From Candidatus Oscillochloris fontis (lineage in GTDB: Bacteria; Chloroflexota; Chloroflexia; Chloroflexales; Chloroflexaceae): 50,355 nucleotides of DNA. Below the pieces are notes generated by a model. The model saw nothing but the letters and a program-made list of their open reading frames with translations, did not search any database and was not told the DNA's origin. The stretch spans positions 1 to 50,355 of the forward strand of contig NZ_RYFD01000032.1 in assembly GCF_004138135.1 (NCBI RefSeq), given 5' to 3'. This document shows positions 1 to 50,355 of the stretch, piece by piece. Numbering within the stretch: position 1 is the first letter of the stretch; each line of letters begins with the position of its first letter. A program made the position numbers and the translations under genes.

Positions 1-84
1 CGCTACGGGCGACGCAAGGAGCATGATCTGGCACGAAAGACCGTCTTTATCCGTACATACGTACTGCGTAAGGTGAGGGTATAA
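1..84 (+). CDS. 3' end of an upstream gene (partial, product unknown)
   Basis: Frame 1 is open from the first base to a TAA at 82-84 and gives 27 residues, basic and ending RKVRV. The left part of the gene lies outside the window. The open frame, arginine/lysine-rich tail and normal spacing to the next gene suggest a real C-terminus, but 27 residues are too few to name a family. Confidence 0.4.
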   Translation, partial: RYGRRKEHDLARKTVFIRTYVLRKVRV

Positions 85-144
85 CATATACAAGGCAGCT
101 TTTTTATACGCTACAATTTTATATGCTACGATTCGAGGTGTACG

Positions 145-747
145 ATGATCACACTGATTGTGGGCCTACTTGGTCTGGTTGTATTTTTTCTTGCTACCAT
201 CGTATTCGGTCGTCGGCTTCGGCAACAACCAAGCAAGATAGCCGCCGAAGAGACCAGTCGTATCATGCATTTTCTTTTCTTTGCTGGGTTAGGTTTGCCC
301 TTTATGATTAGCATCTTCTACCCAGGCATTAACAAACTCGATTTTCTGGTTGGTTTCTCTCCGCTTCCAATGCGTCCACTCTTCATCTTGTTTGGGCTGA
401 TCATCGCCATTCCAGGGCTCTATTTTCTGAGTATCTCTAATCGTAAACTGCGTGCCCTTGGCAGCGGTGCCAATGCGTTTCGTCTGACTCAACGGGTCGT
501 CGTGCAAGATGTCTATCGTATGACCCGTAATCCCATGTCATTCGGCTACTATCTTTCTGCTCTGAGTCTCTCGTTGATTACCGGCTCAACTCTTTTGACC
601 CTCTATACCCTCTTTGGGATTATTCCCGTACACATCTTCTTCTTGAAATATTTTGAGGAATACGAACTCGAATTACGTCTTGGTGATTCGTATCGTACTT
701 ATAAAACGCAAGTACCATTCCTTCTTCCCTCGATTGGACGCCGTTAA
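145..747 (+). CDS. Isoprenylcysteine carboxyl methyltransferase-like integral membrane protein
   Basis: A 200-residue membrane protein with about four or five hydrophobic segments (near residues 2-22, 45-65, 84-102 and 135-170). The C-terminal half has the ICMT/phospholipid-methyltransferase pattern: a VYRMTRNPMSFGYY segment (family form RHPxYxG) and later EEYELELRLGDSYRTY followed by a Val-Pro-Phe ending. Proteins of this fold methylate a membrane-embedded substrate using S-adenosylmethionine; the substrate here cannot be read. The histidine usually found in RHP is Asn (TRNP), which also occurs in family members. The start ATG at 145 has GAGGTG 4-9 bases upstream. It stands alone, followed by the TnpB element. 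Confidence 0.65.
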   Translation: MITLIVGLLGLVVFFLATIVFGRRLRQQPSKIAAEETSRIMHFLFFAGLGLPFMISIFYPGINKLDFLVGFSPLPMRPLFILFGLIIAIPGLYFLSISNRKLRALGSGANAFRLTQRVVVQDVYRMTRNPMSFGYYLSALSLSLITGSTLLTLYTLFGIIPVHIFFLKYFEEYELELRLGDSYRTYKTQVPFLLPSIGRR

Positions 748-943
748 AAGTCAGGAAGAGCCTTGGAGGGATGCAGTCACTCTATTTGCCTCACACCTTC
801 CCTTAACAGGTATGCTATACTCATAGAGTGCTTGCCTTTAGGCGCGGAAACCCAGCAGCTTGAGCGCTGGAAGGAGCGCCCCGCTTGAGCGGCTTTAGTC
901 CGGACTTGTACGGACGTTCGGGTTGTGGTATCATAATCATATT

Positions 944-2056
944 ATGAGGCTCACGATACAACTGAAGTTGCAGCCCACCCCTGAGCAGGCCGACGCCCTT
1001 ACGCGCACGCTTGAGCGGGCGAATGAGGCATGTAACTACATCAGCCGCGTTGCCTGGGAGACGAAGACCTTTCGGCAGTTTGCGGTTCACAAGCTGGTCT
1101 ACCAGCCCGTGCGTGAGACGTTCGAGCTTGCAGCACAGTTGACGGTTCGCTGCATTGCGAAGGTCGCAGACGCCTATAAGCTCGACAAGAAGGTGATGCG
1201 GTCTTTTTCGTCGCACGGCGCAATTGCCTACGACGACCGCATCCTGTCGTTTGCCATGCCCAAAGCGGAAGTTTCGATCTGGACGTTGGACGGGCGGCAG
1301 GCAATCCCGTTCCTCTGTGGCGATAGGCAGCGCCAGTTGCTTGCCTCGCAGCGCGGTGAGACGGATCTGGCCCTGGTGAACGGTGAGTGGTACTTGTTCG
1401 CGGTATGCGAGGTTGAGACGCCCGATCCGCTTGACGTGGAAGGCGTGTTGGGGGTTGACCTGGGGGTGACGAACATCGCCGTGGATAGCGACGGCGAGAT
1501 CCACGCTGGTACGGGCATGAAGAACGTTCGCTACCGGCATCGGAGCCTGCGAACCAAGCTCCAGCGGAAGCGCACTCACGGGAGCCGCCGCCGCTTGCGG
1601 AAGCTCGCAGGCCAGGAACGAAGGTACGCCGCCTGGGTGAACCACAACCTCAGCAAGCGGATCGTGGCGAAGGCCGAACGCACGAAGCGGGCGATAGCGT
1701 TGGAAGACCTGACGCACATGCGCACGCGGGTCAGGGCTCGACGGTCGCAGCGCGCCACGCTCCATAGCTGGGCCTTTTTCCAGCTTCGCGCCTTTATCGT
1801 CTACAAGGCTGCTTTGTCGGGGGTGCCTGTCCATTTCGTAGACCCTCGGAATACCTCTCGTACCTGTCCCGCGTGCGGTTGTATTGACAAGGCCAACCGC
1901 AAAACCCAGGCTTCGTTTGTTTGCACATCCTGTGGCTTCGCTGGGCCAGCAGATGTGATCGCGGCTGGCAATATTGCTGGCCGGGTGGCTGTAAGCCCGC
2001 CATACTACCCGGTTGCCGACTCGTCGGTAGTGCAGGGTAAAGCCCAAGAGCTTTAG
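944..2056 (+). CDS. tnpB: RNA-guided endonuclease TnpB (IS605 OrfB family)
   Basis: A 370-residue TnpB. All RuvC acidic residues are visible: D172 in GVDLGVTNIAV, E254 in ALEDLTHM and D337 in GPADVIAAGNIA. A four-cysteine zinc finger lies between the last two (C308, C311, C327, C330). An arginine-rich helical region spans about 200-272. TnpB proteins are transposon-encoded nucleases guided by a reRNA/omegaRNA made from the element's right end, and they promote retention of the element. ATG 944 is chosen because MRLTIQLKLQPTPEQ is the usual N-terminus; an in-frame ATG at 923 adds seven unlikely residues. The intact catalytic set suggests an active or recently active nuclease. A long open frame on the opposite strand is a shadow. 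Confidence 0.9.
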   Translation: MRLTIQLKLQPTPEQADALTRTLERANEACNYISRVAWETKTFRQFAVHKLVYQPVRETFELAAQLTVRCIAKVADAYKLDKKVMRSFSSHGAIAYDDRILSFAMPKAEVSIWTLDGRQAIPFLCGDRQRQLLASQRGETDLALVNGEWYLFAVCEVETPDPLDVEGVLGVDLGVTNIAVDSDGEIHAGTGMKNVRYRHRSLRTKLQRKRTHGSRRRLRKLAGQERRYAAWVNHNLSKRIVAKAERTKRAIALEDLTHMRTRVRARRSQRATLHSWAFFQLRAFIVYKAALSGVPVHFVDPRNTSRTCPACGCIDKANRKTQASFVCTSCGFAGPADVIAAGNIAGRVAVSPPYYPVADSSVVQGKAQEL

Positions 2057-2070
2057 CCTTGGGTTGCTTA
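1990..2070 (+). ncRNA. Candidate reRNA/omegaRNA scaffold at the 3' end of tnpB
   Basis: The last ~70 bases of tnpB and the bases after it fold into two hairpins: ACTACC (2004-2009) with GGTAGT (2026-2031), containing an alternative CCGA/TCGG pairing, and CCCAAG (2043-2048) with CTTGGG (2058-2063). The tnpB stop TAG (2054-2056) lies in the loop of the second. This overlap of coding end and structured end is the usual layout of TnpB guide RNAs. The guide would be the bases downstream of about 2070. Inferred from position and pairing only. Confidence 0.45.
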
Positions 2071-2114
2071 CCAAACCAGCCACGAGTGGAATCCCTCCAC
2101 AGGAGTAGGGTGCT

Positions 2115-4172
2115 ATGAAGCGTGTTCTCAGTATCAGCCTAGGCTCATCAACACGAGATTATCGGTTTACCGCGACCATTCTCGGCCAGCGCATCGAAAT
2201 CCAGCGCATCGGTACCAATGGCGACAGCGCCCGTGCCGCTGAGCTTATCCGTGAGTATGACGGACGGGTTGATGTGATCGGGTTGGGGGGCTTAACCCCG
2301 ATCTTCCGGGTGGGTGCGGCACGCTATCCTCATCACGAGGCCATTCACATTGCCAGTCAGGCCCGCCGTACTCCCGTGGTGGATGGCGGGGTGATCAAGA
2401 GTACCCTGGAGCGCTGGTCTATCGCTCAGGCGGCTCGCCGTGCGCCCGATCTCTTCCGCTACAAGAAGATCTTGCTGACGAGTGGTATCGAGCGCTATCA
2501 GATGGCGGCGGCTTTGGCTCAATATGATGCCGAACTGCGCTTTGCAGATCCAATCATCCATAGTGGGCTGCGCTTCCTGCCGCTGCCGCGCAGTCTGGCT
2601 CAGCTTGAACTCTACGCAGCGACTACGCTCCCGATCACGGCGCTCTTACCCTACCGTATGATCCACCCGATTGCGCTCGGTCAGGAGGGCCACGATCCCC
2701 GCGCTGAGCGCGTCTTCAGTTGGGCGCATGTGATTGCGGGTGATTTCGCCTTTATCCGCCGCTTTGCACCCAAAGATCTCAAGGGCAAAGTGATTGTCAC
2801 CGATGATCCATCGCCCCAAGAGATTGAAGATCTGCGCCAACGCGGGGTGATGACGCTGGTGACGATGCACCCGCCCTTGACTGATGAGGGGAGTTGCCCG
2901 CGCCCGTTTGTCTCCAGTGATGTGTTGGAGGCGATTGTGGCCGCGATTCAGGAGACGGGACGCCAGCCCAATGAGGCTGAGGTGCTCGATTTTATTGCCG
3001 CTGCCCATTGGGGGCCAGCGGTGCAGGATCTCAATCCGCGCCCTAAGCCGAAGTTTGCGTTTGTGATCCACCCGCTGCGTACCGCCATGATCTCCAAGCA
3101 TCCCGCCTTCCGCTGGACACGCTACCTCCCACAACGTCTGGTTGAAGTGATAGCGGCTCAGATGCCGCCGATGTATCTTTCGCGCATCCGTGGTATTCGT
3201 TCTATGTCTACCGGTGAAGAGGCCGAGGGGATCTTGATGACTCTCGCCGCAACCCCGCGTGAGATGATGCGCCGCCCTCCCGATTTCACCTACCGCCGCC
3301 TTATTCGGGCTGCGCGGATGTCTGAGCGTATGGGTGCCCGCCTGATGGGGCTGGGTGCGTTTACCTCGGTGGTGGGTGATGCTGGGATTACGGTGGCCCA
3401 AAAGACCGAAATCGGGATCACATCGGGCAACTCGCTCACGGTCGCTGCAACGCTGGAAGCCGCGAAACAGGCGGTGACGTTGATGAAGGGCGGGCGGCCT
3501 GAGCATGTTCGGGCGGTGGTGATCGGGGCTACTGGTTCGATTGGCGCGGTCTGCGCACGTCTGTTGGCCCAGGCCGTCGGTGATGTGGTGCTGATTGCAC
3601 CGCGTGCTGAGCGCTTGCTGGCCCTCAAGCAACAGATCGAACAGGAGACGCCGGGTGCGCGGGTCACTGCGGCGACCAATCCCGATCCGTTTGTGAGTGA
3701 TGCGGATCTGATCATTACCACCACCAGCGCTCTCACCGGCAAGGTGATCAATGTTGACAAGCTGAAGCCCGGTGCGGTGGTGTGTGATGTCGCCCGGCCC
3801 CCTGATGTCAAGAAGGAAGACGCGGCGCGCCGTCCCGATGTGTTGATCATCGAGAGTGGCGAGATTGTCCTGCCGGGTGAACCCGACTTCGGGTTCGATA
3901 TTGACATGCCCCCCGGTACTGCCTATGCCTGCCTCTCGGAGACGGCGCTGCTGGCGATGGAGGGCTTGTTTGGTGATTACACCTTGGGCCGCAACATCGA
4001 ACTGGAGCGGGTCAAGGAGATGTACCGCCTCTGGCAGAAGCATGGTCTTCAGTTGGCGGGCCTGCGTTCATTTGGGGTCTATGTTACCGACGAGATGATC
4101 GCCGAGAAGCGACGCTTGGCTGAAGAGCGGCGCAAACGCTTGGGCTTATCCTCTGATTTTGTGGCCAAATAG
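2115..4172 (+). CDS. Long-chain acyl-[ACP] reductase-like protein with extra N-terminal domain
   Basis: 685 residues. The C-terminal half (about 325-680) matches the pattern of cyanobacterial acyl-ACP reductase (AAR, COG5322-type predicted dehydrogenase): LMGLGAFTSVV, then TSGNSLTVAAT, a nucleotide-binding IGATGSIGAVCARLL (470-484), a TAYACLSETALLAMEG segment whose C606 aligns with the AAR catalytic cysteine, and a late GRNIELERV. AAR reduces acyl-ACP to fatty aldehyde with NADPH. AAR is only about 340 residues; the first ~320 residues here are an additional domain I do not recognise. AGGAGT lies before the ATG. An alpha/beta hydrolase gene starts two bases after the stop, so the two are probably cotranscribed. 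A role in wax ester or aldehyde synthesis is inference. Confidence 0.7.
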   Translation: MKRVLSISLGSSTRDYRFTATILGQRIEIQRIGTNGDSARAAELIREYDGRVDVIGLGGLTPIFRVGAARYPHHEAIHIASQARRTPVVDGGVIKSTLERWSIAQAARRAPDLFRYKKILLTSGIERYQMAAALAQYDAELRFADPIIHSGLRFLPLPRSLAQLELYAATTLPITALLPYRMIHPIALGQEGHDPRAERVFSWAHVIAGDFAFIRRFAPKDLKGKVIVTDDPSPQEIEDLRQRGVMTLVTMHPPLTDEGSCPRPFVSSDVLEAIVAAIQETGRQPNEAEVLDFIAAAHWGPAVQDLNPRPKPKFAFVIHPLRTAMISKHPAFRWTRYLPQRLVEVIAAQMPPMYLSRIRGIRSMSTGEEAEGILMTLAATPREMMRRPPDFTYRRLIRAARMSERMGARLMGLGAFTSVVGDAGITVAQKTEIGITSGNSLTVAATLEAAKQAVTLMKGGRPEHVRAVVIGATGSIGAVCARLLAQAVGDVVLIAPRAERLLALKQQIEQETPGARVTAATNPDPFVSDADLIITTTSALTGKVINVDKLKPGAVVCDVARPPDVKKEDAARRPDVLIIESGEIVLPGEPDFGFDIDMPPGTAYACLSETALLAMEGLFGDYTLGRNIELERVKEMYRLWQKHGLQLAGLRSFGVYVTDEMIAEKRRLAEERRKRLGLSSDFVAK

Positions 4173-4173
4173 T

Positions 4174-4938
4174 ATGGATCTCGAACATAGTATTGCTCAC
4201 CCCGCCCAGCGCCGCTATGCTCGCCCGCTGCTGCTCATCCACGGGGCATGGCACGGGGCGTGGTGCTGGGAAGTGGCGCAGCCCGATTTGGCGGCGCGTG
4301 GTTTTGAGGTGCATGCGATCAGTCTGCGCGGCCACGGCAATAGCCCAAGCCCGGCCAACTTCCGCCGCAGCACGGTGGTGCAGTACGCCAGTGATGTGCG
4401 CGCCGCGATCCAGGCGGTCGGCGCACGCCCGATTGTGGTCGCCCACAGCCTGGGTGGCCTCCTGGTGCAACTGCTGATCACCGGTGTCCTCGGCCCAGTA
4501 CCCGACATTGCCGGGGCGATCATGCTCTGCACCTCCCCGGTCAGCCTGCGCGACTACTTCACCCCGCGCCAGTCGGAGGAGCCGATTTCGCTCTCCGAGA
4601 TGCTGCGTTTTGAACCCAAGGCGATGCGGGCGACCCTCTTCCGGCGCGATATCAGCGAGGCGGATCTGTTGCGCCATGTGGCACGTTTGGTGCCCGAACC
4701 GCCCATGATGACCATGAGTAGTATGTTCCTGCGCCCGCGCCCAGCCCGCTGCCGCACGCCGATGCTGGTGATTGGTGCCGAAAAGGACGCGGTCTATGGG
4801 CTGCCCACCCAGCGCTCAACCGCCGCCGCCTATCGCTGCGGGCTGGTCGTGGTGCCTGAGTCGGCGCACAATGTCATGCTCGATCCGGCGTGGCCAGTGG
4901 CCGCCGAGGCCATCGAGCGTTTTGCGGCTAGTCTCTAG
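4174..4938 (+). CDS. Alpha/beta hydrolase
   Basis: 254 residues with a complete hydrolase triad: nucleophile S92 in VAHSLGG, acid D205 in GAEKDAVYG and base H232 in SAHNVML. The oxyanion-loop HGAWHGAW lies at 23-30. The closest general pattern is the esterase/lysophospholipase branch (MhpC-like). The start ATG lies one base after the TAG of the acyl-ACP-reductase-like gene, so translation is probably coupled. Substrate unknown; the neighbour suggests an acyl ester or thioester. An upstream in-frame TTG overlapping the previous gene is less likely. Confidence 0.85.
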   Translation: MDLEHSIAHPAQRRYARPLLLIHGAWHGAWCWEVAQPDLAARGFEVHAISLRGHGNSPSPANFRRSTVVQYASDVRAAIQAVGARPIVVAHSLGGLLVQLLITGVLGPVPDIAGAIMLCTSPVSLRDYFTPRQSEEPISLSEMLRFEPKAMRATLFRRDISEADLLRHVARLVPEPPMMTMSSMFLRPRPARCRTPMLVIGAEKDAVYGLPTQRSTAAAYRCGLVVVPESAHNVMLDPAWPVAAEAIERFAASL

Positions 4939-4942
4939 TTCT

Positions 4943-5917
4943 ATGCCCAACAACACCAACGCTATCCAGGTTACCGATCTGTGCAAGGTCTACCGCGTGC
5001 CAGTGCGCGAGGCCGGGTTAACCGCCGCACTACGCAGTTTGGTACAGCGCCAGACTCGCGAAGTTGCGGCGGTGGCCGGGGTCAGTTTTGCGATTCAGCC
5101 AGGGGAGGTGGTGGGCTTCCTTGGCCCGAATGGGGCGGGTAAGACAACAACCCTGAAGATGCTCTCTGGCCTGCTCCAACCGAGTGGGGGCACGGTGCAG
5201 GTGTTGGGCTACACCCCGCAGCGCCGCGAGGCGGCTTTCTTACGCCAAATGACGCTGGTGATGGGGAACCGCAACCAGTTGCAGTGGGATCTGCCCGCGC
5301 TCGACTCGTTTGAGTTGCAGCGGGCGATCTATCGTCTGCCCGCCGATACCTACCGCCAAACCCGTGACGAGTTGATCGGCTTGATGGAGGTTGGTGATCT
5401 GGTGCATAAGCCGGTGCGCAACCTCTCGCTGGGCGAGCGCATGAAGATGGAGTTCATCGGCGCTCTGCTGCATCGGCCCCAGGTACTCTACCTGGACGAA
5501 CCCACCATCGGGCTTGATGTCACGATGCAGCGGCGCATCCGCAGCTTCATTGCCGAGTACAACCGTCGCTATGGGGCCACGGTCATGCTCACCAGCCACT
5601 ACATGGCCGATGTTGAAGCGCTCTGTCGGCGGGTGATAGTCATTCACCACGGCCATGTGCGCTACGACGGCGCGTTGAGTGGCCTTGTCGAGCGCTTCGC
5701 GGCCTACCGTCAGATCGGCATCTCGCTGGCGGAACCAACCGATCTGAGCGCCTATGGGCAGGTCGTGGCGAGTGATGGTGGCCGCACCACACTGCGCGTG
5801 CCCAAAGCCGATGCCGCCCGCATCACCGCCCGCATACTGGCCGATCTTCCGGTGCGCGATCTAACCATTGAAGAACCACCGATTGATGATGTGATCGAGC
5901 AGGTCTTTGCGACCTGA
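4943..5917 (+). CDS. ABC-2 type exporter ATP-binding protein
   Basis: 324 residues. Walker A GPNGAGKTT is at 61-69, the signature is a variant LSLGERMKME in place of LSGGQ, and Walker B is VLYLDEPTIGLD, followed by a TSHYMADVEALC switch region. The ~30-residue insertion before Walker A and the C-terminal extension resemble the ATPases paired with ABC2_membrane_6 (DUF990) permeases. It should energise export by the two permeases at 6600-8198. It starts four bases after the hydrolase stop with no clear ribosome site, so coupling is likely. The cargo is not readable. Confidence 0.88.
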   Translation: MPNNTNAIQVTDLCKVYRVPVREAGLTAALRSLVQRQTREVAAVAGVSFAIQPGEVVGFLGPNGAGKTTTLKMLSGLLQPSGGTVQVLGYTPQRREAAFLRQMTLVMGNRNQLQWDLPALDSFELQRAIYRLPADTYRQTRDELIGLMEVGDLVHKPVRNLSLGERMKMEFIGALLHRPQVLYLDEPTIGLDVTMQRRIRSFIAEYNRRYGATVMLTSHYMADVEALCRRVIVIHHGHVRYDGALSGLVERFAAYRQIGISLAEPTDLSAYGQVVASDGGRTTLRVPKADAARITARILADLPVRDLTIEEPPIDDVIEQVFAT

Positions 5918-5993
5918 TACTCCTGCAACAGCTTGCCCAAACCAGTGGTACAATAGGGCAAATTCCTATGTATGATATGAAGGAGTTGCGACG

Positions 5994-6518
5994 ATGGCCG
6001 TGATTATGGCGACATTTACCGACCAGCGCGACGCCAACCGCGCCGCAGCGGCCCTGCGCGAGAATGGGTTCACTGGGGCAAAAGTCGGGACGTCTGCTGG
6101 TGATGCGGGCGACCTGGTTGGCTTGGGGGCAACAGAGTATAGTTTCCGTAACATGATCATCATCGGCTCGGCACTTGCCGGAGCAGTTGCACTGGGTGCA
6201 TTCGGATTCTTGCTCGGTATGTTCTCAATGGATACCCCCGATGTACGCGGGATGGGCAACATCAATAGCATTGGTCCGGCACTCTCCGCGTTGTTCATGT
6301 TTACGGCTGGGTTGGCGGTCTTTGGTGGTATCTCCGGCTTTTTGGGTGGGGTTCTCGCTTCGATGGGAGCGGTTAAGTGGCTGCGCAATTCGCTCGCTAA
6401 TGGCGAAGCCCCCAAGCGCCCCATGGTGACGATTCCGGTCAGCAACAGTCGCGAAGAGGATATTGCTCACGAGGTGTTGCGGATTGTTGGCCCGCCTTTT
6501 GAGGTGGTTGTGCGCTGA
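5994..6518 (+). CDS. Small two-TM glycine-rich membrane protein (general-stress-protein-like N-terminus)
   Basis: 174 residues. The N-terminus (about 5-50: FTDQRDANRAAAALRENGF) is like the Ala/Gly-rich domain of general stress proteins that precedes a glycine-zipper membrane part. Two hydrophobic stretches follow (about 45-75 and 95-125), rich in Gly/Ala. A soluble C-terminal tail contains EEDIAHEVLRIVGPP. GAAGGAG lies ten bases before ATG 5994, and a TACAAT box at 5949-5954 could start its own transcript. It separates the exporter ATPase from its permeases. Function unknown. Confidence 0.6.
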   Translation: MAVIMATFTDQRDANRAAAALRENGFTGAKVGTSAGDAGDLVGLGATEYSFRNMIIIGSALAGAVALGAFGFLLGMFSMDTPDVRGMGNINSIGPALSALFMFTAGLAVFGGISGFLGGVLASMGAVKWLRNSLANGEAPKRPMVTIPVSNSREEDIAHEVLRIVGPPFEVVVR

Positions 6519-6599
6519 GTCGTATCGAATATGCTCGATCACTAGGGCCGGAGTTCTCGCTGTGGCGAGCGCTCTGGCCCTTGGTCATGGAGGCTGCCG

Positions 6600-7403
6600 A
6601 TGCGTCACCTCTTCGATTTTTACCGTACTACCATGAAGCTGGCCGTCATCACTCAGCTTCAGTACCGTACCGCCAACTATTTCTACATGATCGGGATGAT
6701 CGCCGAACCGATCATCTATTTGGTCGTGTGGAGTACCATTGCCCGTGCGCAGGGTGGTAGTGTAGGCGGCTATACGTCGGGGAGCTTCGCCGCCTACTAT
6801 ATTGTCTGGACTTTAGTGCGCAACATGAATATTGTCTTTACTCCCTATGGCTGGGAGTGGCGTATTCAGCATGGCGAACTCTCGGCGGCGCTGCTGCGGC
6901 CCATCCACCCCTTGCACCGCGACATTGCCTACTTTGCAGGCTGGAAGGTGGTGGTGATCATCCTCTGGTTGCCGTTGGCCGCCGCCCTCGCGTTGCTCTT
7001 TCGCCCCGAACTGCACCCGACATGGCCGGGCATCCTCACCTTTCTGCTGGCGATATGGGGCGCATACCTTATTCGTACCATGCTGCTCTGGTGCCTGGGG
7101 ATGCTCACCTTCTGGACGACCCGGGTGAGCGCGATCTACGAACTCTTCTTTGCGGTCGAACTACTCCTCTCTGGCCGTCTGGTGCCGATGGCGCTTCTGC
7201 CAAGTTGGGCGCAGCACCTTGCTCGCTACATGCCCTTCCAGTGGACCTTCGGGTTTCCGATTGAGGCGCTGGTTGGTCAGCTTACACCAGCGCAGCTCCT
7301 GATGGGCTTGGCGATGCAGATCCTCTGGATCGGGATTGGACTAGCCGGGGTGGGGGTGATCTGGCGGCAAGGGATGCGCGCCTTTACCGCTGTGGGCAAT
7401 TAG
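6600..7403 (+). CDS. ABC-2 type exporter permease (DUF990/ABC2_membrane_6 like), first subunit
   Basis: 267 residues with six predicted membrane segments. It contains the family-type WRIQHGELSAALLRPIHPL segment after the second helix, as in the permeases that work with the 4943-5917 ATPase. GGAGG precedes the ATG at 6600. The second permease starts nine bases after the stop, so the two form a heterodimeric membrane channel. The transported substrate is unknown; homologous systems have been linked to export of lipids, antibiotics or peptides. Confidence 0.8.
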   Translation: MRHLFDFYRTTMKLAVITQLQYRTANYFYMIGMIAEPIIYLVVWSTIARAQGGSVGGYTSGSFAAYYIVWTLVRNMNIVFTPYGWEWRIQHGELSAALLRPIHPLHRDIAYFAGWKVVVIILWLPLAAALALLFRPELHPTWPGILTFLLAIWGAYLIRTMLLWCLGMLTFWTTRVSAIYELFFAVELLLSGRLVPMALLPSWAQHLARYMPFQWTFGFPIEALVGQLTPAQLLMGLAMQILWIGIGLAGVGVIWRQGMRAFTAVGN

Positions 7404-7412
7404 GGGGCTGCG

Positions 7413-8198
7413 ATGAGACTCATTCGGCTCGCTTTCCACTTCTTCCGCATTGGGGCGCTGAATGAATTGCAATACCGGGTCAATTTCTTTGTCCAGTTGC
7501 TCCAATCGGCGGTGGCGCTGGCGGTGGGATTGATCGGCTTGGAGTTGGTCTTTAGCCATACCCAGGCATTGGCGGGTTGGAGCCAACCCGAACTGCTCGC
7601 GGTCATGGGGGTGCATATCCTGATGGGCGGCATCATTCAAGCCTTCATCCAGCCCAATATGTTGCGCCTCATGGAAGATATTCAGCAGGGTACGCTCGAT
7701 TTCGCACTGACGAAACCCGAAGATGCCCAAGTGCTCATCAGTGTGCGTGAGATCCGGATCTGGCAGTTGGTGAATGTGCTGATAGGGGTGCTGGTCTTGA
7801 TCAGTGCACTAATACAGATCGGTGGCCAGATTGATCTGTTTGCCGCCCTTGCGTTTGCGCTTGCCTTGGGGTTGGGCGGTATCATGCTCTATAGTTTTTG
7901 GCTGATCCTGACGAGTATCTCCTTCTGGGTGGTGCGTATGGATGAGATGGTCAACTTGTTCGAGGGCATCTATGCAGCGGGGCGCTGGCCGGTGGGGATC
8001 TATCCCGGCTGGTTGCGGGGCATCCTCACCTTCATTGTGCCGGTGGCCTTTGCGGTGACGATCCCCGCCGAGGCACTTACCTCCCGCCTCAACCCGATGA
8101 GCCTAGGACTCGCTGGCGGGGTGGCGGTAGCGATGTTGCTCGTGGCACGCCTTGTCTGGCAACGGGGTTTGCGTCAGTATGGTGGCGCTTCTGCATGA
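7413..8198 (+). CDS. ABC-2 type exporter permease (DUF990/ABC2_membrane_6 like), second subunit
   Basis: 261 residues with six membrane segments, similar in plan to its neighbour. The MEDIQQGTLDFALTKPED segment matches HGELSAALLRP in the first subunit, the cytoplasmic coupling region of this family. A run of GGGGG lies upstream of ATG 7413. Together with 4943-5917 and 6600-7403 it completes a three-gene exporter. Confidence 0.8.
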   Translation: MRLIRLAFHFFRIGALNELQYRVNFFVQLLQSAVALAVGLIGLELVFSHTQALAGWSQPELLAVMGVHILMGGIIQAFIQPNMLRLMEDIQQGTLDFALTKPEDAQVLISVREIRIWQLVNVLIGVLVLISALIQIGGQIDLFAALAFALALGLGGIMLYSFWLILTSISFWVVRMDEMVNLFEGIYAAGRWPVGIYPGWLRGILTFIVPVAFAVTIPAEALTSRLNPMSLGLAGGVAVAMLLVARLVWQRGLRQYGGASA

Positions 8199-8240
8199 TG
8201 CTCCTGAAATTGGAGCTTGGGAAACATGGACGCGATGGGT

Positions 8241-8260
8241 GGGCGATGCTTCGCCTCTAC
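8241..8260. repeat. GGGCGATGCTTCGCC short palindromic repeat
   Basis: One degenerate copy of the GGGCGAAGCATCGCCC family found throughout the window, lying just after the exporter operon, where it could form a terminator or mRNA-stabilising hairpin. Confidence 0.6.
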
Positions 8261-8272
8261 TCAATTTGCCTC

Positions 8273-8300
8273 TTGACAAACGACAAAGGTGCGTTATAGT
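8273..8300 (+). promoter_or_regulatory. Sigma-70 type promoter for the 8383 gene
   Basis: A consensus TTGACA (8273-8278) is followed after 16 bases by TATAGT (8295-8300). The predicted start would give a leader of about 75 bases before ATG 8383. It is one of the best promoter matches in the window. Confidence 0.7.
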
Positions 8301-8382
8301 AGAATACAAGAACTCATGTTCGTTCATTGGGCACAAATACGAGTGGGTAGAGTACTAAACATAAACACGAATGAGGGCGACG

Positions 8383-8910
8383 ATGAGCCAAGAGACCATC
8401 GACATTCCGCAGGCCGATATTCTCTGGGATGTGGCTTTGGTACCTGAAGCCATTATCCGGGGTAAGACGCTGCCCGATGAGATTGCGGGTTATATTGGGA
8501 CAAAGGTCGCACGCCAGGGGTTGTACTACACCCAGGCAGCGCGTATCCTCGGCTTTGTGAAACCCGGTCGTTCGGGCGAACCGGCTGAGTTGACTCCCTT
8601 TGGGCGGGCCTTCGCCAACTATAACCAAGTTGAACAGCGTACCGCCTTACGCCGTATGCTCCTCCAGCGCGAACCAACCCGTTCCGTGATCGCGGCCATC
8701 CGCGCCAGCGAGGGTCTACGCCGCGCCGAGGTCGCCAGTGTCCTCCAGGAACTTGCCCCACTCGCCCAGAGTACCGCTCTGCGCCGTGCTGCCACAGTTG
8801 CCGCATGGCTCTGCGCAACCGGGCTTACCGAGTGGAAAGCCGGGCGGCTCTACTACTGTGGCCCCAATGTGCCGGTGCAACCGTCATTCCCCCAGCAGTA
8901 TGCGGCGTGA
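8383..8910 (+). CDS. Hypothetical protein, probable winged-helix domain
   Basis: 175 residues, no membrane segment. Residues ~45-80 (YYTQAARILGFVKPG, then ELTPFGRAF) look like a winged helix: a helix pair followed by the LTxxGR wing often seen in archaeal and bacterial DNA-binding or nuclease-associated domains. I do not recognise the full family. ATG 8383 is preferred over ATG 8371 because GAGGG lies between them at the right distance. It has its own strong promoter and converges with smc, with four bases between the stop codons. Confidence 0.6.
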   Translation: MSQETIDIPQADILWDVALVPEAIIRGKTLPDEIAGYIGTKVARQGLYYTQAARILGFVKPGRSGEPAELTPFGRAFANYNQVEQRTALRRMLLQREPTRSVIAAIRASEGLRRAEVASVLQELAPLAQSTALRRAATVAAWLCATGLTEWKAGRLYYCGPNVPVQPSFPQQYAA

Positions 8911-8914
8911 GGGC

Positions 8915-11900
8915 TTAGACTTCCACCCGTAACGAGAAGGTCTTCGAGGCTCCGTCATCGCCCATGGTGACACCGTAGAGCGTGTCGGCGGCCTCGATGG
9001 TTCCCCGGTTGTGGGTGATCAGGATAAACTGGGTCTGATCAACTAGCACCGCGAGTGCCTCGCGGAAACGCCCTACGTTCGATTCATCCAGCGCGGCGTC
9101 GGTCTCGTCGAGAATACAGAACGGGCTAGGGTTCACCTTGAGGATGGCGAAGAGCAACGCCGCCGCCGTCAGGGTTCGCTCGCCCCCGGAGAGCAGCGCG
9201 ATGCTCTGCTGCTTCTTTCCGGGGGGCCGCACGATGATCTCGACGCCTTGATCGCGCCCGCTGCTTGGTGCATCTGTCTCGTGCTCACCGACAATATGGC
9301 CATTCTCGCTCGCTGCGCTGGCTCCGGTCAGTTGTAGACGCGCTGAGCCACCGCCAAAGAGGCGCACGAAACTCTGCTCAAACTCGTCCGCTACGGCGTG
9401 GAAGGTGCGCGTGAAGCGCTGGTTCATGGCGCTTTCAAGCTCGGCGATCAATTCGTGTAGCGCGGTCTCAGCCGTGCGCAGATCGGCCACCTGCTCGCTC
9501 AAGAAGCGCTGGCGGGTGCTGGCCTCTTCGTACTCCTCCAAGGCCAACTGATTGACCGCGCCCAAGCGCAGGATCTTGGTGCGGAGGCTTTCAATCGCTG
9601 CGGGCATGTTTGGATCTACCTGGGCAGATTCGGGCACAGGCAGTGCCTCAACATCAATATCCTCCGCCGCCGCCCGCTCGTAGATCCCATCCTGGCGGTC
9701 GCTGGCGCGTTGGGCTTCGATGGTGGCGCGACTATAGGCCGCCTCCTGCTCCAACAGGATCTTGGTTGCTGCCTGTTCACGTTGCTCTAGCACGTTTTGG
9801 GCTGCCTCATCGGCGGCTAATGCCTGCTCTGCCGGGTCAATTGCGTTGCGCAGATGGTCAATCTCGTTCACCAAAGCGTGATGCTCGGCCTTGATACGGG
9901 TATGGGTACGGTCAATCTGCTCGCGTTCCTGTTCAAGTTCCGCGAGGCTCTGGCGCACGGCGGAGACCTGGCGGTTGGTCTCGTTCAGCCGCTGTTCGTG
10001 GGCCGCCAGCAGGGTGCGCTGGGCTTGCAGGTGGCCCTCAGCCGCACCAGCCGCAGCGCGTAGCTCGGCTAGTCGCTCCTGGGCTTGGCGGTCGGATTGA
10101 GCGGCGGCCTCCTGGCGGCTGCGCACTTCGGCCAAGTGGGCTTCGGCAACCGCAGCGGCGGTTTCGGCGTTATGGCACTCTTCCGCCAAGGTCGTCGCCT
10201 CAATTTCGAGGGCACGCAGGTCGCGCGCCAGCCGCTCTTGGCGTTGTGTGGCCCAACCGCGCTCCTGCTCGGCCTGTGCCAGTTGCCGCGTGGCCTGATC
10301 AACCGCCGCTCGACACGCATCGAGCGTGCGTTGGGCCTCGCGTAGGTGCGTCTCGCTCCTGCGGAGGGTGTGGGTCTGGGCCTGAATCTGGGCCTCGATC
10401 TCGGCACGCCGCTGCTCGGCCTGAGCACCATGCTGGCGGGCGAGCGCCACCTGATCGGGCAACTCGCGCAGTTCACGTTCGCGGCGCAAGACTCCGCTCT
10501 CCTTCGTCTGTGCGCCGCCGGTCACGGCACCACTACTCTGTACCTGTTCGCCCTGGAGCGTAACTATCGTCCAGCCGCCGCTCATGCGTCGCAGTTCGGC
10601 GCGGGCGGTGGCTAAGTCGCGCACCAATAACACCCGGCCTAACAACTGCTGCACCACCGGGGCATAGCGTTGATCATACGTCACCAGATCGGCGGCCACG
10701 CCTAACACCGCCAGCCCATCCACCGTCACCCCACCCAGATCGCTGCGGCCGGCGCCACGGATACTATCGAGCGGCAGGAAGGTGGCGCGTCCTGCGCCAC
10801 TGCGTTTCAGTTCATTGATCGCCTCTTCGGCATCCTGCCACTGCTCCACGACCACATGCTGTAAGCGCGAACCCAGCGCGACCTCAATTGCGGTCTCGAT
10901 CTCGGCGGGGGTACGGATAATACTCTGCACCAGTGCAAAGCCTCTGCGCCCACTGCGCTCGGCCCACTGCATAGCGGTGCGCACCCCAGCAAAGACGCCG
11001 GTATAGGAACGTGCCAGCCGGGTCAATGATTCAAGGCGCGCCTCAAGATCGGCGACTCGGCGGCGGGCGGCGGCGCACTGATCCTCCTGGTTCGCACGTT
11101 CACTGCGGAGGTTTTCGAGGGCACTGCGGGCGCTGCGTTCCTCCTCGACACTGGTGCGCCGCGTTGCTTCAGCCTCCGCGAGATTGCTCTGGGTGCTGGC
11201 GAGGTGGGTTTGGGCATGCGCCACCTGCGCTTCGGCTTGGGTAGCGAGCACCACCAACTGGCTGCGGTCGTGTTCAAGCCGAGTGGCCTGCGTGCGTAAC
11301 TGTTCAGCACGGCTGGCTCGTTCGGCGACACTTGCAGCGGCACGCAGCGCCACCTCTTGGGCGTTGCGCACCTCGCGGACAAGCGCCTGCCGTCCACGGT
11401 CGGCCTCGGCCAGTTCCGCCTCAGCACTACGTTGAGCATGGCGTTGAGCCTCCAGGGCCGTCTCGGCCTGCTGCACCTCGGTGAGCATCTGCGTGTGCCG
11501 CGCCGCCTCCTCAGCGTGGTGAGCGGCCAATTCCTGTTGGCGGCGCTCCAGATCTTCGGCACGGCGGCTCAACGCACTCAGGCGCTCAGCATCAACCGCC
11601 AACTCACGCTGAAGGATCTCGGCACGGCGGTGCAGGTCGCTACTCTGCTGATGTAGCACCCCCAGCGATTCGCGCTGTTCGCGGAGGCCATCGCGCAGGA
11701 GGCGCAATGCATGGCTCGCCGCAAGTTGGGCGGATCGTGCGTGGTCGAGCAGAAGATCGCGGCGTGCCACTTCATCGCGGGTGCGGGTGGTCTCGGCCCG
11801 TGCATATGCCCACTGGCTTGCAAAGAACTGCTCCTGAAGGGTGCGCAGTTCACCATGCAATTCGCGGTACTGGCGTGCCTGGCCAGCTTGGCGTTTGAGT

Positions 11901-12502
11901 GCCCGCAGACGCGGCTCCAACTCCTCCAGCAGATCGGCCACCCGTTGCAGATTCGCGTCGGTCTCGCGCAAGCGGCGTAGTGCCTCGGCGCGGCGCAGAT
12001 CGAAGCCGCCAATTTCAGCCGCATCCTCAAAGAGTCGCCGCCGCTCTTCGGGGCGCAACGTCAATGCGGCATCAACCAGACCCTGATTGATGATGGTATA
12101 GGAACCCCCTAGCGGCTCGGTGGCCGCCTGAAGATCGCGCAACCGCACGCGATTGCGGTTGATGAAATACTCATTCTCACCACTGCGTGTAGCGCGGCGA
12201 GTAATCGTAACCTCATCGAAATCGAGTGGCAGCAGGCGGTCGCTATTATCAATCGTCAGTGAGACCTCGGCCAACCCGGCGGCGGTGCGCCGCCCGCCTC
12301 CCGAATAGATCAACTCTTCAGAACGCTTGCAGCGCAGTGTGGAGAGACTTTGTTCCCCTAGTACCCAGCGCACGGCGTCGGCAATATTACTCTTACCTGA
12401 ACCATTCGGCCCCACAATCGCCGTAATCCCCGGTTGAAAGGCAATACTTGTGCGGCTCGCAAAGGTCTTAAAGCCTAAAATATCGAGACGTTTGAGATAC
12501 AT
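8915..12502 (-). CDS. smc: Chromosome segregation protein SMC
   Basis: 1195 residues, normal SMC length. Walker A GPNGSGKS is at 31-38, followed by the WVLGEQS region. A long coiled coil rich in Glu/Arg/Ala runs from about 165 to 500, the hinge covers about 515-670, and a second coiled coil follows. The C-terminal head has LLSGGERT (from 1103) and Walker [14 protein letters not shown] (around 1132). SMC dimers with ScpA/B organise and separate the chromosome. ATG 12502 is chosen because [14 protein letters not shown] is the standard N-terminus; an in-frame ATG 135 bases upstream would translate a repeat remnant. Promoter at 12609-12637. Confidence 0.97.
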
Positions 12503-12518
12503 AGATTGGTGTAGATAT

Positions 12519-12600
12519 GTTCTGTTTGAGCGACGTTGTCGCCAAAACACAACAAAAAAGATCTTCGGAAACGACTTGCCGCCTCCGAATCCCGACAACA
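12519..12600. repeat. Degenerate half-copy of the hairpin element in the smc leader
   Basis: The stretch GTCGCCAAAACACAACAAA followed by AAAGATCTTCGG resembles the right half of the element at 28813-28962 (GCCGCCAAAAAACAACAAA, then ATCTTCGG). The left arm is decayed, so no long hairpin forms. It occupies the untranslated leader of smc. Confidence 0.5.
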
Positions 12601-12608
12601 GCGAGGTT

Positions 12609-12637
12609 ATTGTAGCACATGTGTGGTAATATTCCAA
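12609..12637 (-). promoter_or_regulatory. Promoter for smc
   Basis: On the minus strand TTGGAA (12632-12637) and TACAAT (12609-12614) are separated by 17 bases. It gives an smc leader of about 100 bases. Its -35 box abuts that of the opposite promoter. Confidence 0.55.
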
Positions 12638-12666
12638 TTGCGTCCCACCGAAGGTTGTGGTACAAT
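12638..12666 (+). promoter_or_regulatory. Divergent promoter toward the amino-acid transporter operon
   Basis: TTGCGT (12638-12643), 17-base spacer, TACAAT (12661-12666). The -35 box touches the smc -35 box, making a compact back-to-back pair. A transcript would carry about 240 leader bases before the binding-protein gene. Confidence 0.5.
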
Positions 12667-12691
12667 CCTCAGTAATCCCAGTTGAACAAAT

Positions 12692-12835
12692 ATGACGCAG
12701 TGTCGCGTTGCCCTTGCAGATGACCTCATCACCGTGCGGATCGGGCAGAGAAACCCTTTACACCACCTGTGTTGTGCGTTCATGATTCTATACACTATTA
12801 GCCGATAACGGTTAACAGTGTATACCCAGAGGGTT
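12692..12835 (+). promoter_or_regulatory. Leader of amino-acid transporter operon: small ORF and nested inverted repeats
   Basis: A 38-codon open frame (12692-12808) precedes and overlaps nested inverted repeats: outer AACCCT (12752-12757) with AGGGTT (12830-12835), inner TATACACT (12789-12796) with AGTGTATA (12817-12824). The frame ends in the inner loop. This could be an attenuator, an operator or mere decay; there is no ribosome site before the small frame, so translation is doubtful. Confidence 0.3.
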
Positions 12836-12912
12836 CGCTGCGGCGCGTCTCTACCGATAGGGTTTGGTATAGTCAGCGTGCCGCTTAACACCATTTTAGA
12901 AGGAGCATGCAG

Positions 12913-14049
12913 ATGAGACGGCAGGTTCTCCCCGCCTTAGCGACGGCCTTGGCCTTAGCTCTAACCGCATGTGGTGGTCAGACACCGCAGGCTGCCAACA
13001 CCCCCGCCCCGGTGGCCAGTGCCCCAGCGGCAGTAGTGGATACCGCTGCCCCAGCGACCGAGGCTCCCGCTGCTTCGCCGGCTGCTCAATCCAACACCGG
13101 TGGGCGTATCCAGACCATCATTTCGCGTGGTAATCTGATCTGTGGTGTGAACAACGTGCTACCCGGATTCGGCAATGTGGATAGTGCCGGGAACTTTAGC
13201 GGTTTTGATGTTGAGTTCTGCCGTGCAATTGCGGCTGCGCTCTTCGATGATCCCACCAAGGTTGTATTTCGCCCGCTGAACGCCCAGGAGCGCTTTACCG
13301 CTCTCCAGAGCGGCGAGGTTGATGTCCTCTCGCGTAATACCACGATCACCCTCACCCGCGATGGCTCGGTGAGCCTCGATTTTGCCCCCGTCACCTTCTA
13401 TGATGGCCAGGGCATGATGGTACGCAAAGACAGCGGCATCGAGACGCTGGAGGACATGGAGGGTGCGCGTATCTGCGTGCAGAGCGGTACCACCACCGAG
13501 TTGAACTTGGCCGATCAGTTCCGCGCCCGCAACATCAACTTCGAGGCCGTGATCTTCCAGGAGGCCGATCCGACCTTCCAAGCCTATGACACTGGCCAGT
13601 GTGACGGCTTCACCACCGATAAGTCGGGCTTGGTGAGCTATCAGACCAAGGCGGTCAACCCGGATGATCACAAGATCCTTGATGTCACCATGTCCAAGGA
13701 GCCACTGGCCCCGGCGGTGCTCCAGGGTGATGCGCAGTGGGCCGATGCGGTGACCTGGATTGTCAATGCCACCATCGAGGCGGAGGAGATGGGTATCACC
13801 TCGGCCAATATCGGTGACTTTGCGGCGAGCGAAGATCCCAACATCCGCCGCTTCCTGGGCGTTGAGGGCGAGTTGGGGGCTGGAATTGGCCTGCCCAATG
13901 ACTTCGCCGCCCGCGTGATTAAGCATGTCGGCAACTATGCGGAGATCTACAACCGCAACCTTGGCCCCGATACCCCCTTCAACCTGCCGCGTGGTCTCAA
14001 CACGCTCTATACCGAGGGTGGGTTGCTCTACTCGCCGCCCTTCCGCTAG
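12913..14049 (+). CDS. aapJ: General L-amino acid ABC transporter substrate-binding lipoprotein
   Basis: 378 residues. A lipoprotein signal peptide with lipobox LALTAC ends near residue 20; an Ala/Pro/Thr-rich linker follows. The binding domain has typical family-3 features: ISRGNLICGVNNVLPGFG, then FDVEFCRAIAAALF and DVLSRNTTITLTRD. The length and the late YAEIYNRNLG region fit AapJ/BztA rather than shorter HisJ-type proteins. ATG 12913 is used because AGAAGGAG is seven bases upstream; ATG 12907 would be too close. First gene of a four-gene operon (permeases 14280 and 15494, ATPase 16747). A paralogue lies at 36049. Confidence 0.9.
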   Translation: MRRQVLPALATALALALTACGGQTPQAANTPAPVASAPAAVVDTAAPATEAPAASPAAQSNTGGRIQTIISRGNLICGVNNVLPGFGNVDSAGNFSGFDVEFCRAIAAALFDDPTKVVFRPLNAQERFTALQSGEVDVLSRNTTITLTRDGSVSLDFAPVTFYDGQGMMVRKDSGIETLEDMEGARICVQSGTTTELNLADQFRARNINFEAVIFQEADPTFQAYDTGQCDGFTTDKSGLVSYQTKAVNPDDHKILDVTMSKEPLAPAVLQGDAQWADAVTWIVNATIEAEEMGITSANIGDFAASEDPNIRRFLGVEGELGAGIGLPNDFAARVIKHVGNYAEIYNRNLGPDTPFNLPRGLNTLYTEGGLLYSPPFR

Positions 14050-14105
14050 AGATGGTTAATCGTCCGGCGGGGATTTGGGGGAGGTGAAACTTCCCCCGAA
14101 GAACT

Positions 14106-14154
14106 CTTTTTTCTCGTATGTTGGCGGCGAAGCCGCCAACATACGAGAAAAAAG
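14106..14154. terminator. Very long perfect hairpin after the binding-protein gene
   Basis: A 23-bp perfect stem with a 3-base GAA loop (centre 14130): the left arm begins CTTTTTTCTCG, the core is GGCGGC-GAA-GCCGCC and the right arm ends in a run of A then G. T-runs flank both strands, so it can act as a terminator or attenuator in either direction. Inside an operon, it may lower permease expression relative to the binding protein. It is the core of a dispersed element (see 28813 and 35849), here in reverse orientation. Confidence 0.7.
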
Positions 14155-14159
14155 CAGGT

Positions 14160-14215
14160 TTGAGGCGTAGCCCCACACGTGGGTTTTAGGGCGGCAGCCC
14201 TAAACGTAGCGCCCA
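14160..14215. repeat. Flanking arm of the hairpin element (GGCGTAGCCCC; GGGCGGCAGCCC)
   Basis: Short inverted pieces such as TAGGGC-GGCA-GCCCTA (about 14187-14202) and GGCGTAGCCCC lie next to the long hairpin. They correspond in reverse to the GGGGCTGCGCCCC arm of the other copies, showing the insertion is more than the hairpin alone. Confidence 0.5.
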
Positions 14216-14279
14216 TATCCTCGAACCTCCACCGGCGGTCAGGTGCAATCAGCGATCTGCAATCTGAAATGGTGCCTCT

Positions 14280-15476
14280 ATGAGCGTTGCTCCCCCATCG
14301 CAGCAGCAGACCCGTATCCCCTTCTATCGTGATACACGCATCATTGCGGTGTTGCTCCAGATCTTTTTCCTCATCGCGGTAGTGGGTTTCATCTGGTTCC
14401 TCTATAGCAACATGATGGCGGGTCTGCGGCGCAGTAATCTACTCCCCAACTATTCCTTTCTCTCTCAACCAGCCAGTTTCCCAATTAGCGAGAGTCCCAT
14501 TCCGTATGATCCTGGGCGTACCTATGGCTATGCCTTTGTGGTAGGGGTTCTCAATACTCTCCGGGTTGCCGTGATTGGTATCGTTCTCTCCACAATTCTG
14601 GGGATCATTATTGGCGTGAGTCGTTTGTCGAGCAACTGGATGCTACGCAGTGTGGCGACGGCCTATGTGGAACTGGTGCGTAACATCCCATTGCTACTGC
14701 AACTCTTCTTCTGGCTGATTATGAGCCAGGAATTCCCGCGTATTCAGGATGCGATCAGTGTCGCTGACTTGTTCTACCTGCATAACCGAGGTGTCACGCT
14801 ACCATGGTTCGGGGTGGGTTCCAGTTTTGCGGTGTGGCAGATCTGGATCGCGGTTGGTCTGGTGGCCGGGCTAATCCTGTATATCGTTCGCCGGATCCAG
14901 TTTGTGCGCCGCGACCGACCGGGGGTGGCGTTGCCCTGGGCCTTGCTGCTGGCGGTGAGCATTGTACTGGTTGGCTTCTTCGTCTCTGGTATTACCAGCG
15001 GCAACTGGCCCCTGATTCTCGATGTTCCTGTGTTGCAACGCTTTAATTTCCTGGGTGGGGTCACCATTACCACCAACTTTACGGCACTACTCATGGGCTT
15101 AGTCATCTATACGGCGGTCTTTATTGGTGAGATTGTGCGCAGTGGCATTCAGGCGGTCAATAAGGGCCAGCGTGAAGCCGCACGTGCGCTTGGTTTGACT
15201 CCGGGCCAGACGCTGCGCTTGGTCATCTTTCCCCAGGCGTTGCGGATCATGATCCCGCCGATGACCAGCCAATATCTCAATCTGACCAAAAATAGTAGCT
15301 TGGCAGTGGCGATTGGTTTTCCCGATCTCTTTGCGGTGGCAGGTACAACCCTCAACCAGACCGGCCAGACCGTACCGGTGATGCTGATCGTCATGTTGGC
15401 CTACTTGAGTGTCAGCCTTGTAACATCGTTGTTGATGAATTGGTACAACAAGCGGATTCAGTTAGTAGAGCGCTAG
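14280..15476 (+). CDS. aapQ: General L-amino acid ABC transporter permease
   Basis: 398 residues with about eight membrane segments. The HisM-type core has an N-terminal GVLNTLRVAVIGIVLSTILG and the coupling motif EIVRSGIQAVNKGQREAARALG near residue 285. A ~100-residue insertion between the early and late helices is characteristic of AapQ-type permeases and absent in short HisQ/M proteins. Inner membrane; pairs with the next gene. The ATG at 14280 lacks a strong ribosome site. It follows the 230-base gap with the long hairpin. Confidence 0.9.
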   Translation: MSVAPPSQQQTRIPFYRDTRIIAVLLQIFFLIAVVGFIWFLYSNMMAGLRRSNLLPNYSFLSQPASFPISESPIPYDPGRTYGYAFVVGVLNTLRVAVIGIVLSTILGIIIGVSRLSSNWMLRSVATAYVELVRNIPLLLQLFFWLIMSQEFPRIQDAISVADLFYLHNRGVTLPWFGVGSSFAVWQIWIAVGLVAGLILYIVRRIQFVRRDRPGVALPWALLLAVSIVLVGFFVSGITSGNWPLILDVPVLQRFNFLGGVTITTNFTALLMGLVIYTAVFIGEIVRSGIQAVNKGQREAARALGLTPGQTLRLVIFPQALRIMIPPMTSQYLNLTKNSSLAVAIGFPDLFAVAGTTLNQTGQTVPVMLIVMLAYLSVSLVTSLLMNWYNKRIQLVER

Positions 15477-15493
15477 TTGAGAGAGGTGATCCG

Positions 15494-16717
15494 ATGACAA
15501 CTGACTCCGCACGTGCTCGTCCAACCAAACCGACGGTGGTGTTGTGGGATTGGCTGCGCCAAAATCTGTTCAACACCTGGTATAACGCGATCATCTCGGT
15601 AGTGATCGCGTTTCTGCTCTACCAGTTACTCAGTAACCTGCTGGGTTGGTTGCTCACCACCCAGGGCTGGATCGCGGTACTGACGAATATCCGCCTGCTC
15701 TTTGTGGGGCGTTACCCCCCCGATCAGGTGTGGCGGGTCGAGGTGGTGGTCGCGCTGATCGCCCTGTTGACCGGTCTGAGTGGTGGGGTATGGAAGGGTA
15801 TCGTGCGTAATCTGGCGACGGGCTTTGGCTTGATTCTGTTTGTGTTGAGCCTCATCGCCTTCACCTTCCCCAATGATGGCTTCAATCCAATGATCGCCGC
15901 CCCGATCTTTCTTTTGGGAAGTTCGGCGCTGCTTGCCTTGGGTATCTGGGGCGGGAGTCGCATTGCTGAACGGCTGCGTATCCCGTTGATCATCAGTTGG
16001 GTGTTGCTCTACCCGATAGGGATTCTGATCATCCGGGGCGGAGTTGGTTTGCCGGTGGTCGAGACCAACCTCTGGGGCGGCTTGTTGCTCACCCTGATTC
16101 TTTCTAGTAGTGGCATTATTCTCTCATTTCCGCTCGGCGTCTTGCTCGCGCTGGGTCGGCGGAGCGATCTGCCCATCGTCAAGGGCTTCTGCATCGCCTA
16201 TATCGAACTCATCCGTGGCATTCCGCTGGTCACGGTGCTCTTTATGGCCCAACTGATGCTGCCGCTCTTCCTGCCAGATCAGGTACGCATTGACTCAGTC
16301 GTGCGGGCGATGGTGGCGGTAACGCTCTTCAGCGCGGCGTATCTGGCTGAAAACGTGCGCGGTGGTCTCCAATCACTACCACGTGGGCAGGCCGAGGCGG
16401 CACGGGCACTGGGCCTCAATTCGGTGCAGACGACGTTGCTGATCACGCTTCCCCAGGCGCTACGGGCGATCATTCCGGTGCTGGTGGGCCAGTTTATCTC
16501 GCTCTTCAAAGATACCTCGCTGGTGGTGATCGTCGGTCTGATAGATCTGCTTGGCATTGCGCGCACGATCTATTCGCAGGCCGAATGGAAGGACTTTACC
16601 GGCGGGGTCTGGCGCGAGACACTCTTTGTCGTTGCGGTCATCTACTGGATCTTCAGCTTTACGATGTCGCGTACCAGCAAGAAGATCGAGGAGAAGATGA
16701 GTGTCGGGTATCGGTAG
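15494..16717 (+). CDS. aapM: General L-amino acid ABC transporter permease
   Basis: 407 residues, about eight to nine membrane segments. The permease core begins at about 190, with FCIAYIELIRGIPLVTVL and the coupling sequence ENVRGGLQSLPRGQAEAARA near 290. The long N-terminal membrane part is typical of AapM. ATG 15494 is chosen because GAGAGGTGATCCG lies directly upstream; an earlier in-frame GTG falls inside aapQ. Forms the channel with the 14280 product. Confidence 0.9.
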   Translation: MTTDSARARPTKPTVVLWDWLRQNLFNTWYNAIISVVIAFLLYQLLSNLLGWLLTTQGWIAVLTNIRLLFVGRYPPDQVWRVEVVVALIALLTGLSGGVWKGIVRNLATGFGLILFVLSLIAFTFPNDGFNPMIAAPIFLLGSSALLALGIWGGSRIAERLRIPLIISWVLLYPIGILIIRGGVGLPVVETNLWGGLLLTLILSSSGIILSFPLGVLLALGRRSDLPIVKGFCIAYIELIRGIPLVTVLFMAQLMLPLFLPDQVRIDSVVRAMVAVTLFSAAYLAENVRGGLQSLPRGQAEAARALGLNSVQTTLLITLPQALRAIIPVLVGQFISLFKDTSLVVIVGLIDLLGIARTIYSQAEWKDFTGGVWRETLFVVAVIYWIFSFTMSRTSKKIEEKMSVGYR

Positions 16718-16746
16718 GCGTGTCTTGAGGCAGAAAGTTAGCAACT

Positions 16747-17496
16747 ATGGCTGATCAAACCAACCAAGAACCGATCATCATCTGCGAAGGGGTGAATAAG
16801 TGGTATGGCGAATTCCACGCCCTACGTGATGTCTCGATCCGGGTACGTCGGGGTGAAGTAGTGGTCATTTGTGGCCCTTCAGGCAGTGGTAAGAGTACCT
16901 TCATCCGTACTATTAACCGCCTTGAAGAACATCAGCAAGGGACGATCATTGTTGATGGGATCGAGATGACCAATGACATCCGTAATATTGACGCCATTCG
17001 GCGCGAGACGGGCATGGTCTTCCAGCAGTTTAACCTCTTCCCGCACCTGACGGTCATGCAGAATATTACCCTGGCACCGATCTGGGTGCGTAAAAAGACC
17101 CGTAAAGAGAGTGATGCCAAGGCGAAAGAACTGTTGGAACGAGTAGGGATTGTCGAGCAAGCGCAAAAATTCCCCGGCCAACTATCGGGTGGCCAGCAGC
17201 AACGGGTGGCGATTGCGCGCGCCTTGGCGATGGAACCCCGGATTATGCTCTTCGATGAACCAACCTCAGCACTTGACCCGGAGATGGTCAAGGAGGTATT
17301 GGACGTGATGAAAGAGTTGGCGCGCGGTGGCATCACCATGCTCTGCGTTACCCATGAGATGGGCTTCGCTCGTGAGGTTGCGGATCGGATCGTCTTTATG
17401 GATCATGGCCAGATTGTGGAAGAAGGCAACCCCGAACAGATCTTTAGTGCGCCCCAGCACGAGCGCACCAAGCTCTTCTTGAGCCAGATACTTTAA
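16747..17496 (+). CDS. aapP: Amino acid ABC transporter ATP-binding protein
   Basis: 249 residues. Walker [10 protein letters not shown] at 43-51, Q-loop [13 protein letters not shown] near 91-103, signature [15 protein letters not shown], Walker [15 protein letters not shown], then the His switch CVTHEMGFA. It is a standard GlnQ/AapP ATPase and closes the operon begun at 12913. It starts 29 bases after the second permease. Confidence 0.95.
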
Positions 17497-17633
17497 TCTG
17501 GTTGCCCTCAAGGCTGGGGTAGTTTATAATTGAGTTGCCTATCCTGCACCAAAACGGACACCCGCGTGGGTGAAATGAACGAAAAACCCCGTTTGTATCG
17601 GTACGTGCAAGGATGGCAGGAGGAAGTGTCAGC

Positions 17634-18047
17634 ATGTTTGGTAGTAGTAAAAAGCCTCAGACCACCCCTAACACGATCAGTAGTAAGCCGGAGACGGTCA
17701 TCGGCGCGAACACGCGCTTTCAGGGGTCGTTGACCTCCGATGGTAACATCCGCATTGATGGGTCGGTCGAGGGTGATATAGAAGTGCTTGGCAATCTCAT
17801 TGTGGGAGAGACTGGGCGCGTGATTGCAACGGTAAAGGCCCAGAACGTTCACGTCTCTGGGGCGGTCAAGGGTGAAATTATCGCTGTGGAACAGCTTGAG
17901 ATCTCGCCCACCGGCAAGGTGTGGGGAGATATTACCGCTGCGGCACTGCATATCGAGCCAGGTGGTCTCTTCCGTGGGCAGAGTGCGATGACGACCACGA
18001 TTGATGAGCCGCTCTTGCTTGAAGCACCTCGGCCCAGCAATGGGTAA
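17634..18047 (+). CDS. Bactofilin family cytoskeletal protein
   Basis: 137 residues. The core (about 12-115) is the glycine/valine-rich right-handed beta-helix of bactofilins (DUF583): VIGANTRFQGSLTSDGN, then RIDGSVEGDIE and VKGEIIAVEQLEISPTG. Bactofilins polymerise without nucleotide and scaffold wall synthesis or cell-shape machinery. GGAGGA lies ten bases before ATG 17634; an upstream in-frame ATG 17613 lacks this. Six bases separate it from an FtsB-like gene, suggesting a joint role in envelope growth. Confidence 0.9.
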   Translation: MFGSSKKPQTTPNTISSKPETVIGANTRFQGSLTSDGNIRIDGSVEGDIEVLGNLIVGETGRVIATVKAQNVHVSGAVKGEIIAVEQLEISPTGKVWGDITAAALHIEPGGLFRGQSAMTTTIDEPLLLEAPRPSNG

Positions 18048-18053
18048 TTCCCG

Positions 18054-18569
18054 ATGAAAGCAAAACGCCCCCACGCAACACGTCGTATCTTGCCCAATTG
18101 GCGTCATGTTGTACGGCGGCGCTCTGCGGTCGAGGGTCATACGATCTTTGCGCGTTTGGCCGCTTTGGCGCGCTCCGGCGGGCGAGGCTTGGCCTCGCTG
18201 CTGGTGGGCGCAGTGATGCTGACCTTGATCGGGTTGCTGATCGCCAACTTTATTGGCCAGGTGATGCTGAGTGCGCGCCTAGAGGCGCAACGTGCCGCCC
18301 TGGCGGCAGAGGTTGATCAGATTCGCGCCGAGAACCGCCAGCTTGAGGCAGCGGTGGACTTTGCCGAGTCCGATGCGAATGTGGAACGTATCGCTCGTGA
18401 GCAGTTGGGCTATGCACGTGATGGCGATATGGTGCTGATGGTTCAAACCCCGCCGCCGCTCCCGACCACCTCCGCCTCCTCCGATGGGTCAACGCTCAGC
18501 CCGTTGCCGCCGGAGCCACCTGCGCCGAATTGGCACCGCTGGTGGACGGCGTTCTTTCCGGTTTCGTGA
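18054..18569 (+). CDS. FtsB/DivIC-like septum formation initiator protein
   Basis: 171 residues with a basic cytoplasmic N-terminus, a membrane segment at about 47-69, then a short coiled coil (about 72-105, LEAQRAALAAEVDQIRAEN) and the family ending VERIAREQLGYARDGDMVLM. The C-terminus is a Pro/Ser-rich tail. FtsB/DivIC-type proteins join the division complex with FtsL. It follows the bactofilin by six bases. Confidence 0.85.
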   Translation: MKAKRPHATRRILPNWRHVVRRRSAVEGHTIFARLAALARSGGRGLASLLVGAVMLTLIGLLIANFIGQVMLSARLEAQRAALAAEVDQIRAENRQLEAAVDFAESDANVERIAREQLGYARDGDMVLMVQTPPPLPTTSASSDGSTLSPLPPEPPAPNWHRWWTAFFPVS

Positions 18570-18575
18570 CCGTAT

Positions 18576-18597
18576 GGGGCGCGTCGCGACGCGCCCC
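18576..18597. terminator. Perfect 22-bp palindrome between convergent genes
   Basis: GGGGCGCGTCG followed directly by its complement CGACGCGCCCC. It belongs to the GTAGGGGCGCG repeat subfamily and sits between the convergent FtsB-like and betaine-binding genes, where a two-way terminator is expected. There is no T-run. Confidence 0.5.
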
Positions 18598-18621
18598 TAC
18601 GTGACGCCCATGGGGCGTACC

Positions 18622-19659
18622 CTACTTGATCACCCCCTGGCTGACCAGGAACTCACGTGCTACCACGGACACTTCCTTCTTCTCCGGCCCATCCACCTGC
18701 CAGTTCAACCCCGACATGACTTCGCTGGTGAGCAGCGGAGCCATCGCGTTGAGGATCTCGGCGATCTGTGGGTTGGCGTTGAGGGCGTCCTGGCGGATCA
18801 CCGGCGCGATCTGGTAGATCGGGTAGGCGTTCTTGTCGTCTTGGAGTACCGTGAGGCCCAAACCGGCGATCTGGCCGTCGGTGCCGAAGGCGACCACCAC
18901 ATCAACATCACCACGGGTGAGTGCCTCGTAGCGTAGGCTGCCCGAATCGAGTTGCACGTAGTTGTCGCCACTGAACTTGGGATCGAAGCCGTACATAGCC
19001 AAGATGGCCTTGTTATCCTCGCGCTCCGGGAATTCCGGTGGGCCACCTAGGCGTACATCGGCAGAGACGGCAACCAGATCTGAGAAGGTGACAACGCCAA
19101 GCTCCTCGGCCTTCTCCTTGGTCAGGGCGAAGACGTTGGTGTTGTTGAAGGGCGAAGGGTTGAGCCACGTCACCTGGAACTGCTCCTCGTAGCCCTTGCG
19201 CAACGCGGCCATAATCGCCGCCTCGTCGGGGAGTGCGGGTTGCTTCAAAACCACCTGCAAGCCGGTGGAGGTGTATTCTGGGTAGAGGTCAATGTCGCCA
19301 CCTACCAGCGCCTCGTGGGCAATCGCGGTGGCCCCCAGGCTAAACTTGCGCTCAACGGTAAAGCCGTTCTCCTCCAGCATCAGGGCGTACATCTCGGCGA
19401 CCAAGATCGCTTCGGTGAAGTGCTTGGAGCCAATGCGGATCGTCGCACCACTTGGGGCTGCCGTCGGTTCGGTTACCGCCGTGGGGTTTTCTGCGGCGGG
19501 GGTGGATGCTACCGTGGGGCTTTCTGCGGCGGGGGTCGGATTCTCCGCCGCCGGTGAGGCGGCTGGAGCGGTGGTGGGGGCTACCGGGGCAGCCTGACCA
19601 CATGCGGTGAGGATCACGACGAGGGCCAGTGTCATCAACTGGGTCGTTCTGCGGAGCAT
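18622..19659 (-). CDS. Glycine betaine/choline-type ABC transporter substrate-binding lipoprotein
   Basis: 345 residues. Signal peptide with lipobox VILTAC (C near residue 20), a Pro/Ala/Thr linker with a repeated ENPTPAAESPT-like unit, then an OpuAC domain (from about 73: IRIGSKHFTEAILVAEMYA, and DLYPEYTSTGLQVVL). This pattern is that of OsmF/OpuCC-type binding proteins for quaternary ammonium osmolytes. It lies 60 bases downstream of the permease gene on the same strand. No cognate ATPase is in the window. The TAG stop lies in a GTAGGG sequence like the short repeats. Confidence 0.88.
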   Translation of the reverse strand: MLRRTTQLMTLALVVILTACGQAAPVAPTTAPAASPAAENPTPAAESPTVASTPAAENPTAVTEPTAAPSGATIRIGSKHFTEAILVAEMYALMLEENGFTVERKFSLGATAIAHEALVGGDIDLYPEYTSTGLQVVLKQPALPDEAAIMAALRKGYEEQFQVTWLNPSPFNNTNVFALTKEKAEELGVVTFSDLVAVSADVRLGGPPEFPEREDNKAILAMYGFDPKFSGDNYVQLDSGSLRYEALTRGDVDVVVAFGTDGQIAGLGLTVLQDDKNAYPIYQIAPVIRQDALNANPQIAEILNAMAPLLTSEVMSGLNWQVDGPEKKEVSVVAREFLVSQGVIK

Positions 19660-19719
19660 AACGTCTTCTCCTTGTTCCTATGCGGAGACATCTATGGTAG
19701 ACGGCGTTGGTGGAATGCA

Positions 19720-20361
19720 TTACCTCGGTGGGGTAAACCAGCGTTCCACGAAGCCGAGAACCACCTCACTTATTAAGGCTAACACAGCTACGGGAATCGC
19801 GCCTAGGAGCATAATGCGGGGTTCAAAGAGGGCAAACCCACGGGTGACGAAGATGCCTAGCCCGCCCGCGCCAATAAAGGCGGCCAGGGTGGCACTGGCG
19901 ATGACCTCGACAGTGGCGGTGCGGATACCGGCGATCATAACTGGGAGAGCCAGTGGGATTTCAACTTGGAGCAGCCGTTGTCGGGCGGTCATGCCCATGG
20001 CGGCGGCGGCTTCAACCACGGCTGGCTCGACTCCGCGAAGCCCGGTGTAGACGTTGATCAGGATCGAGGGCATGGCCAGGATCGTGAGCGCGGTGATGGC
20101 GGGGGTTGCGCCGGTTCCCAGGTAGGGCATGACGAGGAAGAGAATGGCGAGGCTCGGAATGAGCCGGAGTGATCCGACTGCGGTGATCAGATATTGGGCC
20201 GCCCGAACATGGCGAGCGGCCCAGATGCCGAGCGGGATGCAGAGGATGAGGCTGATTGCTAGTGCGGTGCTGCTCAGGCTCAGATGGCGTCCGAGTTCGG
20301 CCCAGAAGCGGTTCTGGTTATCGAGAAAGTAGGCGTAGGTTTGATTGAGTAGGTTGATCAT
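19720..20361 (-). CDS. Glycine betaine/choline-type ABC transporter permease
   Basis: 213 residues, five to six membrane segments. The family motif ALTILAMPSILINVYTGL and the coupling region EAAAAMGMTARQRLLQVEIPLALPVMIAGI are those of OpuBB/YehY-type permeases. It precedes the binding-protein gene in the same direction. A complete system would also need an ATPase and often a second permease; neither is next to it. Confidence 0.88.
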   Translation of the reverse strand: MINLLNQTYAYFLDNQNRFWAELGRHLSLSSTALAISLILCIPLGIWAARHVRAAQYLITAVGSLRLIPSLAILFLVMPYLGTGATPAITALTILAMPSILINVYTGLRGVEPAVVEAAAAMGMTARQRLLQVEIPLALPVMIAGIRTATVEVIASATLAAFIGAGGLGIFVTRGFALFEPRIMLLGAIPVAVLALISEVVLGFVERWFTPPR

Positions 20362-20388
20362 TCCGGCGGCCTACCTCACTCCTTGAGT

Positions 20389-20468
20389 TGACGCCAAGGC
20401 GCAAAGACGCAAAGGTTGTGTTGGGTGCCTTTGGTAAAGGCTTTGCGCCTTGGCGTCTTTGCGTCAAA
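20389..20468. repeat. Inverted GACGCAAAG-type repeat
   Basis: An imperfect palindrome: a left arm TTGACGCCAAGGCGCAAAG and a right arm ending CTTGGCGTCTTTGCGTCAA around a ~20-base loop. Similar copies lie at 43517-43587 and 49867-49934. It lies between valS and the permease gene, both on the minus strand. Confidence 0.75.
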
Positions 20469-20477
20469 ACCGGGAAG

Positions 20478-23195
20478 TTAAATCTCTGCCAGACGTTCGC
20501 GCAGGCTGACCAGCGCAGCGCGGGCGGTTTCTAGGCTCTCGCGTTCGCGCTGCACGACAGTTGCCGGAGCTTTGCCGACAAAGCCGGGATTGGATAGTTT
20601 TGCCTCGCGGCGGGTTACATCGGCTTCGGCCTGCTCCAACTCCTTGCGCAGGCGCGCCCGTTCGGCTTCGAGGTCAATCAGCCCGGCCAGCGGCAGGTAG
20701 GCTTCCACGCCTCCCAACACAATCGCCGCCGACTGGGTCGGCTTGGCGGTAATCGCCTCGACGATCTCTAAGCGCTCGGCATCCACTCGTCCGAGCCGCG
20801 CCAGCAGCGCGGCCTGCTCGCGCAAGAGTGTGGCTCGCTCGCCCCCCACCACGGTGGCGGCGACCCACTTGGACGGTTCGACCTTGTACTCGCTGCGAAT
20901 GTTACGAACAGCGACGATCAGCGTTTGCACCAGATCCCAATCGGCTTCGGCCTGCGGACTGAGCAGTGCCGCGTCACCTTCGGGGTAGGCGGCCAGCATG
21001 ATACTGTGGCTTGCGGCAGGCTCCTGGCCTTCAATCTGGGTCAGGTATTGCCACACCTCCTCGGTAATGAAGGGGATGTAGGGGTGCAACAGGCGCAGCG
21101 TACCTTCGAGTACGGTGTAGAGGACGGCGCGGGTCGTCGCTTGTTGTTCGGCGTTGCCCTCAAGCTGCACCTTGGCAATCTCGACATACCAATCGGCAAA
21201 CTCGCCCCACAAGAAGTCGTGCATCTGGCGGCCCGCCTCGCCAAAGTTGGAACCCTCCATCAGCCGGTTGGTATCGAGGCAGAGGCGGTTGTAGCGCGAA
21301 AGAATCCAGCGATCCGCGAGGCTCAGTGCGGTGAGCGGGGTGTGAGCATCGCTGACGCGCACCCCCTTACTGATCACGAAGCGGGTGATATTCCAGATCT
21401 TGTTGGCAAAGTTGCGCGCCGACTCGATGCGCTGCGGGTTGAGGTTGAGATCCTGGCCGGGCGTGCCTGACGTCGCCAGCGTGAAGCGTAGCGCATCGGT
21501 GCCTTGGGCATCCATCACTTTGAGCGGATTGACCACATTCCCATACGACTTGGACATCTTGCGCCCGTGCTCATCGCGCACGAGGCCATGCAGATAGATC
21601 GTGTGGAACGGCTCAGTGCCGGTCAGGTAGCAGCCCATCATCATCATGCGCGCCACCCAGAAGAAGAGGATGTCGTAACCCGTTTCGAGCACACTAGTCG
21701 GGTAGTAGGTGGCAAGATCGGGCGTCTGATGAGGCCAACCCAACGTGGAGAAGGGCCACAGACCGGAGGAGAACCAGGTATCGAGCACATCCGGGTCTTG
21801 GACGGCACCCTCAGGCGGGGTCTCATCAGGGCCGAGCACCACCATCGTGCCATCGGGCACGTACCAGACCGGGATGCGGTGGCCCCACCAGAGCTGGCGC
21901 GAGATGCACCAATCTTCAATGTTCTCCAGCCAGTGGTAGTAGACCTTCTCGAAGCGTTCGGGAATAATCTTGGTACGGCCCTCACGCACGGCGGCCAGAG
22001 CGAGATCGGCCAGCGGGCGAGTCTTGACGAACCACTGTTCAGAGAGCAGCGGCTCGATGATCTCGCCGCCGCGCTGGCTGATACCAACACTCATGGTGTG
22101 GGGGTCAACCTTGACCAACAGCCCCTCATGTTCCAGATCCTGGACGATGGCCTTGCGGGCGGCAAAGCGCTCCAAGCCCTGGTAGGGGCCACCTTCAGCA
22201 TTGATCGTGGCGTCCTTATTCAGAATCGTGATCTGGGGCAGATTGTGGCGCTTGCCGACCTCGTAGTCGTTTTTATCGTGGGCGGGCGTAATCTTGACCG
22301 CACCGGAGCCAAATTCGGGGTCCACATATGCATCGGCAATGATCGGGATGGAACGGGCCAGCGCGGGCAGTACCGCTGTGCGCCCGACCAGATCGGTGAA
22401 GCGCGGGTCGTCGGGGGGAGTGGCGATGGCCGTATCACCCAGGATCGTTTCGGGGCGGGTGGTGGCGACCGTGATCCACTGGGTGGCTCCTTCAGCCCAA
22501 CGGCCACTCCCCCAGGGGTGTTGCGGCCCGGCCCAATCGGCATTGATCACCGGGTAGCGCACATGCCAGATCGAGACCTGGCGGGTCTCAAACTCCACCT
22601 CAAGATCGCTGACCGCCGTCTGGAGGTTGGGTGACCAATTAACGAGGTAGGTACCCTTATAGATCAGGCCATCGTCGTAGAGGCGCTTGAAGGCGGTCTG
22701 GACGGAACGCGAAAGCCCCTCATCGAGCGTAAAGCGCTCGCGTTCCCAATCGCAGGAGGCACCGAGGCGGCGCAACTGGTTCTGGATCTCGCCGCCATAC
22801 TTGGCCTTCCACTCCCAGGTACGGCGCAAAAACTCCTCGCGCCCGACCGCCTCACGCGACGTACCCTCGCTACGCAGCAACTTCTCCACCTGCGTCTGGG
22901 TCGCAATCCCGGCGTGGTCGGTACCGGGAACCCAGAGCGTCTGATAGCCCTGCATACGGCGCCAGCGGATCATCAGATCCTCAATCGTGATAAACATGGC
23001 GTGGCCGAGGTGCAGTTCGCCGGTGACATTGGGTGGCGGGATGGAGATGACAAATGGTGGTTTAGGGGCATCGCTCCGTGGAGCGAAAAAGCCGCTGCGC
23101 TCCCACCATGGATACAAGGAGCGTTCCACCGGCTGATGTTCATAGGCTTTTGCCATCTCCGCCGGACGGGCGGGTGGGGTTGCTGCGTTGGTCAT
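20478..23195 (-). CDS. valS: Valine-tRNA ligase
   Basis: 905 residues, normal length. Class I signatures: PPPNVTGELHLGHAM with HLGH at 62-65 and KMSKS at 546-550 in HGRKMSKSYGN. The CP1 editing domain (about 200-400) has TTRPETILGDTAI, and the C-terminal coiled-coil arm (about 830-905) clamps the tRNA. Charges tRNA-Val and edits threonine. GAGGAA lies upstream of the ATG. Confidence 0.97.
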   Translation of the reverse strand: MTNAATPPARPAEMAKAYEHQPVERSLYPWWERSGFFAPRSDAPKPPFVISIPPPNVTGELHLGHAMFITIEDLMIRWRRMQGYQTLWVPGTDHAGIATQTQVEKLLRSEGTSREAVGREEFLRRTWEWKAKYGGEIQNQLRRLGASCDWERERFTLDEGLSRSVQTAFKRLYDDGLIYKGTYLVNWSPNLQTAVSDLEVEFETRQVSIWHVRYPVINADWAGPQHPWGSGRWAEGATQWITVATTRPETILGDTAIATPPDDPRFTDLVGRTAVLPALARSIPIIADAYVDPEFGSGAVKITPAHDKNDYEVGKRHNLPQITILNKDATINAEGGPYQGLERFAARKAIVQDLEHEGLLVKVDPHTMSVGISQRGGEIIEPLLSEQWFVKTRPLADLALAAVREGRTKIIPERFEKVYYHWLENIEDWCISRQLWWGHRIPVWYVPDGTMVVLGPDETPPEGAVQDPDVLDTWFSSGLWPFSTLGWPHQTPDLATYYPTSVLETGYDILFFWVARMMMMGCYLTGTEPFHTIYLHGLVRDEHGRKMSKSYGNVVNPLKVMDAQGTDALRFTLATSGTPGQDLNLNPQRIESARNFANKIWNITRFVISKGVRVSDAHTPLTALSLADRWILSRYNRLCLDTNRLMEGSNFGEAGRQMHDFLWGEFADWYVEIAKVQLEGNAEQQATTRAVLYTVLEGTLRLLHPYIPFITEEVWQYLTQIEGQEPAASHSIMLAAYPEGDAALLSPQAEADWDLVQTLIVAVRNIRSEYKVEPSKWVAATVVGGERATLLREQAALLARLGRVDAERLEIVEAITAKPTQSAAIVLGGVEAYLPLAGLIDLEAERARLRKELEQAEADVTRREAKLSNPGFVGKAPATVVQRERESLETARAALVSLRERLAEI

Positions 23196-23227
23196 ATCTT
23201 CCTCAAAAACAGATGAGTGCTGGGGGT

Positions 23228-23236
23228 ATTATAGCA
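23228..23236 (-). promoter_or_regulatory. Extended -10 promoter for valS
   Basis: On the minus strand TGCTATAAT occupies 23228-23236, an extended -10 box without a good -35. It would start a transcript with a leader of about 25 bases before the valS ATG. It overlaps the edge of a repeat-filled spacer. Confidence 0.45.
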
Positions 23237-23262
23237 TCGCCCGCCAACCTGGTGCGGGCACC

Positions 23263-23354
23263 CCGAACATGCATTGCCGGGATGTCCGAACATGCATTGC
23301 CGGGAGGCCCGAACATGCGTTGCCGGGAGGCCCGAACATGCGTTGTCGGGATGC
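23263..23354. repeat. Four tandem copies of a 23-bp unit
   Basis: CCGAACATGCATTGCCGGG plus four bases (GATGT or GAGGC type) repeats four times with period 23 and few changes, then a fifth partial copy runs into a palindrome. The unit has inner symmetry (CCCGAACATG versus CATTGCCGGG). Further single units appear around 23461-23480. No spacers, so not CRISPR. Confidence 0.8.
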
Positions 23355-23357
23355 CCG

Positions 23358-23397
23358 AACATCCCGTAGGGGCGAAGCATCGCCCCTACGGGATGTT
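23358..23397. repeat. 18-bp stem palindrome of the GTAGGGGCGAAGCATCGCCCC family
   Basis: AACATCCCGTAGGGGCGA pairs with TCGCCCCTACGGGATGTT around a 4-base loop. It is the longest, most perfect copy of the short repeat. A second copy, GGGCGATGCTTCGCCCCTAC, follows at 23421-23440 in opposite orientation. Spacer between valS (divergent start) and the end of mnmG; may end mnmG transcription. Confidence 0.75.
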
Positions 23398-23511
23398 TGG
23401 GATTTCCCCGGCCATCTGGCGGGCGATGCTTCGCCCCTACAATGTGCCGGGTTGGCCGACCATGCATTGCCGGGATGCCCACACATGTGTTTTCGGATTA
23501 CCCGGACATCC

Positions 23512-25464
23512 TTACCGCCCCACCCCTTGCCTCTCCAACGCAAACAAGAGAATCGTCACATCGGCGGGGGTGATGCCAGCGAGCCGCCCGGCTTGGCCCA
23601 GGGTGGCCGGACGGAAACGTATGAGGACTTGGCGCGCTTCGTTGCGTAGCCCATGCAACCGGGTGTAGTCTATCTCAGCGGGGATGCGGCGCGACTCCAT
23701 TTTGCGCAGGCGCTCCACTTCGCGCTGTTGGCGTTCAATATAGCCGCCATATTTAGCATTCATCTCGACCTGTTCGATCACCCCCGGCTCGGCAGCCGGG
23801 AAGCCTAGCGGGGCTTGGAGTTGCTGGTAGCCTACGTTGGGGCGCGCCAGCAACTCGAAGGCGCTCATCGGCTGGCGGAGCGGGGTCACCGCAGCCTCGG
23901 CGAGGGCGGTATTGACCGCCACCGTGGGGAAGATGCGCTGCCCGGCCAACTCCGCACACAGGCGCGCCACCGCCTCGCGCTTCTGCTCGACCGCCGTCAC
24001 CCGCTCGGCATTCACGAGTCCCAACTCGTAGGCTACTGGGGTCAGGCGCAGATCGGCGTTATCGCTGCGCAACAGCAAGCGGTGTTCGGCGCGCGAGGTG
24101 AACATGCGGTAGGGTTCAGTAATCTCCTTCGTCACCAGATCATCAATCAGCACCCCAATATAGGCTTGGTCGCGCCCCAGGATCACGGCTGGTTGGCGGC
24201 GCACATAGCGTACCGCATTGATACCGGCGATTAAGCCCTGGGCGGCGGCCTCCTCGTAGCCGGTGGTGCCGTTCACCTGACCGGCCAGGAATAGCCCGCG
24301 CATCCGGCGCGCCTGCAAATCAGATCCGATCTCGCCGCTTGCCACCGCGTCATATTCGATGGCATAGCCGATCCGCATCAGTTCGGCGTTGCGCAAGGCG
24401 GGGATGCTGCGCAGCATCGCCCATTGTACATCCTCTGGTAAGGAGGTGTTGCAGCCCTGCACATAGACTTCGCTGGTCGTCCAGCCTTCGGGTTCGAGGA
24501 AGAGGCCGTGGCGATCCTTATCGGCGAAGCGCACGATCTTGTCCTCGATGCTGGGGCAGTAGCGCGGGCCAATTCCGGCGATCACGCCACTGAAGAGCGG
24601 GGCGCGGTGCAGGTTGTCGCGGATGAGAGCGTGGAACTGCGGGGTGGTATGCACGAGGTAGCAGGGTAGTTGCGGTCGCCAGCCATCCAGTTGGGGATCT
24701 GGGTAGTACGGGCAGGGTGGGTTTTGGAAGGGAATCGGAAGCGGTTCATGATCATAGTAATGCGCAAACGCCACCGGCACGCGGCTACCTTGCTGCACCT
24801 CAGTCTGGCTAAAATCAATCGAGGCCGCATGGATACGCGGCGGCGTGCCGGTCTTCAGCCGCACCAGCGGGAAGCCCAACGCGGCCAGATTCTCTCCCAG
24901 CGCCACCGCCGGAGCCTCCCCGGCCCGCCCAGCAGCCCAGGTGGCCTCGCCCGTAATGACCCGGCCCCGCAGGAAGGTTCCGACTGTCAGCACGAGGGCG
25001 CGGGCCTGGTAGCAGTAGCCGGTGTGGGTGCGCACGCTAAAGGCGAAGGGCGTGAGTGACGAATCGGGTTCAGCGTGGATCATGCTGATCTGCTCAACCA
25101 TCGCCTGGCGCACATCCAGATTAGGCAACCGTTCCAGCGTCTCCTTCATGATCTGGCTATAGAGACGCTTATCGGATTGCGCCCGGAGCGATTGAACTGC
25201 CGGCCCCTTACTCTCATTGAGTACTCGAATCTGGATAGCACTCTGATCGGTGACGCGCGCGATCACGCCACCCAGCGCATCAATCTCGCGCACCAAATGG
25301 CCCTTGGCTGGGCCACCGATGCTCGGATTGCAGGGCATATAGCCGATCTTGTCCAGATCAATCGTCAGTAACAACGTGCGACAGCCCATGCGTGCAGCGG
25401 CATTTGCCGCCTCACACCCGGCGTGACCAGCCCCAATCACAATGATGTCATACAAATGGTGCAT
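23512..25464 (-). CDS. mnmG: tRNA uridine-5-carboxymethylaminomethyl modification enzyme MnmG (GidA)
   Basis: 650 residues. N-terminal FAD-binding motif IIVIGAGHAGCEAA (7-20), MnmG signatures NPSIGGPAKGHLVREIDALGG near 46-67 and QGCNTSLPEDVQ mid-protein, and GQVNGTTGYEEAAAQG near 395. MnmG with MnmE modifies the wobble uridine of several tRNAs. No mnmE is in the window. Standard start MHHLYDIIVIG. Confidence 0.97.
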   Translation of the reverse strand: MHHLYDIIVIGAGHAGCEAANAAARMGCRTLLLTIDLDKIGYMPCNPSIGGPAKGHLVREIDALGGVIARVTDQSAIQIRVLNESKGPAVQSLRAQSDKRLYSQIMKETLERLPNLDVRQAMVEQISMIHAEPDSSLTPFAFSVRTHTGYCYQARALVLTVGTFLRGRVITGEATWAAGRAGEAPAVALGENLAALGFPLVRLKTGTPPRIHAASIDFSQTEVQQGSRVPVAFAHYYDHEPLPIPFQNPPCPYYPDPQLDGWRPQLPCYLVHTTPQFHALIRDNLHRAPLFSGVIAGIGPRYCPSIEDKIVRFADKDRHGLFLEPEGWTTSEVYVQGCNTSLPEDVQWAMLRSIPALRNAELMRIGYAIEYDAVASGEIGSDLQARRMRGLFLAGQVNGTTGYEEAAAQGLIAGINAVRYVRRQPAVILGRDQAYIGVLIDDLVTKEITEPYRMFTSRAEHRLLLRSDNADLRLTPVAYELGLVNAERVTAVEQKREAVARLCAELAGQRIFPTVAVNTALAEAAVTPLRQPMSAFELLARPNVGYQQLQAPLGFPAAEPGVIEQVEMNAKYGGYIERQQREVERLRKMESRRIPAEIDYTRLHGLRNEARQVLIRFRPATLGQAGRLAGITPADVTILLFALERQGVGR

Positions 25465-25477
25465 AGCTTAACGATGG

Positions 25478-25505
25478 TATAATGCCAATCAATAGGTCTA
25501 TTATA
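25478..25505. promoter_or_regulatory. Divergent -10 boxes between mnmG and the response-regulator fusion
   Basis: TATAAT occurs on the plus strand at 25478-25483, pointing at the 25587 gene, and on the minus strand at 25500-25505, pointing at mnmG 36 bases away. Neither has a clear -35 at 17 bases. Plausible but weak. Confidence 0.35.
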
Positions 25506-25586
25506 CGGCGAGGTTGCAGGTTGCCGTTGAAGGCGACACTCCTGCACCTACTCATCTGCCACCTTGCCTGATCATGGAGCGTTGCT

Positions 25587-26555
25587 TTGGCCCTGATTCA
25601 GATCATTGATGATGATGTGATCCTGCTCGCTAGTTTAGGCTTCCTGCTTGAAGAGGCGGGCTATCGTGTGCAGAAGAGCAGCGATCTTACCCATGCCGAG
25701 CAGTTGTACCAGGAAGAAGTGCCCGATCTAGTGGTGATCGAGGTCCGCAGTGAGCATGATCGCGGATGGGATCTGTTAGCGCGGCTTGCCCCGCTAACGC
25801 CGGTGATGGTGGTGAGTGCCGCCTCGCGTGAGGAGGACATGGTACGCGGTTTTGCCGCCGGTGCAACTGATTATATCGCCAAGCCCTACCGTTCAGCGGA
25901 GCTACTGGCGCGGGTACGGAGCCGTTTGCCGCTGGTGCAGTCTACGCCGGTCGCATCGGCAAGCCGCACCTCCACCACGGAACGCCTGGGTTCGCATCTG
26001 CCGCCTCCACCACGCTCAACGAAGCGCCGCGAGAACGACGACGATGCGATCTTCATGGATAAGGCTGAGGAGATGGCGTTGCTGCGCATGCCGCCATCCA
26101 GTTCTCCGCATGCACCACCCTCTGAGCCAGCCCCGTTCGAGGATAGTGATCGAGTTGGGCCGCGCTTACGGCAGGCGCGGATGCGACGCCACATGACGCT
26201 GGTGCAGGTGGAGAATGAACTTAAGGTGCGTATCTCCTACCTCCAGGCCATGGAAGATGAGAAGTTCACTCTGCTCCCGCGAGGCCCAGCCGCGCTCGAC
26301 ATGTTTAGCCGCTATGTCACCTTTTTGGGGATGGAGGCTGAACCACTAATTGCCGAGTTCCGTGCGCAACACTACGTGGAAGAGAGCATCCCGGCACCCG
26401 CGCTGGGTGGCCCGCGTATGCCGCGCAGTATCCCGCGTTGGCCGATCTGGATTGTGGCGGTGGTATTGGCGCTGGTGGTGGCGGTGGCGATGATCTTCTA
26501 TTTCGATCCGGCATTCTTTCAGCAGATTCAGAGTCTTTTGTTTATGGGATCGTAG
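25587..26555 (+). CDS. Receiver domain fused to RodZ-like HTH and transmembrane segment
   Basis: 322 residues. Residues 3-115 form a CheY-like receiver: acidic D8-D10, S77 and K99 are in place, but the phospho-acceptor position is Glu (E52 in PDLVVIEVRS), so normal phosphorylation is unlikely and a constitutive signal is possible. A Pro/Ser-rich linker leads to an HTH at about 190-255 of the RodZ/HTH_25 type (LRQARMRRHMTLVQVENELK, then ISYLQAMEDEKF) and one membrane helix at about 286-306 with a short outer tail. RodZ links MreB to the membrane; a receiver in front is unusual. The start is TTG 25587 with GGAGC upstream. Stop TAG adjoins tandem palindromes. Confidence 0.75.
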   Translation: MALIQIIDDDVILLASLGFLLEEAGYRVQKSSDLTHAEQLYQEEVPDLVVIEVRSEHDRGWDLLARLAPLTPVMVVSAASREEDMVRGFAAGATDYIAKPYRSAELLARVRSRLPLVQSTPVASASRTSTTERLGSHLPPPPRSTKRRENDDDAIFMDKAEEMALLRMPPSSSPHAPPSEPAPFEDSDRVGPRLRQARMRRHMTLVQVENELKVRISYLQAMEDEKFTLLPRGPAALDMFSRYVTFLGMEAEPLIAEFRAQHYVEESIPAPALGGPRMPRSIPRWPIWIVAVVLALVVAVAMIFYFDPAFFQQIQSLLFMGS

Positions 26556-26652
26556 AGACGCAACATCTTGCGTCTAGGGGAGACGCAACATCTTGCGTCT
26601 AGGGGAGACGCAACATCTTGCGTCTAGGGGAGACGCAACATCTTGCGTCTCT
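26553..26652. terminator. Four tandem 20-bp palindromes between convergent genes
   Basis: AGACGCAACATCTTGCGTCT (stem 8 bp, 4-base loop) occurs at 26556, 26581, 26606 and 26631, joined by AGGGG, period 25, with no mismatches among copies. It starts at the stop codon of the receiver fusion and ends ten bases before the ribF stop. Likely a two-way terminator or transcript-end shield. Confidence 0.8.
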
Positions 26653-26659
26653 ACACCAT

Positions 26660-27580
26660 TTACCCAATCAACAATTGACGTGCATGCTCGGCATCCTGGC
26701 GAATTTGGGCGATCAATGCTTCAATCCCGGCAAACTTCTGTTCACCGCGCAGCCGGTGGAGGAAGGTGATCTGGAGCGTGCGGCCATAGATGTCGCCGCT
26801 CCAATCGAGCAGGTGAGCCTCGACGGTGCGCTGTATCAGGCCGAAGGTGGGCCGCAGCCCTACGTTGGTCACGGCGGGTAGGCTCGTGCCATCAATCAGC
26901 ACCCGGCAGGCATAGACGCCATCGGCGGGCAGGACGTGGTTGGCGCTGATGTCTAGGTTGGCGGTCGGAAAGCCAATCACCCGGCCACGCTGATCCCCCG
27001 GTACCACCGTGCCCCGCAACCCAAAGGGGCGTCCGAGCAGCATCGCGGCACGTTCCACCTGCCCAGCGGCGAGTAGTTCGCGGACTCGCGAGGCACTCAC
27101 CACCTCACCCTCGATCTCGACCTTGCTTGCCGCACCGACCGCAAAGCCGCGTTGTTGGCCAATCGCCATCAGGCTCGGCACATCACCTTCGCGGTCACGG
27201 CCCATCGCAAAGCCCTCACCCACCCAGAGTTCACGCAGTGGCAGCGCCGCACAGATCTGGGCCATGTAGGCATCGGCGGGGATGGCCTTAGTCGCTTCGG
27301 TAAAGGGGGCGATGATCAATAGATCGGGATCGAATGAGCCGATCAGTTCGATCTTCTCTTCCAGATTACTCAGCAACTGGGGTGGGGTGCCGGGGCGTAG
27401 AATCACATTCGGATGCGGTTCCCAGGTCAGCACGGCGCTCAGAAAGCCCAAATTACGGGCATGCCGCACCGCTGTGCTGATCAACTGGCGATGCCCAAGA
27501 TGCAGCCCATCAAACTTACCCATCGTGAGTACGGTGGGTCGCTGCGCGAGACTTGGCGCGAGCGAGCGGACAATTTCCAC
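26660..27580 (-). CDS. ribF: Bifunctional riboflavin kinase/FAD synthetase
   Basis: 306 residues. The N-terminal FAD synthetase domain has VLTMGKFDGLHLGHRQLI (18-35) and the MGRDREGD region; the C-terminal flavokinase domain (from about 180) has GRVIGFPTANLD and the LPADGVYACRV segment. Makes FMN and FAD from riboflavin and ATP. Single gene, divergent from the lipoprotein at 27847. Confidence 0.96.
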   Translation of the reverse strand: MEIVRSLAPSLAQRPTVLTMGKFDGLHLGHRQLISTAVRHARNLGFLSAVLTWEPHPNVILRPGTPPQLLSNLEEKIELIGSFDPDLLIIAPFTEATKAIPADAYMAQICAALPLRELWVGEGFAMGRDREGDVPSLMAIGQQRGFAVGAASKVEIEGEVVSASRVRELLAAGQVERAAMLLGRPFGLRGTVVPGDQRGRVIGFPTANLDISANHVLPADGVYACRVLIDGTSLPAVTNVGLRPTFGLIQRTVEAHLLDWSGDIYGRTLQITFLHRLRGEQKFAGIEALIAQIRQDAEHARQLLIG

Positions 27581-27646
27581 AACCTTCTCCCCTATTCACC
27601 ATTGATTGCGGTTCAGTGTACCATAAAAGGAGGGTGTGGGGATCAT

Positions 27647-27745
27647 CCGCAGATTACGCAGATTATCAAGGGTAGAACAGATTAACCGCAGAGGGAGTGC
27701 AGAGGAGAGACGCAAATAAGTCTTGGTAATCTGTGTAATCTGCGG
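27647..27745. repeat. Inverted repeat with 19-bp arms between ribF and the lipoprotein gene
   Basis: CCGCAGATTACGCAGATTA (27647-27665) pairs with TAATCTGTGTAATCTGCGG (27727-27745) with one G-T difference. The ~60-base loop contains CCGCAGAGGGAGTGCAGAGG, reminiscent of the CCTCTGCG repeats at 44.9 and 50.1 kb. It looks like a degraded palindromic mobile repeat. Confidence 0.7.
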
Positions 27746-27846
27746 ACACTTGTGTGGGCGAACCCTCCCATGGGCCATCTGATGAAGTGCTTTAACGAAT
27801 GCTTTATACTGTAACATCACTGCTCTACTAGATAGGAATATTACGT

Positions 27847-28788
27847 ATGATCACCAGATCGCCCCGTCTCCTTACGCTGGTTCTGCTGACCCTCCTGCTC
27901 GCCGCATGTGGTCAGCCAGTGGCACCACCGACACCTACCGCTACTTCGGTGCCTCCCACGATGGTGGCTCCGCCAACTGCGGCGGCTCCAACTCGTATGA
28001 TGGTGCCTGTGCTGGCCATCTCGGAGCTTAACACTGGCCCAAACCGGATTGCCCTCGGTGTTTTGCAGGACGGTACACCCATCCGTGATACCGAGCTTCA
28101 GATTGGCATGCGCTTCTCTCCGGTGGGTGGGGAGGTGGCGCATGAGTCGACGGCGGTCTATCGTGGTGAGGGTTTGCCCTTTGGTCTCTACGTCGGTTAT
28201 GCCACCTTTGATCAGCCGGGGGCGTGGAATATGGAGATCGCGCTACCCCAAGCGGGCAGCGAACCGCTCACCTTTAACATGCGCCTCACGGTCTTGGCGA
28301 CACCCAATGTGCCAGGTATTGGCCAACCCGCCATCCCCAGCCAGAACCTGACCATCCGTGACAACCCCGATCTGAGCCAGATTAGCTCCGACCCCACTCC
28401 TGACCCCGATTTCTACCAGATGACGATTGCCGAGGCGATTGCGGCCAAGCAGCCGTTTGTGGTTGGCTTCCTGACCCCCTCCTTCTGCCAGACTGCCGTC
28501 TGTGGCCCGAATATGGCGGTCTTCAAGAAGTTGAAGGAGGAGTACAAGGATCGGATCAATTTCATCCATGTGGAGGTCTATCCCTACCCGTTTGGTGAGG
28601 CGTTCCAGCAGCAGAAGTTGGTCGAACCCATGCATGAATGGAACCTTGTCACCGAACCGTGGACGTTCCTGGTTGATGCGAATGGGATCATTCAGTATCG
28701 CTATGAGGGTGGGATAACCTTCGCTGAGATGGAACCTGCACTCGCTCAACTCGCCGCTGGCCAGCCGGTGACGCCGTTGGTGCCGTAG
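27847..28788 (+). CDS. Lipoprotein with thioredoxin-like domain
   Basis: 313 residues. The signal peptide ends in lipobox LLLAAC (C21), followed by a Pro/Thr-rich linker to about 50. A beta-rich domain (about 55-150) precedes a thioredoxin-like fold (about 190-300): FVVGFLTPSFCQTAVCGP with C214 and C219 (CxxxxC, wider than the usual CxxC), and the late VTEPWTFLVDANGIIQYRYEG strand. It could be an extracytoplasmic redox or metal-handling protein; the cysteine spacing recalls SCO/peroxiredoxin-like proteins more than disulfide oxidases. No partner is in the same operon. Confidence 0.7.
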   Translation: MITRSPRLLTLVLLTLLLAACGQPVAPPTPTATSVPPTMVAPPTAAAPTRMMVPVLAISELNTGPNRIALGVLQDGTPIRDTELQIGMRFSPVGGEVAHESTAVYRGEGLPFGLYVGYATFDQPGAWNMEIALPQAGSEPLTFNMRLTVLATPNVPGIGQPAIPSQNLTIRDNPDLSQISSDPTPDPDFYQMTIAEAIAAKQPFVVGFLTPSFCQTAVCGPNMAVFKKLKEEYKDRINFIHVEVYPYPFGEAFQQQKLVEPMHEWNLVTEPWTFLVDANGIIQYRYEGGITFAEMEPALAQLAAGQPVTPLVP

Positions 28789-28812
28789 ATTGGTAGTATT
28801 GAGGTTTGGGGC

Positions 28813-28962
28813 AGGGCATGTGCAAAGTCATTGGGGCTGCGCCCCAAACCCTCATTTTTGTTGTTTTTTGGCGGCTACGCCGCCAAAAAACAACAAAAAA
28901 ATATCTTCGGGGGCGGAAAGCCGCCCCCAAACCCCCACCGGAGGTGACTTTGCACATGCCCT
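28813..28962. mobile_element. 150-bp MITE-like element with perfect 18-bp terminal inverted repeats and a central 21-bp hairpin
   Basis: Ends AGGGCATGTGCAAAGTCA (28813-28830) and TGACTTTGCACATGCCCT (28945-28962) are exact inverted repeats. Inside are a GGGGC-TGC-GCCCC hairpin and a long hairpin at 28855-28899 (21-bp stem, loop TAC, core GGCGGC/GCCGCC, arms of T/G and A/C runs), then ATCTTCGGGGGCGG and GCCGCCCCC pairing. Non-coding. Related copies at 35849-35980, 14080-14215 (reverse) and 12519-12600 (half). Confidence 0.75.
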
Positions 28963-29068
28963 GAGGTTCGGGGGCGGCTTGCCGCCCCCCAAACCTCTAC
29001 CAATGGTATAATACCTACAGTGAAGAATTGGCAACACACACGACAAACCTATTGGGGAGGCTGATCAT

Positions 29069-29467
29069 ATGGCACAGGTCGAACTGACGTGGATCGAGCG
29101 CCAGCGTTACCTCGCGGTTGATAGTGGTGGGCATAGCGCCGTCTTTTCGGGTAAGGATGATGTGGGTGTAAAGCCTTCTGAGGCGCTGCTCTTGTCGCTG
29201 GCGGGTTGCTCGGCCCATGATGTGGTCGAGATTATCGGTAAGCGCAAGCTCACCCTCGACGCCCTGAAAGTAACCGTGACCGCCGAGCAGAAGGAGAAGG
29301 CTCCCTGGCCCTTCACCCGCATTCATCTGCGCTACACTGCTTCGGCAGAGGGTCTTGATCTGGATCAATTAAACCGAGCGATTGATCTCTCCCTCAACAA
29401 GTACTGCTCGGTGCGTGCATCGCTCTCCCCCGATGTGCAGGTGACCTATGAGGCGGTGCTTGAGTAG
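29069..29467 (+). CDS. OsmC family peroxiredoxin-like protein
   Basis: 132 residues, normal for OsmC/Ohr. The two conserved cysteines are present: C47 in LLSLAGCSAHDV and C113 in LNKYCSVRASL; the family uses them to reduce organic or fatty-acid hydroperoxides. Residues ~8-20 form the N-terminal beta hairpin. TATAAT at 29007-29012 may be its -10. The stop TAG belongs to a GTAGGGGCG repeat. A TlpA-like gene follows at 29554. Confidence 0.88.
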   Translation: MAQVELTWIERQRYLAVDSGGHSAVFSGKDDVGVKPSEALLLSLAGCSAHDVVEIIGKRKLTLDALKVTVTAEQKEKAPWPFTRIHLRYTASAEGLDLDQLNRAIDLSLNKYCSVRASLSPDVQVTYEAVLE

Positions 29468-29536
29468 GGGCGAAGCATCGCCCTCCATGTGGTCGGCGAA
29501 CCCGAACGAGGTTGTAGGGCGATGCTTTGCCCCTAC
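29464..29536. repeat. Inverted pair of short GTAGGGGCGAAGCATCGCCC repeats
   Basis: GTAGGGGCGAAGCATCGCCC (29464-29483) and an inverse copy ending GATGCTTTGCCCCTAC (about 29514-29536) face each other across ~30 bases. Each is itself a palindrome, and the pair can form one long hairpin. The first supplies the TAG stop of the OsmC gene. Confidence 0.75.
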
Positions 29537-29553
29537 GGGATGATCGGGGAACT

Positions 29554-30120
29554 ATGATCTTCTGGTTGCTTGAGTCGCAGCGGCGTTGGAGCATCTTCGC
29601 CACGCTGCTCTTGCTGTTGAGTGCGGGGTGGACGTGGCTGGCGCGGGTGCCCGATGCGGCCAATGGGGCGCGGATTCCTAGCCCGCGTGTTGATTTCCCA
29701 GCCCCGGATTTCACCCTCCAGACCCTCAATGCTGACACGATCCGCCTGAGTGACACTCGTGGCCAGGTGGTGGTGCTGAATGTGTGGGCAACATGGTGCG
29801 GCCCGTGTCGCGCTGAGATGCCCGCGATCCAACAATTACATACGACCCAGGCTCAGCAAGGGTTGGTGATCTTGGCGGTGAATAGCACCGTCCAGGACGA
29901 TGCGGCCGCAGTACAGGGCTTTGTGCAAGAATTGGGGTTGAGTTTCCCCATCCTGCTCGATAGGGATGGGACGGTGACGCATACCTACCGCGTGCAGGCG
30001 CTCCCCACGACGTTTGTGATTGATCGCCAAGGGGTGATCCGCAAGATCTTCTATGGCGGGCCACTCAATGAGGCTACGCTACGTGCCACGCTTGACCCAC
30101 TACTTCAAGAGGCTCCCTGA
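29554..30120 (+). CDS. TlpA-like thiol-disulfide oxidoreductase (membrane-anchored)
   Basis: 188 residues. An N-terminal membrane anchor at about 14-30 is followed by a thioredoxin fold: PAPDFTLQTLNADTIRLSD, then the active site WATWCGPCRAEMP (C82, C85) and the cis-Pro region VQALPTTFVIDRQG. Extracytoplasmic reductant, typically for cytochrome c or redox lipoprotein maturation. ATG 29554 starts just after the short repeat. Its TGA overlaps the ATG of the Lgt-like gene (TGATG), so the two are translationally coupled. Confidence 0.9.
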   Translation: MIFWLLESQRRWSIFATLLLLLSAGWTWLARVPDAANGARIPSPRVDFPAPDFTLQTLNADTIRLSDTRGQVVVLNVWATWCGPCRAEMPAIQQLHTTQAQQGLVILAVNSTVQDDAAAVQGFVQELGLSFPILLDRDGTVTHTYRVQALPTTFVIDRQGVIRKIFYGGPLNEATLRATLDPLLQEAP

Positions 30121-30848
30121 TGTTGCCCTTCATTCAGCTTGGCCCACTGGCGATCAACACTCCGGGGTTGCTGCTGCTGATCGGTTTCTGGTTGGCGGTG
30201 TGGCTGGTGGAGCGCGAGGGTGATCAGTTAGGATTGCGCGGCACCGCGCTCTCCGGGGCGCTCATGGTGGGTCTGGTGGGCGGGCTGATTGCGGCGCGCC
30301 TCGCATTTGCTGCGGCTGCCCCAGCGGCCTATCTGGAGGAGCCATTGGCGTTGCTGGCTCCCACCCTGAGTGCGCTCGATTTGCCATTTGGCCTCTTCAT
30401 TGGGATTCTTTTGCTGCTCTTTGATACTCAGCGCCGCCAGATTGTGCTTCGCCCAGCGCTTGATGCGCTGGCCCCTACGTTACCGCTGATGGCGTTGTCC
30501 CTTGCACTGGCCCAACTGGCGGGTGGCGATGCCTACGGAGCCGCAGCCAACCTGCCTTGGAGCATCTATCTGTGGGAAGAGTGGCGTCATCCGACCCAGA
30601 TTTACGCTGCCGTAGCCGCACTGATCACTCTGGCTCTTTGGTGGCGTACCCGCAGTGCGCCACTTGCTCCCGCCAGCCGACTGCCGCTGGTTATCGGGGC
30701 GTTGGCGTTGGCCCAGATCGGGATTGAGGGGCTGCGCGGGGATAGTGCGTTGGTGCTGGCGGGCCTGCGGACTGGCCAGGTGGTTGGGTTTGGGGTGTTG
30801 GCGGGGTGTTTGTGGATCATCCCCAAGTTGCAGCCCGCCAAAGCGTAG
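30120..30848 (+). CDS. Prolipoprotein diacylglyceryl transferase-like membrane protein
   Basis: 242 residues with seven hydrophobic segments. The Lgt plan is visible: GLVGGLIAARLAF near 50-62, the HPTQIYAA motif (family HPTQLYE) near 162, and RGDSALVLAGLRTGQVVGFG near the end (family FxRxD...xGQ). The Glu of HPTQLYE is Ala, and the long His/Arg-rich middle of true Lgt is reduced, so it may be a divergent or non-catalytic homologue. Coupled by a one-base overlap to the TlpA-like gene. The TAG stop lies in a GTAGGGGCGCG repeat. Confidence 0.65.
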   Translation: MLPFIQLGPLAINTPGLLLLIGFWLAVWLVEREGDQLGLRGTALSGALMVGLVGGLIAARLAFAAAAPAAYLEEPLALLAPTLSALDLPFGLFIGILLLLFDTQRRQIVLRPALDALAPTLPLMALSLALAQLAGGDAYGAAANLPWSIYLWEEWRHPTQIYAAVAALITLALWWRTRSAPLAPASRLPLVIGALALAQIGIEGLRGDSALVLAGLRTGQVVGFGVLAGCLWIIPKLQPAKA

Positions 30849-30870
30849 GGGCGCGTCGCAACGCGCCCCA
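30845..30870. repeat. GTAGGGGCGCGTCGCAACGCGCCCC short repeat
   Basis: A palindrome GGGGCGCGT...ACGCGCCCC whose first TAG is the stop codon of the Lgt-like gene. The same subfamily recurs at 18576, 31003 and 50269. Confidence 0.75.
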
Positions 30871-30900
30871 TGTGGAGGCGGCAGGCCCCACGAAAAAGAG

Positions 30901-30951
30901 GGTTGTGCTGGTGCGGTTGGCCGCTTTGCGGCCAACCGCACCAGCACAACC
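30901..30951. terminator. 24-bp perfect hairpin with 3-base loop between convergent genes
   Basis: A 24-base arm beginning GGTTGTGCTGGTGCGGTTGG and ending CCGC, loop TTT (30925-30927), and an exact complementary arm. The GGCCGC/GCGGCC core resembles the other long hairpins, but the arms are unrelated in sequence. It lies between the convergent Lgt-like and glycoside-hydrolase-like genes; flanks GGCAGGCCCC and GGGGCATAGCCCC match the family. Confidence 0.75.
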
Positions 30952-30985
30952 ATGGGTTTGGGGCATAGCCCCAAGCAGAAATCTG

Positions 30986-31027
30986 CTTAGCTTGAGGGGT
31001 ATAGGGCGCATCACGATGCGCCCCTAC
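30986..31027. repeat. Composite repeat CTTAGCTTGAGGGGTATAG plus GCGCATC palindrome
   Basis: The ~40-bp sequence is repeated in opposite orientation at 50269-50307. It ends in GCGCATCACGATGCGCCCCTAC; read on the minus strand, its GTAGGGGCG supplies the TAG stop of the 31024 gene. Confidence 0.75.
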
Positions 31028-32169
31028 CCCAACGCTAATGCCCGTTCCAGTGTGCTACGCATCTTCTGGATGCGGCGCAGCAACTTGGCCTCGTCGTCAC
31101 TAAAGTCGGCGAAGGCGGTGGCACGGCGATTCACCAGTGTGGCCTCGTGTTCGGCGAGGTCGGCGATGAGCAACGCCAGGCGGGCGGGGATGTCGCCCAG
31201 CGGCCCTGTCGGTGCAGGTGGGGCCGCATCGGGGCTGGCACCGAAGATCTCGATCTGACCGAGTGCCGCCTCGGCAGCCGCGCATGTTTCACGGTAGGTC
31301 TTGTCACCTTCGGGGTAGATGTGGTACTCCGGGTGCAGATCGCCCTTCATGGCGAGGTGGTAGTAGACCGCGCCCACCACATTGTCGGGCAGGGGTGGCC
31401 AGCCTTCTCCGCCATGCACCAGTTTGGCGTAGCGAATACCCTTCTCATGCTTGGGTACCTGCTTAGTGTCGTTGATCCCATACTCGGTAATGTACCAGGG
31501 CTTTTCGGGGAAGAACTGCTTGTGCAGTTCAATCGCATCACGCAACTCGCCTTTAGTGGCCGGGGCACCATCGGGCGCGAAGGCATAGTATTCGTAGAAA
31601 TGCACGCCAATCATATCGAAGAGGCGAATCTGCTGATTAGCGATCTCATAGAAACGGCGCATATTGCCGCTATTATCCATCATAAAGCCGGGTGAGATGA
31701 AGGTGGCCTGCGGGAAGACCTTCTTACAGTGCTTGACCGACTGTTCGAGCCAATAGGCCCACGCCCAGATGAACTCATCGTCTTGGTTGAAGACGTTGGG
31801 TTCATTGCCAATCTCAACCATAATATCGGGGCGGATGGAGTACCATTCCTGAATCTCGCGTTCGCAGAGATCGGGTTTGGGGAAGTCGTAGTCCCAATAT
31901 TGGGCATTCGGCCCCTTGGCCCCTGGGCGTGGCTTGCCCGAAAGCGGATCGAAGGGGCGGGCATAGCTGGGGTCGCCGCTCACCGTCCGCACGATCACGT
32001 TAGGTACCATGTTTAGCACCCGTTTGCGGGTCTCAGGATTCCAGCCACTCGCTAACCCCCATCCCGTGACCACTTTTACCGTATCGTACTCACCGAGCCG
32101 AATACAGTCTTCCAGGGTCTCCAACTTGTCCACATAGGTCAGCACAACGCCACGTTGCCTGGCTGCCAT
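31024..32169 (-). CDS. Glycoside hydrolase-like TIM-barrel protein (clan A pattern)
   Basis: 381 residues, no signal peptide. Residues ~5-300 read as a (beta/alpha)8 barrel with the two glutamates of retaining clan GH-A: E123 in VEIGNEPN (acid/base) and E229 in WYITEYGIND (nucleophile). A C-terminal helical extension (about 320-381, LIADLAEHEATLVNRRATA) may form a coiled coil. The lack of a secretion signal suggests cytoplasmic or phage/tail-like use, and the substrate is unknown. GGAGG precedes the ATG. Confidence 0.7.
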   Translation of the reverse strand: MAARQRGVVLTYVDKLETLEDCIRLGEYDTVKVVTGWGLASGWNPETRKRVLNMVPNVIVRTVSGDPSYARPFDPLSGKPRPGAKGPNAQYWDYDFPKPDLCEREIQEWYSIRPDIMVEIGNEPNVFNQDDEFIWAWAYWLEQSVKHCKKVFPQATFISPGFMMDNSGNMRRFYEIANQQIRLFDMIGVHFYEYYAFAPDGAPATKGELRDAIELHKQFFPEKPWYITEYGINDTKQVPKHEKGIRYAKLVHGGEGWPPLPDNVVGAVYYHLAMKGDLHPEYHIYPEGDKTYRETCAAAEAALGQIEIFGASPDAAPPAPTGPLGDIPARLALLIADLAEHEATLVNRRATAFADFSDDEAKLLRRIQKMRSTLERALALG

Positions 32170-32233
32170 AGATCCGCCTCCCTGCTAGTATTTGGTACTC
32201 CGTATGATGAATTGTAGCGCAGGGATGTTACGG

Positions 32234-33574
32234 TTATTGGCCGTGTTCATAGGCGGCCACGGCCATGCCTGAGGCAACGCCGGTAAAGACATCCATCTCT
32301 TGGAGTTTATCGGCACCGAACTTGTCGCTCAGCATGCGCACAAAGCGTGGAATGCGCGAGGAGCCACCCGTCCGCAGCACCACATCAATCTCGTCGGGGC
32401 GCAGGTCGGCGGCGGCGAGGGCGCGATCAATACATGCCTCAACCGCACGCACATCGGGACCAATCAGGCGCTCGAAGTCCCAACGTGGGATGCGCTCATC
32501 AAAGTCAATCTCGCCCATGTGCATGCCCAGGATCGTCTGCTCACGTTCTGAAAGCTCCACCTTGGCCCGTTCGACTGCCTCGTACATGGGTAGGCCGTAG
32601 TTCTGGCGCACCAGGGAACGCAGGGCTTTAAGTTCTGGCTTGCGATCCCCAATTGCCACCGCCTCTTCAATAATCTCCAGGTACTTGGGCTGGGTCATCT
32701 CGCTGATCGCCTGCCACTCACTGAGATGTTCGAGAATGTGGGTCGGGAAGGGTAAGCGGCGCGGCCCCAGGGTGGCACCGGCCCCAAAGTGGGGCAGTAG
32801 GCGGCCCATCACCAACCGCTGATCGAGTAGGTCGCCTCCTACAGGCACGCCATCGGTGGCCAGGAACTCGCGTTTGCCGCGCCCATCCAGGCGCATAATC
32901 GTGACATCGAGGGTGCCGCCGCCAAAGTCAAAGACCAACACATGTTCTTCGTGGCGTACCGTGCGCGCATACGAGAGCGCCGCGCCGGTGGGTTCCTCAA
33001 GGAAGGTGACATTGGGCAACTCGGCGAGGTGGCAGGCCGCCTGCATGCGCGTAAAGGCCAGTGCGTCGGCCTGAGGATTAGCGGCATAGTGGACAGGCCG
33101 CCCGATTACCATGCCCGTCACGGGCTGGCCAATACTAGCCTCGATACGTTCATAGATCAGGCGTAGCACAATCGCGATCAGGGCTTCGAGCGTGTAGGCG
33201 CTACCAAAGACGTTGGTATGGCTGAAGGCACGGTCGCGCAGCCCGCTCTTCATAGACTGGAAGAGGCGTCCGGGTGCGTTAGCATCCACCTTGGCGTAGA
33301 GCGCCTGCTGACGGGTACCGAGGCCCGCAAAGGTGACCTCAGCATTGCCGATATACTTCCAGGCATATTCTACCTCGCGGCCCACATTGCCCTCAGTGAA
33401 GCGGTTGATCGCTTCGCGACCAATTGAGGCGGCTCCCTCGCGGGTCATAAAGAGCGTGGAGCGCAAGATGCTGGGATTCTGATTGATCGGATCGATGGGC
33501 AGCAGGGTCAGGTGTTGCCCATCATAGATTGCGGCACTCGAATTGGTGGTGCCAAAGTCGAGACCTACCCACAT
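32234..33574 (-). CDS. Hsp70/DnaK-like ATPase (YegD type)
   Basis: 446 residues, about the length of the Hsp70 ATPase domain only. Phosphate 1 loop VGLDFGTTNSS (3-13), phosphate 2 VLVFDFGGGTLDVTIM near 205-220, and adenosine motif VVLRTGGSSRIP near 395. It lacks the substrate-binding domain of DnaK, like YegD and related actin-fold proteins. ATG 33574 has AGGAG nine bases upstream; earlier in-frame starts would translate a short palindromic repeat. No DnaJ or GrpE is nearby. Confidence 0.85.
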   Translation of the reverse strand: MWVGLDFGTTNSSAAIYDGQHLTLLPIDPINQNPSILRSTLFMTREGAASIGREAINRFTEGNVGREVEYAWKYIGNAEVTFAGLGTRQQALYAKVDANAPGRLFQSMKSGLRDRAFSHTNVFGSAYTLEALIAIVLRLIYERIEASIGQPVTGMVIGRPVHYAANPQADALAFTRMQAACHLAELPNVTFLEEPTGAALSYARTVRHEEHVLVFDFGGGTLDVTIMRLDGRGKREFLATDGVPVGGDLLDQRLVMGRLLPHFGAGATLGPRRLPFPTHILEHLSEWQAISEMTQPKYLEIIEEAVAIGDRKPELKALRSLVRQNYGLPMYEAVERAKVELSEREQTILGMHMGEIDFDERIPRWDFERLIGPDVRAVEACIDRALAAADLRPDEIDVVLRTGGSSRIPRFVRMLSDKFGADKLQEMDVFTGVASGMAVAAYEHGQ

Positions 33575-33592
33575 TGTAGATGACTCCTGCAT

Positions 33593-33668
33593 GCCGTAGG
33601 GGCGAAGCATCGCCATCCAACTTCGTTCGGGTTCCCCCACTCCATGGATGGCGATGCTTCGCCCCTAC
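33593..33668. repeat. Inverted pair of GTAGGGGCGAAGCATCGCC repeats
   Basis: Copy 1 (33593-33616) and inverse copy 2 (33647-33668) surround ~30 bases and can pair over GTAGGGGCGAAGCATCGCCA. The same paired layout occurs at 29464-29536 and 41395-41467. It lies between the VanW-type gene and the Hsp70-like gene. Confidence 0.8.
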
Positions 33669-33680
33669 ATTCTATGTATG

Positions 33681-35738
33681 TCACCCCTCAGTAATCGGGG
33701 GTTGCGGGTCCACCGGGGGCTGCGGGTCCACCGGGGGCTGCGGGTCCACCGGGGGCTGCGGGTCCACCGGGGGCTGCGGGTCCACCGGGGGCTGCGGGTC
33801 CACCGGGGGCTGCGGGTCCACCGGGGGTTGATTCGGGTCTACGGTGGGCGTTGGCTCTGCGGTTGGGCGTGGCTTGCCATCCGGCCCTAGGTCTGCCGGG
33901 TTGACCTCATAGATATTTGGCCACGGGCGGAACCGCGTGGAAAAGTTGCGGCGCTCGATCACCTGATCATTTTGGAATACGATCCGCACGAAGTCAATCT
34001 GCATTCCACCGCGTGCCGTATCGGTCTGGCGGCGACGACCGGGGGCAACCTCATTTGATGCGACATAGACCGGCTCAGTCGGCGCGGGGACGCGGTTGGA
34101 TGTGGTTGGGCCTTGGAGTTCTACGACACGTCCAGTATCGGTACCATAGATCCGCACCTCAGCCACGCGGGTGGAGGTATTGACCGATGTCTGAAGCAGC
34201 AGCCAGTGGCCAGTATCATTGAGGAACTTCAGATCCGGCCCACCCGTAAAGATCGTCGCGTCCATACCTGGCCCGTGGCCATACTCACCAAAGGCATACT
34301 TATCGTACCAACTAATATAGAAGGAGTGGCCCCAGCGCTCGGTGATCGGTAAGCCAGCCCAGAAAGCCGCACGGAAGACCGTAGTCGAGTCCTGGCAGAT
34401 ACCGCCCCCCCATTCAAGTTGGGTACGATTCTGGACAATTGCGTAGCCCTCAACAAAGCCATTGGAGGCATCAATCCGGCCAACAGTATTGTTGAACGAG
34501 AACTCCTCACCGGGAGCGATCAGAACCCCATGCAGCAGCGCCATCCCGGCCTTAATATTGGTGACGCGGTAGGCTGCCGAGCCAGTGAAGTCGCTCTTGC
34601 CAACCGCAAGTAGGTCGGTGATGCCAAGCTCCTGAATATTCTCTGCCGTCACCGGCGGAGGGATGGTCACAAAACTGAGCGACACATTGCGCTCCGGGTC
34701 ACCACCACCTTGGAGTGCGGCCATAATCTGCTCATAGGCACTCTGCTCATCAATCCGCGAGCCGGAGGTACCGTCACGAATGATGCGCAGGTCGCCACCA
34801 TTCCACTCGACGCGGGGATAGACCCCTTGTACCTCGGTGGCGTGGCCAATCGCCTTAATCTTCTCCTGGATCTGTGTGGTGTCAAGGCTGACCACTAAGG
34901 TATCGCCTTCAGGCCCGGCCACCTGATTGACCCGCACGAGGTGGGCGAGATCATCAATAGACCAGACAAACTCCTTCTTCCCGACCGTGATCGTGAGTGG
35001 TTCAGCAATCAGCGCATTGATCTGAGCTTGCGCTGTTTCGACGGCAGTGTTACTCAGGCGCGGTTCGAGTTCGCGGGTACGCAGCGCAATCTGTTGTGGC
35101 GCAAGATCTTGGATTGCCGCCATAATCTCTTGCAAACTCTCACTGATCAACAATTGCTGGCCTGTGGCGGCGGGTTGGGTATGGATCAGGGTACCATCAA
35201 GTTCAAGCTGGGCATCAATTGCTGGCTGATCAATCTCAGCCACGCGAGCTGCGAGGTACTGCTGCATCATCTCCTGATTGATCGTCAGGTGCAGCGGTAA
35301 CTCTATGCCATGTTGCCAGATGCCCCAGACTTGGCTGGCATTGGAAAAGAGCCCATTCTCACGCCCGGTTGCATAGGCAGCGGCAACTGCATTGTCAATC
35401 TCTAGCCGCACGCCAATCTCCGCCACCGTAGGCGTCCACATCTGTTCGCCATAGGTCAGTGTCAATGGCTGCGCCAAGAAGGGTGAGAATTCTGCTTGCA
35501 GCACCTGACGTGCCTCGTCAGGAGTCATGTCGCCGACGGTCACCCCGCGAATGCTCACATTGGGGTAGATGCGTCCGGCATAGCTGCGATCAAACAGAAA
35601 CAGACCCGTGCCGATACCGCCGAGCACCAGCAGAAAAAGCCCCGTCAGAATAAGCCACACGCGGCGGCTTATGTGACGTGACGCACGGATCTCAGGGAAT
35701 GGTGATGTACCGAGCGGGGAGGTTTGCTCAACCGACAC
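33681..35738 (-). CDS. VanW family protein with peptidoglycan-binding-like domains and PPVDPQ-repeat tail
   Basis: 685 residues. A membrane anchor at about 27-49, two PG_binding_4-like repeats (about 55-330: [31 protein letters not shown]), a VanW domain (about 375-520: [16 protein letters not shown], then [16 protein letters not shown]) and a G5-like segment (~540-610, RRNFSTRF at its end). The C-terminus has seven identical PPVDPQ units. Related YoaR/VanW proteins are extracytoplasmic and wall-associated. The repeat tail probably spans or binds the envelope. Strong promoter at 35801-35829. Confidence 0.85.
33702..33827. repeat. Seven tandem 18-bp units encoding PPVDPQ
   Basis: GGGGGCTGCGGGTCCACC-type units repeat in perfect frame over 126 bases and encode seven PPVDPQ hexapeptides at the VanW protein C-terminus. 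Units are almost identical at DNA level, so copy number is likely to vary between strains. Confidence 0.9.
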
Positions 35739-35800
35739 CAGCGCCTCCTACAGCGAGAAATGAGACAATAATAAACAGAACACACGATGTGCCTCAGATA

Positions 35801-35829
35801 ACTATACCTGTCAGATTGGAGCATGTCAA
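35801..35829 (-). promoter_or_regulatory. Strong sigma-70 type promoter for the VanW-family gene
   Basis: Minus strand TTGACA (35824-35829), 17-base spacer, TATAGT (35801-35806), about 60 bases before the ATG at 35738. Confidence 0.7.
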
Positions 35830-35848
35830 TGAGGAGAACGTGAGATAG

Positions 35849-35980
35849 AGGGCATGGGCGAAATCCTTGGGGCTGTGCCCCAGACCCGCTTTTTTCTCGT
35901 ATGTTGGCGACGAAGTCGCCAACATACGAGAAAAAAAGTTCTTCGGGAACCCCCACCGGAGGTGACGTTGCACATGCTCT
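35849..35980. mobile_element. 132-bp MITE-like element with central 22-bp hairpin
   Basis: Same plan as 28813-28962: imperfect ends AGGGCATGGGCGAAATCC and TGACGTTGCACATGCTCT, a GGGGC-TGT-GCCCC hairpin, and a long hairpin at 35890-35936 (22-bp stem, GAA loop). Its GGCGAC/GTCGCC core differs from GGCGGC/GCCGCC of the 14106 copy by a compensated base pair. The right end (TTGCAC at 35968, TACAAT at 35989) may contribute to transcription of the next gene, though 15-base spacing is short. Confidence 0.75.
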
Positions 35981-36048
35981 GGGTGATATACAATAGATGT
36001 AAGTATCACCACTGTAGGAGTCAACTCTTGTCCCTAAGGAGGGCTATT

Positions 36049-37269
36049 ATGATTCGCCCACACCTCTTGGCGTTTCGTGTCGCCGCGTTGACCATCGTAC
36101 TCTTGCTGGCGGCATGTAGCCTGCCTTTTGGGCAGCAAGCTACGCCCGAACCAGTCATTGTGATTGTCACTGCGACCCCTGACCCACGTGGGCAGCCGAC
36201 GGGGGCGCCCATAGCGACATCAGTGGATGCATCAACTGATGTGGTTGATCCGGCTGCAACGGCAACGGTAGTACCGGAAGAGAATCCCACAACGGTGTCG
36301 GGTAGCATGTTGGAGCGTGTGAAGGCGCGGGGTAAGCTCATTTGTGGCACGAATGCCGATCTGCCCGGTTTTGGTTTCTACGACAATGTGCGGGGGCGTT
36401 GGAGTGGTTTTGATGTGGATTTCTGCCGTGCGCTGGCGGCGGCAATCTTTGCCGATGCGCAGGCGGTTGAGTTTGTCTCCCTCAATACGTCTGGGCAGAA
36501 CGAGCGCTTTGAGGCGGTGCGGAGTGGCAGTGTGGATGTGCTCTTCCGTAATACGACCTGGACTCTGGGCCGTGATTTGGCGCAACTGGCCTTTGGCCCT
36601 ACTACTTTCCACGATGGCCAGACTTTTATGGTGCGTAGCGCTACGCAGATTACGAGCCTGAATGATTTGGCGGGGAAGAAGATCTGTGTGGCACGCGGCA
36701 CTACAAGTGCCCAGAACCTGAGTGATGATTTTGCGGCGCGTGGAATCAGCTTTGAGCAGGTGCTCTACGATGATGAGAACCAACTCTACCCCGCCTATGA
36801 TCGTGGTGAGTGTGATGCGGTCACGAGCGATAGTTCGCAACTAGCCTCGAAGCGGCAGACGCTTGAACGCCCGGAAGATCATACCATCTTGGGTGAGCGC
36901 ATCTCGCGTGAGCCGCTTGGCCCGGCCTTCATTGAGGGCGATGAGCAGTGGCGTGATGTGGTGAGTTGGGTGGTCTTTGCGACAATGTATGCCGAAGAGT
37001 TGCGGGTTGATCAGACCAATGTTGAGCAGATGAAGGCCACTAGCACCGACCCACGGGTGCGGCGTCTGCTTGGCCTAGAGGGCGACTTTGGTACCACCTT
37101 GGGTCTGAGTAACGATTTTGGCTACCAGATCGTTCGGCTCGTCGGGAACTACGCCGACATCTATAACCGCAATCTAGGGCCAAGCACGCCTTTTGCGATG
37201 GAACGTGGCCCGAATAAGGCATGGAACCTCGGTGCGGGTGGGGTGTTGGCGTCGCCGCCGTTCCGATGA
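36049..37269 (+). CDS. Second amino-acid ABC transporter substrate-binding lipoprotein (AapJ-like)
   Basis: 406 residues. Signal peptide with lipobox LLLAAC, then a Pro/Thr-rich linker to about 80 and a family-3 binding domain: VKARGKLICGTNADLPGFGF, then FDVDFCRALAAAIF and DVLFRNTTWTLGRD. Clearly a paralogue of the 12913 product. It stands alone without permeases or ATPase, so it may feed the AapQMP complex with a different specificity or act as a sensor. ATG 36049 has AAGGAGGG upstream; the frame remains open through the preceding MITE but that start is implausible. Confidence 0.88.
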   Translation: MIRPHLLAFRVAALTIVLLLAACSLPFGQQATPEPVIVIVTATPDPRGQPTGAPIATSVDASTDVVDPAATATVVPEENPTTVSGSMLERVKARGKLICGTNADLPGFGFYDNVRGRWSGFDVDFCRALAAAIFADAQAVEFVSLNTSGQNERFEAVRSGSVDVLFRNTTWTLGRDLAQLAFGPTTFHDGQTFMVRSATQITSLNDLAGKKICVARGTTSAQNLSDDFAARGISFEQVLYDDENQLYPAYDRGECDAVTSDSSQLASKRQTLERPEDHTILGERISREPLGPAFIEGDEQWRDVVSWVVFATMYAEELRVDQTNVEQMKATSTDPRVRRLLGLEGDFGTTLGLSNDFGYQIVRLVGNYADIYNRNLGPSTPFAMERGPNKAWNLGAGGVLASPPFR

Positions 37270-37272
37270 TAT

Positions 37273-37332
37273 GGAGGTTCTGGGGCTGCGCCCCCGAACC
37301 TCCACCGGGTGAGGGCGGATCAGCCCTCACCC
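37273..37332. terminator. Two hairpins between convergent genes
   Basis: GGAGGTTC...GAACCTCC with an inner GGGGC/GCCCC (37273-37303), then GGGTGAGGGC with GCCCTCACCC (37307-37332). The methyltransferase stop codon lies in the loop region of the second. The first is related to the GGGGCTGCGCCCC arm of the MITE-like elements. A probable two-way terminator. Confidence 0.6.
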
Positions 37333-38099
37333 AGATCGCGTACCGCGACCAGCACTTGCCAGAGGCTCGATTCACCAAAGGTGACGGGGGGTAAGATCGC
37401 GTCGCCAAAGACACTGAGTGGGCGCAAGCCAACTTCTGCCAGCATCGCCGCTAATTCGGGGAAGCCGTAGAGGCGGATGCGATCACCGGGGTGGGTCAGA
37501 TCAAGGCTCTGGGAAGGATCAATATAGCGATAATCAATATACAGGGTGGCTTCACGTGGCTCAAAGCGGGCTTCACGCAGGACATACCCACTACCGAGTT
37601 GGTACCATCCGTTGCGGAATTCACGCATATAGGCGTCAATCTGGTAGGGATTGATACACTGGAGCAGCAGCTTTCCGCCGGGGGCCAAAGCGCGGGCAGC
37701 CCCGGCGAGCACCTGAAGATTGGTCGGATCATCAAAGAAGCCCAGGCTACTATTCATAATCAGGATGGCATCGAAACGCCCGACATCAGTGAGGTTGCGC
37801 ATGTCGCCCTGAACAAAGGTGACACTCAGATCAAGCTCGCTGGCGCGGTTGCGTGCATGGGCCAGCACACGTTCCGAGGCATCAAGTCCCACTACGGTGA
37901 GGCCACGTTGGGCCAGTTCGATACTGTGCCGCCCGCCACCACATGCCAGATCGAGGATCGTCTCAACCCCGCGCAGGCTGAGCGCCTGACTGAGAAAATC
38001 CACCTCCTGGCGAGTCAGGTTTTCGGCATAATCGTGGTAGAGCGCAAATTCGTGTACTTGGAGTAGTTCTTCCCACCAGTCGCGCAGATCGTCACTCAT
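37320..38099 (-). CDS. Class I SAM-dependent methyltransferase
   Basis: 259 residues. Motif I TILDLACGGGRHSIELA near 60-76, motif II VVGLDASERVLAHAR, acidic FVQGDMRNL and post-II FDAILIMNSSLGFF. The pattern is Methyltransf_25/11. The C-terminal half contains beta strands (RIRLYGFPELAAML). Target unknown. Divergent from the sortase gene, with ~50 bases between starts. Confidence 0.85.
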   Translation of the reverse strand: MSDDLRDWWEELLQVHEFALYHDYAENLTRQEVDFLSQALSLRGVETILDLACGGGRHSIELAQRGLTVVGLDASERVLAHARNRASELDLSVTFVQGDMRNLTDVGRFDAILIMNSSLGFFDDPTNLQVLAGAARALAPGGKLLLQCINPYQIDAYMREFRNGWYQLGSGYVLREARFEPREATLYIDYRYIDPSQSLDLTHPGDRIRLYGFPELAAMLAEVGLRPLSVFGDAILPPVTFGESSLWQVLVAVRDLGEG

Positions 38100-38150
38100 A
38101 GGGTTTCAGCCTTCTGTATCCTCAGTGTGGTTCTATTTTATCAGGTATCT

Positions 38151-38834
38151 ATGCAATACATCGTTCTTCTGCTTGCGCTCATCCTGCTGACCGCCTGTGG
38201 ATCAGATTCTAAGCCGATGGTTGCTCCTGAAGCTACCGCCAGCCCACTGGCTATGCACGTAGCAACTTCGGTGCCGTCGTCGCCTACGGCCACGCCCAGC
38301 CCGCTGCCGTCGCCTACGGCCACGCCTAGCCCGCTGCCGTCGCCTACGGCCACGCCTAGCCCAACACCGAGCCTCGTTGTGGTGGCTGCTCCGCCAACCC
38401 GGCTCCAGATCGCGGCGATTGATCTAGATCAGGAGATCATCTCGGTAGGCTTAGATGAGCAGCGGGTTCCGATTGTACCCAACCACGAGGTGGGGTGGTA
38501 CAACCTGAGTGCGCGGCTTGGCCAGCGTGACAATATTGTGCTCTGGGGCCATGTGCTGCGTTTTCGATCTGCGCCCAACATTCCGGCTCCCTTTGCACGA
38601 ATTAAGGATCTAGAGATTGGCGATACGATCATGCTCTCTGATGCGAAGGGGGCTGTACGTCACTATGTGATTGCGCGGCAAGTATGGGTGACACCCGATC
38701 AGGTCGAGTATATTATGCCCCAGGGGCGCGAGATGGTGACGCTCGTTTCGTGCATTGGGGATAAGGTGGTGGATGAATCCGGGGTAGAGATGTCGCATCG
38801 GTTGATTACGATTGCTGAGTTGGTAGGGGAGTAA
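38151..38834 (+). CDS. Lipoprotein-type sortase (class D/E-like)
   Basis: 227 residues. The N-terminus is a lipoprotein signal with LLTAC (C16), not the usual sortase membrane helix. A Pro/Ser/Thr linker has three copies of a 10-residue unit (44-73). The sortase domain (about 83-224) keeps the catalytic H134 in VLWGHV, C201 in TLVSC and R217 in SHRLIT. Sortases cleave a C-terminal sorting signal and join the protein to the envelope or to another subunit. In a cell without a known Gram-positive wall pathway, lipid anchoring is notable. No substrate with an LPxTG-like signal was seen in the window. ATG 38151 chosen over GTG 38127. Confidence 0.85.
   Translation: MQYIVLLLALILLTACGSDSKPMVAPEATASPLAMHVATSVPSSPTATPSPLPSPTATPSPLPSPTATPSPTPSLVVVAAPPTRLQIAAIDLDQEIISVGLDEQRVPIVPNHEVGWYNLSARLGQRDNIVLWGHVLRFRSAPNIPAPFARIKDLEIGDTIMLSDAKGAVRHYVIARQVWVTPDQVEYIMPQGREMVTLVSCIGDKVVDESGVEMSHRLITIAELVGE
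38280..38369 (+). repeat. Three tandem 30-bp units in the sortase linker
   Basis: The decapeptide SPTATPSPLP is encoded three times by nearly identical 30-base units (TCGCCTACGGCCACGCC core). A flexible spacer, probably length-variable among strains. Confidence 0.85.
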
Positions 38835-38838
38835 TCCA

Positions 38839-39522
38839 TCACTCCGCAAAACGATACCCGACGCCCCATTCGGTCTGAATGAGTTCGGCAGTGGGATCAA
38901 CCTCGGCCAGTTTGGCGCGCAGACGGCGGATATGGACATCTACGGTGCGCTCATCGAGGAAGCCGTCCTGGCCCCAAACTTGGCGCAAGAGGGTCTCGCG
39001 GCTAAAGACCTGGCCGGGGTGGCGGGCGAGGAAGGCGAGTAGATCAAACTCGCGGGGGCGCAGTTCGAGTAGGTGGCCCTGGAAGGTGACGTGGCGGCGG
39101 GGCTGATCGATCTGGAGCGGCGAGGGTGGTGTGCTCGGTTCAGCCGGGCGGGTACGCAGGGCAGCGCGGCGGAGCAAGGCGCGGGCGCGGGCGACCAACT
39201 CACGCACCGAGAAGGGCTTGACCACATAGTCATCGGCACCAAGCTCAAGGCCCACCACGCGATCAATCTCATCACCACGGGCGGTGAGGAGCAGCACGGG
39301 GGTGTCGAGGTCGTGGGCACGCAGGCGGCGCAGCACCTCGAACCCATCAATGTCGGGTAAACCCACATCGAGTAGGACGAGATCAATCGGCTGTTGGTTG
39401 ATCAGGTGGAGCGCCGCCTCGCCACTCCCCACCGTCTGCACATGCAATCCCTCACGCTCAAGGCGTTCGCGGATGACCGTGACAATAGCCGGTTCGTCAT
39501 CAACAATCAACACACGCTGCAT
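38839..39522 (-). CDS. OmpR-family response regulator
   Basis: 227 residues. Receiver domain with D8/D9, phospho-acceptor D52 in LVLLDVGLPDIDG, T80 and K102; then a winged-helix DNA-binding domain (about 130-225) ending QTEWGVGYRFAE. A normal two-domain regulator. No histidine kinase is adjacent. It starts three bases after the stop of the cNMP-binding gene, so the two share a transcript. Confidence 0.93.
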   Translation of the reverse strand: MQRVLIVDDEPAIVTVIRERLEREGLHVQTVGSGEAALHLINQQPIDLVLLDVGLPDIDGFEVLRRLRAHDLDTPVLLLTARGDEIDRVVGLELGADDYVVKPFSVRELVARARALLRRAALRTRPAEPSTPPSPLQIDQPRRHVTFQGHLLELRPREFDLLAFLARHPGQVFSRETLLRQVWGQDGFLDERTVDVHIRRLRAKLAEVDPTAELIQTEWGVGYRFAE

Positions 39523-39525
39523 AGG

Positions 39526-40023
39526 TTAGGATCGTTTCCCCAGCTCGCCCCCCTGCCAGCGGATGTTGCCGCGCAACAGCAGGTTGGAGGAGCGCAGTTT
39601 ATAGGAGAGATCCGACGCCAAGTTGCGCATGACTTTATAGCCAATGCGGGGACTCTTCTCGCAGAGTGCTGCGAAGTCGCGTTCGCGGATGACGAGAAAG
39701 ACACACGGTTCAACACAGGTAACGGTGGCGGAACGGGTGGCCCCGCCGAGTAGCACCATCTCGCCAAAACTCTGACCGCCGTAGAGCATGTTGATCGTGC
39801 TGAGTGCCATGGCACCTTGCGCCGAGCGGGTCATGAGTGCGACCCGCACACAGCCCTCAATGATGACCATCATCTCATCACCATCATCGCCTTCATTGAA
39901 GACGACCTGATTAGGTGCCATCTTCTGCACCCGACACAGGCTGGCGATTTGAAGGATGTCTTCATCGGTTAGACCGCCAAAGATGACGACCCGGCGGAGG
40001 TATTCAACAATTTGTGCGGTCAT
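39526..40023 (-). CDS. Cyclic nucleotide-binding domain protein (stand-alone)
   Basis: 165 residues, only a Crp-type cNMP domain: GLTDEDILQIASLC, then VFNEGDDGDEMMVIIEG and the phosphate-binding cassette FGEMVLLGGATRSATV with conserved E and R. There is no HTH, so it is not a Crp regulator by itself; it may act through the coupled response regulator three bases downstream. ATG 40023 preferred (MTAQIVEYLRR) with AAGGAT upstream. Confidence 0.85.
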   Translation of the reverse strand: MTAQIVEYLRRVVIFGGLTDEDILQIASLCRVQKMAPNQVVFNEGDDGDEMMVIIEGCVRVALMTRSAQGAMALSTINMLYGGQSFGEMVLLGGATRSATVTCVEPCVFLVIRERDFAALCEKSPRIGYKVMRNLASDLSYKLRSSNLLLRGNIRWQGGELGKRS

Positions 40024-40095
40024 AGGACGTATCCTTACGTTGCAGACAGGGATGTGTAGTATAGCATAACGCAAGAAGGGGTGATATTTAGCGAC

Positions 40096-41373
40096 TCAAC
40101 GCGGTAATGCGACCATAAAACTGGCTTCGCCAAATGGTTGGTGTTTGAGCCGAACAATCAGCGCGGAGGCACTCCGGCTGAGCGGGCGATCTGTGTGGAC
40201 GCTTCCGCGTTCTTTCTCGCCGGGGGTGAGGCGTAGGATTGCTGGTTGGGCACTGGTTTCGTCGAGCAGGTATTGGTTGCCGAGGTTGTCGCTGATCTGG
40301 ATGTTGTCGTTGCGCAGCGGGAAGCTGATGGTCTGTTCGCTCTGGTTCTGGAGACTCCAGGTGAGGCTGATCTGTCCATCACAGGTGGCGACCTCCTCCA
40401 AGATGACCACGACATCAGGGGGAAGGTTGGGGCTACCATTGGCAACACTCACCCACACCTTGCTGCTACTCTCCCAGCGTTTGCCGACGAGTTGGTAGCT
40501 CGGCCAGATGCAACTGCCTTCTATGGATGTTGTTCTGAAGGTGACGCCGCCTGTCGGCACGCCCGTCACTTCGGCAAGCGGGAGGAAGAGTTGGTCGGCG
40601 TGTTGCAGTGGCCCACTGGTAGGCCGTATTGCGAGGGCGATCAGCAGGGTGAGTAGCGCCACCCCCAGACCGATGGCGCTGCGCCCCAGGGGGCTACGCC
40701 AGCGGTCGGCGGGTGGTACTGGCGCAGGCTCAGGTGGTGGTGTGGCAGCGGCTGGTTCCTGGAAGGCACCGTGGATGACGGTGTTGATCTCTTCCCAGGG
40801 GGTACAGTGGAGCAACGCCGGAATGGCGCGCATCTCCTCGTCGCTCAGTTCGATCTCCGAGGAGCGCTCGGTGATCAGGTAGGCGGGCAGTTCGTCTAGC
40901 CCCTTGAGTTGCACCTTCCAGTCGAGTTCAATCTCTGAATCTGGTTCGAGCGTCGGCGCAATCACCACCACCCGTTTACAGGTGCGGAAATCCACATTGC
41001 TCGCCTTCTGCTCCGAAAGGAACTCGCGGCGATGCTCGTTGAGGAAGTTGGTCAGTGCGTGGAAGTAGGAAATGACCTGGTTGTAGGGGTTTTTGCGCCC
41101 CGGATTGAGCCGCTTCTGTTCACCGTTGCGGCCTTCAACAAACCATGGCCCGTTGACCGTGCCGATCACCCGCCCATCGCAATGCTTGAGTTCAATAATA
41201 AAGACCGCGTCGCGCTTGATAATGACGAGATCTATCGTGCGCCCACCCACACTAAAGTTGGCCAGGATCAGGTGGAGGCCATCCAACCGATCAAACCCGT
41301 TGGCCAGGGACATGATGGCGCGCCGCTCGTTGGGGTGTTCGGGCTTGTCGCCGATCCAGACTTGAACTGCCAT
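40096..41373 (-). CDS. NERD domain membrane protein
   Basis: 425 residues. An N-terminal NERD (nuclease-related) domain at about 10-115: GRTIDLVIIKRDAVFIIELK has D48, E61 and K63, the D...ExK pattern of restriction-like nucleases. A Pro-rich linker leads to a membrane helix near 233-255, then a beta-rich extracytoplasmic domain of ~170 residues. Function unknown; NERD proteins occur in DNA processing and defence contexts. The start at 41373 avoids translating the adjacent short repeat. Confidence 0.75.
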   Translation of the reverse strand: MAVQVWIGDKPEHPNERRAIMSLANGFDRLDGLHLILANFSVGGRTIDLVIIKRDAVFIIELKHCDGRVIGTVNGPWFVEGRNGEQKRLNPGRKNPYNQVISYFHALTNFLNEHRREFLSEQKASNVDFRTCKRVVVIAPTLEPDSEIELDWKVQLKGLDELPAYLITERSSEIELSDEEMRAIPALLHCTPWEEINTVIHGAFQEPAAATPPPEPAPVPPADRWRSPLGRSAIGLGVALLTLLIALAIRPTSGPLQHADQLFLPLAEVTGVPTGGVTFRTTSIEGSCIWPSYQLVGKRWESSSKVWVSVANGSPNLPPDVVVILEEVATCDGQISLTWSLQNQSEQTISFPLRNDNIQISDNLGNQYLLDETSAQPAILRLTPGEKERGSVHTDRPLSRSASALIVRLKHQPFGEASFMVALPR

Positions 41374-41394
41374 GATTGGGTGATGTTTGATCCT

Positions 41395-41467
41395 GTAGGG
41401 GCGAAGCATCGCCCACCAATATAGACCTATTCCTCAGGCCACATGATGGGCGATGCTTCGCCCCTAC
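41395..41467. repeat. Inverted pair of GTAGGGGCGAAGCATCGCCC repeats
   Basis: Two copies face each other around ~35 bases between the NERD and uvrB genes. Read on the minus strand, the copy at 41448-41467 contains GTAGGGGCG, whose TAG (41464-41466) is the uvrB stop codon. Confidence 0.8.
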
Positions 41468-43464
41468 AAGGCTAAGGTCTTCCTCAACTCCATGATCTGA
41501 TCGCGCAGCGCCGCCGCCTTCTCAAAGGCCAGATCCTTGGCGGCCTGCTTCATCTGCTTCTCCAGATCCTTGATCAGTTTGTGGATCTCCTCGCGGGGCA
41601 GCTCGTGAACAATCGCGTGTGCCGTATCATTGCGGCTCTGCACTTGGTATTCGCCCCGCTCCTCGGCCAGTTTGCGCAGCCGGTCGGAGAGATCGCGCAC
41701 ACCCTTGGAGATGCCCACCGGGGTAATGTTGTGGCGCAGATTGTGGGCGATCTGGATGTCACGGCGGCGCTGGGTCTCCTTGATTGCCGCGTCCATTGAT
41801 TTGGTGATCGTGTCGGCATACATGATCACGCGGCCCTCAAGGTGGCGCGCCGCCCGCCCGACGATCTGGATGAGCGAGGTCTCGGAGCGCAAGTAGCCCT
41901 CTTTATCCGCGTCCAGAATGGCGATCAGGCTCACTTCGGGCAGATCCAGCCCCTCGCGCAGCAGGTTGATACCCACGACTGTATCGTAGATGCCGAGGCG
42001 TAGATCGCGTAGAATTTCGATCCGTTCGAGGGTGTCAATGTCGGCGTGCAGGTACATGGTACGCACCCCGACCTCTTTCAGATAATCGGCCAGATCCTCG
42101 GCCATGCGTTTGGTGAGGGTGGTGACGAGGGCACGCTGCCCCTTCGTGACCCGCAGGCGGATTTCGGCCACCAGATCATCAATCTGGCCCTTGCTGGGGC
42201 GCACCTCGATGATCGGATCAACCAGCCCGGTGGGGCGGATGATCTGCTCAACAATCTGCTGGCTCTGCTCGCGCTCGTAGGGGCCGGGGGTGGCCGAAAC
42301 ATAGATGGCCTGATAAACGTGCTCGGCAAACTCCTCAAACTGCAAGGGCCGGTTGTCGAGCGCCGAAGGCAGGCGGAAACCAAAATCCACCAGCGTCTCT
42401 TTGCGCGAGCGGTCGCCCTTATACATACCGCGCACCTGCGGCAGACTGATATGGCTCTCATCAATAAAGAGCAAGAAATCATCAGGGAAGTAGTCGAGCA
42501 GCGTCCAGGGCGTCTGGCCGGGGCTACGTCCATCCATGTGGCGCGAATAGTTCTCGATCCCGGAGCAGTAGCCAACCTCGCCGAGCATCTCCAGATCATA
42601 CATGGTGCGCTGCTTGAGGCGCGCCGCTTCCAGATTCTTGCCCGCCGCTTCAAGTTCGCGCAGCCGCTCGCCCAACTCGTCCTGAATAGTCTGCACCGCC
42701 GCCGCCAGTTTATCCTTGGTGGTGACAAAGTGCTTGGCGGGGTAGATGTCTACCGCCGTGCGGGTAAGCAGAATCTCGCCGGTGAGCGGGTCAATCTCGA
42801 CAATCCGCTCAACCTCATCGCCCCAAAACTCGATGCGTACTGCCGTCTCGCTATTGGCAGGTAGAATATCGAGCGTATCACCGCGCACGCGGAACGTACC
42901 GCGATGAAAGTCAACATCGTTACGCTCAAACTGAAGATCGATCAACTGACGCAGCAGCTTATCGCGGTTACGCACCTCACCGTTGCGGATCGGAACCACC
43001 ACCTGCCCGTAATCTTGGGGCGAACCGAGGCCAAAGATCGCCGAGACCGAGGCCACAATCAACACATCGCGGCGCGTAAAGAGCGCCTGAGTCGCCGCGT
43101 GGCGCAGGCGGTCAATCTCCTCATTGATACTCGCCTCCTTCTCGATATAGAGATCCTTACTGGGCACATACGCCTCAGGGGTATACTCATCGTAGTAGGA
43201 GATGAACATCTCAACCGCCGCATCGGGCAAGAAATCGCGGAACTCGGCCCACAATTGTGAGACCAGCGTCTTATTGTGTGCCATCACCAGTGTGGGGCGC
43301 TGGGCCTGCTCAAAGATCTGGGCCATCACAAACGTCTTGCCGGTACCCGTGGCACCCAGCAAGGTCTGATGGCGGTAGCCAGCCTTCAAGCCAGCGACCA
43401 ACTGCGCAATCGCCTGGGGCTGATCGCCGGTGGGTTGATAGGGAGCTTGGACTCGGAAGCTCAT
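41464..43464 (-). CDS. uvrB: Excinuclease ABC subunit B
   Basis: 666 residues. Walker [11 protein letters not shown] (35-44), the beta-hairpin region [13 protein letters not shown] near 89-101, helicase motifs including LLFIDESH and ATPGPYE, and motif [11 protein letters not shown]; the C-terminal UVR domain (from about 622) reads [18 protein letters not shown]. UvrB verifies DNA damage with UvrA and recruits UvrC. Complete. The stop codon is inside a short palindromic repeat. Confidence 0.97.
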
Positions 43465-43516
43465 AAAGAATCTCGCTGCTGTTGGGAGTGGATACTACAC
43501 TACACCCAGCATCCAG

Positions 43517-43587
43517 GTTTTGACGCCAAGACGCCAAGGCGCAAAGCCTTCAACAAAACCTTTGCGTCTTTGCGCCTTGGCGTCAAC
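43517..43587. repeat. Inverted GACGCAAAG-type repeat
   Basis: TTGACGCCAAGACGCCAAGG...CTTTGCGCCTTGGCGTCAA folds into a hairpin around CTTCAACAAAACC. It lies between the deoxyhypusine-synthase-like gene and uvrB, both on the minus strand. Homologous to 20389 and 49867. Confidence 0.8.
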
Positions 43588-43606
43588 AAAAGGACTCTGT
43601 GTACCC

Positions 43607-44659
43607 CTACACCTGCGCCTCAGCCATGTGCAACTCGCGGCCCTCGCTGAGGGCGCGGCCCCAAGCGCGGGCGCTGCGGTTCTGCCAGTTGCCCTTGTGG
43701 TAGACATACCCGGCCAAGAGCGGGAAGGTGACGGTGGCTTCACCATACACCATCTGCTCCTGGGCGAGACTAACCTTACCCCACGAGTTGGCCTCCTTGA
43801 GCGTCGAGCCAGAGAGGGCACCATCGCGCTCATCGGCGACGGTGAGTTGCACTGCGTACTGGTGCATCGGAGCCTCATAGCCGAGGAACTCCGCCGAAAC
43901 CACAATATCCTGCACAAAGTTCTTGGGCACGCCGCCACCCAGCATGAGCAAGCCGGTGGTTCCCGCCCAGACCTTAATCGCGGTCAATTCGCGGAAATCC
44001 TTGACACTATCAATGCTGACGTGGGCCTGGGGATTACTCACCTGATGCGCGACCAGCCCAAACCCCGCCGAGCAGTCGGAGAAGGCGGGGACGAAGATTG
44101 GCACATCGCGGCGGTAGCACTCCAGCACGATACTCTCCGCCTCTGGGTGGTGCTGATCGAGGTACGCGCCCATTGCGCGAATGAACTCGCGGCTAGAGTA
44201 CGCCCCCGGAGCCATGCTGTCGGCAATCATGCGGGTGGTATCGTCGCAGACGCGCAGTTCTTCCTCATCAATATAGGTATCGTAGATGCGGTCAATCATG
44301 CGCTCGCGCAGATCGTTATCGTCTACGAACGGGGTGCCCTGGTAGTGGCGATAGCCGAGTGCCTCGAAGAAGTCCTGATCCACGATATTTGCCCCGGTGG
44401 AGACGATCACATCCACCGCATTGCAGCGCAGCAGATCGAGGATAACCCCCTTCTGTCCCGCCGAGATCAGACTGCCCGCGAGGGTCAGAATGACCGTAGC
44501 CTGGGTATCAGCCACCATCGCATCGGCGATCTGGGCAGCACGCGCCAGATTGCGGGCTTGGAAGGCGGTGCGGCCCATCATCTCAATCAGCGGAACCACA
44601 TTGACCGCCTTGATGTCAATATGCTCGACCATCGTGTGCAGCAGATCCTGCTTCTCCAT
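43607..44659 (-). CDS. Deoxyhypusine synthase-like protein
   Basis: 350 residues. Family segments: LTLAGSLISAGQKG (58-71), VSTGANIVDQDFF near 86-98, VPIFVPAFSDCSAGFG and LGGGVPKNFVQD; K295 in ANSWGKVS aligns with the catalytic lysine of deoxyhypusine synthase. The eukaryotic enzyme transfers an aminobutyl group from spermidine to eIF5A; bacterial homologues have no eIF5A target and include homospermidine-synthase-like enzymes, so polyamine metabolism is the safer reading. Promoter and a structured leader lie upstream. The stop TAG is in GTGTAGGGG. Confidence 0.85.
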   Translation of the reverse strand: MEKQDLLHTMVEHIDIKAVNVVPLIEMMGRTAFQARNLARAAQIADAMVADTQATVILTLAGSLISAGQKGVILDLLRCNAVDVIVSTGANIVDQDFFEALGYRHYQGTPFVDDNDLRERMIDRIYDTYIDEEELRVCDDTTRMIADSMAPGAYSSREFIRAMGAYLDQHHPEAESIVLECYRRDVPIFVPAFSDCSAGFGLVAHQVSNPQAHVSIDSVKDFRELTAIKVWAGTTGLLMLGGGVPKNFVQDIVVSAEFLGYEAPMHQYAVQLTVADERDGALSGSTLKEANSWGKVSLAQEQMVYGEATVTFPLLAGYVYHKGNWQNRSARAWGRALSEGRELHMAEAQV

Positions 44660-44695
44660 ATGCGTTGTGCTCCTTGGTGAGTAGTTCCAATCATA

Positions 44696-44763
44696 GAAAA
44701 AGCCGCGCTACAGGACCTACGGGCCGCGAAACGCCCGCCATCGGTTCCCGCCGTGGCTCTTAG
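44696..44763 (-). promoter_or_regulatory. Structured 5' leader of the deoxyhypusine-synthase-like gene (candidate regulatory RNA)
   Basis: The minus-strand leader has an outer stem AAGAGCC with GGCTTTT closing ~55 bases, an inner CGGGC-GTTTCGCG-GCCCG hairpin, and a run of T just after the outer stem. It begins close to the predicted transcript start and ends ~40 bases before the ATG. It could be a riboswitch, an attenuator or a simple terminator-like fold. It does not match any riboswitch consensus I know. Confidence 0.4.
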
Positions 44764-44767
44764 GTTG

Positions 44768-44796
44768 ATTGTAGCATATGGGGCATTGGGATGCAA
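44768..44796 (-). promoter_or_regulatory. Promoter of the deoxyhypusine-synthase-like gene
   Basis: Minus strand TTGCAT (44791-44796), exactly 17 bases, TACAAT (44768-44773). Leader of about 100 bases to the ATG. Confidence 0.6.
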
Positions 44797-44836
44797 TTGG
44801 AGTGGGGGAGGTAATAGGGTGGGGCAAAGTCGCTAC

Positions 44837-45052
44837 GCCCTCTGGCTCTTCCTCTGCGTTTCTCTGTGTCCTCTGCGGTCAACAACCGGAGCAAGGAGGG
44901 CATCATCCTCGGTGGTACACCATAGCAACCGCAGAGGACACAGAGGTACGCAGAGGGATGGGTTTCGCGTTACCTTACGCCCTCTGGTTCTTCCTCTGCG
45001 TTCCTCTGCCTCCTCTGCGGTCAACAACCGAGGCGCAAGAGGACGCTTAACC
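44837..45052. repeat. CCTCTGCG-family palindromic repeats
   Basis: A partial copy (44837-44890, CCTCTGGCTCTTCCTCTGCG...) is followed by a ~129-bp copy (44924-45052) in which GCAGAGGACACAGAGG at the left pairs with CCTCTGCGTTCCTCTGCC at the right. The longer copy recurs at 50026-50163 with high identity. Both ends carry GGTCAACAACCG. Non-coding; a probable MITE-like family. Confidence 0.75.
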
Positions 45053-45058
45053 CTCGCG

Positions 45059-45118
45059 CTGGCTTCGACAAGCTCAGGCAGCGCAGAAGCCCGCTGGCTG
45101 AGCCTGTCGAAGCCAGCG
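45059..45118. repeat. GGCTTCGACAAGCTCAG inverted repeat
   Basis: GGCTTCGACAAGCTCAG (45061-45077) pairs with CTGAGCCTGTCGAAGCC (45098-45114). Also at 46047-46101 (perfect 20-bp arms) and a half-copy at 49997-50014. This motif is a common dispersed genomic repeat. Confidence 0.75.
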
Positions 45119-45172
45119 GGCGCACTAGCGGTGGCGCATCGTGACCGGCTGGAAGCCGGTGCTACCTCATAG

Positions 45173-45292
45173 CTAAAGCAACGCCAACACCCGCTCAATC
45201 AGTGCCGTATCCTGTGCATCGAGACCCGCCAGCCTTACCACCCCGCTATGGGGCATCAGGCGTTGTGGTGAGAAATGCCACAAAGGCTACGA
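45173..45292 (-). pseudogene. C-terminal gene remnant ending ...DTALIERVLALL
   Basis: Minus-strand frame, open from about 45290 to a TAG at 45173-45175, whose end reads GLDAQDTALIERVLALL. The last ~53 bases are nearly identical to 46368-46420, where the same peptide (DTALIEQVLALL) is encoded in a frame not used by the STAND gene. No start codon with a ribosome site; too short to be a gene. Likely the 3' fragment of a lost gene. Confidence 0.4.
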
Positions 45293-45315
45293 TAGTCAGT
45301 GATTGTGCAAGCGTA

Positions 45316-45615
45316 TTAGCCAAGTTGCACCAGTTTGTCACTACGCAGTAAGGCTTCAACAAAAGGGCTAGGCAGATCGAGATCAACCAGATCGACAGGA
45401 TGTTCCAGATCGGTGAGCAGGTGGGTAAGCAGTGCAAAGAAGTTCTGCGGTGGACATCCGTGAACTGCAAAGTCTAGATCTGATTTCGTGTGCATATTCC
45501 CCGTAGATGCCGATCCAAATAGAAAAATTGATTTGCAGCCGCCATCTTTCAAAATAGTGATTGCCCGTTGGAGATCACGCTGCACAGAATCGGAGTAACT
45601 TACTACCTCGCTCAT
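45316..45615 (-). CDS. MNT-type nucleotidyltransferase domain protein (antitoxin-like)
   Basis: 99 residues. The minimal nucleotidyltransferase motif is complete: FLFGSASTGN (32-40) followed by SDLDFAV with D46 and D48. In HEPN-MNT modules such proteins silence a HEPN RNase, some by AMPylating it. No HEPN gene lies on either side, so it is orphaned here or serves a partner elsewhere. Its own promoter is at 45663-45691, and GGTAAGG precedes the ATG. Confidence 0.8.
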   Translation of the reverse strand: MSEVVSYSDSVQRDLQRAITILKDGGCKSIFLFGSASTGNMHTKSDLDFAVHGCPPQNFFALLTHLLTDLEHPVDLVDLDLPSPFVEALLRSDKLVQLG

Positions 45616-45662
45616 TGCTAGTACCTTACCGTTATTTCAGGTCTGCTACCTGTTCGTCTATC

Positions 45663-45691
45663 ATTCTAGCATGTTCTTGCTGTGCAGCCAA
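45663..45691 (-). promoter_or_regulatory. Promoter for the MNT gene
   Basis: Minus strand TTGGCT (45686-45691), 17-base spacer, TAGAAT (45663-45668), ~48 bases before the ATG. Confidence 0.5.
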
Positions 45692-45778
45692 CGATCCAGC
45701 ATGCCACCCCCCGGCTCGCGGTACGCCACAGATTATGGCTATAATGAATGTATACCAAGAGCATAGAGGGGTGACACC

Positions 45779-45997
45779 ATGCCAACCATGACCCTTGAAG
45801 ATCGCGTGGCCATGCTCGAACAAGAATTGCGTATGCTCAAACAGCAGTTAGCCCAGCCCGCCATTGTTCCTTGGTGGGAACAGATCAGTGGTGTCTTTGC
45901 CGCTACACCTGCATTTGACGAAGCAAGTCAGCTTGGCCGCCAGTACCGAGAAGCGCAGCACCCACCGGAAGGTCAGGATGGTGATGTACCTGCTTGA
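45779..45997 (+). CDS. VapB-like antitoxin of a degraded VapBC pair
   Basis: 72 residues. An N-terminal coiled-coil segment (LEDRVAMLEQELRMLKQQL) and a C-terminal WWEQISGVF...FDEASQLGRQYRE tail resemble the small antitoxins that precede PIN toxins. The start ATG has GAGGGG upstream. Its end overlaps the start of a PIN-domain reading frame by 20 bases, the normal VapBC arrangement. The toxin is broken, so this antitoxin probably has no target in cis. Confidence 0.55.
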   Translation: MPTMTLEDRVAMLEQELRMLKQQLAQPAIVPWWEQISGVFAATPAFDEASQLGRQYREAQHPPEGQDGDVPA

Positions 45998-46088
45998 TAC
46001 TGACCATCTCATGAGAAACATGTGGCATGGTGGCTTTGACAGGCTCGGCTTCGACAAGCTCAGCCACCGCCAGCGCGCCGTTGGCTGA
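45978..46088 (+). pseudogene. Truncated VapC-type PIN toxin (N-terminal fragment)
   Basis: After ATG 45978 the frame reads MVMYLLDTDHLMRN, the characteristic beta-1 and first catalytic Asp of VapC/PIN RNases. It then runs into the GGCTTCGACAAGCTCAG inverted repeat and stops at 46088. Only ~14 residues of the usual ~130 remain. The remainder is absent from the following 300 bases, which hold only repeats. Confidence 0.65.
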
Positions 46089-46101
46089 GCTTGTCGAAGC
46101 C
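46047..46101. repeat. GGCTTCGACAAGCTCAGCCA inverted repeat interrupting vapC
   Basis: Perfect 20-bp arms at 46047-46066 and 46082-46101 with a 15-base loop. It begins about 25 bases after the last recognisable PIN-domain codon and is the likely cause of, or scar from, the toxin truncation. Confidence 0.8.
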
Positions 46102-46140
46102 AACGGCGGGGAGTTGGTGCTGTGATACCGCTGGCGGATC

Positions 46141-46342
46141 TGGGAGCGAGGGCATCTTGCCCTCGTATCCACGGCGAGGGCGTCCTGCCCTCGCTCCCAG
46201 GAATGGCCCTCACCCCCCTAACCCCCCTCTCCCGTTCGCTGCGCGAACAGGCGAGGGGGGAATATGATTCGGGATAACGGAGGAATGTGCCCCCCTCTCC
46301 TGTGGGCGAAGCCCACGGGAGAGGGGTTGGGGGTGAGGGCCA
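46141..46342. repeat. Nested large palindromes GAGCGAGGGC and GGCCCTCACCCCC
   Basis: First, TGGGAGCGAGGGC... (46141-46165) with ...GCCCTCGCTCCCA (46175-46199). Then GGCCCTCACCCCCCTAACC near 46205 with GGTTGGGGGTGAGGGCC near 46342 enclosing ~100 bases with a CTGTGGGCGAAGCCCACGG hairpin. Together they fill the ~300 bases between the vapC fragment and the STAND gene; no coding signal is seen. Confidence 0.7.
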
Positions 46343-46367
46343 TAACGCAACGGTCGAGTGACGACGA

Positions 46368-46420
46368 ACCTCATAGCTAAAGCAACGCCAACACCTGCTC
46401 AATCAGTGCCGTGTCCTGCG
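46368..46420. repeat. 53-bp direct repeat of 45164-45216 at the STAND gene end
   Basis: ACCTCATAGCTAAAGCAACG and the following bases occur at 45164-45216 and 46368-46420 with three mismatches, same orientation, bracketing the MNT/VapBC segment. The second copy contains the stop codon of the STAND gene. Confidence 0.8.
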
Positions 46421-49400
46421 GTTCCGCCCATGCGCTGCCGAATAACAGCCAGACTCTGGCTCACCTGTTGCGTATGGGGATGGTCAGCGCCAAGCCGCGC
46501 TTCGTAGATCCGCAGTGCCCGGCTCATCAGCCGCTCGGCAGTAGCCAGATCGCCTTGGTAGTAGTGATTGATCGCCAAATTGTTGAGGCTGCCTGCGGTC
46601 TGCGGATGCTCGGCCCCCAACACCCGCTCGCGGATCGCCAGGGCGCGTTCGTGGAGCGGCAGCGCCGCCGCGTAGTTCCCCTGGGATTCGTACAGCGCGG
46701 CGAGGTTGTTGAGGCTGGTGGCGGTAGCGGGATGCTCGGCCCCCAACACCCGCTCTCGGATCGCCAGGGCGCGTTCGGCGAGCGGCAGCGCCGCCGCGAC
46801 GTTCCCCTGCGCACGGTACAGCCCGGCGAGGTTGGTGAGGCTTTGGGCGGTATCGGGATGCTCGGCCCCCAACACCCGCTCTCGGATCGCTAGGGCGCGT
46901 TCGGCGAGCGGCAGCGCCGCCGCGACGTGGTAGAGTTCGGCGAGGTTGTTGAGGCTTAAGGCGGTATGGGGATGCTCGGCCCCCAACACCCGCTCGAAGA
47001 TCGCCAAGGCGCGTTCGGCGAGCGGCAGCGCCGCCGCGACGTTCCCCTGGGCACGGTAGAGTTCGGCGAGGTTGTTGAGGCTTAAGGCGGTATGGGGATG
47101 CTCGACCCCCAACACCCGCTCGAAGATCGCCAGGGCACGTTCGTGGAGCGGTAGCGCCGCCGCGTAGTTCCCCTGCGCACGGTACAGCCCGGCGAGGTTG
47201 TTGAGGCTTTGGGCGGTATGGGGATGCTCGGCCCCCAACACCCGCTCGTTGATCGCCAGGGCGCGTTCGTAGAGCGGCAGCGCTGCCGCGACATTCCCCT
47301 GCGAATCGTACAGCATGGCGAGGTTGTTGAGGCTGGTGGCGGTCTGGGGATGCTCGGCCCCCAACACCCGCTTGCGGATCGCCAGGGCGCGTTCGTGGAG
47401 CGGCAGCGCCGCCGCGACGTTCCCCTGCGCGTAGTACAGCCCGGCGAGGTTGTTGAGGCTTTGGGCGGTATGGGGATGCTCGGCCTCCAACACCCGCTCG
47501 TTGATCGCCAGGGCGCGTTCGTAGAGCGGCAGCGCCGCCGCGTAATTCCCCTGGGATTCGTACAGCACGGCGAGATTGTTGAGGCTGGTGGCGGTATCGG
47601 GATGCTCGGCCCCCAACACCCGCTCGTTGATCGCCAGGGCGCGTTCGACGTAGGGCTGCGCTGAAGCATAGCTACCTAGTCGATCTAGGTGTCGCCCGAT
47701 CCAGATGCACAGATCCGCCGCTCGTTCATCCTCGCGCCCCAGCGCTGCGTCGGTGACGCCACGCAGGATGGGGAGAAAGGTGTTGATCGGTGCGAGGGTT
47801 GGGGCGTCATCCAGATTGCGTGCTTCGGCAAGCACCACCCGCTCCACCGCTTCCTGCGCCGCGCTATCGGTGCTGACTTGGCGCACGTAGGCACCCACCA
47901 GGCGGTGCATGCGTAGCCCTGCGTCGCCTTCGCGTTCGATCAGGCCCAGGGCGATGAGGCGATCTAGTGCGGCTTCGGCCAGCAGTTCGGCGTCGGTATC
48001 GTCGGCGGCTTGCTCTAGGGTGGCTAGCAGCAGCGCGGTGGGTAGCACCTCCCCCGGTACGAGATGGGCCGCACGGGCGAGGAGGCGCAGCGCCAGGGCA
48101 TCCTCTTCCGCCTCTGGCTCAAGGCGCTCGTAGCTCAGGGCGAAGCTGCGCGCTACGTCGCGGTTGTGGCCGGTGGGTAGGGTGCCGTCCCGTTCGCGTA
48201 GCGGTAGCCGCTCGAAGAGGCGCGGGCTGCGGAGTTCTTCAAGGTAACGATCTATGCTCCAGCGTTTGGCTAGGCCCGCCAAGAAGCGCCCGGCCAAGTG
48301 CAGCGCCAGCGGCAGGTCGCCCAACTCGCCAGCCAGGGCGTCGGCCTCGGCGTCACGCAGTTCGGGGCGGTGCTGACGCAGCAGGGCGATGCTCTCGGCG
48401 CGGCGCAGTACGCCCAAGGCGTGGCGCTGCACCCCCAGGTCGCCCGGCCAATCGGGGTTGCGGCTGGTGATCAGCACGCGGGTTGCGCCGCCGGGGTGGT
48501 GGTCGCGTACTAGGTGCGGTTCTTCGCAGTTGTCGAAGATGAGCAGGTAGGGCAGCCCGCAGGCCAAGCGGGAGCGCACCAGGTGTACCTGCTCATCGAG
48601 TTTGAGGCCCGCCGCCTCGGTGAAGAGTTGCAGATACCCCGCCCCACCCAGACGGGCAAACTCGGCGGGGACAGCAGCGGGCTGGGCGAAGGAGAGCCAG
48701 AAGACGCCGGCGAAGTGCTGGCCGTAGCGGTAGGCAAACTCTATCGCCAACTGGGTCTTGCCAATGCCGCCCAAGCCGCTGGCCACCGCCGCTGGCCCCT
48801 GGTTCACCGCGACGCTCTGGCCGCCTTTGAGCAGCCCCGCCAGCACCAATAAGTCGGCTTCGCGGCCAACGAACTGGTGGTTGCGGCGCAGCCCGCCCAG
48901 CCACGAGCCAGCGGGTAGCCCATCCTGCGGTTCGGGAATGGTTGCCGTGGGCAGCGCCGCGAGCGCGGCCTGGGCCGCTGCCAACTCTGCGGGGGTGGCT
49001 TGGGTGGAGCGGGGGGTGAAGGGGTGGTGGACAACCGTGTACTTGTAGATATTGCCGCCTGCTACATCCCCCCGAAAGGTCACATCGCCCGTTTGCGCCC
49101 CAGTGATGGTGATGAGCGCTTGGCGTTGGGCATCCCTGAGCGCCGTGATCGCCGCGAGGAGATGGTCAAAGCGCGTGTCGTTGCGGGCAGTCACAGCGGC
49201 AATCACCCGGTCGGCCTCGGCCACCACCACCGGCCCCAACGCGCCGCCCGCGAGCTTCAGGCGCGCCATATCCTCGCTGAGGTTCCGCAACAGATCGTGC
49301 TGCACCAACAGCAGATCACTCTGCGCCCCCTGCTCCTCGGCAAGCGCCGCGAGCGCCAGCGGCACCGCATCGAGATCCTTCAGGAACGTGGCTAACTCCG

Positions 49401-49743
49401 TGGCGAGCGCCTGGTCGCTGGCGGCGGCAGCATCGAGGCGCACGGCCAACGCCGCGAGCCATACCGGGTCGGGGGCATCCTCGGCCAGTGCGGCCTGCAT
49501 CCCGTCGGCTGCGAGGTTGCCCACCCAGCCCGCGAGGGCGTTCATGCCCATGCTGGTGAGCCACTCCATAACGGGGCCAGTGACGAGTGCCCCCGCGCCC
49601 ATGCCCGCGAGGAGGGGCGCGAACCCCGCTGCTCCTAGCAACCCTACGGTTGCCGCCCCGCTCATCCCGGCGAGCAGCGCGGGCCAACGGGCATGTCGAA
49701 CCCCGGCGCGGGCGGTGGCGAGCGGCGTGGCAGCGGGGGGCAT
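46399..49743 (-). CDS. STAND NTPase: membrane-helix N-terminus, NB-ARC domain and TPR array
   Basis: 1114 residues. Residues ~20-75 form a Gly/Ala-rich hydrophobic segment (possible membrane effector), 80-210 is helical, and 211-240 is ITITGAQTGDVTF...GGNIYKYTVVHH. NB-ARC: Walker A GLGGIGKT (323-330), Walker B LLIFD (400-404), TSRN (426-429), GDLPLAL (475-481) and an MHR in place of MHD (612-614). About ten kinesin-light-chain-type TPRs follow (about 690-1095), 42 residues each (ERVLGAEHPxTAxSLNNLA). One unit lacks four residues (AELYHVAAALPL). Such STAND proteins sense a ligand through repeats and oligomerise to trigger an effector; many are phage defences. Target unknown. Confidence 0.88.
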   Translation of the reverse strand: MPPAATPLATARAGVRHARWPALLAGMSGAATVGLLGAAGFAPLLAGMGAGALVTGPVMEWLTSMGMNALAGWVGNLAADGMQAALAEDAPDPVWLAALAVRLDAAAASDQALATELATFLKDLDAVPLALAALAEEQGAQSDLLLVQHDLLRNLSEDMARLKLAGGALGPVVVAEADRVIAAVTARNDTRFDHLLAAITALRDAQRQALITITGAQTGDVTFRGDVAGGNIYKYTVVHHPFTPRSTQATPAELAAAQAALAALPTATIPEPQDGLPAGSWLGGLRRNHQFVGREADLLVLAGLLKGGQSVAVNQGPAAVASGLGGIGKTQLAIEFAYRYGQHFAGVFWLSFAQPAAVPAEFARLGGAGYLQLFTEAAGLKLDEQVHLVRSRLACGLPYLLIFDNCEEPHLVRDHHPGGATRVLITSRNPDWPGDLGVQRHALGVLRRAESIALLRQHRPELRDAEADALAGELGDLPLALHLAGRFLAGLAKRWSIDRYLEELRSPRLFERLPLRERDGTLPTGHNRDVARSFALSYERLEPEAEEDALALRLLARAAHLVPGEVLPTALLLATLEQAADDTDAELLAEAALDRLIALGLIEREGDAGLRMHRLVGAYVRQVSTDSAAQEAVERVVLAEARNLDDAPTLAPINTFLPILRGVTDAALGREDERAADLCIWIGRHLDRLGSYASAQPYVERALAINERVLGAEHPDTATSLNNLAVLYESQGNYAAALPLYERALAINERVLEAEHPHTAQSLNNLAGLYYAQGNVAAALPLHERALAIRKRVLGAEHPQTATSLNNLAMLYDSQGNVAAALPLYERALAINERVLGAEHPHTAQSLNNLAGLYRAQGNYAAALPLHERALAIFERVLGVEHPHTALSLNNLAELYRAQGNVAAALPLAERALAIFERVLGAEHPHTALSLNNLAELYHVAAALPLAERALAIRERVLGAEHPDTAQSLTNLAGLYRAQGNVAAALPLAERALAIRERVLGAEHPATATSLNNLAALYESQGNYAAALPLHERALAIRERVLGAEHPQTAGSLNNLAINHYYQGDLATAERLMSRALRIYEARLGADHPHTQQVSQSLAVIRQRMGGTAGHGTD
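46520..47670 (-). repeat. ~126-bp tandem DNA repeats coding for the TPR array
   Basis: About nine units of 126 bases with high DNA identity, e.g. CTCGGCCCCCAACACCCGCT recurring every ~126 bases. One unit (near 46921-46935) has a 12-base in-frame deletion relative to its neighbours. Near-identity indicates recent expansion or gene conversion and a risk of assembly collapse. Confidence 0.85.
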
Positions 49744-49785
49744 AGGGCGCTCCTCAGGGAATGGGTTGGGCGTTGTTATGCGTAG

Positions 49786-49814
49786 AGCGTAGCAAAAATT
49801 CCGATGATATGCAA
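49786..49814 (-). promoter_or_regulatory. Promoter for the STAND NTPase gene
   Basis: Minus strand TTGCAT (49809-49814), 17-base spacer, TACGCT (49786-49791), ~43 bases before the ATG, which has GAGGAG six bases upstream. Confidence 0.45.
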
Positions 49815-49866
49815 GTTGTTGGGGGTAAGTAACTGTTCACACTTGGGGTAAAGAAAGCTTCTGATT

Positions 49867-49934
49867 GACGCAAAGGCGCAACGACGCAAAGGTTTTGTTG
49901 CAGGCTTTGCGCCTTTGCGTCTTGGCGTCAAAAC
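49867..49934. repeat. Inverted GACGCAAAG-type repeat
   Basis: TTGACGCAAAGGCGCAACG at left and TTTGCGCCTTTGCGTCTTGG...GTCAA at right enclose ~20 bases. Third copy of the family seen at 20389 and 43517. Confidence 0.8.
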
Positions 49935-50025
49935 CTGGAGGCTAGGAGAAGTGTGAATAGTTACGGGGATAACCGGGTGTGATGTAACCCGCCGTTGGCT
50001 TCGACAAGCTCAGCTAGCGATCCGC

Positions 50026-50163
50026 AGCAACCACAGAGGAGACAGAGGTGCGCAGAGGGATGGGTTTCGCGTTACCTTACGCCCTCTGGTTCTTCCTCTG
50101 CGTTCCTCTGCGTCCTCTGCGTCCTCTGCGGTCAACAACCGAGGCGCAAGATGACGCTTAACC
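50026..50163. repeat. CCTCTGCG-family repeat, second long copy
   Basis: Matches 44924-45052 almost base for base, with an extra 9-base TCCTCTGCG unit. Preceded by a half-copy of GGCTTCGACAAGCTCAGC at 49997-50014. The remaining bases 50164-50355 hold no gene that can be supported. Confidence 0.8.
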
Positions 50164-50268
50164 GAATGCCAATTTGAGTAGTTCGGAAATTCACAACTAT
50201 ACAACGCGGTTTTAACCTGTATGCTAGAGGTAAAGGGGATCGTGCGTTGGCTCGGTCATCGCGCCGGA

Positions 50269-50307
50269 GGGCGCGTCACGACGCGCCCCTATACCCCTCA
50301 AGCTAAG
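50269..50307. repeat. Inverse copy of the 30986-31027 composite repeat
   Basis: GGGCGCGTC-AC-GACGCGCCC followed by CTATACCCCTCAAGCTAAG is the reverse complement of the repeat at 30986-31027 with small changes in the palindrome. Confidence 0.75.
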
Positions 50308-50355
50308 AAAACAGCCAAGGAAGCTCTTTTGTGTCATCATGGAAGTAGGAACAAA

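Follow-up and report, generated by a model that had tools for sequence, protein, structure and literature searches.

Within a stretch of 50,355 nucleotides of Candidatus Oscillochloris fontis (contig NZ_RYFD01000032.1, positions 1 to 50,355; hereafter the window), several functionally unrelated genes end in a TAG codon that also belongs to the first letters of a short palindromic repeat. The question raised by this locus is whether such coincidences are fortuitous, whether the repeat settles beside TAG codons that were already there, or whether it brings the stop with it. The central claim, that GTAG repeats donate stops, is already in print: the termini of the GTAG-tagged REP super-family have been described as often providing a TAG stop, and Chloroflexi are among the listed hosts (Di Nocera, De Gregorio, Rocco 2013, PMC3733652). 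The gene-end REP-like system suggested by a preliminary description of the window is thus not wholly new. The accessible parts of that article neither tally the donated stops nor test them against orthologues, and doubly ended convergent pairs do not appear there; all three are presented here, together with controls, the orthologue test being directed at TAG targeting. Judging mostly from titles, we recognised no printed count of REP-donated stops beyond the 2013 remark.

GTAG repeats in the window and in the genome

The word GTAGGGGCG occurs 11 times exactly in the window, against 0.55 expected, a count reached in 0 of 100 shuffles; four of these 11 sites and one GTAGAGAC site act as stop donors. 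The coordinates are collected in Table 1. The four in-frame stops initially attributed to the repeat (OsmC, Lgt, gene 31024-32145 and uvrB) proved exact, and Lgt and gene 31024-32145 form a convergent pair with a REP stop on both sides. Two extra cases fared differently: a GTAGGGG is present at the stop of the deoxyhypusine synthase gene (43607), and neither there nor at the stop of the OpuAC-domain gene (18622) is the codon that of a REP. The former gene ends in GTAGGGGTAC, and the sequence read beyond this end shows no GTAG hairpin; the latter ends in GTAGGGTAC, the true REP end lying only at 18600. On the other hand, a donated stop had been missed: the response-regulator gene 25587-26555 (+) ends in the TAG 26553-26555 of a second GTAG family (GTAGAGACGCAACATCTTGCGTC / GTAGAGACGC...).

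The two single REPs of the window at donated stops fold as GTA plus a 9-bp stem and GTAG plus an 8-bp stem, and the three dimers have fold z-scores from -7.75 to -10.61; at gathering score, no known RNA family was found in the window. Pfam supports the OsmC, LGT and UvrB labels; for gene 31024-32145 the glycoside-hydrolase label is a weak one, PF00150 scoring 21.9 bits where its cut-off is 23.5. Relatives of this last gene were seen, among the named genomes, only in Oscillochloris sp. ZM17-4 and in an uncultured Oscillochloris (two loci).

Table 1. GTAG repeats of the window and the gene ends associated with them (REP gene ends are given with the coordinates of the gene).
Feature	Coordinates	Strand	Detail or basis
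Single REP in convergent spacer, no stop donated	18572..18600	-	25 nt beyond TAG 18622-18624 (-)
Three REP ends, no stop donated; spacer rich in repeats	23366..23440		Word count, sequence
Repeat array, second GTAG family (GTAGAGACGCAACATCTTGCGTCT)	26552..26654	+	Sequence, word positions
OsmC gene, stop = TAG 29465-29467 of dimer 29464..29536	29069-29467	+	ORFs and sequence
REP dimer, 73 bp, GTAG termini outside	29464..29536	+	Fold z -7.75
Lgt gene, stop = TAG 30846-30848 of REP 30845..30869	30120-30848	+	ORFs and sequence
Single REP, GTA + 9-bp stem	30845..30869	+	Sequence, folding
Single REP	31003..31027	-	ORFs, sequence, folding
Gene, stop = TAG 31026-31024 of REP 31003..31027	31024-32145	-	ORFs and sequence
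REP dimer, 73 bp, donates no stop	33596..33668		16 nt beyond stop of gene at 33681 (-)
REP dimer, 73 bp	41395..41467	-	ORFs, sequence, folding
uvrB gene, stop = TAG 41466-41464 of dimer 41395..41467	41464-43464	-	ORFs and sequence
GTAGGGG at deoxyhypusine synthase stop, TAG 43609-43607	43604..43610	-	No GTAG hairpin; not counted as REP

The whole genome (4.46 Mb) contains 644 exact copies of GTAGGGGCG and 174 of the reversed word. Gene ends were studied in a sample of 1,165,875 bases (26% of the genome), in which a purpose-written script with a hexamer model, rather than a published caller, called 942 genes, 934 of them with a stop (TAG 424, TAA 262, TGA 248). The sample is not random: contigs C1, C2, C3, C6, C8, C9, C34, C98 and C121 were chosen from match listings, and C10-C18 and C20 were taken by number, C19 being left out; this choice may overstate the density of the repeat, and leaves its register at stops unaffected. 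Three GTAG words were used, namely GTAGGGGCG, GTAGAGACG (second family) and GTAGCGACG, and, where so stated, three eight-letter words.

A perfect stem of at least 5 bp follows the tag at 170 of the 214 GTAGGGGCG sites of the sample, and nothing upstream of the tag is fixed. An inverted copy lies 63-68 nt after the GTAG at 111 of the 214, which defines a 73-bp unit GTAGGGGCGAAGCATCGCC ... GGCGATGCTTCGCCCCTAC; single hairpins some 25 nt long also occur. Five arrays with at least five REP sites are present in the sample. The sites are mostly intergenic: in a smaller first sample 126 of 148 lay in no called gene, 20 in genes of the opposite strand and two in genes of the same strand. Same-strand intragenic sites of the three eight-letter words number 27 in all, and 16 of them are GTAGCGAC, far from the gene end. 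These tagged stem-loops, high in copy number, mostly extragenic and partly arranged as inverted dimers, belong to the GTAG-REP super-family, with whose members they share, as far as the source (PMC3733652) was available, a terminal unpaired GTAG, a short stem-loop, dimers in which the GTAG ends face outward, a position at gene 3' ends and the coexistence of several families in some genomes.

Stop codons within the repeats

The repeats use their TAG as a stop far above chance, and they do so well beyond the window, as anticipated for a gene-end REP-like repeat: the three eight-letter words account for 73 of the 934 stops of the sample (7.8%). Exactly at the nearest same-strand stop stand 35 of 214 GTAGGGGCG sites, 30 of 95 GTAGAGACG sites and five of 41 GTAGCGACG sites, and the next ten positions together hold 12, five and three, respectively, offsets 1 and 2 being impossible since the letters of GTAG permit no stop there. 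The 73 sites are in TAG phase; within 80 nt of a gene end only three others run through in a different one. A perfect hairpin of at least 5 bp lies right behind the tag at 53 of the 73 stops, and a hairpin or an inverted partner at 58; among the other GTAG stops 13 of 187 pass the same hairpin test, and among TAA/TGA stops 23 of 510. Some of the 15 stops with neither hairpin nor inverted partner may be remnants or chance matches (about two expected by chance, from the 187 other GTAG stops). No spike was found for 12 words of seven other repeats, with at most two sites at any one position, a control limited by its 0-25 sites each near stops vs. 75 and 64 for the REP words. For the reverse REP words there are small peaks too, one of three sites and one of 12 at offset 18, where 28-bp palindromes have their far end. 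A congener (G001; 400,000 bases, 307 genes) repeats the pattern for GTAGGGGCG, with 10 of 35 sites at a stop, and shows no spike for the other two words (0/10 and 0/7). The coincidence of GTAG repeats with stops is real and exceeds chance.

Convergent genes offer the repeat two stops at once. A REP word lies between 43 of the 137 convergent pairs of the sample, and at least one of the two stops is REP-given in 27 of these 43 (28 of 137 overall). Both are REP-given in eight pairs, a number that matches independence (about seven expected from the per-side rates of 17/43 and 18/43). In three of these doubly ended pairs the stops are 20 nt apart, and one 28-bp palindrome is the whole spacer.

Gene ends were compared with those of relatives for 22 of the 73 REP-ended genes (66 pairs) and 111 of the 861 others (224 pairs), only some regions being covered. 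Pairs were dropped if identity was below 60%, if they ended more than 25 residues short, if less than half of the query was covered, if the stretch held no stop or if the end was a duplicate; two outliers (-182 and -44 codons, the second with masked N in the congener stretch) were retained. A common stop position is found in 14 of 66 pairs if the own gene is REP-ended, vs. 130 of 224 if it is not; several pairs may stem from one gene and are then not independent, and with one pair per gene the direction is the same (6/22 vs. 66/111, p 0.009). A REP word is on one side only in 81 pairs, 62 in one direction and 19 in the other. In 77 of the 81 the two stops are at most four codons apart, the shifts going in both directions. 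Of the 62 pairs with the REP in the own gene only, 58 stay within four codons. The comparison is one with congeners, whose spacers are too diverged for a breakpoint to be placed.

Origin of the donated stops

We consider it probable that mobile GTAG-tagged REP/BIME elements, filtered by selection, donate these stops. A RAYT-type single-strand transposase would spread REP copies, which selection would then filter. With GTAG at the element's start on both strands, translation could be ended on either strand, so that an in-phase copy within a few codons of the stop would end it at once at almost no cost for the host; copies in the other two phases would add a foreign tail and be lost. In the narrow spacer of a convergent pair, a GTAG...CTAC palindrome could stop both genes. 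An in-frame copy just past a stop might also act as a back-up, and the original stop could then decay. Such decay would help to explain how often the repeats stand at stops, but the deficit of in-frame downstream REPs predicted by this ratchet was not significant (16 of 61 vs. 20 expected, p 0.15), and the ratchet was set aside.

How far random landings suffice was explored with neutral models, in which in-phase landings within the dispensable gene end collapse onto the REP stop and REP ends up to 60 nt are scored. With four dispensable codons of truncation and four of extension, the model predicts 19% of such ends at the stop vs. 46% seen (73/159). Across six models the predictions rise with the dispensable stretch from 11% (4.2-fold excess) to 40% (1.1-fold), and a fit is reached only at 14 codons of truncation and nine of extension (40%, p 0.08), wider than the displacements observed between orthologues. 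The best reading is that random landings under selection are the main cause, with a residual excess beyond what they predict.

That residue, 1.3- to 4.2-fold in five of the six models, speaks for an insertion or retention actively biased to the stop region, for example through single strands exposed at gene 3' ends or through a benefit that a hairpin right at the stop has for mRNA stability or translation. REP ends do grow denser toward the stop, with 14 of them at offsets 3-5 and 25 at 31-60, partly because spacers are short, and REPs of Escherichia coli at most 15 nt from the stop can lower translation, according to work cited in the portion of PMC12306157 available to us. However, the magnitude of the excess varies with the number of end codons taken as dispensable, and no recurrent hotspot at the same genes was found across the congeners compared (4/66 vs. 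19/224). A modest true bias toward stops may exist; as the principal explanation we regard it as unlikely. Rather doubtful, too, is the bolder proposal that GTAG is kept partly since it lets the element terminate itself on both strands, with stop donation a selected property of the element and insertion perhaps biased to stops. If true, elements bearing their own stop at either end could spread into gene ends and into spacers of almost no length, as in the case of the 28-bp palindrome that fills a whole spacer and ends both convergent genes.

A different order of events was among those raised at the outset, in which a transposase inserts beside a pre-existing GTAG or TAG, the stop being older than the repeat. 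TAG is the commonest stop even among genes without REP words (351 of 861), and in relatives of the IS200/IS605 group cleavage is guided by a tetranucleotide beside the element, as stated in the part of PMC8266576 consulted. The repeat-free partners of the 81 one-sided pairs, however, end in TGA (31), TAG (28) and TAA (22), in TAG no more often than the relatives of other genes (109 of 224). A stop position in common, expected if TAG were the target, is seen in only 21 of the 81 pairs, and in 14 of the 62 in which the own gene bears the REP. As for uvrB, four of four congeners carry one or two further codons and then TAA. Mixed partner stops and small shifts imply that the repeat brings the TAG and that TAG stops are not its target. 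The targeting of existing stops is thus largely refuted and, in our opinion, very improbable; the repeat supplies the TAG and shifts the gene end slightly. Finally, a spurious pattern arising from the gene caller or from G-rich sequence, with TAG stops happening before GGGG, could be suspected from the purpose-written caller, which scores any open frame entering a repeat as ending there, and from the 15 stops lacking a clean palindrome, but it is refuted, and hardly conceivable, given the orthologue ends within a few codons, the hairpin contrast between REP-word and other GTAG stops and the absence of a spike in non-GTAG repeats.

Mobility, related systems and meaning

The palindromes are probably mobile. 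Their presence at given stops varies among congeners both ways (the 62 and 19 pairs above), as would be expected of mobile DNA from such sequence comparisons. A search for a Y1 (RAYT-like) transposase elsewhere in the genome had been proposed, and one RAYT-like gene was found: it is the only match of PF01797 (Y1), and its product scores 61.8 bits against NF047646 (REP-associated tyrosine transposase), below the cut-off of 80. It lies just downstream of an array of 10 REP sites with a stretch of N, a closeness that is only suggestive because the sample has five arrays of at least five sites. At 13 loci of congeners no REP array was found beside Y1 genes, and four of these loci have one or two GTAG hairpins. 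Of the six genomes of the genus, four have a Y1 match; in the two without it (G002 and G003) the word exceeds its reversed form little or not at all (333 vs. 285; 117 vs. 126).

The BIMEs and REPtrons of TnpAREP (RAYT) systems, known from E. coli and Stenotrophomonas, likewise have two inverted REPs per unit and a Y1 transposase gene beside REPs. Unlike them, the candidate transposase here is below the RAYT equivalog cut-off, and in the stretch read its array is confined to the 5' side. A genome of another family of the class (G064) also abounds in GTAGGGGCG (325 vs. 37 for the reversed word), and 26 of the 41 sites examined there are nested in a longer terminal inverted repeat (resembling ATTGAGAAGATAC, with at most three mismatches), which bears a likeness, and only that, to the TIRtrons or TIR repeats treated in the accessible parts of Di Nocera 2013. 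Unlike in the REPs of O. fontis, the GTAG of these nested sites is internal, and none of the 26 supplies a stop; overall, one of 41 sites donates a stop in that genome vs. 35 of 214 in O. fontis (Fisher p 0.014). The nested copies fit a GTAG that has to be outermost, and help only a little: as proof the contrast is weakened, since the non-nested sites are few and low too (1/15). That genome favours TAA stops, and the two genomes differ in other ways as well.

Stops within GTAG repeats make up 6-8% of those of the sample (58 to 73 of 934), roughly one gene in fifteen. As the presence of a REP at a given stop differs among congeners, these elements reshape the C-termini of proteins by a few codons. 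For annotation this is a point of caution: in such genomes repeats are responsible for small differences in C-terminal length and for some of the TAG usage. The arrangement also provides a testable reason for a mobile element to keep a TAG at both of its ends.

Stop codons and repeat structures in the host genome

TAG is unusual among bacteria as the most frequent stop codon, and it still holds this position in the sample of the host's own genome (351 of 861 stops) once the stops lying in words of the REPs, the short palindromic repeats with terminal GTAG, are set aside. Two further repeat structures of the window are listed below. On contig C14 of the same genome (2982-3067), a REP pair likewise encloses a palindrome, with the GGTTGGCCGC core also found in that of the window.

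Further repeat structures at gene ends in the window
Feature	Position	Description	Setting
Second GTAG family array	26552-26654	Several copies	Flanked by the response-regulator gene and a convergent gene
Perfect palindrome	30901-30951	24-bp arms, GGTTGTGCTGGTGCGGTTGGCCGC	Between both REPs of the convergent pair formed by the Lgt gene and the gene at 31024-32145 (-)

Context and strand of GTAGGGGCG in more distant genomes

In G064, which belongs to another family of the same class, 26 of 41 GTAGGGGCG sites examined (stretches L281-L300) are enclosed by a longer inverted repeat, like ATTGAGAAGATAC, and this is a separate, MITE-like element. The whole genome of G010, from another genus of the same family, carries the word 211 times on the plus strand and 216 times on the minus strand; among the matches listed for its contig C1 (76199-2496678, within the first 2.5 Mb), all are on the plus strand. 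The copies seem to be partitioned by strand, possibly according to replichore.

Tandem repeats at gene ends of congeners

In other genomes of the genus (stretches L073, L074, L190, L220 and L221), short tandem repeats (for example ATTGCAGATTGCAG or GGGAACAGGGAACA) directly follow several gene ends, with an inverted copy farther along; these are a different type of repeat crowding the stops in congeners.
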